Notes under the pieces: model-generated
Told to the model about the DNA's origin: nothing
The model's database searches: none
The model's input: only the letters and a program-made list of their open reading frames with translations
Made by a program: the position numbers and the translations under genes
In this document: piece after piece, positions 1-64,000 of the stretch
Layout of the letters: every line of letters starts with the position of its first letter
How positions within the stretch are numbered: the first letter of the stretch is position 1
Assembly: GCA_027307335.1 (NCBI GenBank)
Contig: DAHUXD010000012.1
Coordinates: forward strand, 1 to 64,000
Direction of reading: 5' to 3'
From: Acidobacteriota bacterium
Lineage (GTDB): Bacteria > Acidobacteriota > Thermoanaerobaculia > UBA5066 > Gp7-AA6
Length of the DNA stretch: 64,000 nt

Positions 1-150
1 CGAGGTCCGTGTAGGGGCGGCCCTGGCGGCCGCCCGCTCAAGAGACGGTTCGGTGTCTCTCCCGCCCAGCCAGGAGTCCTGCCCCCACGAGGTCCGTGTA
101 GGGGCGGCCCTTGCGGCCGCCCGATCAAGAGACGGTTCGGAGCCTCTCCC
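1..150. repeat. Two-copy tandem repeat, ~63-bp units at 87-bp spacing
   Basis: Positions 1-63 and 88-150 are near-identical copies, each beginning cgaggtccgtgtaggggcgg and ending near cctctccc or gtctctccc, with only a few mismatches. Each unit contains the palindromic core (ggcggccc/gggccgcc type) that recurs at 4066-4117 and 4829-4880. The second copy overlaps the last ~8 codons and the stop of the leftward permease gene, so its C-terminal residues are repeat-encoded. The array may continue left of the window. Confidence 0.85.
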
Positions 151-1744
151 TCCCCACCGCCGCCGCCAGGTGCCCCGCCCCCACACATATATAGATGAGG
201 CAGTACACCGGCTCCGGATTCGCCGACAGGGCCGACGTGAAGTCCGCCGCGGCCAGGTTCGACAGGCCCAGGTACCAGACCGCCAGATAGATCCCGGTGA
301 AGAGCTTCCCGCCGCCCGAGAGCGACCCCATGCCGACCGAGATCGCGGCGAGCGCGAGGAGGCCGCCGGCGCAGGCGAGCCCGCGCACCGGAGAGACGAG
401 CAGGCTCCGGACGAAGAGCGGCGCGCCGAGCGCGAGCACGACCAGCGCGACCGCCCCGAATTTCCAGAGCGCGGGCGACCGGGGCACGCCGGGCTGCGAG
501 AAGACGAGCGCGCCCGCGCCCGCCAGCTTCTCGCGCGCCGCCGCCTCCGACACGACCGGGACGAGCAGGAGGAGGAAGGCTCCCTGGGCGAGGTTGCCCG
601 GCAGGAGTCCCGCGAGCATGGCGGAGACGGCGAGCGGCCACTTGATCCACGACGCGCTCTCCCAGATCAGGCGCGCCTCGGCGAGGACGGCGAACCGGGT
701 CGAAGGACGCGGGGACACGGGCGTCAGCGTCACGGCGGACGCCGAGAGATCGGGCGCCGCGGTTTCCCGGCGCCGCCGCGCGATTCTCGCCCCGAGCCGC
801 GCGAGGCGGCCGGGCTTCCGGGCTCGCCGCCTCCGGCGCGCGGGATCGAAGCGATCGAAGACGAGGATGGCGATCGCCAGCGGAATCGCCGCCAACAGCG
901 CGTTGGCGGACCGCATCGCGACCAGCTCGCGCGTGACACGGATCCCCTTCCACGGCACATGCTCGATCGTTCGCTGTCCGTAGACCACGTGCCCGGCCGA
1001 GACGCGCGTCGCCTCCTTCGGGATCGTGTCGCGGACGACCCACTGGTCCGTGGCGATTCCGGCCGGATCGAAGACGGGCCGCGAGATCGTCTTCGCCTCG
1101 GAGGGGTCGTCTTCGGCGCCGGCCAGACTCAGCGGCAGCCGGACCAGCGCGAAGAGGAAGAAGAAGAACCAGATCACGAGACCGCCTCGCCCCCGCAGCC
1201 CCGGAGTCACGTCGAAGACGACCGCCAGAGACGCGACGACCGCGATCACCGGAACGGTCAGGACGAAATAGGGGCCGGCAAACGCGGACAGCATGAAGGT
1301 TCCCGCCCCGTACCGCAGAAAGGCGACGAGCCCGGTCAGAAGAGCGAGGACGTCGAGCACCAGAAGATATGCCGCGTGCGCGGCGAACTTGCCGCCGAGG
1401 TATGCCGCCTTCGAGAGCGGGGTCGCCGCGAGGATCGCCCCGATGCCCCGCTCGCGGTCGCGACGCACCGAACCCGCGACCAGATAAAAACCTCCGAGCG
1501 GCAGCAGCATGCAGGAAAGGATCGCGACCGAGAGCCCGACGTATGCCGCGCTGTATGCGGGCGCCTGGATCCGGCCGCCGATCTCCCACGTCAGCGAGGC
1601 GGCGTGGCCCCCGGGATCCGGGATCCAGAAGAACGTGGCCGCGCACAGGGCGACGAGCGCGATCGGCAGCGCGATCGACCGCAGCCGCATGCGGATCTCG
1701 GCGCCGACCTGCGCCCGCAGGGGCGCCCAGGCGGACGCGCTCAC
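125..1744 (-). CDS. ABC-2 type exporter permease
   Basis: Predicted 539-residue integral inner-membrane protein and the likely membrane half of an ABC-2 type exporter. It has an N-terminal hydrophobic helix (about residues 25-40), a cluster of helices up to about 200, a large soluble loop with an Arg-rich stretch around 310-345, and a second helical block to the C terminus, about ten to twelve membrane segments in total. The GTG start overlaps the TGA stop of the upstream ATPase gene (GTGA), which implies translational coupling and a two-gene transporter. The substrate cannot be read from the sequence. The final residues (RLRTVS) and the stop lie inside an intergenic repeat copy, so the C-terminal tail may be a recent repeat-derived replacement. 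Multi-helix topology next to an ATPase is what is seen; export function is inferred from the family. Confidence 0.8.
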   Translation of the reverse strand: MSASAWAPLRAQVGAEIRMRLRSIALPIALVALCAATFFWIPDPGGHAASLTWEIGGRIQAPAYSAAYVGLSVAILSCMLLPLGGFYLVAGSVRRDRERGIGAILAATPLSKAAYLGGKFAAHAAYLLVLDVLALLTGLVAFLRYGAGTFMLSAFAGPYFVLTVPVIAVVASLAVVFDVTPGLRGRGGLVIWFFFFLFALVRLPLSLAGAEDDPSEAKTISRPVFDPAGIATDQWVVRDTIPKEATRVSAGHVVYGQRTIEHVPWKGIRVTRELVAMRSANALLAAIPLAIAILVFDRFDPARRRRRARKPGRLARLGARIARRRRETAAPDLSASAVTLTPVSPRPSTRFAVLAEARLIWESASWIKWPLAVSAMLAGLLPGNLAQGAFLLLLVPVVSEAAAREKLAGAGALVFSQPGVPRSPALWKFGAVALVVLALGAPLFVRSLLVSPVRGLACAGGLLALAAISVGMGSLSGGGKLFTGIYLAVWYLGLSNLAAADFTSALSANPEPVYCLIYICVGAGHLAAAVGRERLRTVS

Positions 1745-2613
1745 GCGGCCTCGAGATTCGTCAGGAGGTACGCGTCCTCGAGGTCCGGCTCGACCGGCGT
1801 CGAGCCCGGCAGCGCGCTCCCGGAGCCGTTCGCGACGTAGCGCAGGTGAACGCCGTCGGCGCGGCGCACGAGGTTCGAGACGTGCACGGCCCTCTGCGCG
1901 TCCGCGAGGCGCTCGGCCGGGACGACCGCGCGGAAGACGCGGCCCGACGCGCGCGAGAGCAGCGCCTCGGGCGTCGCGTGCGCGACGAGGCGGCCGCGCC
2001 GCATGACGGCGATCTCGGTCGCGACCGCCTCGACGTCCGAGACGATGTGCGTCGAGAGGATCACGACCCGGCCGTGCGCGATCTCCGCGAGTAAGTTGCG
2101 GAAGCGAACGCGCTCCTCCGGGTCGAGCCCGACGGTCGGCTCGTCGACGATCACGAGCTTCGGGTCGCCGAGGAGCGCCTGCGCGATGCCGATCCTCTGG
2201 CGCATGCCGCCCGAGTACCCGCCGAGGCGGCGGTCCGCGGCGCCGTGGAGGTTGACGAGCTCGAGCAGCTCGCGCACGCGGCGGGAAAGCTCCGCGCCCG
2301 AGAGACCCTTCAGGCGCCCGAGGTACAGGAGGAACTCGCGCGCGGTCAGCCGCTCGTACACGCCGAAGTCCTGCGGGAGGTAGCCGAGCTCGCGACGGAG
2401 CGGCAGCGGATCCTTCGCCGCGTCCCGGCCGCGCCAGAGGAAGACGCCGGAGGTCGGGCGGGTGACGGTCGCGAGGATCGACATGAGCGTCGACTTGCCG
2501 GCACCGTTCGGGCCGAGGAGCCCCAGCACGCCCTCGCCCACGTCGAGCGTGAAGTCCTCGAGCCCCACCGTGCGGCCCGGATAGCGCTTGCCCAGGGATT
2601 GAATCGAAAGCAT
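1741..2613 (-). CDS. ABC exporter ATP-binding protein
   Basis: A 290-residue nucleotide-binding subunit that would energise the permease encoded immediately downstream. Walker A GPNGAGKST is at about residues 34-42, the signature YSGGM at 133-137, Walker B LVIVDEP at 153-159, and the H-loop histidine at about 188 (STHIV). The layout and the roughly 70-residue C-terminal extension match the CcmA/DrrA-like ATPases of ABC-2 exporters. It starts at ATG and is first in a leftward pair, with its stop overlapping the permease start by 4 nt. The upstream region (2614-2830) is shared with the divergent MacA-like operon and carries a palindromic repeat. All catalytic motifs are intact, so it is probably functional. 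Substrate unknown. Confidence 0.9.
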   Translation of the reverse strand: MLSIQSLGKRYPGRTVGLEDFTLDVGEGVLGLLGPNGAGKSTLMSILATVTRPTSGVFLWRGRDAAKDPLPLRRELGYLPQDFGVYERLTAREFLLYLGRLKGLSGAELSRRVRELLELVNLHGAADRRLGGYSGGMRQRIGIAQALLGDPKLVIVDEPTVGLDPEERVRFRNLLAEIAHGRVVILSTHIVSDVEAVATEIAVMRRGRLVAHATPEALLSRASGRVFRAVVPAERLADAQRAVHVSNLVRRADGVHLRYVANGSGSALPGSTPVEPDLEDAYLLTNLEAA

Positions 2614-2665
2614 GACGCGTTCCCTCTGGCGAAACGGTACGGAAACGGGAGGCTAGGAGTTCCCG

Positions 2666-2692
2666 AGGGGGGCGGTGCCGAGCCGCCCCTAC
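2666..2692. repeat. GC-rich palindrome of the aggggcggc family
   Basis: Short hairpin with ggggcgg (2669-2675) pairing with ccgcccc (2683-2689), followed by tac. The right arm matches the outer arm of the 52-bp repeats at 4066 and 4829. It lies in the divergent intergenic region between the ABC exporter and the MacA-like gene. Confidence 0.6.
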
Positions 2693-2783
2693 GCCGAGTC
2701 GATTCAACGGGTTCGAATCCCCTCCCCGCGCCGCGCTCGGGCTGGCCCTTTCCCATTTCCGAACATTTCTCGGGACGATTCCG

Positions 2784-2789
2784 TATAAA
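2784..2789 (+). promoter_or_regulatory. Possible -10 element (TATAAA) for the adaptor operon
   Basis: A TATAAA hexamer stands out in otherwise very GC-rich DNA. Transcription would start near 2796, giving a leader of roughly 35 nt to the GTG at 2832. No convincing -35 is visible. It argues against the GTG at 2796 as the start, because that would make the message leaderless. Confidence 0.4.
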
Positions 2790-2831
2790 GGACACGTGGC
2801 CCGAGTTTTCTCCGCTTTTGGGGGGTTTCTC

Positions 2832-4055
2832 GTGAAGAAGAAGAAGTGGATCGGCATTCTGGTCGTGCTCCTGGCCCTGGGCGGGGTCGCCTTCATGAAG
2901 GCCAAGAACGGCAAGGACAAGGCCGACCCGAAGGCGGAAAACACGCCTTTCCGGCTCGGGAAGGTGCAGGAGGAGAACCTCCAGGTGTCCGTTCGCGAGG
3001 TCGGCGTCGTCGACCCCGTGACGAAGGTCGACGTCAAGTCGGCCGTCTCGGGGCGCGTCGTCGCGCTCAAGGTCCGCGAGGGCGCCGTCGTCCGGCAGGG
3101 CGACGTGCTCGCCGAGATCGAGCCGGACGTCAACCAGGCGCAGTCGCTCTCGGACGTGCAGGCGAGCGTCAAGGACACGGAGCTGAAGCTCCAGGATGCC
3201 GAACGCGACTTCACGATGCAGAAAGCGCTCTTCGACCAGGGCCTCCTCGGCCGCGACGCGTACCGCTCCTCCGAGATCCGGCGCGACCAGGCGAAGGAGA
3301 GTCTCCGCGCCGCGCAGATGCGCTACCAGATCGTCGAGGACCGCGGCATCCCGATCTCGGGCAACGCGTCGTCCCAGATGGCGCGCGTCACGTCTCCCAT
3401 GGGCGGCGTCGTGATCAAGAAGGGCGTCGAGCTCGGCGAGACCGTGACGTCGGGCGTGTCGTCCTTCAACGCCGGCACCGTGATCTACACGGTCGCGGAT
3501 CTGAAGTCGCTCATCATCCGCGTGAACTTGAACGAGGTGGACATCGCGAAGGTCCACGTCGGCCAGCCCGTGCGCGTGACGCTCGACGCGTACCCGCAGA
3601 AGATCTTCAACGGCAAGGTCACGTTCGTCGCGCCGGCGGCGGAGCTCGTCGAGAAGATCAAGGTGTTCCGGATCGAGGTGACGCTCGACGAGCTCGAGGA
3701 GGCGTTCAAGACCGGCATGAGCGCCAACGTCGAGATCCTCGGCGCCAAGCGCGACAAGGCCGTGTCGATCCCGCTCGAGGCGCTCCAGAAACGCGACGGC
3801 CAGACCGTCGCGTACCGGCTCAAGGCGAAGCTCGATCCGAAGGCGCTCGCCGCCGCGAAGGACGGTCTGTCGGGCCGCAACAAGTTCATCTGGCTCTCGG
3901 AGCACTGGAAGGACTACTTCGACGTCGTCCCGGTCTCGGCCGGCATCGCGACGCTCGAGCGCGTCGAGATCATCTCGGGTCTGAAGCCGAGCGAGCAGGT
4001 CTCGCTCGAGGACCCGACGAAAAAGCGCGTCGAGAAGGACGACGAGGACAACTGA
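2832..4055 (+). CDS. Periplasmic adaptor subunit (MacA/HlyD family)
   Basis: A 407-residue membrane-fusion protein that would bridge the inner-membrane ABC permeases encoded downstream to an outer-membrane channel. The N terminus MKKKKWIGILVVLLALGG is a signal anchor. It is followed by a first lipoyl/beta-barrel half with the biotinyl-lipoyl-like strand GRVVALKVREGAVVRQGDVL, a coiled-coil hairpin at roughly residues 95-155, the second lipoyl half, and a C-terminal beta-barrel domain. An in-frame GTG at 2796 would add 12 residues. The GTG at 2832 is preferred because a G-run lies just upstream, the residues fit a signal-anchor n-region, and a -10-like box sits at 2784. An insertion rich in Lys/Ala at about residues 330-365 is less typical. 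Efflux of a macrolide, peptide or lipoprotein-like substrate is possible but not shown. Confidence 0.85.
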   Translation: MKKKKWIGILVVLLALGGVAFMKAKNGKDKADPKAENTPFRLGKVQEENLQVSVREVGVVDPVTKVDVKSAVSGRVVALKVREGAVVRQGDVLAEIEPDVNQAQSLSDVQASVKDTELKLQDAERDFTMQKALFDQGLLGRDAYRSSEIRRDQAKESLRAAQMRYQIVEDRGIPISGNASSQMARVTSPMGGVVIKKGVELGETVTSGVSSFNAGTVIYTVADLKSLIIRVNLNEVDIAKVHVGQPVRVTLDAYPQKIFNGKVTFVAPAAELVEKIKVFRIEVTLDELEEAFKTGMSANVEILGAKRDKAVSIPLEALQKRDGQTVAYRLKAKLDPKALAAAKDGLSGRNKFIWLSEHWKDYFDVVPVSAGIATLERVEIISGLKPSEQVSLEDPTKKRVEKDDEDN

Positions 4056-4065
4056 TTCGACCAGC

Positions 4066-4117
4066 GTAGGGGCGGGGCTCGTCCCCGCCCGCGGGCGGCC
4101 GCAAGGGCCGCCCCTAC
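4066..4117. repeat. 52-bp double-hairpin intergenic repeat, copy A
   Basis: Begins gtaggggcggggctcgtccc and ends gggccgcccctac. It holds two adjacent inverted repeats (ggggcgggg/ccccgccc and gggcggcc/ggccgccc), and the ends are complementary (gtaggggc/gcccctac). It is identical base for base to 4829-4880. It sits between adaptor and ATPase genes of one operon, where it could modulate mRNA stability. Confidence 0.95.
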
Positions 4118-4139
4118 AGTCTGAGACGGGAGCGTTCCC

Positions 4140-4823
4140 ATGACCGCCATCATCGAAACCAGCGGCCTGACCAAGGTCTTCGGCTCGAACGGCGCCGCGG
4201 TGCACGCGCTGCGCGGCATCGACCTGCGCGTCGACCGCGGCGAATTCGTGGCCCTGATCGGCCCCTCCGGCTCCGGCAAGTCGACGCTGATGGCGATCCT
4301 CGGATGCCTGGACAAGCCGAGCGCCGGGACCTACGCGCTGGACGGCCGGCGCGTCGAGAACCTCTCGGGCCGCGAGCTCGCCGAGATCCGCAACGAGAAG
4401 GTCGGCTTCGTGTTCCAGCAGTACAACCTCCTGCCCAAGGCGTCGGTCGTCCGCAACGTGGAGCTGCCGATGCTGTATGCCGGGGTGGGGCGCAAGGAGC
4501 GGCGCCGCCGCGCGCAGGAGATGCTCGAGCGGGTCGGCATCCCCGAGAAGGCGAAGGTCCTCCCGGCCGCGCTCTCCGGCGGCCAGCGGCAGCGCGTCGC
4601 GATCGCGCGCGCGCTCGCGAACCAGCCCGCGCTGCTCCTCGCCGACGAGCCGACCGGCGCGCTCGACCAGAAGACCGGCCACGAGGTGCTCGACCTCTTC
4701 CGGGACCTCCACCGCCAGGGCAACACCATCATCATCGTCACCCACGACCTCTCGATCGCCGCGACGGCGCAGAGACAGGTCGAGATCATGGACGGTCTGA
4801 TCAACGTGGAGGCCGCAGCCTAG
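4140..4823 (+). CDS. MacB/LolD-type ABC transporter ATPase
   Basis: A 227-residue ATPase subunit of the MacB/LolD/FtsE class. Walker A GPSGSGKST is at residues 41-49, the Q-loop in FVFQQYNLLP around 90-99, signature LSGGQ at 145-149, Walker B LLLADEP at 165-171, D-loop ALD following, and the H-loop histidine at 202. Length and motif spacing are exactly those of stand-alone MacB-type ATPases. It lies between the adaptor gene and two FtsX-type permeases in one orientation, so it most likely drives a mechanotransmission-type tripartite pump. The gene is bracketed by two identical 52-bp repeats (22 bp upstream of the ATG and 5 bp after the stop), an arrangement that makes this single gene look like a cassette within the operon. 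Confidence 0.95.
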   Translation: MTAIIETSGLTKVFGSNGAAVHALRGIDLRVDRGEFVALIGPSGSGKSTLMAILGCLDKPSAGTYALDGRRVENLSGRELAEIRNEKVGFVFQQYNLLPKASVVRNVELPMLYAGVGRKERRRRAQEMLERVGIPEKAKVLPAALSGGQRQRVAIARALANQPALLLADEPTGALDQKTGHEVLDLFRDLHRQGNTIIIVTHDLSIAATAQRQVEIMDGLINVEAAA

Positions 4824-4828
4824 CGCCC

Positions 4829-4880
4829 GTAGGGGCGGGGCTCGTCCCCGCCCGCGGGCGGCCGCAAGGGCCGCCCCTAC
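4829..4880. repeat. 52-bp double-hairpin intergenic repeat, copy B
   Basis: Identical to 4066-4117 over all 52 bases and in the same orientation. It separates the ATPase stop codon from the first permease gene (ATG at 4899). Perfect identity of two copies 763 bp apart implies recent duplication or gene conversion. Confidence 0.95.
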
Positions 4881-4898
4881 GCGCTATGGCCCAGAGCC

Positions 4899-6152
4899 AT
4901 GACCATGTTCAACGGCAAATTCCGCGAGCGCCTTCGCAACTCGTGGGTCGAGATGCGCGAGAACATGACGCGCTCGACGCTCCAGTCGCTCGGCGTCATC
5001 CTCGGCGTCGCGTCGGTGCTCGGCGGCATGTCGATCTCCGACAGCATGCGCAAGCGCTCGATGGAGCTCTACATCCGCATGGGCGGCCTCGACAAGCTGA
5101 ACGTCCGGCAGTCGGCGGTCATCAAGGAGGGCGCGCCGACGGCGCTGCAGATGGCGAACCTCGGCCTGCGGTCGGCCGACTCCGACGGCGGCGAGGACCT
5201 CGACACGTCCACGGTCGACGGCATCTCCGTCCGCAAGGACGCGCGGGCGCGCGTCCGCTCGCCGTACGCCGACCAGGAGCGCGACATCCGGGGCGCCGGC
5301 GGCGATTTCCTCCAGCTCGAGGGCTACGACGTCGACGAGGGCCGCGCCTTCAGCCCCGGGGACATCGACAACGCCGCGCCGGTCGCGATCCTCGGGACCG
5401 AGGCGGTGGCGGTCTTCTTCCCCAACGGCGACGCGCTGGGCAGGACGCTGCGGATCGGCGACACGCAGGTCCAGGTCATCGGCGTCCTGAAGGAGCGCGT
5501 CTTCCGCTTCCGCAAGTCGAACCGCAACTGGTTCCGCTGGAGAAACCGCATCATCGCGGTGCCGAACTCGCTCGTCGCCCGGCGCTTCGAGGGCGACCAG
5601 TACCACCGCGTCGACCGCATGACCTTCCGCATCCGCGACATGGACGCCATGTCGAAGTTCAGCCAGGGCCTGACGTCGCTGCTGAAGGCGAACCACCGCC
5701 AGCAGGAGGACTTCCGCCTCGACGACGTCGGCGCCCGCTACCGCAAGCAGCGGTCCCAGGGCAGCGTCTACGACATGATCTTCCTGCTCTCCGGCTTCCT
5801 GTCGCTCATCGGCGGCGGGATCGTCAACGTCAACATCCAGATGGCCACGCTGAAGGAGCGCATCCGGGAGGTCGGCGTCAAGATGGCGATCGGAGCGCCG
5901 GGGCTCGAGGTCTTCAAGGAGTTCATGACCGAGGCGCTCCTGTTGACCGGCGTCGGCTCGCTCGCGGGACTGGTCATCGGCATCGGCTTCTCGTGGATCA
6001 TCACGACGTCGCTCGGCGTGCCTCTGCACATCGACCCGAAGAGCTTCGTGTCCGCCTACGCGCTGGCCGCGATCTTCGGGTTCGTGTTCGCGCTGTTTCC
6101 GGCCTGGAAGGCGTCGCGCCTCTCGCCCATGGAGGCGCTGCGGTATGAGTGA
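4899..6152 (+). CDS. MacB/FtsX-type ABC permease (first)
   Basis: A 417-residue inner-membrane permease with a MacB-like periplasmic domain. An N-terminal cytoplasmic amphipathic stretch (RLRNSWVEMRENMTRSTLQS) leads into TM1 (about 30-45), a long periplasmic core (about 60-285), then three C-terminal helices forming the FtsX domain. It ends FPAWKASRLSPMEALRYE, the classic MacB/LolC C-terminal signature. The last codons overlap the next permease gene by 8 nt, so the two permeases probably assemble as a heterodimer with the upstream ATPase and adaptor. Start: an ATG at 4899 closely follows the copy-B repeat, with a second in-frame ATG at 4905. The pump class is well supported; the substrate is unknown. 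Confidence 0.93.
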   Translation: MTMFNGKFRERLRNSWVEMRENMTRSTLQSLGVILGVASVLGGMSISDSMRKRSMELYIRMGGLDKLNVRQSAVIKEGAPTALQMANLGLRSADSDGGEDLDTSTVDGISVRKDARARVRSPYADQERDIRGAGGDFLQLEGYDVDEGRAFSPGDIDNAAPVAILGTEAVAVFFPNGDALGRTLRIGDTQVQVIGVLKERVFRFRKSNRNWFRWRNRIIAVPNSLVARRFEGDQYHRVDRMTFRIRDMDAMSKFSQGLTSLLKANHRQQEDFRLDDVGARYRKQRSQGSVYDMIFLLSGFLSLIGGGIVNVNIQMATLKERIREVGVKMAIGAPGLEVFKEFMTEALLLTGVGSLAGLVIGIGFSWIITTSLGVPLHIDPKSFVSAYALAAIFGFVFALFPAWKASRLSPMEALRYE

Positions 6153-7446
6153 GACCGCGCTTCCGCTGCCGGCCGCCTCGGCCGGGACCGAGCGGCCGGC
6201 GCGCCGTTTCTCGGCGGGCGCGAAGCTCGCGCTCGGCTGGGAGATCGTCAAGGGCGGCTTCGTCGAGCTCTGGGCCCACAAGCTGCGCTCGACGCTGACG
6301 CTCACGCTCCTGATGCTCGGCGTCTTCGCCCTCGTCGTCATGACGTCGGTCATGGACGGCGTCATGGACAAGATCGCCACCGGCTTCTCCGGCATGAGCT
6401 GGGACGGGACCATCATGCTCGCGCCGGACCAGCCGGCGACGACCGAGGAGCAGAAGCGCTTCGCGATGAGCCCGGGGCTGCGCTGGGAGGATCTGCCGCG
6501 GCTGACGGCGCCCGATCCGAAGATCCTCGCCTTCCTGCCGCGCGCCACGAAGGACTCGGCGGTCAAGGTCGCGGGCGGCACCGAGCACTGCTGGGTCAAC
6601 GGCGTCTGGCCCGACTACGCCAAGTGGATGAACCGGCCGATCGCGATCGGCCGCGGCCTGACGGACGACGACGAGCTGCGGCGTTCGACGGTCGCCGTCG
6701 TCGGCGCGACGCTCGCCTCCAAGCTCTTCGGCGGCGCGGATCCCGTGGGCCGGGACATCACGCTCGAGGGCGTGCGCTTCCGGGTCGTCGGCGTCCAGGC
6801 GCCGAGCCAGATCTTCACCGAGGAGCTCTGGTACGACGCGAACGGCATCTCGATCCCGCTCCAGACCTACATGGATCGGATCGACTCCGACCACAAGCTC
6901 ACGAACGTCGCCGTCAAGCTCGCCCGCAAGAGGGACAACGCCGAGGTCTCGGCGCTCATGATCGGAAGGGCCAAGCAGGCCCATCACGGCATCGAGGACA
7001 TCAAGGTCGTGGACCTCGAGGCCGAGTCGGCGCGCGCGTGGGAGAACTTCCTCAACCAGATCCACGGCTGGAAGGTGGTCCTCACGAGCCTCGCCGCGAC
7101 CGTGCTCCTCGTCGGCGGCGTCGGCGTGCTGTCGGTGATGCTGATCTCGTTCTCCGACCGCCGCTACGAGATCGGCCTGCGCAAGGCGATGGGCGCGTCG
7201 GACTACGAGATCCTGATCCAGTTCCTCCTCGAGGCCTGCGTCCTCGCCGCGGTCGGCGCGACGCTCGGGACCTTCGTGGGCACGGCGGTCTGCAAGGCCC
7301 TGTCCTCGAACTTCCCCTACGGCCTGGTCGTCAACCCGATGGGCCTGCTGATCGCCTGGGTCTCGGCCCTCGTCCTCGCCGTGGTCTTCGGGATGTACCC
7401 GGCGGTCCGGGCGTCGCGGCTGTCACCAATGGAAGCCATGCGGTGA
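6145..7446 (+). CDS. MacB/FtsX-type ABC permease (second)
   Basis: A 433-residue paralogue of the preceding permease. It has an N-terminal cytoplasmic segment rich in Ala and Pro, TM1 near residues 50-70 (STLTLTLLMLGVFALVVMTS), a periplasmic MacB-like domain, and a three-helix FtsX domain from about 320 onwards. It ends YPAVRASRLSPMEAMR. The ATG lies inside the 3' end of the first permease gene (8-nt overlap), and its own stop overlaps the DUF962 gene start by 4 nt, so all are translationally coupled. Two different permeases with one ATPase suggest a heterodimeric transporter, as in LolCDE-like systems. The divergent periplasmic domains may confer substrate choice. Confidence 0.93.
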   Translation: MSETALPLPAASAGTERPARRFSAGAKLALGWEIVKGGFVELWAHKLRSTLTLTLLMLGVFALVVMTSVMDGVMDKIATGFSGMSWDGTIMLAPDQPATTEEQKRFAMSPGLRWEDLPRLTAPDPKILAFLPRATKDSAVKVAGGTEHCWVNGVWPDYAKWMNRPIAIGRGLTDDDELRRSTVAVVGATLASKLFGGADPVGRDITLEGVRFRVVGVQAPSQIFTEELWYDANGISIPLQTYMDRIDSDHKLTNVAVKLARKRDNAEVSALMIGRAKQAHHGIEDIKVVDLEAESARAWENFLNQIHGWKVVLTSLAATVLLVGGVGVLSVMLISFSDRRYEIGLRKAMGASDYEILIQFLLEACVLAAVGATLGTFVGTAVCKALSSNFPYGLVVNPMGLLIAWVSALVLAVVFGMYPAVRASRLSPMEAMR

Positions 7447-7733
7447 CCTTTCGCGAGTTCTACCCCGAGTACCTGGCCGAACACCGCGACCCGACCTGCC
7501 GCCGCCTCCACTTCGCGGGCAGCGCGCTCGTGCTCGCTGCGCTCGGGACGGCGGTCGCCAGGCGCGACGGGCGCTGGCTCCTCGCCGCGCCGGTCGCGGG
7601 TTACGGCCTCGCCTGGATCGGCCATTTCTTCTTCGAGCACAACAAGCCGGCGACGTTCCGACGCCCGTTCTACAGCCTCGCCGGCGACTGGGTCATGTTC
7701 AAGGACATCCTCACCGGACGGATCCGGCTCTAG
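7443..7733 (+). CDS. DUF962 / Mpo1-like small membrane protein
   Basis: A 96-residue protein with the typical DUF962 (Mpo1/YGL010w-like) pattern: FREFYPEYLAEHRDPTCRRLHFAGS at the start, a hydrophobic middle with two short membrane helices, then GHFFFEHNKPATFRRP and a final WVMFKDILTG. Conserved His residues of the family (H in LAEH, RRLHF, IGHFFFEH) are present; in yeast Mpo1 such residues coordinate iron in a fatty-acid alpha-dioxygenase. Whether the short bacterial form has that activity is unknown. It starts at GTG overlapping the permease stop (GTGA), and its 3' end overlaps the convergent kinase gene by 23 bp. Probably the last gene of the export operon. Confidence 0.85.
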   Translation: MTFREFYPEYLAEHRDPTCRRLHFAGSALVLAALGTAVARRDGRWLLAAPVAGYGLAWIGHFFFEHNKPATFRRPFYSLAGDWVMFKDILTGRIRL

Positions 7734-10446
7734 CCTCTCCGAGCATCTCTCCGTCTCCGAAGAGCGGCCTTCCCGCCAGCGCCGTCTTCGCGCCCCAACC
7801 CGCGAGCGAGGCGATCAAGACGACGGCGATCATCCCGGCATAGAAGGCCCAGTTCGAGGGATCTCCGCTGATGAAGTCATACGTCACCAGGCGAGCGCAC
7901 GTCTCCGCCACGATCGCGGCGAGGACGCCGAAGCGGACGGTCGTGAAAACGACGATGGCCACGGAACTCACCGCCAGCGGCAATGCCAGGTAGTGGCCGC
8001 CGCTCGTCTCGAGATACGGCCCGGAGAAGATCAGCGTCACGATCAGGCCCGCGAGCCATTCGGCACGCACGAACCGGCGCACGAGGACCAGAAAGAAGAC
8101 CATGCCGAGCACCCAGAAAGCGGCCGTCACCAAGGTGACCAGGCGCCATGCCACGGCCGCGCCCGGATTCACCGGCGCGGCATTGGAGGAGATATCCGGC
8201 AGGGGCCCCGACAGGCCGAGCTTCATCGGGAGCAGCACGCTGACGGGACCCACGATCAGGCCCGCGGCCACTCCCACCACGGTCCCGATGAGCGCGTCAC
8301 GCCCGACGAGCGGATCGCGCCAGCGTCCCGATAACGCCCGCTGCCAGGAGATCAGCATCTCGGGCCAGCGCCGGCGCGCGAAGGGCTCGAGCGCCGTGTA
8401 GAGGATCCAGTAGATGAGCCCGGTTCCGGCGGCGTTGCTGAACGCCTCGAGAAACAGCCAGCCCTCGTCGGAGTTCCGGACATGGTGCCCGCCCAGGATC
8501 CACAGGACGAGCGTCAAGGCGCCGATCGCGACGGCGAAGCGAAGCGCTCCGCGCCGGTCGCTGCGTCCCGAACGGAGGTTGTTCCGCACGAGCAACGCGC
8601 CGCCGAGAAGGCACAAGAAGAGGATCGCTTCGAAGACGAGCTCGCCATTGGTCGAAGCCAGGCTGGCCGCGGAACCTCGTTGGTCCGGCGTCCACGGCCC
8701 GACCCAGAGGAAGCTGACGGGCCGGCCCGCGTAGGAGGCCGCCTCGATGCGCATCGTCACGCCGAGACGGTCCGGGTGCGGCCCTTCCCAGGCCGCTCGC
8801 TCGGACGCGAAACCGCGAGGCGACCAGCGGGGCTCGACGGGCGTGAACCGACTCATCTCGAGGCCGGCCTCGCGGAAGAGCCGGCTCCAGTCGGTCGGCG
8901 CAGAAGCGGCCGCGCCGACCCGAACTTCGGGAGGAACGACCGCGAGCCGGATGAGCCTTCCCCGCGGATCGACCGAGACTTCCGCCATTCCGGGGCTGAC
9001 GGGAGCGGGATTGAGGGAGCTCACCCAGGGAGAAGGAAAGGGACCGGTGATCGCCAGGGCGGGAACCATCGACGACGCCGACTGACGGTAGGTGAAGGCC
9101 ACGGCGTCGCGCGAGAGGTCGCCGCCGATTCCGCCATGATCCCGAGCCCAGAGGAGAAAGCGCTCGTCCGTCAGGAACCAGTTCGCCCAATCCACGGGTT
9201 TTTCGATTCCGGCATCCTGCAGGATCTCGCGCGCCCTCTCGCGCAGGATCTCCGGCGACTTCTCCATGCCGACGAACGACGCGATGTTGGCGCGTGGCGC
9301 GAAAACGATCGCGAGCGCGAGGGCCGCGGCGAGGCCGAGCAGGAGGAGCCGCGCCTTCGATGGTGAGACGGCGCCGCGCTCTCCCGCGGCGGCAACCATT
9401 TCGGGCGAAGGGGTTTCCCCGGCGGCCAACGCCGCAGCCAGGGGATCCCCTCCGGGCAGCGCGGCCGCCACCTGCGCCACCGAAGACGGCCTCTGCGCCG
9501 GATCCTTCTCCAGGCACCTCAGGATCACTCGCTCCACCGCCGGATCGAACCCCGGCGCCACCGACGACGGCGCCGTCGGCGTCTCCTCCGCGTGCTTCCG
9601 CTTCAGATCCTCGAAGCTCGCCGCGTCGAACGCCTTCCTCCCCGTCGACAGCTCGTACAGGACGAGACCCAGCGCGTAGATGTCGCTCCGAACCGACGCG
9701 CCCTTGCCCTGAAGCTGCTCCGGCGCCATGTACGCCGGCGTCCCCGATATCTCCCCCTCCTGCACCTCGGTCGCCGCCACCGCCAGGCCGAAGTCCGTGA
9801 TCCGCGCTCGACCTCTCCCGTCCACCATCACGTTCGACGGCTTCAAGTCCCGGTGCAACACCCCTCGATCGTGCGCCGCCGCGAGTCCCGCGCAGAGCTC
9901 GCGCGCGATCTCCAGTGCCTTGTCCGGCGGTAAACGACCGATCCGCTTCAACAGCGACGCTAAGTCCTCGCCGTCCACGTACTCCATCGAGAGGAACGTC
10001 TGACCGTCGATCTCCCCGACGTCGTACACGCGGCACACGTTCGGATGCGACACCTGACGGGCGATCCGCACCTCGGCATAGAACCGATCGAGCCTCTCCT
10101 TCTCCTCGGCAAGGTGCGGCGGTAGAAACTTGAGTGCCACCGGCTGACCGAGCTTGAGGTCATCCGCGCGATAGACCTCCCCCATCCCGCCGCGGCCCAG
10201 GAGCCCGATGATCCGGTAGCGCTCCGCCAGCACCGCCCCGGGCGTGAACCCGCCCGCGCCGATCGAGTCCGACGACGCGAGCCGCCCCACCCGCGACGAC
10301 GACGGTGGCCGCTGCGCCTTCTGCGCCATCGACGGCGACGCCACGTTCGTCGGCAGCTGCGACACCGACGACACCGCCTCCCCGCACGACGGACAGAAGC
10401 GATATGAGCCTGAGACGGCAGACCCGCACGTCGGACAGGCGGTCAC
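7711..10446 (-). CDS. Zinc-ribbon Ser/Thr protein kinase with membrane sensor (downstream copy)
   Basis: A 911-residue Hanks-type kinase. It opens with a zinc ribbon (CPTCG at 4-8 and CPSCG at 18-22), then a Ser/Pro linker and a kinase domain from about residue 77. The Gly-rich loop is GRGGMGEV at 84-91, the catalytic Lys is 106, HRDLKPSN begins at 198, DFG is at 218-220 and APE at 241-243. After about 350 there is one TM segment, an extracytoplasmic region (about 390-600), and a C-terminal bundle of some seven to nine helices. The GTG start chosen (10446) overlaps the stop of the upstream paralogue by 4 nt and places the first Cys at residue 4; a longer form from 10503 would run through the paralogue's coding end. 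Complete active site, so likely an active kinase. Substrates unknown. Confidence 0.92.
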   Translation of the reverse strand: MTACPTCGSAVSGSYRFCPSCGEAVSSVSQLPTNVASPSMAQKAQRPPSSSRVGRLASSDSIGAGGFTPGAVLAERYRIIGLLGRGGMGEVYRADDLKLGQPVALKFLPPHLAEEKERLDRFYAEVRIARQVSHPNVCRVYDVGEIDGQTFLSMEYVDGEDLASLLKRIGRLPPDKALEIARELCAGLAAAHDRGVLHRDLKPSNVMVDGRGRARITDFGLAVAATEVQEGEISGTPAYMAPEQLQGKGASVRSDIYALGLVLYELSTGRKAFDAASFEDLKRKHAEETPTAPSSVAPGFDPAVERVILRCLEKDPAQRPSSVAQVAAALPGGDPLAAALAAGETPSPEMVAAAGERGAVSPSKARLLLLGLAAALALAIVFAPRANIASFVGMEKSPEILRERAREILQDAGIEKPVDWANWFLTDERFLLWARDHGGIGGDLSRDAVAFTYRQSASSMVPALAITGPFPSPWVSSLNPAPVSPGMAEVSVDPRGRLIRLAVVPPEVRVGAAASAPTDWSRLFREAGLEMSRFTPVEPRWSPRGFASERAAWEGPHPDRLGVTMRIEAASYAGRPVSFLWVGPWTPDQRGSAASLASTNGELVFEAILFLCLLGGALLVRNNLRSGRSDRRGALRFAVAIGALTLVLWILGGHHVRNSDEGWLFLEAFSNAAGTGLIYWILYTALEPFARRRWPEMLISWQRALSGRWRDPLVGRDALIGTVVGVAAGLIVGPVSVLLPMKLGLSGPLPDISSNAAPVNPGAAVAWRLVTLVTAAFWVLGMVFFLVLVRRFVRAEWLAGLIVTLIFSGPYLETSGGHYLALPLAVSSVAIVVFTTVRFGVLAAIVAETCARLVTYDFISGDPSNWAFYAGMIAVVLIASLAGWGAKTALAGRPLFGDGEMLGEARAGSVR

Positions 10447-13145
10447 GATGCGCTCTCGCCGAAGAGCGGCCGTCCCGCAAGAGCCGTCCGCGTCGCCCAC
10501 CACGCGAGCACGACGACGCCGGCTACCGCGATCACCGTCGCGTAGAAGTACCAGGAGGAAGGGTCGCTCGTGAAGAGGCGATAGCCCAGGACGCGCCGAC
10601 AGAGCTCCGCGACGACGCCGGCGAGCAATCCGTGGCGAACGGTCACCGCGATGATGATCCCGGTCGAGAGGACGGCGAGTGGCAGAGTGATCGTCGGCGC
10701 CGGCTCACCCAGATAATTCGCCGCGAACAGCAGGGCGATCACGGCGCCCGCGATCCACTCGTTTCGGACGAGGATGCGCGCGAGAACCAGGAAGAACACG
10801 ATCGCCAGGATCCAGACCGTGGAAAACATCGCGGTGGACAGGAGCCAGGCGATCGTCATGCTCGGACTCGAAGGGCCGGTCGCGTCGAACGGGTGCGGCG
10901 GCGGCCCCTGCACGTGCAGAAGCTGCGGAAGCAGGGTCCTCGCCGGACCCAGAACCAGCCCGGCGGCCGTTCCGACGGTCGCCCCGATCAGGAGATCTCG
11001 ACCGACCAGTGGATCGGTCAGCCGGCCGGAAAGTCCCCGCGTCCAGGAGATGAGCATCTCGGGCCACCGCCGCCGGGCGAACGGCTCGAGGGCCAGATAG
11101 ATCACCCAGAATCCCACTCCCATCGCCGCGGCATTCGAAAAGCCGCCGATGACGCTCCAGATCTCGAAGATGCCCCCCGGGTGATGGGCGCTGAACAGCC
11201 ACGTCGCCGCGGCGACGCCGTAGGCGCCGAGCGCCAGACGCATCGCGCCGCGCCGGTCGCCCCGGTCAGCCCGGTAGTTTCGACGCGCCAGCCAGAGCGC
11301 GCCGAGCAGAAGCACGATGAGAATCCCGCTCCACACCGCCTGACCGGGCTCCATCGCCGGCGGATCGCGCCTCGGCTGCGACCATGGTCCGATCCAGTAG
11401 AACGAAACCGGCTTTCCGCCGAGGGAGGCCGCCTCGACTCTCATGGTGACGTCCGGACGCTCCGGATGCGGGCCCTCCCAGGCCTCGCGCGCCCCCGCGT
11501 ACGACCGGGGCGTCCAGCGCGGTTCGACAGGAGTGAACCGATTCATGTCGAGACCGGCTTCTCGAAAGAGGACGCTCCAATCCGTCGCGGGAGCCGGGCC
11601 GGTTTGGGCGGACTGCTCCGCCGGAACGATCTCCAGCCGAACGAGCCGTCCTCGAGCATCGAGACCGACCTGGGCCATCCCGGACTCGACAGGCGCCGGA
11701 TCCGCCTCCGTCACCTGTGGGCCGGGCATCGGACCCGTGACCGCGTCCAAAGGAAAAAGGACTCCCGAGGCTTGACGATAGAAATACTCGATCGAATCGC
11801 GCTCGATTCCGCTTCGAAGGCCGCCATGCGCCTGGGCCCAGCGCAGGAAGTCCACGTGGGTTCGAAACGAGAAGGCCGAGTCGACCGGCTTCTGCGGGAG
11901 ACCGAGCGAGCCGAGGATCTCGCGGGCGCGCTCGCGGAGCACGTCCGGCGACTTCTCGAGCCCGACGAACGACGCGATGTTCGCGCGCGGCGTGAGGAGG
12001 ACCGATAGCCCGAGCGCCGCCGCGAGACCGAGAAGGAGTCGTCGGGCCGTTGCCGGGGAAATCGCTCCCCGCTCCCCCGCCGCCGCGACCATCTCGGGAG
12101 ATGGCGTCTCCCCCGCCGCGAGGGCTGCGGCGAGCGGATCGCCGCCGGGCAGTGCGGCCGCGACCTGCGCCACGGACGCCGGCCGCGCAGCCGGGTCCTT
12201 CTCGAGGCACCGCAGGATCACGCGCTCGACCGCCGGATCGAACCCCGGCGCCACCGTGGATGGGGCCGTCGGCGGATCCTCGACGTGTTTGCGCCGGAGC
12301 TCGTCGAAGCTCGCGCCGTCGAATGCCTTGCGCCCGGTCGAGAGCTCGTAGAGCACCAGCCCCAGCGCATAGACGTCGCTGCGGACCGACGCGCCCTTGC
12401 CCGCGAGCTGCTCCGGCGCCATGTATGCCGGCGTCCCCGATATCTCCCCCTCCTGCACCTCGGTCGCCGCCACCGCCAGCCCGAAGTCCGTGATCCGCGC
12501 CCGACCCCGCCCGTCCACCATCACGTTCGAGGGCTTCAGGTCCCGGTGGAGGACCCCCCGGTCGTGCGCCGCGGCGAGTCCCGCGCAGAGCTCGCGCGCG
12601 ATCTCCAGCGCCTTGTCGGACGGCAAACGACCAATGCGCTTGAGTAGCGACGCCAGGTCCTCGCCGTCCACGTACTCCATCGACAGGTAGTGCTGCCCCT
12701 CGATCTCGCCGACGTCATACACGCGGCAGACGTTCGGGTGCGACACCTGCCGCGCGATGCGCACCTCGGCGTAGAACCGCTCCAGCCGTTCCTTCTCGGC
12801 CGCGAAGCGCTCCGGCAGGAACTTCAGCGCCACCGGCTGCCCGAGCTTCAGGTCGTCCGCCCGGTACACCTCGCCCATCCCGCCGCGCCCCAGGAGCCCG
12901 ATGATCCGGTAGCGCTCCGCCAGAACCGCGCCCGGCGTGAACCCGCCCGCCTGGATCGAGTCCGACGATGCCAGCCTCCCCACCTTCGACGACGACGGCG
13001 GACGCTGCGCCTTCTTCGCCATCGACGGCGATGCCACGTTCGTCGGCAGCTGCGAAGCGGAAGAAGACGACACCGCCTCCCCGCACGACGCGCAGAAGCG
13101 CGCCGACTCCGAAGACGCGGCGCCGCACCTCGTGCAGGAGCTCAA
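10443..13145 (-). CDS. Zinc-ribbon Ser/Thr protein kinase with membrane sensor (upstream copy)
   Basis: A 900-residue paralogue of the next kinase in the same order. Zinc ribbon CTRCG/CASCG is at 4-22, Gly loop GRGGMGEV at 86-93, catalytic Lys 108, HRDLKPSN from about 200, DFG about 220-222 and APE following. The C terminus has a similar TM, extracytoplasmic region and multi-helix bundle. The two kinase domains are almost identical, while the extracytoplasmic parts are clearly diverged, suggesting duplication followed by sensor diversification. The start codon appears to be TTG at 13145: the ribbon cysteines begin at residue 4, and the upstream DUF1579-like gene ends 7 nt before. A phosphatase partner could be the PP2C at 20055. 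Confidence 0.92.
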   Translation of the reverse strand: MSSCTRCGAASSESARFCASCGEAVSSSSASQLPTNVASPSMAKKAQRPPSSSKVGRLASSDSIQAGGFTPGAVLAERYRIIGLLGRGGMGEVYRADDLKLGQPVALKFLPERFAAEKERLERFYAEVRIARQVSHPNVCRVYDVGEIEGQHYLSMEYVDGEDLASLLKRIGRLPSDKALEIARELCAGLAAAHDRGVLHRDLKPSNVMVDGRGRARITDFGLAVAATEVQEGEISGTPAYMAPEQLAGKGASVRSDVYALGLVLYELSTGRKAFDGASFDELRRKHVEDPPTAPSTVAPGFDPAVERVILRCLEKDPAARPASVAQVAAALPGGDPLAAALAAGETPSPEMVAAAGERGAISPATARRLLLGLAAALGLSVLLTPRANIASFVGLEKSPDVLRERAREILGSLGLPQKPVDSAFSFRTHVDFLRWAQAHGGLRSGIERDSIEYFYRQASGVLFPLDAVTGPMPGPQVTEADPAPVESGMAQVGLDARGRLVRLEIVPAEQSAQTGPAPATDWSVLFREAGLDMNRFTPVEPRWTPRSYAGAREAWEGPHPERPDVTMRVEAASLGGKPVSFYWIGPWSQPRRDPPAMEPGQAVWSGILIVLLLGALWLARRNYRADRGDRRGAMRLALGAYGVAAATWLFSAHHPGGIFEIWSVIGGFSNAAAMGVGFWVIYLALEPFARRRWPEMLISWTRGLSGRLTDPLVGRDLLIGATVGTAAGLVLGPARTLLPQLLHVQGPPPHPFDATGPSSPSMTIAWLLSTAMFSTVWILAIVFFLVLARILVRNEWIAGAVIALLFAANYLGEPAPTITLPLAVLSTGIIIAVTVRHGLLAGVVAELCRRVLGYRLFTSDPSSWYFYATVIAVAGVVVLAWWATRTALAGRPLFGESAS

Positions 13146-13152
13146 GGTGAGA

Positions 13153-13803
13153 CTAGGGCGACTTCGTGGGCATGGGCGCGGGCGGGAGCGGCCCGACCGA
13201 CGGCGGCTTCGGTCCGCCCGGCATCGCGTTGGGCGTCGGCCGCGCCATCACCTTCGATGCCTTGCCGGCCATCACGGTCGTCCACTTCTTGCCGTCCGGC
13301 GAGCTCTCGAGCATGTAGGTGTAGCTCTCCGGCCGCGTGTCGGAGATCGTGTAGCGAGTCTTGTAGACCTTGTCGGCGAGCTTCGACTCGCCCGTCCAGG
13401 TCCAGGTCCCGTCCTTCAGCGTCCCCGTCGCCGTCTCGGCACGGCCGACGTTGTCGAAGACCCACCACTTGTAGACCTTCTTCTCGGGATCCCAGCCCAT
13501 GATTCCCTGGATCTGCGAGAGCCCCGTCGGGCCCTGCGTCTCCATCATGCAGCCGGCGAAGAAGCGCCCCGGCATCCAGCGACAGATCTCCCGGCCCTTG
13601 GTCGGACCGCCCTGCCCCATCGGGCCGGGCTTCATCTCGCCCTCGGACGTCCACGGGCCGAGGAAGTACGAGAGCGCGTCGAGCTCCGGGGCCGGCTTCG
13701 GCCCTTCCGGTTTCGCGTCGGGCTTCTTCTCCTGCGCGGCTGCGATCGTCGCTGCGAGGAGCGCCGCCGCCGCGAGCACGGAAAGGGACGAGAACTTCTT
13801 CAT
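13153..13803 (-). CDS. Secreted DUF1579-like protein (second of a tandem pair)
   Basis: A 216-residue protein with an N-terminal signal peptide (MKKFSSLSVLAAAALLAATIAAAQ). The rest is a lipocalin-like beta-rich domain matching the DUF1579 pattern: YFLGPWTSEGEMKPGP, then GREICRWMPGRFFAGCMMETQ, then MGWDPEKKVYKWWVFDN, GTLKDGTWTWTGES, and SSPDGKKWTTVMAGKASK. It ends in a Pro-rich tail. GAGGAGAAG lies upstream of the ATG at 13803, which fixes the start. Two Cys (REIC and FAGC) could form a disulfide. The neighbour at 13818 is a paralogue, 14 nt apart. The kinase gene follows after 7 nt, so the four leftward genes may be one transcript. The function of DUF1579 is unknown. Confidence 0.8.
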   Translation of the reverse strand: MKKFSSLSVLAAAALLAATIAAAQEKKPDAKPEGPKPAPELDALSYFLGPWTSEGEMKPGPMGQGGPTKGREICRWMPGRFFAGCMMETQGPTGLSQIQGIMGWDPEKKVYKWWVFDNVGRAETATGTLKDGTWTWTGESKLADKVYKTRYTISDTRPESYTYMLESSPDGKKWTTVMAGKASKVMARPTPNAMPGGPKPPSVGPLPPAPMPTKSP

Positions 13804-13817
13804 CTTCGTGCTTCTCC

Positions 13818-14363
13818 TCACTGCTTGTTCGACTTGCCTTCGGCCGCGACCGTCCAGCTGTTGCCGTCCTCCGACGTCTCGTACCGGAAGCTCTGCGACT
13901 TCGGCGTGTCGAGCGTCACGGTGTAGCGCGAGTGGATCGTCTTCCCGTTCATCTTGTCGGTGCTGTTCCAGGTCCACTTGTTGCCGCTCACCGAGCCCGT
14001 CGCCCAGCCCATCTGCCCCAGGCTGTCGTGGCCCGCGTACTTGTAGACCTTCTCCTCCGGGCTCCAGCCGAGGACGTACTCGCTCTTGAAGTTGCCCATG
14101 AAGCCGGAGCCGTTCTCGCGGCACACGAGCTGCCAGCCTCCGTCGTACCACGCGCACTCGGAGTCGCTCGCCATCCTGCCGCCGGGCCCCCAGGGACCGG
14201 GCTTCATCTCCGCCTCGCCCTTCCACTTGCCCGCGAACGGTTCGAGCTTCTTGACCTCCGGACCGGGAGAGGGGGGAGCCGGCTGCTGGGCCGTCGCGGC
14301 GGCGCCCGCCAGGATGGCCGCGCAAAGGACGGAAAACACCGACACACGGCGGCCAGCGCTCAT
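13818..14363 (-). CDS. Secreted DUF1579-like protein (first of a tandem pair)
   Basis: A 181-residue exported protein with signal peptide MSAGRRVSVFSVLCAAILAGAAATAQ. The domain repeats the pattern of its neighbour: LEPFAGKWKGEAEMKPGPWG, SECAWYDGGWQLVCREN, LGWSPEEKVYKYAGHDS, GNKWTWNSTDKMNGK, ETSEDGNSWTVAAEGKS. Conserved Trp and Gly positions and a Cys pair are shared with the 13153 gene, so this is a tandem duplication. It is the first gene of the leftward group and diverges from the 14420 gene. A binding role for a small hydrophobic ligand would fit a lipocalin-like fold, but this is inference. Confidence 0.8.
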   Translation of the reverse strand: MSAGRRVSVFSVLCAAILAGAAATAQQPAPPSPGPEVKKLEPFAGKWKGEAEMKPGPWGPGGRMASDSECAWYDGGWQLVCRENGSGFMGNFKSEYVLGWSPEEKVYKYAGHDSLGQMGWATGSVSGNKWTWNSTDKMNGKTIHSRYTVTLDTPKSQSFRYETSEDGNSWTVAAEGKSNKQ

Positions 14364-14419
14364 CTCACCCTCCCTCGAACGTGGCGATCCTACCGCAGGG
14401 CTCGCGGTATCCTTTGCGC

Positions 14420-14959
14420 ATGAAACACACGCGAACGATTCTCGCCTCCTCGATCGCCGTGCTCGCCGCCTTCGCGGTCCTCGCCGCGGACGGGTCGGCC
14501 GGCGGGGTGCGCTGGACCGTCCCCGCCCGATGGCAGTCCGCCGGGCAGAAGCCGATGCGCGCGGCGACGTACACGATCCCGGGCGCGACGCCGGCCGACA
14601 ACGGCGAGTGCGGCGTCTTCTTCTTCGGCACCGGCCAGGGCGGCGGCGTCGAGGAGAACCTCCAGCGCTGGGCCGGCCAGTTCGAGGGCGCCAGCGCGCC
14701 GAAGAAGTCGGAGAAGACGGTCAACGGGCTGAAGGTGCACCTGATCTCGCTGTCCGGCACCTACCTCTCGCCCTCGGGACCGATGATGCAGTCGGGGGGA
14801 AAGAAGCCCGGCTGGAGCCTCTCGGGCGCGATCGTCGAGGCGCCCGACGGCAACGTCTTCTTCAAGTGCGTCGGCCCAACGGCGACCATCCAGAAGGCGC
14901 AGCCGGAGATCGACGAGCTGCTGAAGTCGATCGTGAAGGCGGGGGCGGCGAAGGCGTAA
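14420..14959 (+). CDS. Small secreted protein of unknown function
   Basis: A 179-residue protein with a clear signal peptide (MKHTRTILASSIAVLAAFAVLAADG). The mature part contains VRWTVPARWQSAGQKPMRAATYTIPG, then GECGVFFFGTGQGGGVEENLQRW, and ends IQKAQPEIDELLKSIVKAG. This pattern (threonine/proline entry, glycine-rich centre, paired Trp) is common in short bacterial exported proteins annotated only as hypothetical. The start at 14420 is chosen over the in-frame ATG at 14381 because it begins exactly at the signal peptide. It is alone on the plus strand between two leftward groups. Confidence 0.7.
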   Translation: MKHTRTILASSIAVLAAFAVLAADGSAGGVRWTVPARWQSAGQKPMRAATYTIPGATPADNGECGVFFFGTGQGGGVEENLQRWAGQFEGASAPKKSEKTVNGLKVHLISLSGTYLSPSGPMMQSGGKKPGWSLSGAIVEAPDGNVFFKCVGPTATIQKAQPEIDELLKSIVKAGAAKA

Positions 14960-14981
14960 AGCCTCGGCGATCGGACGCCCT

Positions 14982-15014
14982 CCACCCCAACCCTCCCCCG
15001 AAGGGGGAGGGAGA
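14982..15014. repeat. CTCCC-GGGAG palindromic repeat
   Basis: ccctcccccgaagggggagg forms a perfect hairpin and is preceded by ccaccccaa. It belongs to the same interspersed family as 20974, 42132, 49929 and 63593. It lies between the convergent 14420 and 15046 genes and may act as a bidirectional terminator. Confidence 0.8.
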
Positions 15015-15045
15015 CCCCTGAGGGGATCGCGTTCGCCGCTCTCTC

Positions 15046-17712
15046 CTAATACCCCTTCAGGAACTCCCGCACCCCCGACTCCTGCGCGGAGCGCGAGGCG
15101 ATGCAGAGGTCGATCGTCTCGAGGGTCTGCTCGAGCGTGCGCGTCCCGCCCGGAAGCTTCGCGGCTCGGTCCTGGAAGAACGACGCCACCTCCGCGCGGT
15201 GCCCGGCGTCGCAGAAGTTGCCGCCGAGAAACGGCACGAACCCCGTGATCTCCCGCGGCAGACGCGCGACGATCGCGTCGTAGTTGGCCTTCACGAAATC
15301 CCAGAGGAGCATCTGGTTCTCCTCCGCGCGCGTCGCCGCGAACAGAATGCCGTAGGCCTCGCGCGCGTCGAATTCCTTCGAGAGGAACAGGTCGAGCGCC
15401 TCGCGCGCGAGCGCGGGATCGCGGAAGGAGCCGAGGGCGCTCAGGAGCCGCTGGATGTCGCGCCGGTCCTTCTCCTTCTTCACGGCCGCGTGAAGGCGGT
15501 CGAAGAGCGCGCGGTCGCCGTGCGCGGCCGCCACCTCGAGGACGCGGCCGGACATGTCCGCGGCGACCGCCGAGTGGTCGTCGAGCCAGCGGAGCGCGAG
15601 GCGCCGCGCCTCCGCCACAAGCTCCGGCTCATTGCCCTCCTCGGCGACGAACGGCACCAGCCGGACGCGCAGGAGCTGCGTATCCTCGCTCTCCCCCGAC
15701 CGCGCGGCGAAGCCGAGCTCCCTCGCCCGCGCGCCGTACATCTTCGAGACGAACCGCGCGTAGTTCGGCCGCGAGTCGGCCGGGACGAGATGCTCCCGGA
15801 CGTGATCGGCGATCTGCAACGTCGCGAGCACCGTCTGCCGCTCTTTCGCCCCCGAGAACCGCGGCACGAGCCCGAGCGCGTCCGACATCGGAACCGCCCC
15901 CGCCGCCGCGAGCGCGCCGACGTCGCGGATCACGCCGACCCGCTCGGGCAGCGTCAGATCGGTGTCGGCGACCGCGAGGAGCTTCGGCAGAAGATCGCCG
16001 CCGTAACGGGCGCGGTAGTACCCGTTCTCGCCGTCGTTGGCGAGAAGCCAGCCGGGGCAGGAGGCGGTCGGCGCCGGCGCGGCCCCGCTCTTCGCCGTCA
16101 GCAGCGTGCACTCCCGGCCGCTCCCGCCGCCCGAGCCCGCGCGCGCGCAGACGGGGATCTGCCAGATCTCGTCCGTGCCCTTCGAGCCGAGCGGCAGGAG
16201 GCGCGCCTGGCCGAGCGCGAGGCGCGGCGCGCCGCCGCCGCAGTCGAGCTGGACGTCGACGAGCGGCACCCCCGCCTGGTCGATGAAGGTCTGAAACGCC
16301 GCGGAGACGCCGGGGCGGCTCGCCGCCTCGATCGCCTTCAGGAAGTCGGCCTCGGTGGCGTTGCCGAACCGGTGCGCCTCGAGGTAATCGTGGACGCCCT
16401 TCTGGAACTTCGGCGCGCCGATCCACGTCTCGAACATCGTCAGGACGGCCGCGCCCTTCTGGTAGATGATCCCGCTGATCGCGCTGTTGATCGCCTCGGC
16501 GGTCTCGACCTCCTGGCGGATCTTCGGCGCGCTGACGAGCGTGTCCTCGTACATCACGTCGGAGCGGTCGACCACTCGGTCGACCGCCTTGCCCCACTCG
16601 GGCTTCCAGGCGGCGATCGTGCGGTCGGCCATCCACGTCGCGAACGACTCGTTCAGCCACACGTCGTCCCACCACTGCATCGTCACGAGGTCGCCGAACC
16701 ACTGGTGCGCCATCTCGTGGGCGCTGTAATCCGCCTGGCGGCGCTGGAACGCGATCGTCTCCTCGGACGGCGGCGCGATCAGCGCGCGCTCGTTCCAGCT
16801 GATCAGCCCCGCGTTTTCCTCCGCGCCGAAGGTGATCGACTGCGGCACCGCGAGGTGGTCGAGCTTCTCGTACGGATACGGCATGCCGAAGTACGCCTCG
16901 AGCATCTCGAGCAGCGGCTTCGTCGTCTGCGCGGCGTAGCGCCCCTGCGACGCCTTGCCGCGCGGCGTGACGATCCGGATCTTCGTGTTCTTCGAGCCCG
17001 CGGTGCCGGCATCGAGGTAGTCGAAGGGACCGACGCCCAGCGCGACGAGGTAGCTCGGCAGCGGCTCGGTTTTCTTGAAGCGCACCACGCGCCCGCCGTC
17101 CGCCGCGGGCGACTCGTTCTCGATCGGCGTGTTCGAGACGGCGGTCGTCCCGGCGGGGATGCGGAGCGTCAGCTGCCAGGGCACCTTGTAACCGGGTTCG
17201 TCGTAGCAGGGAAACGCGCGCCGGGCGTCCGTCGCCTCGAACATCGAAAACGCGTACCAGTCCTCGCCGTCCTTCTCGCGGAAGAGTCCCTGGGTCGACG
17301 ACTCGTCGAGCTTGCCCGTGTAGTCGATCTTCAGGCGCGCGTTGCCCGGAGCGAGCGTCTTCGCGAAGGAGAAGCCGGCGTAGTTCTCCCCGCCCGGCAC
17401 CACCTTGACCGGGAGCGTGCGATCGGCGACGACCACCGAGGCGGAGGAGATCTCGAGGTCGGTCGCGTTCAGCCACAGCAGCGCCGTCTTCTCCTTCACC
17501 CTCAGGTCGATCCACACCGTCCCGCGGAAGCGGTCCTTCGCGGGATCGATGGTCAGCTCGACCGCGTAGCCGGCCGGCGCGGCCGTCGTGGGCAGTCGAA
17601 GCTGAGGGGGCGCCGGGGTTCCGGCCTTTTCCGGCGGGGCCGCCGAAGCCTCGGCGCCCCCGGCGCCCAGGACGAGGAGGGCGAGGGCAAAAATCGTGCG
17701 GCAATGGCGCAT
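15046..17712 (-). CDS. M1 family zinc aminopeptidase, secreted
   Basis: An 888-residue M1 (PepN/ERAP-like) aminopeptidase that removes N-terminal residues from peptides. A signal peptide spans residues 1-25, so it acts in the periplasm or outside. The zinc site HEMAH is at 332-336, with the third ligand Glu355 in NESFA. The exopeptidase motif, usually GAMEN, reads GAEEN at 296-300: the Glu that binds the substrate N terminus is kept while Met is replaced by Glu. An M1 N-terminal beta domain precedes, and an ERAP1_C-like alpha-helical domain fills about 510-888. Length is usual for the family. It is divergent from the 17840 gene and alone in its orientation. Confidence 0.95.
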   Translation of the reverse strand: MRHCRTIFALALLVLGAGGAEASAAPPEKAGTPAPPQLRLPTTAAPAGYAVELTIDPAKDRFRGTVWIDLRVKEKTALLWLNATDLEISSASVVVADRTLPVKVVPGGENYAGFSFAKTLAPGNARLKIDYTGKLDESSTQGLFREKDGEDWYAFSMFEATDARRAFPCYDEPGYKVPWQLTLRIPAGTTAVSNTPIENESPAADGGRVVRFKKTEPLPSYLVALGVGPFDYLDAGTAGSKNTKIRIVTPRGKASQGRYAAQTTKPLLEMLEAYFGMPYPYEKLDHLAVPQSITFGAEENAGLISWNERALIAPPSEETIAFQRRQADYSAHEMAHQWFGDLVTMQWWDDVWLNESFATWMADRTIAAWKPEWGKAVDRVVDRSDVMYEDTLVSAPKIRQEVETAEAINSAISGIIYQKGAAVLTMFETWIGAPKFQKGVHDYLEAHRFGNATEADFLKAIEAASRPGVSAAFQTFIDQAGVPLVDVQLDCGGGAPRLALGQARLLPLGSKGTDEIWQIPVCARAGSGGGSGRECTLLTAKSGAAPAPTASCPGWLLANDGENGYYRARYGGDLLPKLLAVADTDLTLPERVGVIRDVGALAAAGAVPMSDALGLVPRFSGAKERQTVLATLQIADHVREHLVPADSRPNYARFVSKMYGARARELGFAARSGESEDTQLLRVRLVPFVAEEGNEPELVAEARRLALRWLDDHSAVAADMSGRVLEVAAAHGDRALFDRLHAAVKKEKDRRDIQRLLSALGSFRDPALAREALDLFLSKEFDAREAYGILFAATRAEENQMLLWDFVKANYDAIVARLPREITGFVPFLGGNFCDAGHRAEVASFFQDRAAKLPGGTRTLEQTLETIDLCIASRSAQESGVREFLKGY

Positions 17713-17839
17713 TCGTTGCTCCTTCGGACGTACGTCGACTTCTCACCTTATTCGCAGACGGCGGGAAAAGGTTGCGTTTCCGGCCGCGAAACGGGGAGCC
17801 CCGCGATCTCGATAGACTCCCTCTCGGAACGGAGGTTTC

Positions 17840-20008
17840 ATGCCGAAGGTGAACCGCGCGGCGGGGGAACGCCGCGCCCCGGAGCCAGGGCCGAGCGTAG
17901 CGAGAGCCTGGCCTTCGGAATTTCGCCGCGGGGCTTGCGCCGCGCTCGTCGCGGCGGGCGTCCTCCTCGGGACCGGCTCCGCCGCGCCGCAGGAACAGGG
18001 GGGGCAGCGCATCGTGACGCCCGCGACCATCGACAAGCTGGCCGGCGAGCTCGCCGGCAAATACGGGGAATCCGAGCGGCCCCGGATCGAGAAGGGCATC
18101 CGCCAGGCCGCCGAGTTCTGGCGCAAGGAGGACGGCGACGAGGCCGCCTTCGGCGAGGTCGTGCGCGCGCAGATCTGCGCCGACTCGACTGCGCGCAACG
18201 AGCTCTACGCGCGCATGGAGTTCGCGCTCGAGTCCCTGAACGGCCACATGAACGAGATCGCGCGAGACTTCCGGAAACAGTCGGACCTCGACCTCGGCGA
18301 GATCTACCCCTTCGACGAGATCCTCGCCGGCTACGATCCGTCGGCGCACGTCGTCGACGACTTCTTCCAGAACCGGCTCGCGTTCGCCGTCCTCCTGAAC
18401 TTCCCGCTGACGACGCTCGAGCAGCGCCTGCAGGAAGGCCCGGGCTGGACGCGGCGGCAGTGGGCCGAGGCGCGGCTCGCCCAGACCTTCGGAAAGCGGG
18501 TCCCCGCGTCCGTCAACCTGACGATCGCCGAGGCGGAGTCGGACGCCCAGCGTTACATCGCCCGCTACAACATCTGGACGCACCACCTCGTCGACGCGAA
18601 GGGCGAGCGCCTCTTCCCGGCGAAGCAGCGGCTGCTCTCTCACTGGAACATCCGCGACCAGATCAAGGCGGACTACGCGGAGGGCAAGGCCGGCCTCGCG
18701 CGGCAGCGTGTGCTGGAGCAGGTCTGCGACCGCATCGTCACGCAGACGATCCCGGCGGTCGTCGTCGACAACCCGCACGTCGACTGGGATCCGGCGACGA
18801 ACGCGGTGGCGACCTCGAAGGTCCACGACTCGGACACGGCGACGAATCCCGACATGAAGGTGACGAACGCCCCGGAGCCGGACACGCGCTACGCGACGCT
18901 CCTCGCGACGTTCCGGGCCGCCCGCCAGGCCGACCCCTACTCGCCGACCGCGCCGACGCTCATCGCGCGCCGCTTCGACGAAAACCGGCAGATCCCGGAG
19001 GCGCAGGTCCGGCAGATGCTCGAGGCGGTCCTCTCCTCGCCGCTCGTGCCGCGCGTCGCGGCTCTGATCGAGTCGCGGCTCGGCCGGCCGCTCGAACCGT
19101 TCGACGTCTGGTACAACGGCTTCCGCCCGCGCGGCACGCGCACCGAGGCGGAGCTCGACGCGATCGTGCGCAAGCGCTACCCGACCGCGGAGGACTACCA
19201 GAAGGACATTCCGAATCTCCTCGTGCAGCTCGGCTTCTCGAAGGAGAAGGCCGACTGGCTCGCGGCCCACATCGTCGTCGACCCCGCGCGCGGCTCCGGC
19301 CACGCGCTCGGAGCGCAGCGCCGCGCCGACAAGGCGCACCTGCGCACGCGCGTCGAGAAGGACGGCATGAACTACAAGGGCTTCAACATCGCCGTCCACG
19401 AGATGGGGCACAACGTCGAGCAGACGTTCTCCTTGAACGAGATCGACTCGACGCTGCTCGCGGGCGTCCCGAACACGGCGTTCACCGAGGCGCTCGCGTT
19501 CGTCTTCCAGGCGCACGACCTCGAGCTGCTCGGCCTGTCGAAGCCCGACCCGAAGGCGCAGGCGCTGAAGTCCCTGAACGACTTCTGGATGACCTACGAG
19601 ATCGCGGGGGTCGCGCTCGTCGACATGGGGGTGTGGCACTGGATGTACGACCATCCCGACGCCACGCCGGCGCAGCTGAAGGCCGCGACGCTCGACCTGT
19701 GCCGGAGCATCTGGAACCAGTACTACGCGCCGGTGTTCAAGAAGAAGGACGTCGTGCTGACGCTCGGCATCTACTCGCACATGATCGACGCCTTCCTCTA
19801 TCTGCCCGACTACCCGATCGGGCACCTGATCGCGTTCCAGATCGAACAGCAGATGGAGAAGTCGAAGAACCTGGGCGGCGAGTTCGAGCGGATGGCGAGG
19901 ATCGGCAACGTCGCGCCGGACATCTGGATGAAGGAGGCGACCGGCGCGCCGGTGGGCCCGCACGCGCTCCTGACGTCGACCGAGAAGGCGCTCGTGGTGC
20001 TGAAGTAG
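17840..20008 (+). CDS. Unassigned secreted zinc-metallopeptidase-like protein (HEMGH)
   Basis: A 722-residue, mostly alpha-helical protein. It has a single HExxH motif, HEMGH at 520-524, followed by Glu550 in NTAFTEALAFVFQ, the 26-residue spacing and helical context expected of a gluzincin such as M2, M3 or M32. The rest does not match a family I can name. A hydrophobic segment at about 31-50 (ACAALVAAGVLLGTGSAAPQ) looks like a signal peptide, but it is preceded by 30 unusual residues, part of which is encoded by a palindromic element (17884-17912). The start is supported by GGAGG 6 nt before the ATG. It could be a peptidase of oligopeptides or an inactive relative. Neighbours are the divergent M1 aminopeptidase and the PP2C gene 46 bp downstream. 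Confidence 0.7.
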   Translation: MPKVNRAAGERRAPEPGPSVARAWPSEFRRGACAALVAAGVLLGTGSAAPQEQGGQRIVTPATIDKLAGELAGKYGESERPRIEKGIRQAAEFWRKEDGDEAAFGEVVRAQICADSTARNELYARMEFALESLNGHMNEIARDFRKQSDLDLGEIYPFDEILAGYDPSAHVVDDFFQNRLAFAVLLNFPLTTLEQRLQEGPGWTRRQWAEARLAQTFGKRVPASVNLTIAEAESDAQRYIARYNIWTHHLVDAKGERLFPAKQRLLSHWNIRDQIKADYAEGKAGLARQRVLEQVCDRIVTQTIPAVVVDNPHVDWDPATNAVATSKVHDSDTATNPDMKVTNAPEPDTRYATLLATFRAARQADPYSPTAPTLIARRFDENRQIPEAQVRQMLEAVLSSPLVPRVAALIESRLGRPLEPFDVWYNGFRPRGTRTEAELDAIVRKRYPTAEDYQKDIPNLLVQLGFSKEKADWLAAHIVVDPARGSGHALGAQRRADKAHLRTRVEKDGMNYKGFNIAVHEMGHNVEQTFSLNEIDSTLLAGVPNTAFTEALAFVFQAHDLELLGLSKPDPKAQALKSLNDFWMTYEIAGVALVDMGVWHWMYDHPDATPAQLKAATLDLCRSIWNQYYAPVFKKKDVVLTLGIYSHMIDAFLYLPDYPIGHLIAFQIEQQMEKSKNLGGEFERMARIGNVAPDIWMKEATGAPVGPHALLTSTEKALVVLK
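17884..17912. repeat. Palindromic element inside the 5' end of the 17840 gene
   Basis: gccagg (17884-17889) is the inverted repeat of cctggc (17907-17912), around a ccgagcgtagcgaga core typical of short interspersed elements. It is read in frame and encodes residues upstream of the signal-peptide-like segment. Confidence 0.5.
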
Positions 20009-20054
20009 AGCAGACGAAGGCGGGCGGGCGCGACTTTTGCGAGGGGAGACGATC

Positions 20055-20969
20055 ATGACCGACGACAGCGGTCCGGCGAGCGCGACGGTTTCGCACGAGG
20101 CGGAGGCGAAGTCCCGCCACCCCATCTCCTCTCTCGTCCAGGTCGACCTGGGCGCGGTCTCGCACCCGGGGCGGGTGCGCAAGGACAACGAAGATCACTT
20201 CATCGCCGGGCGGTTCGACCGCACGATGCGGACGCTCGTCTCGAACCTGCCGGAGGGGCACGTGCCGCCGGAGGTGACCGAGACCTGTTTCGCGTACCTG
20301 GTGGCGGACGGCGTCGGCGGCGCGGTCGCGGGAGAGCTCGCGAGCCGCACGGCCGCGCAGGCGCTCGTCGACCTCGTCCTCGACTCCCCCGCCTGGATCA
20401 TGCGCTTCGACGGCGACTGCGCGGACCTCGTGCTGAAGCGCACCGCGGAGCGGTTCCAGAAGGCCCGCGAGCTCCTCGTCGCCAAGGCCGCCGAGGACCC
20501 GAAGCTGAAGGGCATGGCGACCACGCTGACGTTCGCCTGCAGCGCCGGACACGATCTGCTGACGGCGCACGTCGGCGACTCGCGCGCCTACGTGCTCCGC
20601 CGCGGCGGCGCGCTCGAGCGGCTGACCCACGACCAGACGATGGCGCAGTCCCTCGCCGACGCCGGCGCGATCGAGCAGAAGGACGTCGAGCACCACCCGT
20701 CCCGCCACATCCTGACGAGCGCCATCGCGACCCGCGGCGCCTTCGCGCAGGTCGAGCTCAAGCACTTCCGCATCGAGGACGGCGACCGCCTGCTGCTCTG
20801 CTCGGACGGCCTGACCGAGATGATTTCGGAGGACACGCTCGCGAAGGTCCTCGGCGAGGGCGAGCCCGCCGCGAAGACCTGCCAGCGTCTCGTCGACCTC
20901 GCGCTCGAGGCGGGCGGCAAGGACAACGTGACGGTGATCGTGGCGGGGTACAGGATTCCCGGCGAGTAG
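20055..20969 (+). CDS. PP2C-family Ser/Thr protein phosphatase
   Basis: A 304-residue metal-dependent phosphatase that would reverse Ser/Thr phosphorylation, plausibly by the kinases at 7711 and 10443. PP2C motifs in order: RKDNEDHF, FAYLVADGVGG (metal Asp), MATTLTFAC, AHVGDSRAYVLRRG, LTHDQT, RLLLCSDGLTEMI (metal Asp) and GGKDNVTVIVAGY (metal Asp). There is no signal peptide or membrane segment, so it is cytoplasmic. An insertion around residues 55-75 (RTMRTLVSNLPEGHVPPEV) separates the first two motifs. It starts at ATG 20055 after GAGGGGAGACG. It is followed by a palindromic repeat rather than an operon partner. Confidence 0.94.
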   Translation: MTDDSGPASATVSHEAEAKSRHPISSLVQVDLGAVSHPGRVRKDNEDHFIAGRFDRTMRTLVSNLPEGHVPPEVTETCFAYLVADGVGGAVAGELASRTAAQALVDLVLDSPAWIMRFDGDCADLVLKRTAERFQKARELLVAKAAEDPKLKGMATTLTFACSAGHDLLTAHVGDSRAYVLRRGGALERLTHDQTMAQSLADAGAIEQKDVEHHPSRHILTSAIATRGAFAQVELKHFRIEDGDRLLLCSDGLTEMISEDTLAKVLGEGEPAAKTCQRLVDLALEAGGKDNVTVIVAGYRIPGE

Positions 20970-20973
20970 TTCT

Positions 20974-21009
20974 CCCCTCACCCCAGCCCTCTCCCGGAGG
21001 GAGAGGGGG
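20974..21009. repeat. CTCCC-GGGAG palindromic repeat
   Basis: cccctcaccccagccctctc followed by ccggagggagaggg; the arms ccctctccc and gggagaggg pair around gga. It stands directly after the PP2C stop and about 80 bp before nifJ. Same family as 14982, 42132, 49929 and 63593. Confidence 0.85.
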
Positions 21010-21088
21010 CGCTCTGACGGCGAGTGCGCTCTTTGATTCATTTGCATCAGTCCGGGTGCGGCTGCGCACGGCTACGGTGGGACCACCG

Positions 21089-24715
<3,627 letters not shown>

Positions 24716-24717
24716 CC

Positions 24718-25719
24718 ATGGACCTCTCGACGAAGTACCTCGGCTTCGAGCTGCCGCATCCCCTGATGCCGGGCTCCTCGCCGCTCGCGGACGACCTCGA
24801 CACGGTCCGCCGCCTCGAGGACGCGGGCGCCGCCGCGATCGTGCTGCGCTCCCTCTTCGAGGAGCAGATCGTCGGCGACGAGCTCGCGACCTTCCGCGCG
24901 TACGCGAGCACCAGCGAATCGCACCCGGAGGCGACCACCTACCTGCCCGAGCCCGAGGTCTTCGCGCTCGGCCCGCACGACTACCTCGAGCAGATCCAGA
25001 AGATCAAGAAGGCCGTCCGCGTGCCCGTCTTCGCCTCGCTGAACGGCACGACGCCCGAGAGCTGGATCGAATACGCGCGGCTGATCGAGCAGGCGGGCGC
25101 GGACGCCCTCGAGGTCAACGTCTACGAGCTCGCGACCGATCCGCTCCAGTCGGGCGAGGACGTCGAGGAGCGCACGATCGCGGTCGTCGCGGCCGTCCGC
25201 GAGGCCGTGAAGATCCCGTTCGCGGTCAAGCTGTCGCCCTTCTACTCGTCGCTCGCGCACCTCGCCGGCTGCGTCGAGCGCGCGGGCGCGAACGGGCTCA
25301 TCCTCTTCAACCGCTTCTACCAGCCCGACATCGACGCCGAGAACCTCGAGGTCGAGCCGCGCCTCTATCTCTCGAGCCCCTCGGAGCTGCTCCTGCGCCT
25401 GCGCTGGCTCGCGGTGCTGTCGGGACAGCTCCCCTGCTCGCTCGCCGTGACGGGAGGCGTCCACAACGCGCTCGACATCGTGAAAGCGGTGATGGCCGGC
25501 GCCCACGCGGTCCAGATGGTCTCGGTCTTGCTACGCAGGGGTCCCGAGACGCTTTCGCGCCTCCGGGCCGACCTCGCCCGATGGCTCGAGGAGCACGGGT
25601 ACGACTCGCTCCGCCAGATGCAGGGCAGCATGGGTTACGGCCGCGGCGCGAACCCGGCCGCGTTCGAAAGGTCCAACTACATGCGCATTCTCCAGAGCTG
25701 GCGTCCGGAGGATGCGTAG
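24718..25719 (+). CDS. Dihydroorotate dehydrogenase-like flavoprotein
   Basis: A 333-residue TIM-barrel protein of the family annotated as dihydroorotate dehydrogenase-like and commonly encoded beside nifJ. Signs: MDLSTKYLGFELPHPLMPGSSPL at the N terminus, GADALEVNVYEL, IPFAVKLSPFYSS (flavin-binding Lys), NGLILFNRFYQPD, and a C-terminal phosphate-binding stretch (LAVTGGVHNALDIVKAVMAGAHAVQMVSVLL) typical of FMN barrels. The base residue of true PyrD enzymes is not obvious, so real substrate and role are uncertain. An alternative GTG at 24712 overlaps the nifJ stop (GTGA), and either start leaves the genes coupled. Likely a redox partner or accessory of pyruvate oxidation rather than a pyrimidine-pathway enzyme. 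Confidence 0.85.
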   Translation: MDLSTKYLGFELPHPLMPGSSPLADDLDTVRRLEDAGAAAIVLRSLFEEQIVGDELATFRAYASTSESHPEATTYLPEPEVFALGPHDYLEQIQKIKKAVRVPVFASLNGTTPESWIEYARLIEQAGADALEVNVYELATDPLQSGEDVEERTIAVVAAVREAVKIPFAVKLSPFYSSLAHLAGCVERAGANGLILFNRFYQPDIDAENLEVEPRLYLSSPSELLLRLRWLAVLSGQLPCSLAVTGGVHNALDIVKAVMAGAHAVQMVSVLLRRGPETLSRLRADLARWLEEHGYDSLRQMQGSMGYGRGANPAAFERSNYMRILQSWRPEDA

Positions 25720-25737
25720 ACCGCAGGAGGGTGGTCG

Positions 25738-25947
25738 ATGATCACGATCGAAGACTTCACGATCATGGCGATCGGCTTCGTAGCGCCGCTCGAGGGAGAG
25801 ATCTCGTGTTGCCCGGTCTGCGGCCGCAACGGCATCGTCAAACGCACCGAGACCGAGGAGCCCCGCTGCATCCATGCCGAGGCGACCGAGGTCTTCGGCG
25901 ACGGAACGCGCACCGAACCGACCGACTGCTGCCGGCTGTCCTCGTAA
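25738..25947 (+). CDS. Cys-rich miniprotein with zinc-ribbon-like motif
   Basis: A 69-residue protein with a strong ribosome-binding site (gcaggagggtggtcg before the ATG), which supports real translation. Cys pairs CCPVCG at about 24-29, a single Cys in RCIHA, and DCC near the C terminus (DCCRLSS) could coordinate zinc or a cluster. It starts 18 bp after the dihydroorotate dehydrogenase-like gene and shares its orientation, so it probably belongs to the nifJ operon. No family recognised. It might be a regulator or a small redox carrier. Confidence 0.65.
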   Translation: MITIEDFTIMAIGFVAPLEGEISCCPVCGRNGIVKRTETEEPRCIHAEATEVFGDGTRTEPTDCCRLSS

Positions 25948-26004
25948 CCCGTCCCGCCATCCTCCCGTAGAATCGCCGGGATAGCTCCGGCGAAAGGACT
26001 CGTC

Positions 26005-27486
26005 ATCCGCCGACCGCGTCGGCTTCCCTGCGCGGCCCTCTTCCTGCTCGCGGCCTGCGCCGCGGCGCAGGAAGAGCACGCTCCGCCCCGGCCGGGCGAC
26101 ATCATCCTCACCGACGCCTTCGGCCACGCCGTCGGGATCCCGCCCGACCAGCTGCCGGCGAACCTCTTGCCGCCGGCGAGCGTGGGCATCGAGCGCCAGG
26201 TCCCGCGGCCCGCGCCAGGGCGGCGCGTGCCCGCGTCGGTGCTCGAACGGCAGGACTCGGGACGCGAGCGCACGTTCACCCTCTTCCCGGCCGTGCCCCC
26301 TCGGCTCGCGCCGTACCTCGCCGCCCAGGACGAGCTCGGCAACACGGCGATCAAGCCCGGCTACCTCGTCAAGGCCATGCCGCTCGAGCCGTTCGTCCAG
26401 GGAGCCAAGTACTGGCTCGGCGCGCATGGCCTGCGCTACCAGATCGAGCAGGACTTCATCTACAGCGGCGTCCCGGATACGCCGACGGGCTCGCCCAACA
26501 TCGGCCATTACTCGATGAAGGGCTTCGCGAAATGGGCCGCATACGCCGACCCCATCGGGGGCACGGCGGGATGGTTGAGCGCCCAGATCGGAGTCGAGGA
26601 GGGGCTCGGGGGCGCCGGCGCCAACCAGACGACGCAGAGCAATCTCGGAACGCTGACGGACCCCGATGGCGTCGTTTCCAAGCGACGAGGCTTCAAGGTT
26701 CCCGAGATCGCCTGGCAGCAGGCCTTCGCGCGGGGCTCCTTCGTCGCGATCGCCGGCGTCGTGAACCAGGGCAATTACCTCGACGTCAACACGTACGCCA
26801 ACACGGGCCGCGGCCAATTCCTCAATTCGGGGCTGATCAACAGCATGGTGCTCCCTCTGCCGAGCTACAACTTCGCGGTCAACCTGCAGTGGCAACCCCA
26901 CCCCGACTTCTACGTGATGACCGGGGCCACGGCCGGCAACGCGTCCTCCGGAGAGACGCCGTGGACGAACTTCTCCTGGCAGTACTGGTCCGTCGTGACG
27001 GAGCTCGGGTGGGCGCCCCAGGACGTCTTCGGCCTCGGACCGGGCGTGTACCGCGTCCAGCCCTTCCTCGCGCAGGCGGGCGGTCCCACGCAGGGCGGCA
27101 TCGGCTTCAACTTCGAGCAGCAGCTCGGGCGCCAGTCGCCGCTCGCCTGGTTCGGACGCTTCGGCGTCGGCGGCTCGCAGGTCTCGGCGGGCGCATCGAC
27201 GCAGGTCGGCACCGGCTTCGCCGTCGAAGCGCCGCTCGCGCAGATCGGAATCCTCCCGCACCACACGAACGACAGCGGCGGCATCGGCTTCGTCTGGAGC
27301 CAGCCGTCCGCGACGTCGAAGACGGTGTATCACCGCAACGAGTACGTCGCCGAGACCTTCTACACGCTCCAGCTCTTCCCGATGATGCGGCTGCAGCCGG
27401 ATCTTCAGCTCGTCTGGAACCCGGCGTTCAGTCCCGATCCCGGCCCGTTCACCGTCGTCCAGGCCCAGTTCATCCTGTCCTGGTGA
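26005..27486 (+). CDS. Carbohydrate porin-like outer-membrane protein, apparent ATC start
   Basis: A 493-residue protein if begun at ATC 26005. The frame opens with a textbook export signal, IRRPRRLPCAALFLLAACA, with a LAAC lipobox or an AAAQ cleavage site. It continues through a Pro-rich linker to an OprB-like barrel region (PFVQGAKYWLGAHGLRY, many alternating aromatic strands, final residue Trp after ILS). No ATG, GTG or TTG occurs in frame between the stop at 25945 and TTG 26167, and a start there would lose the signal peptide. AAAGGA lies 6 nt upstream of ATC, so initiation on ATC or a base error (ATG to ATC) is the best explanation. Porin assignment is moderate: length, barrel-like periodicity and C-terminal aromatic residue fit. 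Substrate unknown. Confidence 0.65.
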   Translation: MRRPRRLPCAALFLLAACAAAQEEHAPPRPGDIILTDAFGHAVGIPPDQLPANLLPPASVGIERQVPRPAPGRRVPASVLERQDSGRERTFTLFPAVPPRLAPYLAAQDELGNTAIKPGYLVKAMPLEPFVQGAKYWLGAHGLRYQIEQDFIYSGVPDTPTGSPNIGHYSMKGFAKWAAYADPIGGTAGWLSAQIGVEEGLGGAGANQTTQSNLGTLTDPDGVVSKRRGFKVPEIAWQQAFARGSFVAIAGVVNQGNYLDVNTYANTGRGQFLNSGLINSMVLPLPSYNFAVNLQWQPHPDFYVMTGATAGNASSGETPWTNFSWQYWSVVTELGWAPQDVFGLGPGVYRVQPFLAQAGGPTQGGIGFNFEQQLGRQSPLAWFGRFGVGGSQVSAGASTQVGTGFAVEAPLAQIGILPHHTNDSGGIGFVWSQPSATSKTVYHRNEYVAETFYTLQLFPMMRLQPDLQLVWNPAFSPDPGPFTVVQAQFILSW

Positions 27487-27602
27487 GCCCCGCGAGGGCG
27501 CCAAAGCGGCGATCTCTACGATTTCATGCGGTTCTTACGGCCCGGGACGGCTTCCGCGCGCGCAGCCGCCGTGATGAAATGACACCAGGAACCCGATTCA
27601 GC

Positions 27603-29495
27603 ATGGCGTCTCACCCGGCCACCCGAACCGTCCGGACCTTTCTCCTGATCGCCCTCTTCGGGTCGTTTCTCGCGGCCGCCGCCCTGGGGGAAGGCACCGC
27701 GCGCCGCATCCTGATCCTCTCGGGAGCGGAGGTGATGCTGCCGGCCGGCCAGGCGGTCGACGGCGCGATCCGGAAGGACCTCTCCGCGGCCAGCCTCGGC
27801 CCGCTCGAGTTCTACTCGGAGGGACTGGATTCCTACCGGTTCCGCAGCGAGGGCTACGAGCGAGAGCTCGCCTCCTTCCTACGCCGGAAATACGAGGCGA
27901 AGCAGCCCGCCCTCGTCTTCGCGCTGACCGACATCGCGCTCGACTTCCTGCTGCGCTATCGCGGAGAGCTCTGGCCCGACGCGCCGATCGTGTTCACGAA
28001 CGTCGACCCGAAGTACTTCGAGGCGAGAGGCCGGCCCTCGTGGGTCACCGGCATCGTCGACGACGAGGACTTCACCCAGACCGTCGCGCTCGCGCGCCGG
28101 CTCCAGCCGGACGCCCGCCGCATTCTCATCGTCGGAGGATCCGGCGACCGGGATGCCACGACGAACGCGAGGGCGGCGAGGAGCCTCGATTCTCTGCGGC
28201 CCGAGTTCGAGATTTCGGTCCGGAGCGGCGTACCGATCGCGGACTTCCCGCGGGAGTTCGGGCGCCTTCCGCCCGGCACGATCCTCCTCTTCACGATGAT
28301 GTTCCGCGACTCGGAAGGCCGGGCGATCGTGCCGCGGGACGCGGCGCAGGCGCTTTCCGCCGCGGCGTCGGTCCCCGTTTACTCCGTGCACTCGACGTTT
28401 CTGGGGACCGGGATACTCGGCGGCGCGCTCTTCGACTTCGAACACGCCGGGCACGCCGCCGCGCGGCTGGGCGCGCGGATCCTCGCGGGCGAGAGTCCCG
28501 GCGTCATCCCGATCGAGCAGGGCTCGCCGCGGCTGCAGGCCATCGACGCCCGGCAGCTCCGCCGGTTCGGCATTCCCGAGCGGCGCGTGCCGCCCGGCTA
28601 CGAGGTCCGATTCCGGACGCCGTCCCTGTGGGAGCACTACCGGTGGCGGATCGTCGCGGTCGGAGTCGCCCTCGCCGTCGAGACGGCGCTGCTGGTCGCG
28701 CTCTTCGCCGAGCGCCAGTCGCGTCGGCGGGCGGAAAAGGAGTCGCGGCAGCGGGGCCAGGAGCTCGCCCACGCCTCACGGCTCGCGACGGTCGGCGAGC
28801 TCGCCGCCTCGATCTCGCACGAGATCAATCAGCCGCTCGGCGCGATCCTCGCCAACGCCGAGACCGCCGAGCTGCTCCTGCAATCGAGCGCCCCGTCGGC
28901 CGACGAGCTCCGGCAGATCCTCGCGGACATCCGACGCGACGACGTCCGGGCGAGCCAGGTCGTGAGCCGGGTCCGCGCGCTCGCGGGCCGCGGGGACATC
29001 GAAATGAAGCCGCTGGCCGTCAACGCGGTCGCGGACGCCGCCGCCGGACTGCTCGACGCCGAGGCGAGGCGCCGGGGCGTCGTCCTCGAGCGGGACTTCC
29101 GCGCCGGCCTCCCGGAGATCCGGGGCGACGAGATCTCGCTCCAGCAGGTCGTGATCAACCTGGCGCTGAACGGCATGGAGGCGATGGCGGACACGCCTTC
29201 CAGCCGCCGCCGCCTTTCGATCGCCACCCGCAACGGCAGCGGACGCGTCGTCGTGCGCGTCTCGGACACCGGGCACGGCATCGCGGCCGACCACGAGCCG
29301 AAGCTCTTCGAGTCGTTCTTCACCACCAAGAGGCATGGGCTCGGGCTCGGACTCTCGATCTGCCGCTCGATCGTCGACGCCCACGGCGGGCGCATCGCGG
29401 CGCAGAACAACGGAGGCGGCGGCGCGACGTTCGAGTTCGAGCTCCCGGCGCTCTCCGCCGGCCGACCGCACGAAAACGATGACGCCGTCGCGTGA
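27603..29495 (+). CDS. Sensor histidine kinase with ABC substrate-binding-like sensor
   Basis: A 630-residue membrane kinase. A signal peptide (1-30) precedes a periplasmic domain (about 33-330) of the ABC-transporter substrate-binding-protein-like fold (RRILILSGAEVMLPAG, PALVFALTDIALDF, APIVFTNVDPKYF, RRILIVGGSGDRD). One TM helix (about 349-368), a short coiled linker, then HisKA with SHEINQPLG (phospho-His 406), and HATPase_c with N box LNGMEAM, G1 DTGHGI, F box FFTTK and G2 GLGLGLSI. It lacks PAS or HAMP. The gene overlaps the FixJ-type regulator start by 17 bp, so the two form one system. The sensed ligand is unknown, possibly a small organic molecule related to the secreted enzymes downstream. 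An in-frame ATG at 27579 is an alternative start. Confidence 0.93.
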   Translation: MASHPATRTVRTFLLIALFGSFLAAAALGEGTARRILILSGAEVMLPAGQAVDGAIRKDLSAASLGPLEFYSEGLDSYRFRSEGYERELASFLRRKYEAKQPALVFALTDIALDFLLRYRGELWPDAPIVFTNVDPKYFEARGRPSWVTGIVDDEDFTQTVALARRLQPDARRILIVGGSGDRDATTNARAARSLDSLRPEFEISVRSGVPIADFPREFGRLPPGTILLFTMMFRDSEGRAIVPRDAAQALSAAASVPVYSVHSTFLGTGILGGALFDFEHAGHAAARLGARILAGESPGVIPIEQGSPRLQAIDARQLRRFGIPERRVPPGYEVRFRTPSLWEHYRWRIVAVGVALAVETALLVALFAERQSRRRAEKESRQRGQELAHASRLATVGELAASISHEINQPLGAILANAETAELLLQSSAPSADELRQILADIRRDDVRASQVVSRVRALAGRGDIEMKPLAVNAVADAAAGLLDAEARRRGVVLERDFRAGLPEIRGDEISLQQVVINLALNGMEAMADTPSSRRRLSIATRNGSGRVVVRVSDTGHGIAADHEPKLFESFFTTKRHGLGLGLSICRSIVDAHGGRIAAQNNGGGGATFEFELPALSAGRPHENDDAVA

Positions 29496-30132
29496 GGTCG
29501 CGGCCTCGGCCGTCATTCACGTCGTCGACGACGACGACGCGTTCCGCGCGGCCATCGCCCGCCTCCTCCGGGTCGCGGGATACGAGGTGAAGGACTACCG
29601 TTCGGCCGGCGATTACCTCGTCGACGCGCCGCCGGACGGACCGGGCTGCCTGCTCCTCGACCTCCACATGCCGGGTCCGGACGGCCTGGAGCTCCAGGAG
29701 GCGGTGCTCCGGCGTGGCGACGGCCTCCCGATCATCTTCCTGACCGGTCATGGCGACGTCCGCCAGTCGGTGCGGGCCATGCGCCAGGGCGCCGCGGACT
29801 TCCTGGTCAAGCCCGTCAACCGAGAGGAGCTGCTCGCCGCGATCCGCGCGGCCCTCCAGAGGCAGGAACGGGAGTTGTCGACGTCGCGCTGGCGTCGGGA
29901 TCTCGCCGAGCGCTATGCCACGCTGACGCCCCGGGAGAAGCAGGTGCTCGAGGGGGTGGTCACAGGAGCGCTGAACAAGCAGATCGCCGCGCTCCTCGGG
30001 ACCTCCGAGCGGACCATCAAGGCCCACCGCGCCAAGATCATGCTCAAGATGCGGGTCGACTCGGTCGCCGAGCTCGTCCACGCGAGCGCCGCGCTCCGTC
30101 CGAGGGGCGCCGGAGGCAAACCCGTCGACTGA
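29479..30132 (+). CDS. FixJ/NarL-type response regulator
   Basis: A 217-residue transcriptional regulator. The receiver has the acidic pocket VVDDDD at 16-20, phospho-acceptor Asp61 (LLLDLHMPG), the Thr of FLTGHGD and the Lys in FLVKPVN. A linker leads to a LuxR-type HTH (LTPREKQVLEGVVTGALNKQIAALLGTSERTIKAHRAKIM), ending LVHASAAL. This is the FixJ class that pairs with hybrid-free kinases such as the one encoded just upstream. The ATG lies inside the 3' end of the kinase gene. A palindrome at 30142-30168 follows and could be its terminator or binding site. Likely regulates the secreted enzyme block to the right; this is inferred from position. Confidence 0.95.
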   Translation: MTPSREVAASAVIHVVDDDDAFRAAIARLLRVAGYEVKDYRSAGDYLVDAPPDGPGCLLLDLHMPGPDGLELQEAVLRRGDGLPIIFLTGHGDVRQSVRAMRQGAADFLVKPVNREELLAAIRAALQRQERELSTSRWRRDLAERYATLTPREKQVLEGVVTGALNKQIAALLGTSERTIKAHRAKIMLKMRVDSVAELVHASAALRPRGAGGKPVD

Positions 30133-30141
30133 GTCGTCTCG

Positions 30142-30168
30142 GCGCATTGCACCAAAGGACAATGCGGC
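30142..30168. promoter_or_regulatory. Interrupted palindrome between the two regulator genes
   Basis: gcattg (30144-30149) pairs with caatgc (30160-30165), and outer ggc/ggcc bases extend the stem. The loop is caccaaagga. There is no T-tract, so it is at best a weak terminator; an operator for the FixJ-type regulator is equally possible. Confidence 0.35.
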
Positions 30169-30227
30169 CCCTCCCCTAGAGACGGCTTCTCCGGCGCACC
30201 CGCCCGCGGAATCCTTCCCCGCAGCCG

Positions 30228-30617
30228 ATGCGGAAGTCCCAGGGTGTCATCGCGGTCGTGGAGGACGACTTCGGAATGCGAGAGGCCCTCACGCGGATGC
30301 TGAAAGCTGCCGGATACGAGGCGCGCGCCTACGGGTCCGCCGAGGCCTTCCTCGAGTGCGGGTCGTTCGCGGACCTCCGCTGCCTCGTTCTGGACATTCA
30401 CCTCCCCGGCGCGTCCGGGATCGACCTGCAAAGGCGTCTCGAGGAGGACGGCCAGGACCGGCCCGTCATCTTCATCACGGCTCACGACACGGCGCGGCTG
30501 CGTCGAGAGGCCGAGGAGCTCGGCGCGGTCGCCTTCCTCGCGAAGCCGTTCGAGGGGCGGCAGCTCCTCGACGCCGTCGGTGAGGCGCTCAGCTCGACCG
30601 GGAACCAGTTCTCATGA
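30228..30617 (+). CDS. Stand-alone receiver (CheY-like) protein
   Basis: A 129-residue single-domain response regulator: VVEDDFG acidic pocket, phospho-acceptor Asp56 in LVLDIHLPG, Thr in FITAHD and Lys in FLAKPFEG. No output domain. It follows the kinase/FixJ pair by 95 bp and precedes the metallophosphoesterase by 46 bp. The two receivers share the FixJ-like pattern (DxHxPG), so one kinase may phosphorylate both, with the lone receiver acting as a phosphate sink or delivering a signal to another partner. No evidence for a missing C-terminal HTH: the stop is clean and the domain is full length. Confidence 0.92.
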   Translation: MRKSQGVIAVVEDDFGMREALTRMLKAAGYEARAYGSAEAFLECGSFADLRCLVLDIHLPGASGIDLQRRLEEDGQDRPVIFITAHDTARLRREAEELGAVAFLAKPFEGRQLLDAVGEALSSTGNQFS

Positions 30618-30663
30618 ATCGCGCGATTCGCTTCCGACCCGAGGCCATGAGAGGAGGTTTGGA

Positions 30664-31965
30664 ATGAAACGTTGGATCCGATTCGGATCAATCGTCGTTC
30701 TCGGCCTCGTTCTGGCTCACTCCGGGGTGGCGCAGAACGCCAGGAGCACTTCTGATTCCAGCTTCTCGTTCGACGTCTACGGCGACTCGCGCTCGATGAT
30801 GTACCTCCCGTACAAGGCGAGCCAGGAAGCCGACGCACGCAAGCTCATGGTGGACATGTTCGAGCTCGTGCTTCCCGAGAAGTACGCGGCCGGCGTCGTC
30901 GAGAAGGACGTGAAGCTGATCTACGACCCGGCCACCCATGAGCTTGTGCAGATGGTCATGCCGTTCGACACCCGGAGCGAGGTGACCACCCTGACGTTCG
31001 ACAAGGGCTGGGTGACCTCGGCCTCGGTCGAGGACGTGAAGCTGCTGCCCGGGGTGCGCCGCACGATGTTCCGGCTGGAGGGCGGGCAGTGGGTGGCGCG
31101 CGAAGCGGTCCGGGACATCAAGAGCGGACACGCGAGCTTTCTCGTCAACACGGGCGACCTCGTCTGGTGGGGCAAGCAGGGCGACAAGCCGTCCGCCAAC
31201 CCCTACTGGACGCTCGTCGAGAAGGACGTCCTGAAGCAATTGCCGCCGGCCGATGCCGAGATGACGAAGGACGGCATGGGTGGCCGGATCTTCCCCGCCG
31301 TCGGCAATCACGAAGTGTGGGACGACTCCGATGTCGAGGGGCTGCTGGCGGCCTTCCCGTATCTGAAGAAGCTCGGCGTGTCCGACAAGCAGCTGATCTA
31401 CAAGTTCGACTATCGCGGTGCGCGCTTCGTTTTCCTGTACACGGGACCGTACGACTACCGCCACCCGTCGAGCTGGGAAGCCACGCAGCCGGCTTACGAC
31501 GCGCAGATGGTGCAGCTCAAGAAGTGGCTGGACGAAGCCAGGTCCACCGGCATCAAGAAGGTCTTCATCAGCTTCCACGCGCCGGTGTTCTGCCGCGCCG
31601 GAATGGGACCGATTCCCGAAGCCCAGAATCCGCACAAGACGATCGCGTCCTACGCGAAGGACCTGGACATCGTGGTCTTCAACGGCCACGTCCACACGAC
31701 CGAGCTCTTCCAGGTGGATGGCGTGAAGTACTTCGTCCTCGGCGGCGGAGGCGCCGAGCAGGATCCGATCCTCCCGGGCCGGACGTCCATCCAGACTCTT
31801 CCGGCGGACTACCCCAAGGACCTCTACTGGAAAGGCGCCCCCCCGATCGAGGAGTACAACTTCCTGCACGTCGACGTGAAGCCGGGCCAGGCCACGAAGT
31901 TCACGATCCATCGGTTCCGCCCCGGGTCGGCCGAGCCGTTCGCCTCCGTCGAGGTCTTCCAGTGA
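30664..31965 (+). CDS. Secreted calcineurin-like metallophosphoesterase
   Basis: A 433-residue exported phosphoesterase. Signal peptide MKRWIRFGSIVVLGLVLAHSGVAQ. Metal-binding motifs of the calcineurin-like superfamily in order: DVYGDSRS (about residue 36), NTGDLVWWG, AVGNHEVWDD (GNHE), SFHAPVF and NGHVHTTE (GHVH). A beta-rich C-terminal extension after 375 is not typical of compact members. The ATG is preceded by GAGAGGAGGTTTGGA. It overlaps the small membrane protein gene by 4 nt and opens a same-strand block that contains two sulfatases, so it may remove phosphate from substrates handled there, or be a phospho-alcohol or phosphodiester hydrolase. The substrate is not deducible. Confidence 0.9.
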   Translation: MKRWIRFGSIVVLGLVLAHSGVAQNARSTSDSSFSFDVYGDSRSMMYLPYKASQEADARKLMVDMFELVLPEKYAAGVVEKDVKLIYDPATHELVQMVMPFDTRSEVTTLTFDKGWVTSASVEDVKLLPGVRRTMFRLEGGQWVAREAVRDIKSGHASFLVNTGDLVWWGKQGDKPSANPYWTLVEKDVLKQLPPADAEMTKDGMGGRIFPAVGNHEVWDDSDVEGLLAAFPYLKKLGVSDKQLIYKFDYRGARFVFLYTGPYDYRHPSSWEATQPAYDAQMVQLKKWLDEARSTGIKKVFISFHAPVFCRAGMGPIPEAQNPHKTIASYAKDLDIVVFNGHVHTTELFQVDGVKYFVLGGGGAEQDPILPGRTSIQTLPADYPKDLYWKGAPPIEEYNFLHVDVKPGQATKFTIHRFRPGSAEPFASVEVFQ

Positions 31966-32234
31966 AGGCGAGGAGCCTTGAGGCTTCGCGGTTCGCGCTT
32001 CCTCTTCCCGGCTGGGTCCTGAGCCCCTACACGGCGATCGTCATCGCCGCGGTTCACGTTTACCTGAGCATCGAACATCTCTCGAACCTGGTTCGAAATC
32101 CGGTGCAGTGGACGGATTTCTGGAAGGGCTTCGGCAGCCTGGGCGGCGCCTACGTGTTCGCCGCGCTCTCGACACGAGGTTTTGGTCGACACAAGAGCCG
32201 GCTCCATTCCCCGGAGCCTGCGCAACAAGGATAA
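31962..32234 (+). CDS. Small membrane protein of unknown function
   Basis: A 90-residue protein whose GTG start overlaps the phosphoesterase stop (GTGA). One probable membrane helix (WVLSPYTAIVIAAVHVYLSI, about 18-37) is followed by a shorter hydrophobic stretch (GSLGGAYVFAAL). There is no signal peptidase site. No family recognised. Coupled translation with the preceding gene and the short gap (14 bp) to the sulfatase suggest a helper of one of these enzymes. The C-terminal Ser/Pro-rich tail is basic. Confidence 0.6.
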   Translation: MKARSLEASRFALPLPGWVLSPYTAIVIAAVHVYLSIEHLSNLVRNPVQWTDFWKGFGSLGGAYVFAALSTRGFGRHKSRLHSPEPAQQG

Positions 32235-32248
32235 GGAGGAGAGATCTC

Positions 32249-33928
<1,680 letters not shown>

Positions 33929-33936
33929 GCAACCCA

Positions 33937-33973
33937 GCGGGCGGCCCTCCTCCGGCGGGCCGCCCGCTCTTTT
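33937..33973 (+). terminator. Rho-independent terminator after the first sulfatase
   Basis: An 11-bp perfect GC stem (gcgggcggccc 33937-33947, gggccgcccgc 33957-33967) with a 9-nt loop and a T-rich tail tctttt. It ends the phosphoesterase-sulfatase transcript before the beta-propeller gene. Confidence 0.85.
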
Positions 33974-34046
33974 CTGAGAAAAATCAGCTCGAGAGCCTCG
34001 CTCCGCCGAGCAATTGAGGAGATTCGATGCGAGGAAGGGGGTGACC

Positions 34047-36086
34047 ATGGGAGATCGTCGGGTATTCGTCATTTCGGTGTTCGCCGCGTTTCTCGCGGTC
34101 GCCGCCGCGGCACAGACCAATCTCTCCGGCCGCGTCCAGGCCGGCGGCAAGGCCGTCTCCGGCTCGACGGTGAGCGCGTATGCCGCCGGCGCGGGCGCTC
34201 CGGCGAAACTGGGTGAAGCGAAGGCGGACTCCCAGGGCGCGTTCCGGCTCGCGCTCGGCGCGGCTCCGGCCGGTTCCTCCCTGTACCTGATCGCGAAGGG
34301 TGGGACGCCCGAGGCGAGGCCGGACCGGTCGAACAACCCCGCCCTGGCCTTCCTCGCGATTCTCGGCGCCGCGCCGCCGAAGACGGTCACGGTCAACGAG
34401 TTCACGACCGTCGCCTCCGTGTGGACCAACGCCCAGTTCCTCGAGGGCGAGACGCTCAGGGGCCACGCGCTGGGACTGAAGATCGCCGCCGGCAACGTGC
34501 CGAGCTTCGTCGACCTCTCGACGGGCGGCTGGGGACCCGTCATCCAGGATCCGCTGAACGGACCGCAGACGCCGACGATGGCCAACTTCGCGACGCTCGC
34601 CGACCTGCTCTCGGCGTGCGCCACGCGGATCACGCCCGACGCGTGCGGGCGACTCTTCGCCGCGTCGACCCCGCCGAAAGGCGGCGCACCGACTGACACG
34701 CTGACGGCGGCGATCGCGATTGCCCGCTACCCGTGGTACCAGCCGCAGCGCCTCTTCCAGCTCCTCGACGCCTTCTATGCGGTCCCGCAGGGTAAGACGA
34801 TGCGCGACGTGCCCTTCATGCCGTACCTCGGCTTCGCGCCGAGCGCGTGGGTGCTGCCGCTCAAGTTCGACGGAGGCGGCTACCGTGCGGGCGGCAAGGC
34901 GATGTTCGACAGCCAGGGGAATCTGTGGGTCGGCGACAACTTCACCGTGGGCTGGCAGGGACAGGACGCGCTGTGGCAGGGCAACGCGACGAAGTTCGAC
35001 GGCAACGGCAAGCCCCTCTCGCCGATCACGACCGGCTTTGCCGGCGGCGGCATGCAGGGCGGAACCTTCGGCGCCGCGGTCGACTCGAAGGACCAGGCGT
35101 GGCTCGCGAGCTACGGCGGCCAGTCGATCGCCGTGTTCGACAAGACCGGCAAGCCGCTGACGCCGCCGGAGGGCATCACCTTCGGCGGACGCCTCGGCCT
35201 CATGCAGGGCATCATCGTCACGCCAGGCACCGGCGACGTCTGGGCGCTCGGCATCTCGAAGAGCCAGCTCCTCTTCTTCCCGGGCGGCGACTACAAGAAC
35301 GGAAAGATCGTCTGCGAAGGACGGGACGTCGAGCCGTGCAAGTCCTTTACCGGTCCGTTCCATCTCGGCATCGACCAGCAGAATCGCATCTGGGTCACCA
35401 ACGCGATCGCGGGTCACGTCGCGCGCTTTCCCGCATCGGATCCGACGAAGGTGGAGAAGTTCAGCACGGGCTGGAGCGGCAGCGGTCTCGGGATCGACAG
35501 CCAGGGCAACGTCTGGGTCACGAACCGGTTCGGCAACTCGGACCGGGGCGGAGCGCTCATCGCCGACCTGGCGGTGAAGGCCCTTCGGGGAGAGAACGCC
35601 GACCCGACGCTGACTAGAGCGATGTCCAAGCAGACCGCACAGGACGGCGGCAGCGTCACGCTGCTGAAGCCCGACGGCTCCCAGTATCCGGGGTCTCCGT
35701 TCAAGTCGGGCGGCCTCCCGGGCCCGTGGGCGATCGCGGTCGACGGCAACGACAACATCTGGGTCTCGAACTTCGCGATGCCGAACAGCCCGATCACGTG
35801 CCTCTGCGGCGCGCGGACCGAGAACTGCCCGCCAGGCTTCAAGACCGGCGATCCGATTGCCCCTCCGAACGGCTACGTCGGCGGCGGCCTGCAGATGCAG
35901 ACCGACATCGCGGTCAGCCCCTCGGGCGACGTCTGGGCCATGAACAACTGGCAGGACATCGACAGCTGCTTGAGCGTCCCGGACGAGGCGCTCTCCACGC
36001 GTTGCGGCGGCCAGGGTGTCACGATCTTCTTCGGCATGGCGAAGCCGGTGCGCGCGCCGCAGATCGGCCCGGCGAAGCCGTACTGA
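34047..36086 (+). CDS. Secreted beta-propeller (NHL/SMP-30-like) protein with carboxypeptidase-regulatory-like N-terminus
   Basis: A 679-residue exported protein: signal peptide to about residue 22, a short Ig-like region (LSGRVQAGGKAVSGSTVSAY) as in carboxypeptidase-regulatory-like domains, a helical middle, then about six propeller-like repeats marked FDSQGNLWVGDN, AAVDSKDQAWLASY, GIDQQNRIWVTN, GIDSQGNVWVTN, AVDGNDNIWVSN and AVSPSGDVWAMN. A Cys-rich insert (TCLCGARTENCPPG) sits near the last blade. Such propellers act as binding scaffolds or lactonases. The catalytic residues of SMP-30 are not evident. It is followed by a barrel gene 11 bp downstream and the second sulfatase, so it may bind the sulfated substrate. 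GAGGAAGGGGG precedes the ATG. Confidence 0.8.
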   Translation: MGDRRVFVISVFAAFLAVAAAAQTNLSGRVQAGGKAVSGSTVSAYAAGAGAPAKLGEAKADSQGAFRLALGAAPAGSSLYLIAKGGTPEARPDRSNNPALAFLAILGAAPPKTVTVNEFTTVASVWTNAQFLEGETLRGHALGLKIAAGNVPSFVDLSTGGWGPVIQDPLNGPQTPTMANFATLADLLSACATRITPDACGRLFAASTPPKGGAPTDTLTAAIAIARYPWYQPQRLFQLLDAFYAVPQGKTMRDVPFMPYLGFAPSAWVLPLKFDGGGYRAGGKAMFDSQGNLWVGDNFTVGWQGQDALWQGNATKFDGNGKPLSPITTGFAGGGMQGGTFGAAVDSKDQAWLASYGGQSIAVFDKTGKPLTPPEGITFGGRLGLMQGIIVTPGTGDVWALGISKSQLLFFPGGDYKNGKIVCEGRDVEPCKSFTGPFHLGIDQQNRIWVTNAIAGHVARFPASDPTKVEKFSTGWSGSGLGIDSQGNVWVTNRFGNSDRGGALIADLAVKALRGENADPTLTRAMSKQTAQDGGSVTLLKPDGSQYPGSPFKSGGLPGPWAIAVDGNDNIWVSNFAMPNSPITCLCGARTENCPPGFKTGDPIAPPNGYVGGGLQMQTDIAVSPSGDVWAMNNWQDIDSCLSVPDEALSTRCGGQGVTIFFGMAKPVRAPQIGPAKPY

Positions 36087-36097
36087 TGGAGGCATTC

Positions 36098-36967
36098 ATG
36101 GATTCCCGGATTCGAAGGCGGCTGGTCTCCGTCGCCCTCGCTGCGCTTCTCGCGCTCACGGCCGTCGCCGTGGCCGAGGAGCCGGACGAGGACCACCCGG
36201 AACAGGCCAACGCCGACAAGCTCGCCCAGGCGCTCGCGAACCCGGTCTCGAATCTGTGGTCGCTCCAGTTCCAGTTCAACAACGTCAACCTGACGAACGA
36301 CCGCTGGAATTACAACCTCAACTTCCAGCCCGTGATGCCGGTCAGCCTGACGCACGACTTGAACCTGATCACGCGCCCCGTCGTCCAGGTCTACAACAGC
36401 GTTCCGTACACCGACAGCCTCGGCAACGAGCAGCGGACCACGAACTTCGGCGACTGGACGCAGCTCGAGATCTTCTCGCCGGCGCACAGCGGCCACTGGC
36501 TCCTCGGCCTGGGTCCGACGTTCATCTTCCCGACCGCGGGCTCGGTCTATACCGGCCAGGGGAAGTGGCAGGTCGGGCCGGCGCTCGTGCTCGCCTACAT
36601 GACGCCGAAGTTCATCGCGGGCGTCTTCCCGCAGCAGTGGTGGTCCTACGCCGGCGACCCGAGCCGGCCCAACACGAATCAGATGAACCTCCAGCCCATC
36701 TTCTCGCTCTTCTTCGAGGGCGGCTGGAACGTCGGCTACTCGGGGAACATCCTCGCGAACTGGGAGGCGCCGTCGAACAACCGCTGGACCGTGCCGATCG
36801 GCGTGGGCGTCGGCAAGGTCGTCAAGTTCGGCCGGCTGCCGGTGAAGATCCAGCTCGCCGGGCAGTACATGGTCACGCAGCCCGATCCGGTCGGCCAACG
36901 CTGGAACATCCAGATCCAGCTGACGCCGGTCCTGCCGAAGCTGATCCAGGGAACGCTTTTCGACTAG
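36098..36967 (+). CDS. Outer-membrane barrel of the family often mislabelled 'neuromedin U'
   Basis: A 289-residue exported protein: signal peptide MDSRIRRRLVSVALAALLALTAVAVAEE, then alternating beta strands (WSLQFQFNNVNLT, YNLNFQPVMPVSL, DLNLITRPVVQVY, WTQLEIFSPA, LLGLGPTFIFPT, QVGPALVLAYM), ending in IQGTLFD. This pattern (QFNN, NFQPVMP, LITRP) matches small bacterial barrels widely annotated 'neuromedin U' or 'transporter', whose role is unknown. Start: ATG 36098 rather than 36086, because GGAGG lies 6 nt before it. It sits 11 bp after the propeller gene and 10 bp before the sulfatase gene and may admit their substrate through the outer membrane. Confidence 0.75.
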   Translation: MDSRIRRRLVSVALAALLALTAVAVAEEPDEDHPEQANADKLAQALANPVSNLWSLQFQFNNVNLTNDRWNYNLNFQPVMPVSLTHDLNLITRPVVQVYNSVPYTDSLGNEQRTTNFGDWTQLEIFSPAHSGHWLLGLGPTFIFPTAGSVYTGQGKWQVGPALVLAYMTPKFIAGVFPQQWWSYAGDPSRPNTNQMNLQPIFSLFFEGGWNVGYSGNILANWEAPSNNRWTVPIGVGVGKVVKFGRLPVKIQLAGQYMVTQPDPVGQRWNIQIQLTPVLPKLIQGTLFD

Positions 36968-36977
36968 GAGAGGAGTC

Positions 36978-38495
36978 ATGACGCGAATTCGCCTGGCGCT
37001 CGTCGCAGTCGCGCTCTCGTTTCTGACGCCGGTCCTTCTCGCGCAGGCCTCGCGCACGCCTGCCGCGCAGAAGCCGAACGTCGTCTTCATCCTCGCCGAC
37101 AACGTGGGGTACGGAGACCTCGGCTCTTACGGCGGCGGCGAGCTGCGCGGTGCTCCCACGCCCCGGCTCGACCAGCTCGCGCGCGAAGGACTGCGGCTGA
37201 CCCAGTACCTGGTCGAGCCCGCCTGCACGCCGTCCCGCGCGGCGCTCATGACGGGCCAGTATTCGATCCGGAGCGGCCTGTCCCTCATCGCCATCGAAGG
37301 CACTCCCTACACGCTGCCCGGGCGCGCCTTCACCATGGGCGAGCTGTTCAAGGGCGCGGGGTACGCGACCGCGATCTTCGGCAAGTGGCATCTCGGCGAG
37401 GCGCCCCAGAGCCTGCCGACCGCTCATGGTTTCGACGAGTTCTACGGCATTCCGCCGGGCATCTCCTGGGACGCGGCGACCTACGTGAACACCATCGAGC
37501 TCACACACTCCATCCCGGCCCCGCCCGACGCGCTGCTCGCCAAGGGTCCGCACATCGTCGAGGCCGTGGCGGGCGGGACGCTGCGCGAGGTCAAGCCCTT
37601 CACCCCGGAGGTCCGGGCCGGGATCGACGACGAGCTGGTGGCGAAGTCGATCGACTTCATGAAGCGCCAGAAGGCGGCCGGCAAGCCCTTCTTTCTCTAC
37701 CTGCCGTTCTCCATGGGACATGCGCCGAACCTGCCGTCCAAGCAGTTCCAGGGCAAGTCGCGCATCGGCAACTACGGCGACAAGATGATGGAAGGCGATT
37801 ACCACGTCGGCCAGATCATGGACACGCTCAAGGAGCTCGGAGTCGAGAACGACACGATCCTCGTCTTCGCGTCCGACAACGGGCCGTTCGGCGAGGCCGC
37901 GCGCGAGTTCGGCAATCAGGGCAGCCCGGACATGGGCAACTCCGGTCCGTTCCGCGGCGAGCTGGGCGAGGTGACCGAGGGCTCGATCCGGACATGCGCC
38001 ATCATCCGCTGGCCGGCGCAGGTCAAGCCCGGCACGACTTCCTACGCCATGTTCTCGATCATGGATTTTCTGCCGACCTTCGCCCACATCGTGGGCGGCA
38101 AGATGCCCGCGGATCGCGCCATCGACGGCCTGGACCAGACGGACGTTCTGCTCGGCAAGAGCGAGACGGGCCACCGCGAGAGCCTCTTGAGTTTCATCGG
38201 GCCCGATCTGGCGGCCGCGCGATGGAAGCAGTGGCGGATGTATTTCACGGACATCCATCCGACCGGCATCGGGCCGCAGCGCGAGCCCGGGATCTTTTCG
38301 ACGAGCGCGCCGATGGCCGGCTATCCCACGGTCTACAACATCGAGATGGACCCGCACGAGGATCTCGTCGTCGGCGGACTCTATGGGTGGGTCAGCGGAC
38401 CGTTGCTCAAGATCGTCGAGGAGTACCTCGCGACGGTCAAGAAATATCCGAATCCGCCGGCGCCCAACATCACCCAGTTCAGGAGCGCGCCCTGA
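36978..38495 (+). CDS. Secreted arylsulfatase
   Basis: A 505-residue sulfatase that hydrolyses sulfate esters after conversion of Cys83 to formylglycine (C83-T-P-S-R87, the standard CxPxR form). Signal peptide to about residue 23. Metal residues NVVFILADNVGYGDLG, GKWHLGE, PFFLYLPFSMGHAP and LVFASDNGPFGE are all present. Length and order match the arylsulfatase A group. It is closely coupled to the upstream barrel gene (10 bp gap) and shares sequence features with the 32249 sulfatase, though clearly a separate branch. The end of the block is followed by a small palindrome and the 38597 barrel gene. Confidence 0.95.
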   Translation: MTRIRLALVAVALSFLTPVLLAQASRTPAAQKPNVVFILADNVGYGDLGSYGGGELRGAPTPRLDQLAREGLRLTQYLVEPACTPSRAALMTGQYSIRSGLSLIAIEGTPYTLPGRAFTMGELFKGAGYATAIFGKWHLGEAPQSLPTAHGFDEFYGIPPGISWDAATYVNTIELTHSIPAPPDALLAKGPHIVEAVAGGTLREVKPFTPEVRAGIDDELVAKSIDFMKRQKAAGKPFFLYLPFSMGHAPNLPSKQFQGKSRIGNYGDKMMEGDYHVGQIMDTLKELGVENDTILVFASDNGPFGEAAREFGNQGSPDMGNSGPFRGELGEVTEGSIRTCAIIRWPAQVKPGTTSYAMFSIMDFLPTFAHIVGGKMPADRAIDGLDQTDVLLGKSETGHRESLLSFIGPDLAAARWKQWRMYFTDIHPTGIGPQREPGIFSTSAPMAGYPTVYNIEMDPHEDLVVGGLYGWVSGPLLKIVEEYLATVKKYPNPPAPNITQFRSAP

Positions 38496-38521
38496 GTCTC
38501 GACCTCGGGCTCTAAGACGAG

Positions 38522-38543
38522 GCTAAACAGGACAGTTGTTAGC
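38522..38543. promoter_or_regulatory. Imperfect palindrome upstream of the 38597 gene
   Basis: gctaaacagg followed by acagttgttagc: arms gctaa and ttagc with further partial pairing. It is AT-richer than the surroundings and lies about 55 bp before the start codon, as an operator would. No T-tract for a terminator. Confidence 0.3.
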
Positions 38544-38596
38544 ATGAGGGCTGATTGGAAGCGGATCTTCGCTTTCCGACTAATGACGAGGTATCG

Positions 38597-39442
38597 ATGA
38601 AGCTCAGCCGGTTCTTCGCCGCCGTTTCGTTTCTCTTTCTCGCCGCCGCCGGCGCGCGAGCCCAGTTCCCGGGTGACGTGCCCGACACGTTCCGCCTGAG
38701 CGTCGGAGGCATGTACGCCTGGTTCACGACCAACGTGACCTTTCAGGAAAACCTCACTCCTGGAGGACCCATCGGAGGCGGCATCGACCTGCAGAACGTC
38801 ACCGGCCTTCCGTCCTCGACGGGCGGATTCACCGCGCGCGGGTACTGGCAGCCCCTGAACCGCTTCTACGTCGACTTCGGCTACACCCAGTTCAACCGCA
38901 GCAGCACGAGGGGCCTCTCCGTCGACATTCCGTTCGGCGATTCCACGTTCACCGCCGGAGCTTCCGTCTCGTCGTCCATGGAGTCCCAGCTTCCCTACGT
39001 CGATCTCCGCTACAACTTCGTCCAGAACGATTCGTGGCACCTCGGCCTGTCCCTCGGCGGCGCGTATTCCCTGCTCAAGGCGGATCTGTCGGCGTCCGCG
39101 GGGGTCATCGGTCCGAACGGCCCGATCGTCGGCCAGTCCACGAGCAAGGAAGCGAAGCTCAACGTCCCGGTGCCGCTCCTCGGCATCGACGCGGCCTTTC
39201 GCCTCGGAGACCGGGTCTCCGCAGGCCTGATCGTCAACGGCATCTTCGCGCCGGTCCATCCGTACGCCGGCTCCGTCTTCGTGGTCGAACCGCATGCCGA
39301 CTGGTACCTCTCCAAGAACATCGGCATTGGGGCCGCTTTCAACTACTCCAAGTTCCACCTCAAGAGGGACGACGGGATCACGCTGGTGGACTTCAGATTC
39401 AGCTACTACGGGCCCAAGGTCTACCTGACCGTGACGTTCTGA
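38597..39442 (+). CDS. Outer-membrane beta-barrel protein
   Basis: A 281-residue exported protein: signal peptide MKLSRFFAAVSFLFLAAAGARAQ, then FRLSVGGMYAWFTTNVTFQ and about eight alternating strands ending in the sequence YGPKVYLTVTF, with a C-terminal Phe as preferred for outer-membrane insertion. Long loops at about 45-65 and 165-185. The best match is a generic OmpW/OmpA-barrel type, without a specific function. The in-frame upstream ATG at 38555 would put 14 extra residues before the signal and is rejected. It ends the sulfatase block or may be a separate unit, since 100 bp separate it from the second sulfatase. Confidence 0.78.
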   Translation: MKLSRFFAAVSFLFLAAAGARAQFPGDVPDTFRLSVGGMYAWFTTNVTFQENLTPGGPIGGGIDLQNVTGLPSSTGGFTARGYWQPLNRFYVDFGYTQFNRSSTRGLSVDIPFGDSTFTAGASVSSSMESQLPYVDLRYNFVQNDSWHLGLSLGGAYSLLKADLSASAGVIGPNGPIVGQSTSKEAKLNVPVPLLGIDAAFRLGDRVSAGLIVNGIFAPVHPYAGSVFVVEPHADWYLSKNIGIGAAFNYSKFHLKRDDGITLVDFRFSYYGPKVYLTVTF

Positions 39443-39487
39443 GTGGCGCGTTTCAAGACTCTCTCGCGAGAGAAAGGGGAGGTGCTC

Positions 39488-39928
39488 ATGCGTCGAACGT
39501 GGATCACTCCGGTTCTGATCATTGCCTTGGTGGCCGCCCTCGCCGGGCCCGCATTCGCGGAGGACAAGAAAATCGACGCCGTCCTGAAGCTGACCGAGGG
39601 CTCCGTCGCGGCCGGAATCGGCTGGAGCTGGGGCCACGGCACCTTGACCTACATGGGGAAGAGCCACAAGGTGAAGGTCGAGGGGCTCAGCGTCGGCGAG
39701 ATCGGCCTGACGAACGCGAAGGCCAAGGGCAACGTGTACAACCTGAAGAAGATCGAGGATTTCAACGGCGTTTACGCCGCGGGAGGCGCGGGAGCGACGG
39801 CCGGCAAGGGCGCCGGCGCGTCGGCGCTGACCAACGCGAACGGCGTCTCGATCCTTCTGACGAGCATCACGAAGGGCGCCTCGCTCAAGATCGCGGCCGA
39901 GGGCCTGAAGCTCGAGATCGAGAAGTAG
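39488..39928 (+). CDS. Small secreted glycine-rich protein, family unnamed
   Basis: A 146-residue protein with signal peptide MRRTWITPVLIIALVAALAGPAFAE and a RBS (aaaggggaggtgctc) ahead of the ATG. The mature part has SVAAGIGWSWGHGTLTYMGKSHKVKVEGL, then NVYNLKKIEDFNGVYAAGG, a Gly/Ala-rich linker and SILLTSITKGASLKIAAEGLKLEI. It resembles short proteobacterial exported proteins of the same pattern (GxGxxWGxGTLTY, V.GLSV), whose function is not known to me. Alone between the barrel gene and the LEA-like gene, all in one orientation with gaps of 45 and 76 bp. Confidence 0.65.
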   Translation: MRRTWITPVLIIALVAALAGPAFAEDKKIDAVLKLTEGSVAAGIGWSWGHGTLTYMGKSHKVKVEGLSVGEIGLTNAKAKGNVYNLKKIEDFNGVYAAGGAGATAGKGAGASALTNANGVSILLTSITKGASLKIAAEGLKLEIEK

Positions 39929-40004
39929 CACCAGTCTCCGGATCGCCGTGGGATAGGCTTCCGCGCTTCGACACTCAAGCAGACATGAGATGAAGGGAGG
40001 AGTC

Positions 40005-40571
40005 ATGCAACGGTGGATCCGGGTTCTGGTCGTCGCTCTGCCAGCGGTCCTTCTCGCGGCGGGCCGCGCCGGCGCGCAGACGCCCGAGCCGACGAAGAAG
40101 GAATCGGAGATCCAGAAGCTCGAGGGAGACGCCAAGAAGGACGCCAAGGCCGCCGAGAAGGACGTCGACAAGGCCGGCAAGGCGGTGGGCGCCGAGGGCG
40201 AGAAGATCGGCGAAGGCGCCGCGAAGGATGCCTCCAAGGCCGGCAAGGCCGTCGGCGCCGAAGGCAAGAAGGTCGGCGAGGGCGCCGCGAAGGACGCCTC
40301 CAAGGCCGGCAAGGCCGTCGGTGCCGAAGGCAAGAAGGTCGGCGAAGGAGCCGCGAAGACCGGCAAGGAGGTCGGCGCGGACGCGTCGAAGGCCGGCAAG
40401 GCGACCGCGGGTGAAGCCAAGAAGGTCGGCAAGGACGTCGGCAACGGCGCCGACAAGGCGGCGAAGGCGACCGCCGGCGAGGCGAAGAAGGCCGACGAGG
40501 CCGTCTCCGGCGAGGCGAAGAAGGTCGAGGGCAAGGACAAGCCCAAGGTCGAGCCGACGCCGAAGCCGTAA
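40005..40571 (+). CDS. Exported LEA-like Lys/Ala-rich repeat protein
   Basis: A 188-residue protein: signal peptide MQRWIRVLVVALPAVLLAAGRAGAQ, then a Lys/Ala/Gly/Glu-only body. Residues 53-74, 75-96 and 97-118 are three consecutive 22-residue units (two identical: DASKAGKAVGAEGKKVGEGA plus AK). Each divides into two 11-residue parts, the period of group-3 LEA desiccation proteins, and a looser version continues to 175. The body would be disordered in solution with potential to form an amphipathic helix. A stress-protection role outside the cytoplasm is an inference. ATG 40005 is chosen over 39990 because the AAGGGAGGAG sits between them. Compositionally unlike its neighbours. Confidence 0.75.
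   Translation: MQRWIRVLVVALPAVLLAAGRAGAQTPEPTKKESEIQKLEGDAKKDAKAAEKDVDKAGKAVGAEGEKIGEGAAKDASKAGKAVGAEGKKVGEGAAKDASKAGKAVGAEGKKVGEGAAKTGKEVGADASKAGKATAGEAKKVGKDVGNGADKAAKATAGEAKKADEAVSGEAKKVEGKDKPKVEPTPKP
40161..40358 (+). repeat. 66-bp tandem repeat, three units
   Basis: Units 40161-40226, 40227-40292 and 40293-40358 encode the 22-residue repeats of the LEA-like protein. The last two differ only at a few silent positions, implying recent slippage duplication. Confidence 0.9.
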
Positions 40572-40627
40572 GGTCCGCCGCACTCCGGGGCCGGGATAGC
40601 ATTCCCGGCCCAGGAGGGTTCCCCGCC

Positions 40628-42097
40628 ATGTCGTCTCGTCCGCTCCGCGCCGCCCTGGCGCTCGCGTTCCTTCTGCCCGTCGCCGCCGCGCTCGCCCAGG
40701 AGGGTTTCCCGCTCTTCACGACGGACTTCCCTCCCGAGGAGTTTGCCGCACGCCGCGCGAAGGTCTACGAGGCGATCGGCGCCGATGCCTTCGCCGTCGT
40801 CCAGGGAGCGCCGGTGCCCGCGGGATACACGCGCTTCCGCCAGTCGAACGACTTCTACTACCTGTGCGGCATCGAGGTTCCCCACGCCTACCTCCTGCTC
40901 GACGGCGCGGCGAAGAAGGCGACGCTCTTCCTGCCGCCGCGCAACGAGGGACGCGAGCGCGGCGAGGGCAAAATGCTGTCGGCGGAGGACGCGGACGAGG
41001 TCAGGAAGCTCTCGGGCATCGACGCGGTCGCGTCGACCGAGGCCCTCGCCGAGCAGATCGAGGGCCAGTATCTGCGGCGCGGACACCGGGTGATGTACAC
41101 GCCGCTGGCGCCGGCGGAGCTCGGCTCGATGAGCCGCGATCTCGCGCTGCGCGTCACCGCCGATGCGGCCGCCGATCCGTTCGATGGCCGCGCGTCGCGC
41201 GAGGGACGCTTCGTGACGCTCGTCAAGGAGCGCTTTCCTTTCGTGGAGGTGAAGGACCTGACGCCGACCCTCGACTCGCTGCGCCTGATCAAGAGCGAGC
41301 GCGAGCTCGCGATGCTCCGCAAGGCGACGCACCTCGCCGGCCTCGCGATCCTCGAGGGCATGAAATCGGTCAAGCCGGGTCAGTACGAGCACGAGCTCGA
41401 CGGCGTCGGCAAGTTCGTCTTCTGGCGCAACGGCGCGCAGGGCGATGCGTACTTTTCGCTCATCGGCAGCGGGCCGAACGCCTTCTGGCCGCACTACAAC
41501 GCCGGCAAGCGAAAGATGCTCGACGGGGACTTCCTGCTGATGGACTACGCGCCCGACTACGGCTACTACGAGAGCGACGTCACGCGGATGTTCCCGGTCA
41601 ACGGCAAGTTCTCCCAGTGGCAGAAGGAGCTCTACGGCTTCTATCTCGCGTGTTACCGCGAGATCCTGAAGGCGATCGCGCCCGGAAAGACGAGCGGGCA
41701 GGTCATCCAGGAGGCGGGCGCCGGCATGGACCGCGTGCTCGCGACGGCGAAGTTCACGAAACCGTCGCACCGCAAGGCCGCGGAGGACTGGGTCGCGAAG
41801 TACAAGAAGAGCGGCGAGAGCGAATATCCGTACCTCGGACACTGGGTCGGCATGGCGACGCACGACGACGGTCCGCACGTCGGACCGCTCAAGCCCGGCA
41901 TGGTGTTCACGATCGAGCCGGCGCTCACGGTGCCGGACGAGAAGATCTACGTGCGGCTCGAGGACGTCATCTTCATCACCGACAAGGGCGCCGAAGTCGT
42001 CTCGAACGACGCGCCGTGGGACATCGACGCGATCGAGAAGGTGATGAAGGAAGAGGGGATGCTGAAGAGGTATCCGAGGGTGTACCCGGCGCCGTAG
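40628..42097 (+). CDS. Secreted M24B aminopeptidase P (Xaa-Pro-type)
   Basis: A 489-residue metallopeptidase that cleaves the N-terminal residue before proline. Signal peptide to about residue 23, then an AMP-N domain (24-215) and the pita-bread catalytic domain. The five metal ligands are visible: Asp306 (LLMDYAPD), Asp317 (YESDVTR), His405 (GHWVGMATHD), Glu430 (FTIEPAL) and Glu445 (VRLEDVIF). The exported form is less common than the cytoplasmic PepP. It stands alone between the LEA-like gene and a convergent unknown gene, with a hairpin directly after its stop codon. Together with the M1 enzyme it suggests extracytoplasmic peptide use. Confidence 0.94.
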   Translation: MSSRPLRAALALAFLLPVAAALAQEGFPLFTTDFPPEEFAARRAKVYEAIGADAFAVVQGAPVPAGYTRFRQSNDFYYLCGIEVPHAYLLLDGAAKKATLFLPPRNEGRERGEGKMLSAEDADEVRKLSGIDAVASTEALAEQIEGQYLRRGHRVMYTPLAPAELGSMSRDLALRVTADAAADPFDGRASREGRFVTLVKERFPFVEVKDLTPTLDSLRLIKSERELAMLRKATHLAGLAILEGMKSVKPGQYEHELDGVGKFVFWRNGAQGDAYFSLIGSGPNAFWPHYNAGKRKMLDGDFLLMDYAPDYGYYESDVTRMFPVNGKFSQWQKELYGFYLACYREILKAIAPGKTSGQVIQEAGAGMDRVLATAKFTKPSHRKAAEDWVAKYKKSGESEYPYLGHWVGMATHDDGPHVGPLKPGMVFTIEPALTVPDEKIYVRLEDVIFITDKGAEVVSNDAPWDIDAIEKVMKEEGMLKRYPRVYPAP

Positions 42098-42118
42098 GGG
42101 GCGCCGAGAAGGCGCCCC
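42098..42118. terminator. Hairpin at the end of the aminopeptidase P gene
   Basis: ggggcgcc (42098-42105) pairs with ggcgcccc (42111-42118) around gagaa, right after the TAG stop. No T-tract. It sits between convergent genes, so it could stop transcription from both sides. Confidence 0.5.
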
Positions 42119-42131
42119 TCAAAGAATCGAC

Positions 42132-42169
42132 ACCCCTCTCCCTCCGGGAGAGGGGGTAGGGGTGAGGGG
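42132..42169. repeat. CTCCC-GGGAG palindromic repeat
   Basis: acccctctccctccgggaga followed by gggggtaggggtgagggg. The arms ctctccc and gggagag pair. It is the inverse orientation of the copies at 20974 and 49929 and lies between convergent genes. Confidence 0.85.
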
Positions 42170-42196
42170 GCGGCTTCCCGAGACGGCCTTTCCTGA

Positions 42197-44179
42197 TTAC
42201 CTCCCCGGCTGGACCTCAACCGGCTGCGGCTTCGGCGGGACCTGGGGCTTCGGCTTCGCCGCCGTCCAGTCGATCGAGCCGGAGATCTCGACCTGGTGCG
42301 CGCCGCCGCGGACCGAGTCGACCGTCAGCGGCAGGTCCGGCGGCATCTGGAAGAGCTTCATGTCGCCGTAGGTCTTGGTCAGGAAGGGCGTCAGGAAGTT
42401 GACGAACCAGCCGACGGCGCCCTTGCAGTGGGTCTCGATCTTGACGTCCTTCAGGACGAAGGCCCGCTCCGGCTTGTCGATGAAGAGGTTTGCCTTGCCA
42501 ATCGGCGCGCAGAACTGGGAGAAGAGCTTCTTGAGTTTGCTCTTGCCCGTCCGCTTCTCTGCCGTCACCTCGATGCCGAGCGTGAAGCAGGTCTCGCCGC
42601 AAGGCCGGAACATCTTCGGCGTGATCGCGAAGTCGATGTTCTTGATCGCGAGGTCCTGCTGCCACTTCGCCGCGAGCACGACGAGCGCGGCCTGCTCGAT
42701 CGGATCCCACGGCGCCTTGAAGAGGTAGTTGCCCGTGACCTCGCCCGAGTCCGCACCGGCGTCCTTCAGGTTGAGCGTCGTCGTGAACGGACCGTGGAAG
42801 TCGAGGTCGAGCTTCTTCTCCGGAATCTCCTTGATCGGATACTTCACGACGAACGGGTACTCGAGCTGGTAATTGAATGAAATCTCGAGCGGACCCGTCG
42901 CCTTGCCGTCCACGACCGTGAGCCCGTCGGTCTTCAGCCGGATATCCGACGCGGAGAGCGTCGCGCCCTGGCGCGAGAGCTCGCCGGTCTTGCCGGCTAG
43001 GTCGAGCTTCGCGACGCCGGAGAAGTGGCCGGCGGTCGTGGCCTTCAGCTGCCGAACGTCGAACGTCGAGCCCGAGTCGAGCTCGACGCCCATCGCTCCC
43101 GGCACCACGAATTTCCCGGACGAGAGCTCGAAGAACAGTTTGTCGGCCGAGATCTGGGAGGCGATCTTCCCGTCGTCGCCCGTCTTTCCCTCGAACGCGG
43201 CCTCGTGGATCTGTCCCTTGGCGATCGCGACCCGGTTTTCCTGAAACTCCATCTCGCCGTTCTCGATCTCGCCGTCGAAATGGCCGGAGAGCTCGACGTA
43301 GTTGGGCGCTCCCGCGTGACCCGGACGGAAGACGGCGTGCTCCACGGAGACCTTCATCGCCTCGCCCGAGGGGTTCGCCGCGGTGTCGAACGCGACGAAC
43401 GGACGGAGGTCCATCCTCCGGCCCCCGTACGCCGTCACGACCATGTCGTTCAGACGGACCTCTTGGACGAGGTCCATGAACGACGGAGTCGGCGATGGGG
43501 GCGGACCGCCCGGCGGTCCGGCAGCGGGCGGCGGGGTCGGTGTGGGAGCAGGCGGAGGCGTCGCGCCGGCGGCGGGTGCGGCCTTCTTGGCGCCGAAGAT
43601 CTCGCCCTTCAGCACGGAGGGAATGTCGGTATTGATCGTCAGCTTGTTGACGGCCCCGCGAGCGATCCCGCGGAAGATCGCGACGATCGGCCTCCAGATC
43701 CCGACCCCATGGACTTTCAGATCGGTGATCCCCTTGGGATCCTGGAATTCCATCGACTCGATGGCGACCTTGGGACGCAGGCCGCTGCCCCGCACCATGA
43801 GCCGCCCATTCGCGACCCCGAACTTCATGTGGGTGACCTTTCCGTCTGTGGCCTCGATCGCGACCGAGGTCTTCGGGGCGCCCTCCACGTTGAGCGTGTA
43901 TTTCGGGATGACGGGCATGCTTCCCTGGATGAGGTCGGCCTCGACCGAGAGGTGTCCGTCCTTGACGAGCTTGCCGATGATCTCGAGCATCTGCGACGTC
44001 GACGGGAGAGCCGAGCCGGGCGACGCCGAGGCGTTCGGCAGGGTGGTCGTAGCCGCCATCGCCGGTGAGGCGGACGCGTTCGGCAGCGCGGTCGCGGGAG
44101 GTGGAGGCGTCTGGCCGGAGGCCGCGGCGGCGGCCGCCGCGAGCAAAGCCGACACGAAGCCGAGACGAACCCGGAGCAT
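42197..44179 (-). CDS. Large exported protein of unknown function (beta-rich)
   Basis: A 660-residue protein with signal peptide MLRVRLGFVSALLAAAAAAASGQ, a Pro/Ala/Ser-rich linker (24-60), then a long beta-rich body with a recurring pattern of paired strands (LSVEADLIQGSMPVIPKYTLNVEG, TDLKVHGVGIWRPI, VRLNDMVVTAYGGRRMDLRPF, IKNIDFAITPKMFRPCGETCFTLGI). A second Pro-rich linker (205-240) splits it. The strand periodicity recalls AsmA- or tubular-lipid-transfer-like folds, but no motif confirms that. Two Cys (CGETC) are close together and could form a disulfide. It is divergent from the alcohol dehydrogenase gene (26 bp apart) and convergent with the peptidase gene. Unassigned. Confidence 0.75.
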   Translation of the reverse strand: MLRVRLGFVSALLAAAAAAASGQTPPPPATALPNASASPAMAATTTLPNASASPGSALPSTSQMLEIIGKLVKDGHLSVEADLIQGSMPVIPKYTLNVEGAPKTSVAIEATDGKVTHMKFGVANGRLMVRGSGLRPKVAIESMEFQDPKGITDLKVHGVGIWRPIVAIFRGIARGAVNKLTINTDIPSVLKGEIFGAKKAAPAAGATPPPAPTPTPPPAAGPPGGPPPSPTPSFMDLVQEVRLNDMVVTAYGGRRMDLRPFVAFDTAANPSGEAMKVSVEHAVFRPGHAGAPNYVELSGHFDGEIENGEMEFQENRVAIAKGQIHEAAFEGKTGDDGKIASQISADKLFFELSSGKFVVPGAMGVELDSGSTFDVRQLKATTAGHFSGVAKLDLAGKTGELSRQGATLSASDIRLKTDGLTVVDGKATGPLEISFNYQLEYPFVVKYPIKEIPEKKLDLDFHGPFTTTLNLKDAGADSGEVTGNYLFKAPWDPIEQAALVVLAAKWQQDLAIKNIDFAITPKMFRPCGETCFTLGIEVTAEKRTGKSKLKKLFSQFCAPIGKANLFIDKPERAFVLKDVKIETHCKGAVGWFVNFLTPFLTKTYGDMKLFQMPPDLPLTVDSVRGGAHQVEISGSIDWTAAKPKPQVPPKPQPVEVQPGR

Positions 44180-44205
44180 CTGGGCCGAAATATACGATTG
44201 ATCGC

Positions 44206-45309
44206 ATGGAAAGCGACGCCGTCCGGGCCGTTTTCATGACGGCGCCCGGACGACCTCTGGAAACCCGGGCGGTCCCCGCGCCGCGCCCCCGCGAGGGCGG
44301 TGCGGTGCTCGAGACGATCGCGAGCGAGGTCTGCGGCACCGACGTGCACCTCTTCCACGGGCGGCTTCCGGGTGTGCCGTACCCGATCATCCCGGGGCAC
44401 GTCAGCGTCGGCCGGGTCGTCGAAAAATCGGGACGCCTCGTCGACATCGAAGGCCGCGAGATCGAGACCGGCGCGCTCGTCACCTTCTACGACGTCTACG
44501 GGATCTGCGGCTCCTGCTGGCACTGCCTCGTCGCGAAGGCCGGGACGCGCTGCCCGCACCGGCGCGTGTACGGGATCACCGCTCCGGCCTCGGACGGGAT
44601 CCTCGGCGGCTGGGCCGAGCGGATCGAGATCCTCCCGGGAGTTCGCCTCGTGCCGCTCCCCGAGGGCATCGCGCCCGAGGACTTCCTCGGCGGGGGCTGC
44701 GGGCTGCCGACGGGCTTCCACGCGGTCGAGCGCGCCCCCGTCCGCATGGGCGACACGGTCGTCGTGCAGGGCAGCGGCCCGGTCGGTCTGAACGCGGCGA
44801 TCTTCGCCCAGCTCTCCGGCGCGCTGCGCGTCTTCGTGGTCGGCTCCCCGCGCGCGAGGCTCGAGGCCGCGCGCCGGATCGGCGCCGAGGACACGCTCGA
44901 CGTCGCGAACGTTCCCGATTCCGGCGAGCGCGTGCGGTGGGTGCGCGACCGCACGGCGGGCCGGGGGGCCGACGTTGTGATCGAGGCCTCCGGGAATCCG
45001 CACGCGGTACCCGAGGGCCTCGAGATGCTTCGCGACGACGGCCGCTACGTCGTGGTCGGACAGTACACCGACGGCGGCGACGTCTCGATCAATCCCCACC
45101 TTCACGTCAACCGCCGCCACGCGACGGTCCTCGGCTGCTGGGGCTACGAGTTCACGCACCTCCATCGCGCGCTCGCGATGATGCGGCGGCACGACGCGCG
45201 GTTCCGCTGGCGGGAGCTCGTCACGCGCGAGTACGCGCTGGGGGAGGCGGACCGGGCGCTCCGCGACATGGAGAGCCTGTCGGTCGTGAAGGCTTTGATC
45301 CGGCCCTGA
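44206..45309 (+). CDS. Zinc-dependent medium-chain alcohol dehydrogenase
   Basis: A 367-residue MDR-family oxidoreductase acting on an alcohol or polyol with NAD(P). Catalytic zinc ligands Cys43 (CGTD), His65 (GHVSVG, where the usual GHE Glu is Val) and probably Cys165 (GGGCGLPTG). Structural-zinc cysteines at 101, 104, 107 and 116. The Rossmann motif is VQGSGPVGL near 187-195. It is cytoplasmic. The Glu-to-Val change next to His65 may affect the zinc site or merely indicate a subgroup. Its neighbours (unknown exported protein divergent, UPF0126 convergent) do not reveal the substrate. Confidence 0.92.
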   Translation: MESDAVRAVFMTAPGRPLETRAVPAPRPREGGAVLETIASEVCGTDVHLFHGRLPGVPYPIIPGHVSVGRVVEKSGRLVDIEGREIETGALVTFYDVYGICGSCWHCLVAKAGTRCPHRRVYGITAPASDGILGGWAERIEILPGVRLVPLPEGIAPEDFLGGGCGLPTGFHAVERAPVRMGDTVVVQGSGPVGLNAAIFAQLSGALRVFVVGSPRARLEAARRIGAEDTLDVANVPDSGERVRWVRDRTAGRGADVVIEASGNPHAVPEGLEMLRDDGRYVVVGQYTDGGDVSINPHLHVNRRHATVLGCWGYEFTHLHRALAMMRRHDARFRWRELVTREYALGEADRALRDMESLSVVKALIRP

Positions 45310-45324
45310 GCCGGAGGCCCGGAT

Positions 45325-46011
45325 TCAGGACGGGTGCGTCTCGGAGCGCGCCGATCGGATGTCGCGGATCGCCTTCGCCTCGCGCTTGATCCACAGCGGG
45401 TCCGGCACGCGCACGCCGAACGCGTGCGAGACGAGCCGCAGCCCCACGATCGTCAGCGCCGCGAGGATGCCGGCGACGCCCGACGGGATCCCGAACCGCA
45501 GGCCGCCGATGTAGACCCAGGCGCCGGCGAAGGACGAGATCGCGTAGAGCTCGCCCGGCCGGAAGAGGAGCGGGATCTCGATCGACGCGACGTCGCGCAG
45601 GACGCCGCCGAAGGTGCCGGTGATGACGCCGATCAAAGACGACACGAAGAGCGGCAGCCCCTTCTCGAGCGCGAAGCCGACGCCGGTCAGCGTGAAGAGC
45701 GCGAGCCCCATCGCGTCGACGAGCAGGCCCTGCCGGTGCCAGCGGCTCGCCCGCGCGTGGAACGGCTTGCTGTACACGAATGCGACGCACAGCGCGACGA
45801 TGATGAGCAGGTACTGGTCGTGGCTGATCCAGAAGAACGGGCGCCGGTCGATCAGCAGGTCGCGCAGCGTGCCGCCGCCGAACGCGGTGACGATCGCGAG
45901 GCAGTACGTGCCGACGATGTCCATGTTCTTGCGCGCGGCCGTGATCATCCCGGAGATCGCGCACACGATCACCGCGGCGGCCTCGAGCGCGGTGCCGATC
46001 GTGGTTCTCAC
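45325..46011 (-). CDS. UPF0126 / TRIC-like membrane channel protein
   Basis: A 228-residue membrane protein with seven helices and the internal duplication of the YicG/UPF0126 family: GGGTLRDLLIDRRPFFW in the first half and GTFGGVLRDVASIEIPLLF in the second. Bacterial members form TRIC-like trimeric cation channels; some homologues have been linked to glycine or K+ passage. The start is GTG at 46011. A basic C-terminal tail (KREAKAIRDIRSARSETHPS) extends past the helices. It lies 15 bp from the convergent alcohol dehydrogenase gene, with a palindromic element upstream. Confidence 0.9.
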   Translation of the reverse strand: MRTTIGTALEAAAVIVCAISGMITAARKNMDIVGTYCLAIVTAFGGGTLRDLLIDRRPFFWISHDQYLLIIVALCVAFVYSKPFHARASRWHRQGLLVDAMGLALFTLTGVGFALEKGLPLFVSSLIGVITGTFGGVLRDVASIEIPLLFRPGELYAISSFAGAWVYIGGLRFGIPSGVAGILAALTIVGLRLVSHAFGVRVPDPLWIKREAKAIRDIRSARSETHPS

Positions 46012-46044
46012 GATGAGGCTCTCGAAGACTCGTTGCGGCGCCGA

Positions 46045-46118
46045 AAGGGATCCCTCGCAGCGCTCGGGACGACCAGAAGGAATGTCATCCCGAGGAGCGA
46101 AGCGGCGCGGAATCCCTT
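46045..46118. repeat. Large imperfect palindrome (MITE-like), about 74 bp
   Basis: Left arm aagggatccctcgcagcgct (from 46045) and right arm reading gcggcgcggaatccctt to 46118 are inverted copies, with cgggac/gtcccg-like inner parts around a short spacer. Sequence of the 'aagggat-ctcgggatgac' kind is typical of interspersed palindromic elements. Noncoding, between two leftward genes. Confidence 0.6.
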
Positions 46119-46131
46119 GGTCGCCACGATG

Positions 46132-46770
46132 TCACTGGGGCCGCCGCGGCGAAGCGACGGGCGGCTGCGGCGAGAGGACGGGGAATCCGTTCGGACCGAT
46201 CGGGGGCGGCGTCGATCCGGGCGAGCCCGGCGGCGCGAGGATCGGGTAGCCGTTCGGGCCGATGCGGCCGGGCGGCATCCGCCCGGGGGGGCGGGACGGA
46301 GGGACAACACCGCCACCCCAGCCCCAGCCCGAGTAGCCGTACCCATAATCGTCCGCGTAGACCCCGTCCGGCGGCGCCGGCCCCGCGGGAGCGGCGACCG
46401 CCGGGGCGGGAGCGCTCGGACCCGACAGCGGCGGGCCGATGTACAGCGTCTCTCCCGGGGCATGACGGTCGGGCTGCGGCGCCTCCGCCAGGGTGACCAC
46501 CTGGCCGACCTCGGCGGCCGACAGGCTCATGTAAGTCCCGTCCGGGTACCGGTGGAAGAGGTAGACCCGCCCCTTCTGGACGGGTTTGTCGACGGCATAG
46601 AGCCGCGAACCGCCCTTCAGCTCGATCGCGTAATACGTCGACGAAAGCCCCGCTGCGCGGCGGGAGAACGCCGCATCGGAATCCGGGCCGGCGAAGCAGG
46701 GCCGGGTTCCGAAGATAAGGCTGCCAGCCGCCAGAAGGCCGCCGAAAAGGAGCAAAGCGAGACGTTTCAT
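46132..46770 (-). CDS. Exported Pro/Gly-rich protein of unknown function
   Basis: A 212-residue protein with signal peptide MKRLALLLFGGLLAAGSLIFG. A short folded part (AAGLSSTYYAIELKGGSRLY, KGRVYLFHRYPDGTYMSL) is followed by a low-complexity half rich in Pro, Gly and Ala. The C terminus has a twofold repeat (IGPNGYPILAPPGSPG and IGPNGFPVLSPQPP), and the middle is YGYGYSGWGWGGG. The ATG at 46770 begins precisely at the signal. No family recognised; could be a surface or cell-wall-associated protein. It diverges from the cyclase gene across a possible bidirectional promoter. Confidence 0.6.
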   Translation of the reverse strand: MKRLALLLFGGLLAAGSLIFGTRPCFAGPDSDAAFSRRAAGLSSTYYAIELKGGSRLYAVDKPVQKGRVYLFHRYPDGTYMSLSAAEVGQVVTLAEAPQPDRHAPGETLYIGPPLSGPSAPAPAVAAPAGPAPPDGVYADDYGYGYSGWGWGGGVVPPSRPPGRMPPGRIGPNGYPILAPPGSPGSTPPPIGPNGFPVLSPQPPVASPRRPQ

Positions 46771-46803
46771 GGCCGTTCCCCCCGGTTCCCGGTCCCGCAA
46801 GCC

Positions 46804-46824
46804 CCTATGGTATAGACTTATAGG
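46804..46824. promoter_or_regulatory. AT-rich imperfect palindrome, possible bidirectional promoter
   Basis: cctatggtatagacttatag plus g is AT-rich within GC-rich DNA and nearly symmetrical (cctat at one end, atagg at the other). TATAGA on the plus strand and TATAAG/TATACC on the minus strand could be -10 boxes for the cyclase gene (start 46904) and the 46770 gene. Confidence 0.4.
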
Positions 46825-46903
46825 TCTGGGCGGAACAGGGCCGACTTCGGCACTGGTGGTGGGGTACCCGCCCGACTCAAGAACCAGTACACGAGGGTAG
46901 AGA

Positions 46904-48910
46904 ATGCCGGTCCGTAAAGACACGGGCTCCGGGTCTGACAGCGTGCAGCGCAACCCCATCCGGACCTCGGTCGCGAACGCCGTGGACGCCGCGAAGCGGT
47001 ACCTCCTCGCGACCCAGGCCGCCGACGGCCACTGGGTCGGCGAGCTCGAGGGCGACACGATCCTCGAGTCCGAGTACGTCCTGACGATGCACTTTCTCGG
47101 CCGCGCGGGCGAGGAGCGCATCCGGAAGGCGGCCGAGCACCTCCGGCGGAAACAATTACCGACCGGCGGCTGGGCGATCTACGAAGGGGGGCCCGCCGAG
47201 GTCAGCGCGTCGGTGAAGGCCTACTTCGTCCTGAAGCTGATGGGCGACGATCCCGCCGCCCCCCACATGGCGCGCGCGAGAGAGACCATCCTGTCGCTCG
47301 GCGGCATCGAGGCTTGTAATTCCTTCACGCGGATCTATCTCGCGATCTTCGGCCAGTGCTCGTGGGACGACACGCCCGCGGTCCCGCCCGAGATCGTGCT
47401 CCTCCCCGACTCCTTCATCTTCAACATCTACAAGATGTCCTCCTGGTCGCGCGGCATCGTCGTGCCGCTGTCGATCATCTGGGCAAAGAAACCGTACTGC
47501 CCCGTCCCGGATCACGCCGCGATCCCGGAGCTGCACGTGCCGCGCACCGCGACGCACGTTCCGAGGAGCCGGCGCGAGCGGTCCTGGCGCGGCTTCTTCA
47601 CGCGGATCGACCGCTGGCTGAAGCGGGCGGAGGCGGCGGGCTTCACGCCGTTCCGCAAGCGCGCCCTCGAGGTCTGCGAGGCCTGGATCCACGAGCGGCT
47701 GGTGAAGTCCGACGGGCTCGGCGCGATCTTCCCGCCGATCATCAACACGATCATCGCCTTCCGCTGTCTCGGCTACGCGATGGAGGACCCGCGCCTCCTC
47801 GCGCAGGTCCGCGAGCTCGAGAAGCTCGAGGTGGAGGACGACGAGACCCTGCACCTGCAGCCCTGCTTCTCTCCGATCTGGGACACCGCGCTCGTGATCG
47901 AGGCGCTCTCCGATGCGGGGCTGGCGCCGTCCGACCCGACTCTCCTCAAGGCGGGACGCTGGCTCCTCGACCGCGAGGTCAAGGAGGTCGGCGACTGGAA
48001 GAAGGCCTGCCCGGCCGCGGAGCCGGGGGGCTGGTACTTCGAGTACGCCAACGAGTGGTACCCGGACACCGACGACACCGCGGAGGTGCTCACGGCGCTC
48101 TCGCGCGTGCGCTTCCCCGGCGAGTCCGAGGACCTCGCCCGCGAGGGCGCGGTCGCCCGCGGCCAGGCCTGGATGATGGCCATGCAGAACCGCGACGGGG
48201 GCTGGGGCGCCTTCGACAAGGACTGCGACAACGAGGTCCTGACCTACATTCCCTTCGCCGACCACAACGCGATGATCGACCCGAGCTGCGAGGACATCAC
48301 CGGCCGCGCGCTCGAGGCGTTTCACTCGATCGGGGTCCCGGCGGGGCACCCCGCGGTGCGCCGGGCCGCGGCGTTTCTCGACGCGAAGCAGCTTCCCGAC
48401 GGCACCTGGTACGGCCGATGGGGCTGCAACTACATCTACGGGTCCTTCCTCGCGTTGCGCGGACTCCTGCACGCCGGCGAGGATCTGCGCCAGCCGCGCT
48501 TCCAGCAGACGGCCGACTGGATCCGCTCACGGCAGAACCCCGACGGCGGCTGGGGCGAGCTCCCGCACTCCTACGACGATCCGTTGACGAAGGGCATCGG
48601 CCCGTCGACGCCGTCGCAGACCGCCTGGGCCCTCGTCGGGCTCTTCTCGACGGGCGACCGCGACTCCGACGCGGTGCGGCGCGGGGTCGAGTACCTGCTC
48701 GCGAACCAGCAGTACGACGGCTCCTGGAAGGACGACCACTGGACCGCGACCGGCTTCCCCAAGGTCTTCTACCTGCGCTACCACCTGTACGCGACGGTGT
48801 TCTCGCTGCGCGCGCTCGCCCTGTACACGCGCGAGTCGGGACCCAAGAACCGCTTCCCCCACGACGCCGGCGAGACCGCCGAGCGCGCGACCGAGCACGG
48901 AGTGAACTGA
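46904..48910 (+). CDS. shc: Squalene-hopene cyclase
   Basis: A 668-residue cyclase that folds squalene into hopene and diplopterol on the membrane surface. The catalytic acid motif DTDDTA is at 388-393 (central Asp390 equivalent to the proton donor), with the expected preceding EWYP. Several QW repeats are visible (QAADGHWVGELEGD, QNRDGGWGAFDKD, QLPDGTWYGRWG, QNPDGGWGELPHSY, QQYDGSWKDDHW). Length is usual for the family. It is the first gene of a co-directional series with hpnH (1-nt overlap), hpnA, hpnG and a squalene synthase gene. The ATG at 46904 follows a 133-bp leader from an AT-rich element. Also called hpnF. Confidence 0.97.
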   Translation: MPVRKDTGSGSDSVQRNPIRTSVANAVDAAKRYLLATQAADGHWVGELEGDTILESEYVLTMHFLGRAGEERIRKAAEHLRRKQLPTGGWAIYEGGPAEVSASVKAYFVLKLMGDDPAAPHMARARETILSLGGIEACNSFTRIYLAIFGQCSWDDTPAVPPEIVLLPDSFIFNIYKMSSWSRGIVVPLSIIWAKKPYCPVPDHAAIPELHVPRTATHVPRSRRERSWRGFFTRIDRWLKRAEAAGFTPFRKRALEVCEAWIHERLVKSDGLGAIFPPIINTIIAFRCLGYAMEDPRLLAQVRELEKLEVEDDETLHLQPCFSPIWDTALVIEALSDAGLAPSDPTLLKAGRWLLDREVKEVGDWKKACPAAEPGGWYFEYANEWYPDTDDTAEVLTALSRVRFPGESEDLAREGAVARGQAWMMAMQNRDGGWGAFDKDCDNEVLTYIPFADHNAMIDPSCEDITGRALEAFHSIGVPAGHPAVRRAAAFLDAKQLPDGTWYGRWGCNYIYGSFLALRGLLHAGEDLRQPRFQQTADWIRSRQNPDGGWGELPHSYDDPLTKGIGPSTPSQTAWALVGLFSTGDRDSDAVRRGVEYLLANQQYDGSWKDDHWTATGFPKVFYLRYHLYATVFSLRALALYTRESGPKNRFPHDAGETAERATEHGVN

Positions 48911-49911
48911 TGCGATTCCCCGTCCACATGCTGACCGACAACGTCCAGCACCAGGTCAAGAACGCGATCCGCGGCAACAAGCGGTACCCGTTCGTTCTCA
49001 TGCTGGAGCCCCTCTACACGTGCAACCTGGCTTGCATCGGGTGCGCCATCGAGCGGCACACCGGGAAGCTGAAGGACCGGCTGCCGCTGGAGAAGTGCCT
49101 CGAGGCTGTGGACATCTCGCAGGCCCCGACGGTGTCGATCTGCGGTGGCGAGCCGACGATCTACCCGGAGCTGCCGCAGCTCGTGGACGAGATCATCAAG
49201 CGCAGGCGCCAGATCATTCTGTGCACCAACGGCCTGCTCCTCGACGAGAACCTGTACGGCAAGATCGCGCCCCACAAGCGGCTGACGATCAACGTCCACC
49301 TCGATGGAATGAAGGAGACGCACGACTACGTCTGCGCGCGCGAGGGCGTCTTCGACAAGGCGATCGCCATGATCCGGGAGGGCGTGAAGCTCGGCCACCA
49401 CATCATGGCCAACACCACGATCTTCAAGGAGACCTCGATGGACGAGGTCGAGGAGCTCTGCCGGGTGCTGACGGACCTCGGCGTCGAGGGCATGCTCGTA
49501 TCGCCCGGCTACCAGTACGAGTCCGTCGACAGCGACATCTTCCTGTCCCGATCGGAGATGCAGCAGAAGTTCCGCCGGGTGCTGGACATCTCGAAGAAGT
49601 ACAAGCTGACCTCGACGCCGATGTTCCTCGAGTTCGCCGCGGGTCTGCGCGAGTACAACTGCTCGCCGTGGTCGACCGTCACGTACACGCCGAACGGCTG
49701 GAAGGGGCCCTGCTACCTGATCGGGAAGACGTGGTCGCCGACCTTCGAGGAGTTCTGGAACGGCACCGACTGGGCGTACTGGGAATCGCGGCAGGATCCC
49801 CTCTGCCGGAACTGCGCAATGCACTCCGGCTTCGAGGCCTCGGTCGTCCGCGAGCTGCCCAAGCACCCGGGCGACATGGTGCGGATGATCGCCTGGAACC
49901 TGGCGGCGTAG
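48910..49911 (+). CDS. hpnH: Adenosylhopane synthase, radical SAM (HpnH)
   Basis: A 333-residue radical-SAM enzyme that adds the 5'-deoxyadenosyl group to diploptene, giving adenosylhopane, the first extended hopanoid. The [4Fe-4S]/SAM motif CxxxCxxC lies at Cys38, Cys42 and Cys45 (CNLACIGC); CGGEPTIYPE is the GGE motif. The rest agrees with HpnH (VHLDGMKETHDYV, the SPWSTVTYTPNGWKGPCYL region and a C-terminal Cys pair around CRNCAMHSG). The start codon overlaps the cyclase stop (TGATG), so both are coupled. No defects visible. Confidence 0.97.
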   Translation: MRFPVHMLTDNVQHQVKNAIRGNKRYPFVLMLEPLYTCNLACIGCAIERHTGKLKDRLPLEKCLEAVDISQAPTVSICGGEPTIYPELPQLVDEIIKRRRQIILCTNGLLLDENLYGKIAPHKRLTINVHLDGMKETHDYVCAREGVFDKAIAMIREGVKLGHHIMANTTIFKETSMDEVEELCRVLTDLGVEGMLVSPGYQYESVDSDIFLSRSEMQQKFRRVLDISKKYKLTSTPMFLEFAAGLREYNCSPWSTVTYTPNGWKGPCYLIGKTWSPTFEEFWNGTDWAYWESRQDPLCRNCAMHSGFEASVVRELPKHPGDMVRMIAWNLAA

Positions 49912-49928
49912 GGGCCGGCTCGGGAACG

Positions 49929-49966
49929 CCCCTCACCCCCGCCCTCTCTCGGAGGGAGAGGGGGTA
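49929..49966. repeat. CTCCC-GGGAG palindromic repeat
   Basis: cccctcacccccgccctctc followed by tcggagggagagggggta; arms ccctctctc and gggagaggg. It interrupts the hopanoid series between hpnH and hpnA, directly ahead of the hpnA start (49985). Confidence 0.85.
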
Positions 49967-49984
49967 GATTTCGGCGGTCACCAC

Positions 49985-50971
49985 ATGGACCTCGTCACCG
50001 GCGGCACCGGCTTCGTCGGCTCCCACGTCGTTCGCGCCCTTCTCGCCCGCGGCCGCGCGGTGCGCTGCCTGGTGCGCGCCGGGAGCCGGCGCGAGAACCT
50101 CGAGGGACTTCCGATCGAGATCGTCGTCGGCGACCTGACCGACGCAGCCTCCCTCATCCCGGCGCTCTCCGGCGTCCGCACGCTCTACCACGTCGCGGCC
50201 GACTACCGGCTGTGGGCACGGAACCCGAACGAGCTCTACCGGGCCAACGCCGGCGGCACGGACAACGTCCTCGCCGCGGCCAGCGCGGCCGGCGTCGACC
50301 GCGTCGTGCACACGAGCTCGGTCGCCGCCCTCGGGCTCACGCGCGACGGATCGCCGGCCGACGAGACGACGCCGGTCGAGCGCTCGCGCATCATCGGCCA
50401 CTACAAGAAGTCCAAGTACGACGCCGAGCGGGTCGCTCTGTCGTGGGCCGCTCGCGGGCTCCCCGTCGTGATCGTCAACCCGTCGACGCCGGTCGGCGAA
50501 GGCGACATCAAGCCGACGCCGACCGGGCAATTGATCGTCGACTTCCTGAACCGCCGGATGCCGGCGTACGTGGACACGGGGCTGAACCTCGTCGACGTCC
50601 GCGACGTGGCGGCCGGCCATCTCGCCGCGGCGGAAAAGGGCCGCGTGGGCGAGCGATATATCCTCGGCAACCGCGACATGACGCTCCGGGAGATCCTCGA
50701 GACGCTCGCGCGGCTGACCGGCCTGCCCGCCCCTCGCGTGCGGCTGCCCCACTGGATCCCGCTCACCGCCGCCGCCGTCGCGACCGGCGCCGCGCGGGTC
50801 ACCGGCCGTCCGCCGCGCGTCTCGCTCGAGAGCGTGCGGATGTCGACGCACCGGATGTTCTTCGACGCCGGCAAGGCGATCCGCGATCTCGGACTGCCGC
50901 AGACGCCGGTGGACGAGGCGCTGTCCCGCGCCGTCGCCTGGTTCCGGGAGAAGGGCTATGTCGGCCGGTAG
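49985..50971 (+). CDS. hpnA: Hopanoid-associated sugar epimerase (HpnA)
   Basis: A 328-residue short-chain dehydrogenase/epimerase-like protein. The nucleotide-binding motif GGTGFVG is at 6-12; the catalytic pair Tyr140 and Lys144 (YKKSK) matches YxxxK; Ser/Thr in HTSSVAALG precede. HpnA is found in most hopanoid loci. It is presumed to act on the ribosyl or related side chain, but its reaction is not established. It is preceded by a palindromic repeat and overlaps hpnG by 14 nt. Confidence 0.93.
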   Translation: MDLVTGGTGFVGSHVVRALLARGRAVRCLVRAGSRRENLEGLPIEIVVGDLTDAASLIPALSGVRTLYHVAADYRLWARNPNELYRANAGGTDNVLAAASAAGVDRVVHTSSVAALGLTRDGSPADETTPVERSRIIGHYKKSKYDAERVALSWAARGLPVVIVNPSTPVGEGDIKPTPTGQLIVDFLNRRMPAYVDTGLNLVDVRDVAAGHLAAAEKGRVGERYILGNRDMTLREILETLARLTGLPAPRVRLPHWIPLTAAAVATGAARVTGRPPRVSLESVRMSTHRMFFDAGKAIRDLGLPQTPVDEALSRAVAWFREKGYVGR

Positions 50972-51650
50972 CCCGCGCGTCCTGATCGTGACCGCGATGC
51001 CGGAGGAGCTCGGCGCGCTCTCGGCGCGCCGGCTCCCCGACGGCGTGCGCGCCGCGGCCACCGGCGAGGGACCCCGGCGCGCCGCACGACGGGCCGCCGA
51101 GCTCTGCGACATCCACCGGCCTTCGGTGCTCCTCGGCGCCGGCGTCGCCGGCGCGCTCTCCACCGACCTCGCGTTCGGCGAGATCCTCGTCGCGCGGCGC
51201 GTGTGCGACGCCTCGGGCGACGCTCCGCACCCGGACGCCGCTCTCTCGGAGCGCGCGGCCGCGATCCCGGGGATCCGCGGAGGCGCGCTCTTCTCCGCCG
51301 ACCGCATGCTGCTCGCGCCGCGCGAGCGCTCCGAGCTCGCCGCGAGGATGGCCGACGATCATCCGGCCGCCGTCGACATGGAGTCGGCCGGCTGGGCCCG
51401 CGTCGCGAGCGCCCGCGGCATCCCCTACATCGTCGTCCGCGCCGTCAGCGATACCGCCGACGAGGACCTGCCGGCCTACCTCTCGCGCTGTTACGACCCC
51501 GAAGGAGGGATTCGCCGTGCGAAGGTGATCCTCCATGCGCTCGCGAAACCGGCCACCATCCCGAGGCTCCTCGCGATGCGCCGGCGCGTGCGGGAGTGCG
51601 GCGAGCGGCTGTCCGCGTTCCTCGAGCACTTTCTCTCGGGGGTCCTGTGA
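50958..51650 (+). CDS. hpnG: Adenosylhopane nucleosidase (HpnG)
   Basis: A 230-residue member of the purine nucleoside phosphorylase/MTA-nucleosidase superfamily, placed as HpnG: it removes adenine from adenosylhopane to yield ribosylhopane. Signs: VTAMPEELGALSARRLP at the N terminus, GAGVAGALSTDLAFGEI, VDMESAGWARVA (ribose-binding Glu in the family's ME motif) and IVVRAVSDTADED (catalytic Asp region). The best support is the location between hpnA and the squalene synthase gene, since on its own it could be read as an MTA/SAH nucleosidase. The ATG is inside hpnA's 3' end. Confidence 0.9.
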   Translation: MSAGSPRVLIVTAMPEELGALSARRLPDGVRAAATGEGPRRAARRAAELCDIHRPSVLLGAGVAGALSTDLAFGEILVARRVCDASGDAPHPDAALSERAAAIPGIRGGALFSADRMLLAPRERSELAARMADDHPAAVDMESAGWARVASARGIPYIVVRAVSDTADEDLPAYLSRCYDPEGGIRRAKVILHALAKPATIPRLLAMRRRVRECGERLSAFLEHFLSGVL

Positions 51651-52564
51651 GCGGCGCCGGGGCCGCGTCGATGCGCCGGCTCGAGGATCTCCTCGAGAAG
51701 ACGAGCCGGACCTTCGCGCTCTCCATCCCGGTGCTGCCCGATCCGACGCGGCGGGAAGTCACCATCGCGTATCTGCTGTTTCGCATCGCGGACACGTTCG
51801 AGGACGCCGCGCACTGGAGTCCCGAGGACCGCATCGCCGCCCTCGCCGACTTCGAGGCGCTGCTCGCGAGCGACGACCGGACGCGGGCCGAAGCCCTCGC
51901 GAAGGACTGGGTCGCTCGCGACGTCGCCCGCCACGCGGGCTACCGGGAGCTCGTGGCCGAGACGCCGTTCGTGCTCGAGGCCTTCCTCGCGCTCTCGCCC
52001 GGCGCGGTGCCGCCGATCCGCGAGCACGTGATCCGGTCGGCGCGCGGCATGGCGTCGATCGTGGCGCGAACGCGCTCGGGCGAGCTGACGCTCCACTCGA
52101 TCCGGGAGCTCCAGGACTACTGCTACCTCGTTGCGGGAATCGTCGGCGAGATGCTCACCGAGCTCTTCGTCCTCGACCGCGCCTCGCTCGCCGGCATCGC
52201 GTCGTTCCTCCGCGAGCGGGCGGCCACGTTCGGCGAGGCGCTCCAGCTCGTCAACATCCTGAAGGACTCCGCGGGGGACGCCGAGGAGGGGCGGCGGTAC
52301 CTGCCCGAGGAGGTGCCGGTTTCGGAGGTGTTCGCGCTCGCGCGGCGGGACCTCGGCGTCGCGGGTGACTACATCCGAGAGCTTCAGGCGGCGGGCGCGC
52401 CGCGAGGCATCGTCGAGTTCACCGCGCTGCCGGTCCGGCTTGCGTGGGCCGCGCTCGAGCGCGTCGAGAACCGCGGGCCCGGCGCGAAGGTCAGCCGGCC
52501 CGAGGTGTTCCTCATCGTCCAGAAACTCAAACGGGCTCTGGATAAGAACGAGCCCGTGGCGTAA
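51647..52564 (+). CDS. Squalene synthase-like enzyme
   Basis: A 305-residue trans-isoprenyl diphosphate synthase (squalene/phytoene synthase superfamily) that condenses two farnesyl diphosphates, presumably through presqualene diphosphate to squalene. First Asp-rich motif DTFED at 49-53, second near D207-SAG-D211 (NILKDSAGDAEEG). The N-terminal KTSRTFALSIPVLP and YCYLVAGIVGEMLTELF resemble the eukaryote-type squalene synthase more than HpnC or HpnD. No HpnE oxidase lies in the window, so this enzyme may make squalene alone. GTG 51647 overlaps the hpnG stop; ATG 51671 is an alternative. Reductive squalene synthases need NADPH; that step is inferred. Confidence 0.88.
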   Translation: MSGAGAASMRRLEDLLEKTSRTFALSIPVLPDPTRREVTIAYLLFRIADTFEDAAHWSPEDRIAALADFEALLASDDRTRAEALAKDWVARDVARHAGYRELVAETPFVLEAFLALSPGAVPPIREHVIRSARGMASIVARTRSGELTLHSIRELQDYCYLVAGIVGEMLTELFVLDRASLAGIASFLRERAATFGEALQLVNILKDSAGDAEEGRRYLPEEVPVSEVFALARRDLGVAGDYIRELQAAGAPRGIVEFTALPVRLAWAALERVENRGPGAKVSRPEVFLIVQKLKRALDKNEPVA

Positions 52565-52592
52565 TTGCAATCCACCGCGACTCGTAGATAAT
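52565..52592 (+). promoter_or_regulatory. Possible promoter TTGCAA-16-GATAAT
   Basis: TTGCAA (52565-52570) and GATAAT (52587-52592) separated by 16 nt, directly after the squalene synthase stop. Transcription would start about 20 nt before the ATG at 52619. A rare good sigma-70-type match in this GC-rich segment. Confidence 0.55.
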
Positions 52593-52618
52593 TCGACGTC
52601 CTTTCCCGGACTCCGAAG

Positions 52619-53779
52619 ATGCGCATGCGCCACGACCGACGGAGAAAGACTGCCCCCGGCCTGTTCGCGCGGGGAGTCGTGTTCTTCGTCGCCCTGCTCC
52701 TTCCCCTGCCCGCCGCGCTTTCCGGCGCCGAGCTTCGGCTGTTCACGGACTCCGCTCCGAGGCCGCGGTACGCCGTATCGCCATCGGCCGACGAGGACGC
52801 GCTCCGACTCGTCGACCTCGAGCACTCGTACCCATGGTCGGGCGGTGGCGGTCTCGATCTCGGCCTCGCCGCACCCGAGGACCAGGAAGCGCCGAAGCCC
52901 CAGGGAGACACCGCTCCCCCTCCCGAGACCGTGGCCTCTCCCGCTCCGAAGAAGTTCTGGGACACGACGACGACGCTCTGGACGATCGGAGCCCTCCTCG
53001 GCGGCGTCGGCCAGGCCATCGGAGGTCCCATCCACTACGGGACGATTCCGTGGCACTTCACCGACGAGAAGTACTTCCAGTACGACACGTACGCGGGCGG
53101 AGCCGACAAGGCTTCTCACTTCACCGTCTCGAGCGGCGTGTCGCGGCTCCTGTACGAGGTCTACGTCCACGACGGCAAGACGGTCGACCAGGCATTCTGG
53201 CTCGCGTTCGCGACCACGCTGACGGCGGGCATCTTCGTCGAGACGGGCGACGCGATCTGCGTCTACGGGTGGTCGTGGCAGGACCTCTCGGCCGACCTCC
53301 TCGGCGACGTGTCGGGCCTCCTCATTCAGCGCTACGGGCTGCAGGACACGATCGGCCTTCGGCTCGGGCCGGCCGACACGGACATCCCGCCGGCGGCGAT
53401 CGGGTCGAGCCTGCCCTATCTCGGGCACGACTACACCAACGAGATCTACGTCGTGGACCTGAAGCTCGGCGGAGCGATCACCCGGCTCGGGGGGCAACCC
53501 GGTTTCGCGCGCTACTTTCTGACGTCGTTCGCCTTCTACACGAAGGGGTTCGGCTACCAGCCGCCGCTCCCGTCCCGCTACCAGTCGGTCGGCGTCGAGC
53601 TCGGCATCAACTTCCCCGCGATTCTCGACGATCTGAAAGTGCCGAAGGACAAGTGGTGGGGCCAGGGCCTCTACGCGTTCTTCAACTTCTTCCGGATTCC
53701 CTACACGCAGGTCGGCACGTACTACAACTTCAAGACGAAGAAGTGGTACGGCCCGAGCGCGCCGTATCACTATTACTGA
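52619..53779 (+). CDS. DUF2279 (YfiM-like) exported protein
   Basis: A 386-residue protein with a signal peptide (hydrophobic at about 17-33) and a DUF2279-like core: GGADKASHFTVSSGVSRLLYEVY, then FWLAFATTLTAGIFVETGDAICVYGWSWQDLSADLLGDVSGLL, typical of the predicted lipoprotein/membrane YfiM group. A Pro-rich linker (about 90-108) and a beta-rich C-terminal third with many Tyr and Trp (SRYQSVGVELGINFP, GTYYNFKTKKW) suggest an outer-membrane-associated domain. It follows the hopanoid genes by 54 bp but has its own promoter-like sequence, so it need not belong to them. Function unknown. Confidence 0.75.
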   Translation: MRMRHDRRRKTAPGLFARGVVFFVALLLPLPAALSGAELRLFTDSAPRPRYAVSPSADEDALRLVDLEHSYPWSGGGGLDLGLAAPEDQEAPKPQGDTAPPPETVASPAPKKFWDTTTTLWTIGALLGGVGQAIGGPIHYGTIPWHFTDEKYFQYDTYAGGADKASHFTVSSGVSRLLYEVYVHDGKTVDQAFWLAFATTLTAGIFVETGDAICVYGWSWQDLSADLLGDVSGLLIQRYGLQDTIGLRLGPADTDIPPAAIGSSLPYLGHDYTNEIYVVDLKLGGAITRLGGQPGFARYFLTSFAFYTKGFGYQPPLPSRYQSVGVELGINFPAILDDLKVPKDKWWGQGLYAFFNFFRIPYTQVGTYYNFKTKKWYGPSAPYHYY

Positions 53780-53781
53780 CC

Positions 53782-53873
53782 GGGGTCAGGTCTCTCGCGT
53801 TTTCGGAGCGACGACGCGAGATCCATGTTTTCCGTGCTGGAGAAAGAGCTCCGAAAACCAAAGACCTGACCCC
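53782..53873. repeat. MITE-like inverted repeat with GGGGTCAGGTCT ends
   Basis: Left arm ggggtcaggtct (from 53782) continuing to ttttcggagc (53809); right arm gctccgaaaa (from 53848) ending agacctgacccc (53873). The arms are 26-28 bp and match with few differences, around a 38-bp loop. No coding capacity. It lies between convergent genes and could also stop transcription. Confidence 0.8.
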
Positions 53874-53891
53874 ATCGAAGCGCGCAGGCCC

Positions 53892-53950
53892 GACTTGCGG
53901 GCTGCTGCTTTCCGTAGGTGACTCGAAGCGCCGCGGGACTTGCGGGCTGC
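53892..53950. repeat. 14-bp direct repeat pair (gacttgcgggctgc)
   Basis: gacttgcgggctgc occurs at 53892-53905 and 53937-53950, next to the MITE-like element. A likely footprint of duplication or insertion. Noncoding. Confidence 0.6.
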
Positions 53951-53966
53951 CCCTGCTGCTGGCCCC

Positions 53967-56069
53967 CTACTGGTAGGCGCCGCGGGCGGTCACGACGCCG
54001 GGCCGCCGCTCGCCGATCCAGGCGGCGAGCACGACCGACAAGAAAAAGATCGGCGTGCCGATGGCCGCGAGCGCGAGGAACCAGTAGGCCTTCCCGAACA
54101 CCCCCAGGATCGCCACGAAATAGATGAAGTCGCGGCGCGAGACCTCGTCGAGGATCTCGGTCAGCCGCGACCGATGGTTCGGAGACACCGTCGTCAGGAG
54201 CGGGCCCGCGGCCCCCCTCGGTCGCATCGCATGGAAGTAGACGAACGCCGCGCCGAGGATCGTGCCCGCGACCGCCACAGCGCCGAGCCGGAGCGGCCAC
54301 TCGTCATCGACCGCGTTGCTCCAGGCGAACGCGAACGCCGCGAAGACCGCGACGTGCACGACGTTGTCTCCCCAGAAGTCGAGCGCCCCGCCGAGGCGCG
54401 ACTCCTTGAATTTCAGCCGCGCGAGCTCCCCGTCGCAGCCGTCCAGGATCGAGTGCATGAGAAAGAGCAGGCCACCCACGAACTGGCCCGGCGCCGTCGA
54501 CGAGCCGAAGCACCACGCCGCCGCGAGGCCGAGCAGCGTGCAGAAGAGGGTCATCGCGTTCGGCGTGACCGGCGTGTGCGCGAGCTGGCGTGTGACCGCG
54601 AGCGAGATCTTCCGGCTGACCAGCCGGGTCAGCAGCCCATCCTGCGTCTTCACCAGTTCCTTCAGGAGACGCCTCTCGGCCGCGGGCACGTCTTGCTTCG
54701 ACGCGATCACGAGCGGCGCCTCGACGCCGGCCGGCGGGACGCCCGGGGGCAGCGCCCCGGCCCACGCGGCCGTCACGAGGGGGAGCCGTGAATTCGACGC
54801 GAGCGCGCGGGTGAGCGCTTCGGGCCGGTCGGTCTCGACGATCGCGCCGGGTCCGAGACGACAGAGGCGATCCTCCGGAACCGGCGCCTCGCGCAGCGCG
54901 CGCAGCCACCGCGGCGTCGCGACGACGTCTTCGGGCAGCAGCACCGTGCGCCCCGGCGGCAGCGGCCGCGGCGCGGTCAGCGCGAGCGCCCCCGTCCCCT
55001 CGAGCACCGGACCAGCGGCCGCGGCATCCTCCCCGGCGACCCAGACGCGATCGAAGCCCGCCCGCCGTGCGGCGAGCGCCGTCCGGCGGAGCAGCGGCAG
55101 GCCGAGGAGGTTCGACCGGATCGCGGCGGACCCGCCGCCCGACGGCAGGAGCAGGAGCGTCGACGCCGCGCGCTCGGCGGCGTCCGTGAGCGGGCGGAGC
55201 CGGGCGGCCAGCCGCGCCGCGATGTGTCCGGCGGCCTCGTCGCGAAAGAGCGCGAAGCTCGGCCAGGCGTTGACGTCGATGACGAAGATCTCTCCGTCGG
55301 GCGTCACGATGGCGTCGCCGCCCCAGACGTCGAGCTCGAGGGCGTCGGCGGCGCGGCATGCGATCGAGCACAGCGCGGCGGGATCGAACCGATGGCCCTG
55401 GGCCGGATGCTCCTTCGGATAGAACCACCGGAACCAGGCGGGACCCGCCGAAGAAAAGCGAGGCTTGCCGTCGCGATGCGGCGCGGCGATCCCGTAGAAC
55501 TTGACCACGTCCCCCGCCACGTGGCGCTGCACCACGGCCCGCGTCAGGCCGCGGGCGCGAAGGTGGCCGAGCGCATCCTCGACCGATTCGACGCCCGTCG
55601 CGAAGCGGACGTCCCCCTCGCGGGTCTTGTGCTCGGCCGCCTGCTTGACCCAGCACGCCGCATAGAGCCGCGACTCCTCCCTCCCGCGCGGCACGGGCAC
55701 CGCGCCGTCGAGCAGCCGGCTCTCGGGCACCGGGACACCGGCTTCCTCGAAGAGACGGAGGGACCGCTCGCGATGCGTGTTGCCCACCGAACGCGCGGAA
55801 TTGATGACGCAGACGCCGCGACGCTCCCAGCGTGCGAGCGCGTCGAGCGCCGCGGTTCCCTCGCACATCGCGAAGACGAGCGGCGGCAGGTCCACCGCTT
55901 CGGGGTCGAGCTCCTCGGTCCTCAGGTAGGCGACGGAGAAGCCGAACTGCTCGAGACGCGCGCCCGTGGCTTCGAGAATCGCGGCGTCGTCCGCCTCGCG
56001 GAACGGGGAGTGCTCCGGCTCGCGGTACACGGCCCAGCAGGCCGCCCCTCCCGGCGCGGGGCGCGTCAC
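53967..56069 (-). CDS. ATP-grasp / nucleotidyltransferase-like / CDP-alcohol phosphatidyltransferase fusion
   Basis: A 700-residue three-domain protein. Residues 1-300 are ATP-grasp-like: Lys142 (WVKQAAEHKT), GGDAIVTPDGEIFVIDVNAWP with metal-binding Asp265 and Asn267, as in RimK/Ddl ligases. Residues 303-460 resemble a nucleotidyltransferase (LLGLPLLRRTALAARRAGFDRVWVAG), but the N-terminal nucleotide-binding Gly-rich/Arg motif is lost, so it is probably not catalytic. Residues 490-700 are a CDP-alcohol phosphatidyltransferase with about six helices and the full motif Asp543, Asp546, Gly547, Ala550, Arg551, Gly560, Asp564, Asp568. A nucleotidyltransferase-CDP-alcohol transferase pairing resembles di-myo-inositol-phosphate synthases; adding ATP-grasp is unusual. 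The GTG start overlaps the HAD gene stop. Reaction unknown; a phospholipid headgroup synthase or ligase is suggested. Confidence 0.85.
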   Translation of the reverse strand: MTRPAPGGAACWAVYREPEHSPFREADDAAILEATGARLEQFGFSVAYLRTEELDPEAVDLPPLVFAMCEGTAALDALARWERRGVCVINSARSVGNTHRERSLRLFEEAGVPVPESRLLDGAVPVPRGREESRLYAACWVKQAAEHKTREGDVRFATGVESVEDALGHLRARGLTRAVVQRHVAGDVVKFYGIAAPHRDGKPRFSSAGPAWFRWFYPKEHPAQGHRFDPAALCSIACRAADALELDVWGGDAIVTPDGEIFVIDVNAWPSFALFRDEAAGHIAARLAARLRPLTDAAERAASTLLLLPSGGGSAAIRSNLLGLPLLRRTALAARRAGFDRVWVAGEDAAAAGPVLEGTGALALTAPRPLPPGRTVLLPEDVVATPRWLRALREAPVPEDRLCRLGPGAIVETDRPEALTRALASNSRLPLVTAAWAGALPPGVPPAGVEAPLVIASKQDVPAAERRLLKELVKTQDGLLTRLVSRKISLAVTRQLAHTPVTPNAMTLFCTLLGLAAAWCFGSSTAPGQFVGGLLFLMHSILDGCDGELARLKFKESRLGGALDFWGDNVVHVAVFAAFAFAWSNAVDDEWPLRLGAVAVAGTILGAAFVYFHAMRPRGAAGPLLTTVSPNHRSRLTEILDEVSRRDFIYFVAILGVFGKAYWFLALAAIGTPIFFLSVVLAAWIGERRPGVVTARGAYQ

Positions 56070-56743
56070 AGCGCCACCCTCTCGAGATCCGCGAGCCGCG
56101 CGATCACGACGTCCTCCGGGCAGCAGGCTCCTTCCGGAGCGCCGCCCGGGCGGAGCCAGACGTGGCGCATGCCGAGCGCCCGCGCTCCCGCCATGTCGCG
56201 CGACGGCGAGTCGCCGACGAAGACGGCTTCATCCGGGACCGCGCCGAGGGCATCGAGCGCGGCGCGGAAGATCCGCGCGTCGGGCTTCTTGCAGCCGATG
56301 ATCGTCGAATCGATCGCGACGCCGATCGACGGCGCGAGGCCGACTTCGCGGCAGACCGAACCGAGATTGCCGTAGAAGTTCGAGACGATGCCGAGGCGGT
56401 ACCGTTCCGAGAGGCGCGACAGGAGCGCCGCGCTCTCCGAGAGCCGGGCGAGCGAGTCCTCTGCGAAGCGGTCCCCGATGCGCCGCAGCCGTTCCGGGTC
56501 CTCGCCCAGCCGTTCGGCGAGACCGGATGCCACCCGGCCGACGAGCTCGCGAAAGCCGGCGTCCTGGCCGATGGTTCCCTCGAGACAGTCGCACGCGCCG
56601 TAGAAGGCGGGCTCGAACCGTTCGCGCGAGACCGGAACGCCCTCCTCGCCGAACAGACGGAAGAACCGCTCCTTCCAGGGCACGCCGTCGGCGTCGAGCG
56701 TGCCGCCGAAGTCGAAGAGGATCGCTCGCGCCGACGCGCTCAT
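56066..56743 (-). CDS. HAD-superfamily hydrolase with DFGGT motif
   Basis: A 225-residue HAD-like protein. Motif I is DFGGTLD at 11-17: the nucleophile Asp11 is present, but the usual second Asp (DxD) is Gly13, a variant seen in some HAD groups and possibly changing activity. Motif II SNFYGN (Ser/Asn), motif III Lys in GCKKPDARIF and motif IV VFVGDSPSRDMAGA are intact. A four-helix C1-type cap spans about 20-90. Phosphatase on a small phospho-alcohol is plausible: it is coupled on both sides (4-nt overlaps) to a UPF0104 membrane protein and to the CDP-alcohol transferase fusion. Confidence 0.88.
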   Translation of the reverse strand: MSASARAILFDFGGTLDADGVPWKERFFRLFGEEGVPVSRERFEPAFYGACDCLEGTIGQDAGFRELVGRVASGLAERLGEDPERLRRIGDRFAEDSLARLSESAALLSRLSERYRLGIVSNFYGNLGSVCREVGLAPSIGVAIDSTIIGCKKPDARIFRAALDALGAVPDEAVFVGDSPSRDMAGARALGMRHVWLRPGGAPEGACCPEDVVIARLADLERVAL

Positions 56744-57804
56744 CGCGCCATCCCCCTCTCCCTCCGGGGTTCGGTGTCGGAACCCTGCCCCTCGTCAACC
56801 TCAGGGGTCGTCGCGCCGCGCCGCCCGCCGAGGACGAGTCCGGGCAGAACCCAGAGCAGCTCTCGCGTCCGCCGCACGAGGCCGTATGCCACGCCGGCCG
56901 AGACGGGCATCCCGAGGAGGACGAACACGGCCGTGCGCACGCCCTCGGCCGTCCCGGCGCGGCCGGGGACGAACAGGAACATGTTGTTCAGGAGCATCGC
57001 GAGCGACTCGACCGCGAACGCCGTGGTCCAGCCGCGCCCGGGCGCGAGCATCCGCAGGATCAGATAGGTCTCGAGCAGCCCGCCGCACCATCCCGCAAAA
57101 GTCCACGCCGCTGCGGCGAGAAAGTCGCGGTGGTGGTGCGCGTAGAAGCGGCGGATGACGCCGTCGAGCGCATGCGCGCTTTCCCGGTAGCGCTCGAGCC
57201 GGGCGCGGAGCGGCCGGAAGCGCGAGAGGCCCGCGACGATCGGGCCGAAGCTGCCCTTCTGAAGGGCCCACGTCATCAGCACGAGGAGGCCGAAGAGGAT
57301 CACGAGGCTGACGATCGCCGCCCAGCGGGCGGCCGCGGGCAGGTCGAAGTCGACCAGGGCGACCGAGAGGCCCGTCGCGACGAAGAGGGCCTGCGAGAGC
57401 AGGTGCGCGTGTTTGAAGATCGTCACCGACGCGATCGCCCGCGAAGTCTCGAGGCGCGAGCGAAGCATCGACGCGCGCACGGGCTCGCCGGCGACGCTGC
57501 CCGGCGAGAGGTAGTTCAGGCTGTTGCCGACGAGGTAGATGCGCAGGAGCTCCGGCACGCTCGAGAGCGGCGGCCGCGGCTCCATCACGGCGCGCCACCC
57601 CAGGACGAAGGCGATCTCGGCGAGGAGATAGAGCGCCGTCAGCCCGAAGAAGCGCCACCCGATGAGGGCGAGGTTCGCCTGGACCGACGCCCACCCCGTC
57701 CTCCAGACGAGCAGCGCCGCCAGCGCGACGCCGGCCGCCACGAGGGCGATTCGGATGTGTCGGGCGCGCGCGGCGCGGCGGTCACGGGAGGGCATTTCTT
57801 TCAT
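56740..57804 (-). CDS. UPF0104 (MprF/AglD-like) membrane protein, copy A
   Basis: A 354-residue integral membrane protein with about eight helices, of the lysylphosphatidylglycerol-synthase TM (UPF0104) family, whose members flip or transfer lipid-linked groups. Signature: LYLVGNSLNYLSPGSVAGEPVRASML, FAGWCGGLLETYLILRML and SLAMLLNNMFLFVPGRAGTAEGVRTAV. Paralogue of the protein at 61820, most similar in the last hundred residues. ATG 57804 is used (57795 is a second in-frame Met). The stop overlaps the HAD gene start. It lacks the C-terminal aminoacyltransferase domain of full-length MprF, so only the membrane function is present. Confidence 0.9.
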   Translation of the reverse strand: MKEMPSRDRRAARARHIRIALVAAGVALAALLVWRTGWASVQANLALIGWRFFGLTALYLLAEIAFVLGWRAVMEPRPPLSSVPELLRIYLVGNSLNYLSPGSVAGEPVRASMLRSRLETSRAIASVTIFKHAHLLSQALFVATGLSVALVDFDLPAAARWAAIVSLVILFGLLVLMTWALQKGSFGPIVAGLSRFRPLRARLERYRESAHALDGVIRRFYAHHHRDFLAAAAWTFAGWCGGLLETYLILRMLAPGRGWTTAFAVESLAMLLNNMFLFVPGRAGTAEGVRTAVFVLLGMPVSAGVAYGLVRRTRELLWVLPGLVLGGRRGATTPEVDEGQGSDTEPRRERGMAR

Positions 57805-57881
57805 CGGATTCCGGCCGGACGGTCCCAGGCTGGACGTCCCCGAAGCTCGCTACAGAATAAACGAGGGGCTCGAGGTCCGGG

Positions 57882-58808
57882 TTACGCGGCCTTTTCCTCG
57901 GAGCCCTTCGGCCGCGACGCGCCCTTGCGCGGCAGCACGCGGACGACCTGCCGGACGACCGATGGCACCAGCGTCGGCCGGAGGAGCCGCGGGTCGTAGG
58001 ACTTCAGCCGCTGCTCGTTCTCCGCGAGACAGGTTTCGAGGAAGGAGCGCAGGGAAAAGTCGCCGAAGACCGAGTGGGATTTCAGCGTGAACCCGGCCTG
58101 GGTGTGGTCGCGGTCGGCGGCCGGCCCGGCCGCCTCCGGCGCGCCCCTCTCCTTCTTGTCTCCCCCGCCGGCCATCTGGAGCGCCCCCTTGAGGCGGTCG
58201 AAGGCCTGGGCCGCGATGTTCCAGGCCCTCCAGAGGTCGAAGGCGGGCCGCAGCGCGACCGGACGGCGGGCCCGCAGGTACGCCGCCCAGTTGACGATGA
58301 AGAGGATGTGCCGGGCCTCTTCCTGCATGATCTGCTCGAAGACGTCGGTCAGGGCCTTCGGGAAGAGCTCCGCTCGGACGCCGAGCCGGAACAGGCCGAA
58401 GGCGAAGAAGGAGTCGAGACACTCGCCGTAGCCCGTCCTCAGGAAGGCGCGGGTCGGGTCCGCCGGGACCTCCGGCTCGGGAAACGGCATCACCGGAATG
58501 CCGTAGTGCCGGGTGAGGAGCCGGAGGACGTCGGCGTGCCGTCCCTCCTCGTATCCCTGGAGGCTGATGGCCTCGGCGAGGAGGGGGTCCTGCTCGGTGT
58601 CCCCCAGAGACTGCACCTTCACCGCGGTCGCGGCCTCGGTCCGGGTCGCCTCGTTCCAGACCGGCATCGACTTCAGGCGCTCGAGTCCCTCGGCATCGAG
58701 ATCCGGCCAGCGGATGTCCTCCGGCTTGAACGGATCGTGGGTGTCGATGAAGGTCCGGCAGAGCAGATTCTTGTGCTCCTCGGAGCCCAGAACGAGCGAT
58801 TTGGACAT
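57882..58808 (-). CDS. Ferritin-like diiron protein (putative oxygenase/desaturase type)
   Basis: A 308-residue helical protein with the diiron signature: EGRHADVL (ExxRH) near residues 88-95 and QEEARHILF (EExRH) near 162-170, separated by two helices as in ferritin-like oxidases. A further Glu in the first helix and Glu near 145 could complete the site. A Gly/Ala-rich low-complexity insert (GGGDKKERGAPEAAGPAA) lies at about 215-232 and the C terminus is basic. It is divergent from dxs (53 bp) and 77 bp upstream of UPF0104 copy A, in the same orientation. Substrate unknown; a lipid hydroxylase or desaturase would fit the context, but this is a guess. Confidence 0.75.
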   Translation of the reverse strand: MSKSLVLGSEEHKNLLCRTFIDTHDPFKPEDIRWPDLDAEGLERLKSMPVWNEATRTEAATAVKVQSLGDTEQDPLLAEAISLQGYEEGRHADVLRLLTRHYGIPVMPFPEPEVPADPTRAFLRTGYGECLDSFFAFGLFRLGVRAELFPKALTDVFEQIMQEEARHILFIVNWAAYLRARRPVALRPAFDLWRAWNIAAQAFDRLKGALQMAGGGDKKERGAPEAAGPAADRDHTQAGFTLKSHSVFGDFSLRSFLETCLAENEQRLKSYDPRLLRPTLVPSVVRQVVRVLPRKGASRPKGSEEKAA

Positions 58809-58821
58809 GGAAAAGGTAGAG

Positions 58822-58827
58822 TATCAT
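58822..58827 (+). promoter_or_regulatory. Possible -10 element (TATCAT) for dxs
   Basis: TATCAT in the 53-bp region between the diiron protein gene and dxs, about 35 nt before the dxs ATG. GGAAGAAG near 58853 is a credible ribosome-binding site. No clear -35. Confidence 0.35.
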
Positions 58828-58861
58828 GCGCGTTTCTCATGTACGGGGGACTGGAAGAAGC

Positions 58862-60802
58862 ATGCCCATTCTGAGCCGCATCGAGGGTCCGCAGGACCTC
58901 AAGAGGCTGTCGCACGAACAGTTAGCGGAGGTCGCCCAGGACTGCCGCGACCTGATCATCCAGACGATCACGAAGACCGGAGGGCACCTCGCCTCCAACC
59001 TCGGCGTCGTCGAGCTGACCCTCGCCCTGCACCGCGCCTTCGACAGCCCGAAGGACCGACTGGTCTGGGACACCTCCAACCAGTGTTACACCCACAAGCT
59101 GGTGACGGGGCGCCGGGACCAGTTCCCGTCGATCCGCACCCCCGGAGGCCTGTCCGGCTTCGCCGAGCCGACCGAAAGCGTCCACGACACCCTGGCCGCG
59201 GGCCACGCGGGCACCGGCCTTTCGTACGGCCTCGGGATGTCGATCGCGACCCAGAACGAGGTCGGGGACCCTTACGTGGTCGTCATCGTCGGGGACGGCT
59301 CGATGACCTCCGGCCCGAGCTACGAGGCCCTGAACAACATCGTCCACGTCAAGCCGAAGCGCCTGATCGTCATCTTCAACGACAACGGCTGGTCGATCTC
59401 CGAGAACGTCGGCTGGCTCGCCCACTGGCGCAACCGCTTCGAGCTCCACCCCACGTACCAGAAGTTCATCTCGACCGGCCACAGCTTCTTCAAGCGGTTG
59501 CCGAAGGGCGACAAGGCCTGGGAGCTCGCGCGCAAGGTCAAGAGCTCGGTCGAGGGCCTCTTCTTCCCGAACCTGATCTGGGACGAGCTCGGGTTCCACT
59601 ACGTCGGGCCGGTCGACGGCCACGACTACCGCGAGCTCGAGGAGGCTCTGGCCCGGGCGAAGGACGTCTCGAAGGACGGAACCCCCGTCGTCATCCACGC
59701 CCTGACCCACAAGGGCCGCGGCTTCCAGCAGGCCGAGCAGAACCCGTCGAAGTTCCACCAGCCGGGGACGCCGACCGGCGCCGCCGGTGCGGGCGTCCGG
59801 CTGACGTACTCGCAGGCCTTCGCGAAGACGCTGATCACGATGATGGAGAAGGACCCGAAGATCGTCGCGATTTCCGCGGCGATGCTCGAGGGCACCGGCC
59901 TGATCGAGGTGAAGAAGAAGTTCCCCGAACGCGTGTACGACGTCGGCATCGCCGAGGAGCACGCCGTGATCATGGCCGGCGGCATGGCCAAGGCGGGCTG
60001 GAAGCCGGTCGTCTCGATCTACTCGACGTTCCTCCAGCGGGCCTTCGACCAGCTGATCCACGACGTCGCCCTGCAGAACCTCGGGGTGACGATCTGCATC
60101 GACCGGGCCGGCCTCGTCGGCGACGACGGCAAGACCCACCAGGGCGTCTTCGACATCTCCTACACGCGCGTGATCCCCAACATGACGGTCGCCGCGCCCA
60201 AGGACGAGAACGAGCTCCAGCACATGCTGGCGACCGCGATCGGCTCCGGGCGCCCCTGGGCGATCCGCTATTCGCGCGGGCTCGCGCTCGGCGTCGACCT
60301 CGACCCGGCCCTGAAGACGATGGCGGCCGGCCGGGGAGAGATGCTCCGCGAGGGCCGGGACCTGACGCTGTTCGCCTACGGCTCGATGGTCGCGATCGCG
60401 ATGGCGGCGGCCGAGGATCTCGAGAAGCGCGGCATCTCGTGCGGCGTGGCCAACGCGCGTTTCGCAAAGCCGCTCGACCTGGAGCTGCTCAGGCGGATCG
60501 TCGGCGCGACGCCGCGGATCCTGACGCTCGAGGAGCACCTCGAGATCGGCGGCTTCGGCGCCGGCGTCCTCGAGGCCTTCCACGAGGCGGGCCTGCCCGC
60601 CGACGGGCTGCGGGTCCACGCGATCGCCGATCAGTTCATCGAGCACAGCCCGCAGGCGCAGCAGCGCCACAACCTGAAGCTGGACGTCGAGGGCGTCGTC
60701 GAGAAGGCGCTCGCCGCGTTCCCGGATCTCGTCCGCTCGCCCGCCGCCCCGACGGGCGGCTCGCGGACCGAGAAGAAATTCGCGGAGACCGTGACCTGGT
60801 GA
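58862..60802 (+). CDS. dxs: 1-deoxy-D-xylulose-5-phosphate synthase, divergent
   Basis: A 646-residue TPP enzyme making DXP from pyruvate and glyceraldehyde 3-phosphate, entry step of the MEP isoprenoid pathway. TPP motif GDGSMT is at 144-149 with NDNGWS following; GHAGTGLSYGLG at 114-125; His42 in GHLASNLG; AEEHAVIMAGG holds the catalytic Glu; IYSTFLQRAFDQLIHDVA and DRAGLVGDDGKTHQG match the family. Unusual: the family motif GHQxYPHK reads SNQCYTHK (72-79), and AEEH replaces the common AEQH. It may be a specialised second Dxs. Start ATG 58862, preceded by GGAAGAAG; the 12-residue upstream extension is unlikely. It overlaps ispH by 4 nt (GTGA). Confidence 0.92.
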   Translation: MPILSRIEGPQDLKRLSHEQLAEVAQDCRDLIIQTITKTGGHLASNLGVVELTLALHRAFDSPKDRLVWDTSNQCYTHKLVTGRRDQFPSIRTPGGLSGFAEPTESVHDTLAAGHAGTGLSYGLGMSIATQNEVGDPYVVVIVGDGSMTSGPSYEALNNIVHVKPKRLIVIFNDNGWSISENVGWLAHWRNRFELHPTYQKFISTGHSFFKRLPKGDKAWELARKVKSSVEGLFFPNLIWDELGFHYVGPVDGHDYRELEEALARAKDVSKDGTPVVIHALTHKGRGFQQAEQNPSKFHQPGTPTGAAGAGVRLTYSQAFAKTLITMMEKDPKIVAISAAMLEGTGLIEVKKKFPERVYDVGIAEEHAVIMAGGMAKAGWKPVVSIYSTFLQRAFDQLIHDVALQNLGVTICIDRAGLVGDDGKTHQGVFDISYTRVIPNMTVAAPKDENELQHMLATAIGSGRPWAIRYSRGLALGVDLDPALKTMAAGRGEMLREGRDLTLFAYGSMVAIAMAAAEDLEKRGISCGVANARFAKPLDLELLRRIVGATPRILTLEEHLEIGGFGAGVLEAFHEAGLPADGLRVHAIADQFIEHSPQAQQRHNLKLDVEGVVEKALAAFPDLVRSPAAPTGGSRTEKKFAETVTW

Positions 60803-61782
60803 ACCCCGAGCACGACTTTTCCGGTATCCACGTCGAGAAGCTCCTGATCGCCGGCCTCCGCGGCTTCTGCGCGGGCGTCGTCCGGGCGATCGACGTCGTC
60901 GAGAAGGCCCTGCAGGTCATCGACGGTCCCGTCTACGTCCGCAAGGAGATCATCCACAACCGCTACGTCGTCGACGAGCTTCGCGAGAAAGGCGCCCGCT
61001 TCGTCGAGGAGGTCGACGAGGTGCCGGACGACGCGGCGCTGATCTACTCGGCGCACGGCATCGCGCCCGAGGTCCGGCGGATGGCCAGCGACAAGAACCT
61101 CCGCACGATCGACGCCACGTGCCCTCTCGTGACCAAGGTGCACCTCGAGGCGATCCACTACGCCCGTCAGGGCTACACGATCATCCTCGTCGGCCACCAC
61201 GACCACGACGAGACGGTCGGCACGCTCGGCGAGGCGCCCGCGGCGATCCGCCTCGTCGAGACGAAGGAGGACGCGGAGAGGGTGACGGTCCCCGATCCCG
61301 ATCGGATCGCGTACCTGACGCAGACGACCCTCTCCATCGACGACACGCGCGAGATTCTCGCGGTCCTGAAGCGCCGCTTTCCGAACCTGAGAGCGCCTTC
61401 GAAGCAGGACATCTGTTACGCCACGCAGAACCGCCAGGACGCCGTCAAGGCGATGGCGCCGCGCGTCGACATGCTCCTCGTGCTGGGGGCGCCCAACTCG
61501 TCGAACTCGCTCCGCATGTGCGAGGTGGCGAGGGCGAACGGCGTCGCGTCGCACCTGATCGAGCGGGCAGCCGACATCCGGCCGGAGTGGCTGCGGGGAG
61601 TGCGGGTGCTCGGGCTGACGGCGAGCGCCTCGGCGCCGGAGATCCTGGTCCAGGAGGTCGTCACCTTCGCTCGCGAGCGCCTCGGCGTCACTTCGGTGGA
61701 AGAGTTCGAAACGGTGAAGGAGGACGTCTCCTTCCCGTTGCCTCAGGAGCTCAAGTCGCTCCTGCCGGTCCGGGTCTCGTAA
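60799..61782 (+). CDS. ispH: 4-hydroxy-3-methylbut-2-enyl diphosphate reductase
   Basis: A 327-residue [4Fe-4S] enzyme, last step of the MEP pathway, giving IPP and DMAPP. Cluster ligands Cys24 (GFCAGV), Cys108 (ATCPLV) and Cys206 (DICYATQ) are all present, as are His54 (IIHNRYV), the SAHG motif, His136 with Glu138 (HDETVGT) and the substrate-binding SSNS of NSSNSLRM. Length is normal. It is coupled to dxs by GTGA, so both MEP genes are co-transcribed and probably feed the hopanoid operon at 46904. It is followed after 37 nt by UPF0104 copy B. Confidence 0.96.
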   Translation: MNPEHDFSGIHVEKLLIAGLRGFCAGVVRAIDVVEKALQVIDGPVYVRKEIIHNRYVVDELREKGARFVEEVDEVPDDAALIYSAHGIAPEVRRMASDKNLRTIDATCPLVTKVHLEAIHYARQGYTIILVGHHDHDETVGTLGEAPAAIRLVETKEDAERVTVPDPDRIAYLTQTTLSIDDTREILAVLKRRFPNLRAPSKQDICYATQNRQDAVKAMAPRVDMLLVLGAPNSSNSLRMCEVARANGVASHLIERAADIRPEWLRGVRVLGLTASASAPEILVQEVVTFARERLGVTSVEEFETVKEDVSFPLPQELKSLLPVRVS

Positions 61783-61819
61783 GACACCCGCCGCCGGCGT
61801 TGACGTTTCGGAGTCCCGC

Positions 61820-62914
61820 ATGAACCGGCCGGGCGCGCCCGACGCGGCCCTCGAACGATCGTCCGCAACCGACCGCGGCCCGGTCCGCCGCGGGCGCCGG
61901 GTCTTGCGCGTCGCGCTCTTCCTCGGAGGGCTCGTCCTGCTCGCGGCGATTCTCGTTCGGGTGGGCTGGCGCCCCGTCCTCGAGAACCTCGCCCGGGTCG
62001 GACCGTGGTTCCCCGCGCTCGTCGCGCTCTATGCGCTCGCCCAGCTCTCCTTCGCCGCGGGCTGGTGGGTGCTGACCGGGCCGCGGCCGCGCCCCCTGTC
62101 TTTCGGCGCGCTCTTTGCCGCGTACCTCGGCGGCGACTCCGTCAATTACTTCACGAGCGTGGGCGGCGAGCCCGTCAAGGCGGAGCTCGTCAAGGAGCGC
62201 CTCGGCTTCTCGCACGGCCTCGCGACCGTGGCCGTGCACCGCCACGCCGACGTCCTCGCCCAGTGGATCTTCCTGACGCTGGGCGTCGGCGTCGCGCTCG
62301 TCCGCTTCGACCTGCCGGCGGTCGCCCGGATCGCGGCGCTCGCGAGCCTCCTCGTTCTCGGCGCGATGGTGCTCACCATGACGGTGGGACTGCGCCGCGG
62401 GGCCTTTGCGCCAATCATCGCCGGGCTCGCGCGCGTCCGCATCCTGCGGCGCCTCGGGGGTCTCGAGCCCGCCGCGCGCCGCCTCGACGCGCGGATCGGG
62501 GCGTTCTACCGCGAGAGGACGGACCACTTCGGCATCGCCGTCGCCTGGTGCTTCGCGGGGTGGTGCGGCGGCCTTCTCGAGACGTACCTCGTCCTGCGGC
62601 TGCTCGTCCCTTCGCGAGGCTGGCCGACCGCGATCGCGATCGAGTCGCTCGCGATGGTCCTGAACAACATTCTCCTGTTCATTCCCGGCCGCGTCGGCAG
62701 CGCCGAGGGCGTCCGGATCGGCGTCTACGCGCTCGTCGGCCTGCCGCCGGCGCCCGGCACCGCTTACGCGCTGGTGCGCCGCGGCCGCGAGCTCCTGTGG
62801 CTCGTCCCCGGCTTCGTCGTGCTGTTGAAGCGCCACGTGCTCGAAACCGGCGGCGAGGAAACGCCGGCTGTCGAAGAAACCGCCCGCCCAGTCTCCGTGG
62901 AGTCCCGCGCGTGA
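61820..62914 (+). CDS. UPF0104 (MprF/AglD-like) membrane protein, copy B
   Basis: A 364-residue integral membrane protein paralogous to 56740: GGDSVNYFTSVGGEPVKAELVKERLG, FAGWCGGLLETYLVLRLLVPSRGWPT and SLAMVLNNILLFIPGRVGSAEGVRIGVYALVG. An Arg-rich cytoplasmic N terminus precedes TM1 (about 28-46). The C-terminal tail is acidic. The GTG of the nucleotidyltransferase gene overlaps its stop. Presumed to move or flip the lipid product of the neighbouring enzymes; no direct proof. The presence of two copies suggests either two lipid intermediates or a duplicated system. Confidence 0.9.
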   Translation: MNRPGAPDAALERSSATDRGPVRRGRRVLRVALFLGGLVLLAAILVRVGWRPVLENLARVGPWFPALVALYALAQLSFAAGWWVLTGPRPRPLSFGALFAAYLGGDSVNYFTSVGGEPVKAELVKERLGFSHGLATVAVHRHADVLAQWIFLTLGVGVALVRFDLPAVARIAALASLLVLGAMVLTMTVGLRRGAFAPIIAGLARVRILRRLGGLEPAARRLDARIGAFYRERTDHFGIAVAWCFAGWCGGLLETYLVLRLLVPSRGWPTAIAIESLAMVLNNILLFIPGRVGSAEGVRIGVYALVGLPPAPGTAYALVRRGRELLWLVPGFVVLLKRHVLETGGEETPAVEETARPVSVESRA

Positions 62915-63627
62915 GCCTCCTCTCGAGCGGGGCCGTCATCGCCGCGGGCGAGGGTTCGCGGCTGAAGTCGCTCGGCGTGCCGAAGCCCCTCGTCGAAGTC
63001 GGCGGCGAGCCGCTCATCGCGCACGTGCTCGGCAACTTCGAGGCCGCGGGCATCTCATCGGCCGCCGTGATCTTCAACGAGGCGGAGAAGGACGCTGCGG
63101 CCCTCGTGCGCGCCCGCTTCGGCCGGCTCGTCTCGAAGGTCGTCGTGAAGTCCACGCGCTCCTCGCTCGAGAGCTTCCGCGTGATGCTCGCGGAGGCGCC
63201 CCCCGGCCGGCTCCTGGTCTCGACGGTGGACGCCTACGCGCCGCGCGAGGACTTCGTGCGGTTCGTCGATCGCGCGCGGGAGCTGCCGGCGTCGTCGACG
63301 GTCCTCGGCGTGACCCGCTTCGTCGACGACGAGAAGCCCCTGTGGGTGACGACCTCCCGAGGGGGGCGCGTGACGGTCGTCGGGGGCACCTCGGGCGACG
63401 CGGTCACCGCGGGGATCTACGTTTTCCCCGACCGAGTTCGGAAGATGACGATTCCAGGAGAGCTCGGGCGCCTGCGGGACTTCCTCGCATGGCTCGCGAA
63501 GTCCGGCGAGGAGATCCACGCGGTCGAAATTCCGAAAGTCGTGGACGTCGACCGCGTCGAGGACCTCGCCGAGGCCGAGGCTCTCGCGGCTTCCCCCCTC
63601 TCCCGCCGGGAGAGGGGCCGGGGGTGA
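62911..63627 (+). CDS. MobA/inositol-phosphate-cytidylyltransferase-like nucleotidyltransferase
   Basis: A 238-residue sugar/polyol-phosphate nucleotidyltransferase. The nucleotide-binding loop AAGEGSRLKSLGVPKPLVEV (residues 11-30) with Arg17 and Lys25 is intact; the metal-binding Asp107 is in STVDAYAP; and VVGGTSGDAVTAGIYVF fits the substrate region. It would activate a phosphorylated alcohol to its CDP or UDP form, feeding a CDP-alcohol transferase such as the fusion at 53967, whose own nucleotidyltransferase domain is degenerate. The GTG start overlaps UPF0104-B. The last 11 residues (SPLSRRERGRG) are encoded by the palindromic repeat, so the stop codon is provided by it. Confidence 0.85.
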   Translation: MSLLSSGAVIAAGEGSRLKSLGVPKPLVEVGGEPLIAHVLGNFEAAGISSAAVIFNEAEKDAAALVRARFGRLVSKVVVKSTRSSLESFRVMLAEAPPGRLLVSTVDAYAPREDFVRFVDRARELPASSTVLGVTRFVDDEKPLWVTTSRGGRVTVVGGTSGDAVTAGIYVFPDRVRKMTIPGELGRLRDFLAWLAKSGEEIHAVEIPKVVDVDRVEDLAEAEALAASPLSRRERGRG

Positions 63628-63632
63628 GGGGA
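63593..63632. repeat. CTCCC-GGGAG palindromic repeat overlapping a coding end
   Basis: ccccctctcccgccgggaga followed by ggggccgggggtgagggga. It contains the last codons and TGA stop (63625-63627) of the nucleotidyltransferase gene and ends 6 nt before the next start codon. Same orientation as 42132. Confidence 0.85.
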
Positions 63633-63637
63633 GACCA

Positions 63638-64000
63638 ATGAGCCGGAAGCCCACCCAGTGCTGGGGCATCTACCGCGAGCTCGCGCACTCGCCCGGCCGC
63701 GAGACCGACGACGCCGAGATCCTGCGCGCCACGGCGGCGGAGCTCGAGCGCCTCGGCCTCGCCGTCTCGCTGAAGGCGCCGGACGAGCTGCCCGAGGTCG
63801 ACGATTTCGGCGCCGTTCCTCCCCACCTCTTCGTGATGTGCGAGCGCGTGGCGGTCGTCGAGAAGCTCGCGGCCTGGGAGTCGCGCGGCACGCGGGTCGT
63901 GAACCGGCCGTCGGGAATCCGAAACACCGATCGCGAGCGGACGCTCGCGCTGTTCCGTGCGGGCGACGTTCCGTATCCCCGCACGCGGCCGGTCGAGACG
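63638..64000 (+). CDS. ATP-grasp-like protein, paralogue of the fusion N terminus (partial)
   Basis: The first 121 residues of a protein that continues beyond the window. MSRKPTQCWGIYRELAHSPG matches the start of the 53967 fusion (ACWAVYREPEHSP), followed by the same pattern in order: DDAEILRATAAELERLGLAV, HLFVMCER, WESRGTRVVNRPSGIRNTDRERTLALF and GDVPYPRTR. Only the N-terminal part of ATP-grasp is visible, so catalytic residues cannot be assessed. It is preceded by the intact nucleotidyltransferase gene (11-nt gap containing repeat sequence). Whether a CDP-alcohol transferase follows, as in the fusion, is not visible. Confidence 0.85.
   Translation, partial: MSRKPTQCWGIYRELAHSPGRETDDAEILRATAAELERLGLAVSLKAPDELPEVDDFGAVPPHLFVMCERVAVVEKLAAWESRGTRVVNRPSGIRNTDRERTLALFRAGDVPYPRTRPVET

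Follow-up and report, generated by a model that had tools for sequence, protein, structure and literature searches.

Results and Discussion

A fusion gene in a coupled operon

The window analysed here, a stretch of 64,000 nucleotides from an acidobacterial metagenome-assembled genome (MAG), carries on its reverse strand a single uninterrupted frame of 700 codons (53967..56069, −; GTG start) encoding a fusion of an ATP-grasp domain, a degenerate nucleotidyltransferase domain and a CDP-alcohol phosphotransferase domain. The GC content of its three codon positions (0.74/0.54/0.91) matches that of a genuine coding sequence. Its start overlaps by 4 nt (GTGA) with the stop of a HAD phosphatase gene (56066..56743, −; Pfam, 1.4e-19), whose own start overlaps by 4 nt (ATGA) with the stop of a gene for an HpnL-like membrane protein (LPG_synthase_TM; 56740..57804, −; PF03706, 5e-31; TIGR03476, 136 bits and thus below the cut-off of 195.65). 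Because of these overlaps the fusion gene is regarded as the third and last gene of a coupled operon that begins with the HpnL-like gene. Genes for an aminotransferase and a Gfo/Idh oxidoreductase are absent from this operon. The fusion protein is real, and the domain reading detailed below is confirmed.

Domain structure

The two halves of the protein, i.e., the ATP-grasp domain and residues 296–700, were aligned and folded separately; a joint alignment of the full-length protein with both partner families misplaced transferase rows onto the ATP-grasp region and was not used. For residues 1–295 (55185..56069, −) AlphaFold (AF2) returned a model with a pLDDT of 93.6 and a pTM of 0.91, which in Foldseek searches matched the ligases ArgX, LysX, PsnB, RimK and Ddl at E values of about 1e-14; the inositol pyrophosphate kinase PPIP5K2 ranked 37th. 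Judged by this model the ATP-grasp fold is certain, as the original prediction had expected for residues 1–300. In Pfam the domain is too weak (RimK, E = 0.041), and the cut-off of TIGR00768 (RimK/LysX; 143.4) was missed by both the fusion (19.4 bits) and a stand-alone copy of the domain in the same genome (21.2 bits). Pfam and NCBIfam alone are insufficient to settle the identity of this domain. K142 and the putative metal residues D252, D265 and N267, whose roles are assigned by homology, are invariant in 36 of 36 rows of the family alignment, as are P270 and S271. The fused copy departs from the family at 7 of 57 conserved columns, compared with 0–4 in nearly all other members. Among the changes are R143Q and D145A in the KRGDxH loop, where arginine is found in all 35 and aspartate in 32 of the 35 other sequences.

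The degenerate cytidylyltransferase-like domain (residues ~302–475; 54645..55166, −) aligns with AF2299 across its entire length. It is followed by the CDP-alcohol phosphotransferase domain (residues ~480–700; 53970..54632, −; PF01066, 34.1 bits, cut-off 22), in which the motif D543/D546/G547/A550/R551/G560/D564/D568 is complete with the exact spacing DxxDGxxAR(x8)Gx3Dx3D; this motif is invariant in all 22 rows that have letters in this region. The model of residues 296–700 has a pLDDT of 89, and its top four Foldseek hits are AF2299 structures covering both domains (~390 columns, E = 1.7e-13), followed by IPCT-DIPPS (with 4mnd among the top folds) and PIP synthases. According to the predicted structure, the middle and transferase domains thus represent the known AF2299-type architecture, and only the attachment of the ATP-grasp domain is new.

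The three-domain architecture proposed originally (ATP-grasp, 1–295; nucleotidyltransferase-like, ~302–475; CDP-alcohol transferase, 480–700) is therefore borne out, and the residues singled out at that time (Asp265, Asn267, Asp543, Asp546, Asp564 and Asp568) occupy exactly these positions and are invariant in their respective families. The middle domain was also rightly described as devoid of a nucleotide-binding loop, but this is not special to the fusion: the GxGxR loop and the lysine are missing in every family member of the alignment.

An unfused operon and the probable origin of the fusion

About 6 kb from the fusion gene the same genome harbors a second operon in which both fusion partners are encoded by separate genes. 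It starts with a second HpnL-like gene (61820..62914, +) followed by the gene for an intact nucleotidyltransferase (62899..63627, +; start approximate; Pfam NTP_transf_3, 3.5e-12), which is likely to be a cytidylyltransferase. The family of the latter retains the arginine, lysine and aspartate of the IMPCT-type active site (PMC12275187) in 77, 78 and 78 of 78 sequences, respectively. The stand-alone ATP-grasp gene (63638..64000, +, within the window) continues to contig position 64489. Located beyond the window are genes for a class III aminotransferase, a Gfo/Idh oxidoreductase, a degenerate-nucleotidyltransferase–CDP-alcohol transferase and a myo-inositol-phosphate synthase (MIPS; to 69293). 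The original prediction mentioned neither these unfused partner genes (63638 onward) nor the hopanoid genes of the region.

A relative from the same family, G002, possesses the same unfused set plus a HAD gene in one operon directly after dxs and ispH. Its HAD gene is the orthologue of that in the fusion operon. The window contains conserved counterparts of this surrounding as well: genes for a Dxs-like protein (58826..60802, +; 71%), an IspH-like protein (60799..61782, +; 77%) and a ferritin-like protein (57882..58808, −) that is 65% identical to a dxs neighbor in G002. The gene order shared by both genomes is HpnL-(HAD)-NTase-ATPgrasp-aminotransferase-Gfo/Idh-CDPOH-MIPS, which means that exactly two genes, those for the aminotransferase and the Gfo/Idh protein, separate the ATP-grasp gene from the transferase gene. 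The fused copy is 47–51% identical to the unfused copies, and in both trees its branch is longer than those of the two other copies from Acidobacteria. The simplest history is that the operon was duplicated and one copy then lost the intervening genes for aminotransferase and Gfo/Idh, leaving the fusion as a diverged paralogue.

The loss of two near-invariant residues together with the long branch implies that the fused copy may have changed its substrate or lost ATP-grasp activity. Taken further, the protein might be a decaying or moonlighting paralogue with a dead ATP-grasp half and only the transferase half at work, or even an assembly artefact of the MAG contig, given that the R143Q and D145A exchanges affect an otherwise conserved loop, that the branch is long, and that the fusion was found in one MAG only. 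We regard this as fairly improbable. K142, D252, D265, N267 and all transferase residues are intact, the gene is embedded in an operon coupled by ATGA and GTGA overlaps, and its codon-position GC content is normal. Moreover, since the other copies in this genome are only about 50% identical to the fused one, a chimera with them is impossible. The fusion is thus a one-off paralogue within a conserved pathway and does not on its own constitute a new class of enzymes.

Distribution of the ATP-grasp family

A scan for the ATP-grasp family over one genome per species yielded at least 571 confirmed loci, the best 80 of which were subjected to a neighborhood analysis. In these 80, most of the core neighbors (NTase, transferase and HAD) are present wherever the contig is long enough. 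Two cluster types were distinguished. Type I (50 of the best 80 loci), found almost exclusively in Bacteroidetes, lacks the aminotransferase and comprises genes for NTase, ATP-grasp, transferase, HAD and inositol-phosphate synthase, often accompanied by LPG_synthase_TM. Type II (the other 30) comprises HAD, NTase, ATP-grasp, aminotransferase, Gfo/Idh and an AF2299-type transferase, and occurs in Acidobacteria, Rokubacteria, Elusimicrobia, Alphaproteobacteria (including Hyphomicrobiales) and Desulfobacterales. An inositol-phosphate synthase gene of either the Bacteroides type or the mycothiol INO1 type lies near many loci of both types.

Heaver et al. (2022, PMC9246714) described an alternative inositol-lipid cluster that lies near MIPS in most Prevotella and in B. 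vulgatus; inositol phosphoceramide is produced by the latter and by P. veroralis. The genes listed for that cluster are those for NTase, transferase and HAD, and an ATP-grasp protein is never mentioned. The type I cluster is this alternative cluster, and, judged by the locus tags given in PMC9246714 (13095, 13105 and 13115), the gene between those for NTase and transferase should be the ATP-grasp gene.

A second fusion of ATP-grasp and transferase was detected neither in the best 80 of the at least 571 loci nor in 101 relatives or 396 genomes of the phylum. The same was true for 95 genomes of the Rokubacteria phylum, 295 of Bacteroidia and 199 of Elusimicrobia, all searched with the ATP-grasp domain alone as query, followed by inspection of long frames in Rokubacteria and of neighborhoods in Elusimicrobia. 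Among all genome and locus sets screened, the fusion is therefore the only one of its kind, in line with the original prediction. Other pairs of cluster genes do fuse: NTase and ATP-grasp are joined in the Rokubacteria loci L159 (seen in the translation) and L157 (shared frame) and, judged by a shared frame, in L119 from Bacteroidales, and transferase and HAD are fused in P. veroralis (PMC9246714). Hence, the fusion in the window is one more pairing of genes belonging to one pathway. The remaining long ATP-grasp frames of Rokubacteria were dismissed as GC-rich frame overrun, and L171 was rejected because stop codons lie between the genes.

Association with hopanoid biosynthesis

Both operons of the window are located among shc, hpnH-, hpnA-, hpnG- and hpnD-like genes, dxs and ispH. 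The squalene-hopene cyclase gene shc (46904..48910, +) scores above the cut-off of TIGR01507 (681 bits over 46949–48835). It is followed by genes for an HpnH-like radical SAM protein (48910..49911, +) and an HpnA-like epimerase (49985..50971, +), both named by position and by eye on the basis of translation and gene order, the former not by profile; an HpnG-like phosphorylase (50958..51650, +; TIGR03468, 113 bits, below cut-off); and an HpnD-like member of the squalene/phytoene synthase family (51671..52564, +; assigned by position and by eye, with a 60% match in L046). The position of the cluster inside hopanoid genes suggests the existence of an unrecognized inositol-decorated hopanoid.

Similar arrangements are found elsewhere. 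In a MAG of Hyphomicrobiales (L059) the type II genes, in the order INO1, HAD, NTase, ATP-grasp, aminotransferase, Gfo/Idh and transferase, are inserted between hpnA, hpnC, hpnE and shc on one side and genes for an HpnL-like protein, mlaA and hpnN on the other, with HpnC, HpnE, Shc and HpnN scoring above their cut-offs. HpnN- and HpnM-like genes are present near the cluster in three Rokubacteria. Of 25 type II genomes tested 21 possess shc, compared with none of 10 genomes without the aminotransferase, a contrast that is confounded by phylogeny because the 10 are mostly Bacteroidetes. The link to hopanoids is not absolute, since shc above cut-off is missing in four of the 25, including the well-assembled type II-like Acidobacteria G306 and G341. 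In Rokubacteria shc is uninformative because 91 of 95 genomes have it.

The Elusimicrobia are more instructive. Among 199 genomes, 20 encode the ATP-grasp protein, 18 shc, and 14 both; thus shc accompanies the ATP-grasp gene in 14 of 20 genomes versus 4 of 179 genomes without it (Fisher p = 9.6e-14, with the proviso that related species are not independent). Considering Elusimicrobia ATP-grasp loci with sufficient flanking sequence, the AF2299-type transferase is encoded in 13 of 13 shc-positive but in only one of five shc-negative cases (p = 0.0016). The step that chooses the acceptor, i.e., that of the transferase, follows hopanoid synthesis, and the headgroup genes can persist without hopanoids. 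As the AF2299-type transferase tracks shc, a hopanoid is the likely acceptor.

Decoration of diacylglycerol or ceramide is a tenable though not a probable alternative, with the hopanoid neighbors merely reflecting a shared location in membrane-lipid metabolism or an ancient linkage. Such acceptors were proposed for the Bacteroidetes cluster (Heaver et al., PMC9246714), and shc is missing from the type I genomes tested (0/10) as well as alongside the clusters of G306 and G341. On the other hand, these acceptors would leave unexplained why cluster and shc co-occur so strongly in Elusimicrobia, where shc is rare, and why the AF2299-type transferase is distributed along with shc in that group; nor would they account for the interleaving of cluster and hopanoid genes in Acidobacteria and Hyphomicrobiales. 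A search of the literature collection used here retrieved no paper joining hopanoids with inositol headgroups, or an ATP-grasp protein with CDP-inositol.

Two further assignments were considered. HpnO resembles class III aminotransferases (PMC12583986); that the aminotransferase of the cluster is HpnO is weakened by its persistence with the cluster in shc-negative Elusimicrobia. A role of the cluster as a replacement of HpnJ (cyclitol ether) was rejected because the genome has its own HpnJ scoring above cut-off.

Possible kinase or ligase activity of the ATP-grasp domain

When the profile of the ATP-grasp family was compared with all PDB sequences, the best match was the graspetide ligase PsnB (2.7e-5), followed by inositol phosphate kinases of the ITPK type from Entamoeba (2e-4), Arabidopsis (ITPK4; 1.4e-3) and human (2e-3); the next ligase in this search reached only 0.1, and neither Ddl nor LysX was matched. 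The stretch common to the family and the ITPKs is the C-terminal D...DxN.(W/F)PS(F/Y), as seen in HMM alignments with 1z2n, 7pup and human ITPK1. Matches to the ITPK profile PF05770 stayed below its cut-off, with 7 of 36 members matching (best E = 0.0027) and no match of the window copy. Given that the closest profile relatives in the PDB are a graspetide ligase and ITPKs, phosphorylation is at least as likely as ligation. The original prediction had derived amide or ester ligation from the architecture by itself; this conclusion is not supported in that form, since the ATP-grasp family occurs in inositol-lipid clusters that often lack an amine-forming gene.

ITPK1 phosphorylates inositol-3-phosphate made by INO1 (PMC12077091), and this compound is also the product of the neighboring synthase. 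Arabidopsis ITPK4 carries a HAD-like domain (PMC7614388), which parallels the HAD gene adjoining the fusion gene. Since ATP-grasp and NTase are fused in Rokubacteria, the two probably share their substrate.

A ligase would attach an amino acid or another carboxylate to an amine generated by Gfo/Idh and aminotransferase, and the transferase would then place the acylated aminocyclitol phosphate on the lipid. The predicted fold is nearest to ArgX, LysX, RimK and PsnB, the latter being the best profile match too, and it is only type II that has aminotransferase and oxidoreductase genes. Amide-linked amino acids are known from 35-aminohopanetriols. Even so, ligation appears somewhat less likely: the same ATP-grasp protein is conserved in Bacteroidetes clusters without an aminotransferase, the family has D-x-N in place of E-x-N, the usual motif of RimK, LysX and Ddl, and the fusion operon itself is devoid of aminotransferase and Gfo/Idh genes. 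Weighing a sequence that resembles ITPKs against a modelled fold that resembles ligases, we consider a kinase role slightly more likely. A kinase role would assign a task to every gene of the cluster.

Proposed pathway

Based on gene content and conserved residues we propose the following route. Inositol-phosphate synthase would form inositol-3-phosphate, a step with strong precedent. The ATP-grasp enzyme may then act on this compound with ATP, most likely attaching a further phosphate (perhaps at C1) in the manner of ITPK1; where the cluster is of type II, a ring hydroxyl might in addition be converted into an amine by Gfo/Idh and aminotransferase. The intact NTase, whose active-site residues are present, is expected to yield a CDP-cyclitol, from which the CDP-alcohol transferase, as suggested by its motif and fold, would move the phospho-cyclitol onto an acceptor in the membrane, releasing CMP; the dead nucleotidyltransferase domain of the transferase is presumably structural. 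Removal of the surplus phosphate by the HAD phosphatase and flipping of the product by the HpnL-like protein could complete the route. The fusion protein probably makes a second, related headgroup and would draw CDP-cyclitol from the neighboring intact operon.

The product could instead be soluble, i.e., a solute of the di-inositol-phosphate type formed from CDP-inositol and inositol phosphate as by IPCT-DIPPS. IPCT/DIPPS (NF041135) is the best NCBIfam match to the C-terminal half of the fusion (87.9 bits), and 4mnd is among the top folds. This is very unlikely, however, because the score is far below the family cut-off (580) and the HpnL-like, HpnN, HpnM and MlaA neighbors point to a lipid of the membrane or outer membrane.

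In our estimate there is an even chance that two enzymes of a conserved CDP-inositol headgroup pathway are joined here in a diverged paralogue that works at the membrane, with a hopanoid as the most likely acceptor in this organism. It is tempting to speculate more broadly, if with a good deal of doubt, that bacteria from five or more phyla use a CDP-cyclitol route with an ITPK-like kinase to produce a phospho-(amino)inositol hopanoid, and that in the present case this kinase is fused to the transferase responsible for loading the headgroup onto the hopanoid.

The fusion provides a direct link between an uncharacterized, unnamed ATP-grasp family and the CDP-alcohol transferase step, and this family would supply a gene so far missing from the alternative pathway to inositol lipids in gut Bacteroidetes. 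If true, a hopanoid-linked version in several phyla would add a new class of hopanoid headgroups and reveal a new way in which bacteria use inositol phosphates. The main interest of the locus thus lies in an ITPK-like ATP-grasp family that has been overlooked in the bacterial synthesis of inositol lipids, and in a hopanoid-linked variant of that pathway.

Comparison with known systems

AF2299 of Archaeoglobus fulgidus (PDB 4o6m, 4o6n, 4q7c) combines a cytidylyltransferase-like domain, which is inactive, with a membrane domain, and corresponds to residues 296–700 of the fusion; by contrast, the fusion has an ATP-grasp domain in front. IPCT-DIPPS likewise shares the architecture of an NTase joined to a CDP-alcohol transferase, yet the middle domain of the fusion is dead, lacking the active-site arginine and lysine, and the live NTase is encoded by a separate gene. 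With the ligases PsnB, RimK and LysX the ATP-grasp family has in common the fold and the nucleotide-binding lysine; it differs in the metal-binding motif discussed above and in that type I clusters have no carboxylate-pathway context. The ITPK kinases (PF05770; PDB 1z2n, 7pup, 2q7d) share the ATP-grasp fold, the C-terminal D...DxN..PS(F/Y) stretch and the inositol context, whereas the ATP-grasp domain of the fusion remains below the Pfam cut-off and is slightly nearer to ligases in its overall fold.

The closest parallel at the level of gene content is the cluster of Heaver et al., in which genes for NTase, CDP-alcohol transferase, HAD, inositol-phosphate synthase and an LPG_synthase_TM protein are grouped; in Bacteroidetes loci, an ATP-grasp gene of the same family separates those for NTase and transferase. 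NTase, CDP-alcohol transferase, HAD and MIPS genes are all present in the region studied here, distributed over two operons. Distinctive features of the system described here are the additional aminotransferase and Gfo/Idh genes, a transferase of the AF2299 type whose NTase domain is dead, the hopanoid neighbors, and the fusion of ATP-grasp and transferase.

Two HpnL-like paralogues are present in the window (56740-57804 and 61820-62914), each heading one operon, and this arrangement suggests that the product of each operon has a separate flippase-like partner of its own. The minus-strand gene adjoining dxs (57882-58808) is likely to be an additional member of the hopanoid region. It encodes a ferritin-like protein of 308 aa for which no family match above cut-off was obtained; the counterpart in G002, a relative with an unfused operon, is 65% identical and likewise adjoins dxs. 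Because HpnJ was detected above cut-off in the same genome (G000:C14:22033-23433), bacteriohopanetetrol cyclitol ether is probably also made. HpnJ is located on a different contig (C14) from the fusion region.

In the shc-negative Elusimicrobia loci L168-L172, type II headgroup genes are present and the transferase is absent from their vicinity. In the Rokubacteria locus L053 (2270-3460 and 4589-8551), an NTase-CDP-alcohol transferase is encoded a second time directly upstream of the type II cluster, together with an HpnL-like gene, an INO1-type synthase and an HpnN-like RND transporter; these genes perhaps represent an additional paralogous headgroup branch. In another Rokubacteria locus (L159:2621-4126, genome G528), a single stop-free frame of 502 residues joins an intact NTase to an ATP-grasp domain of the same family as that of the window fusion.
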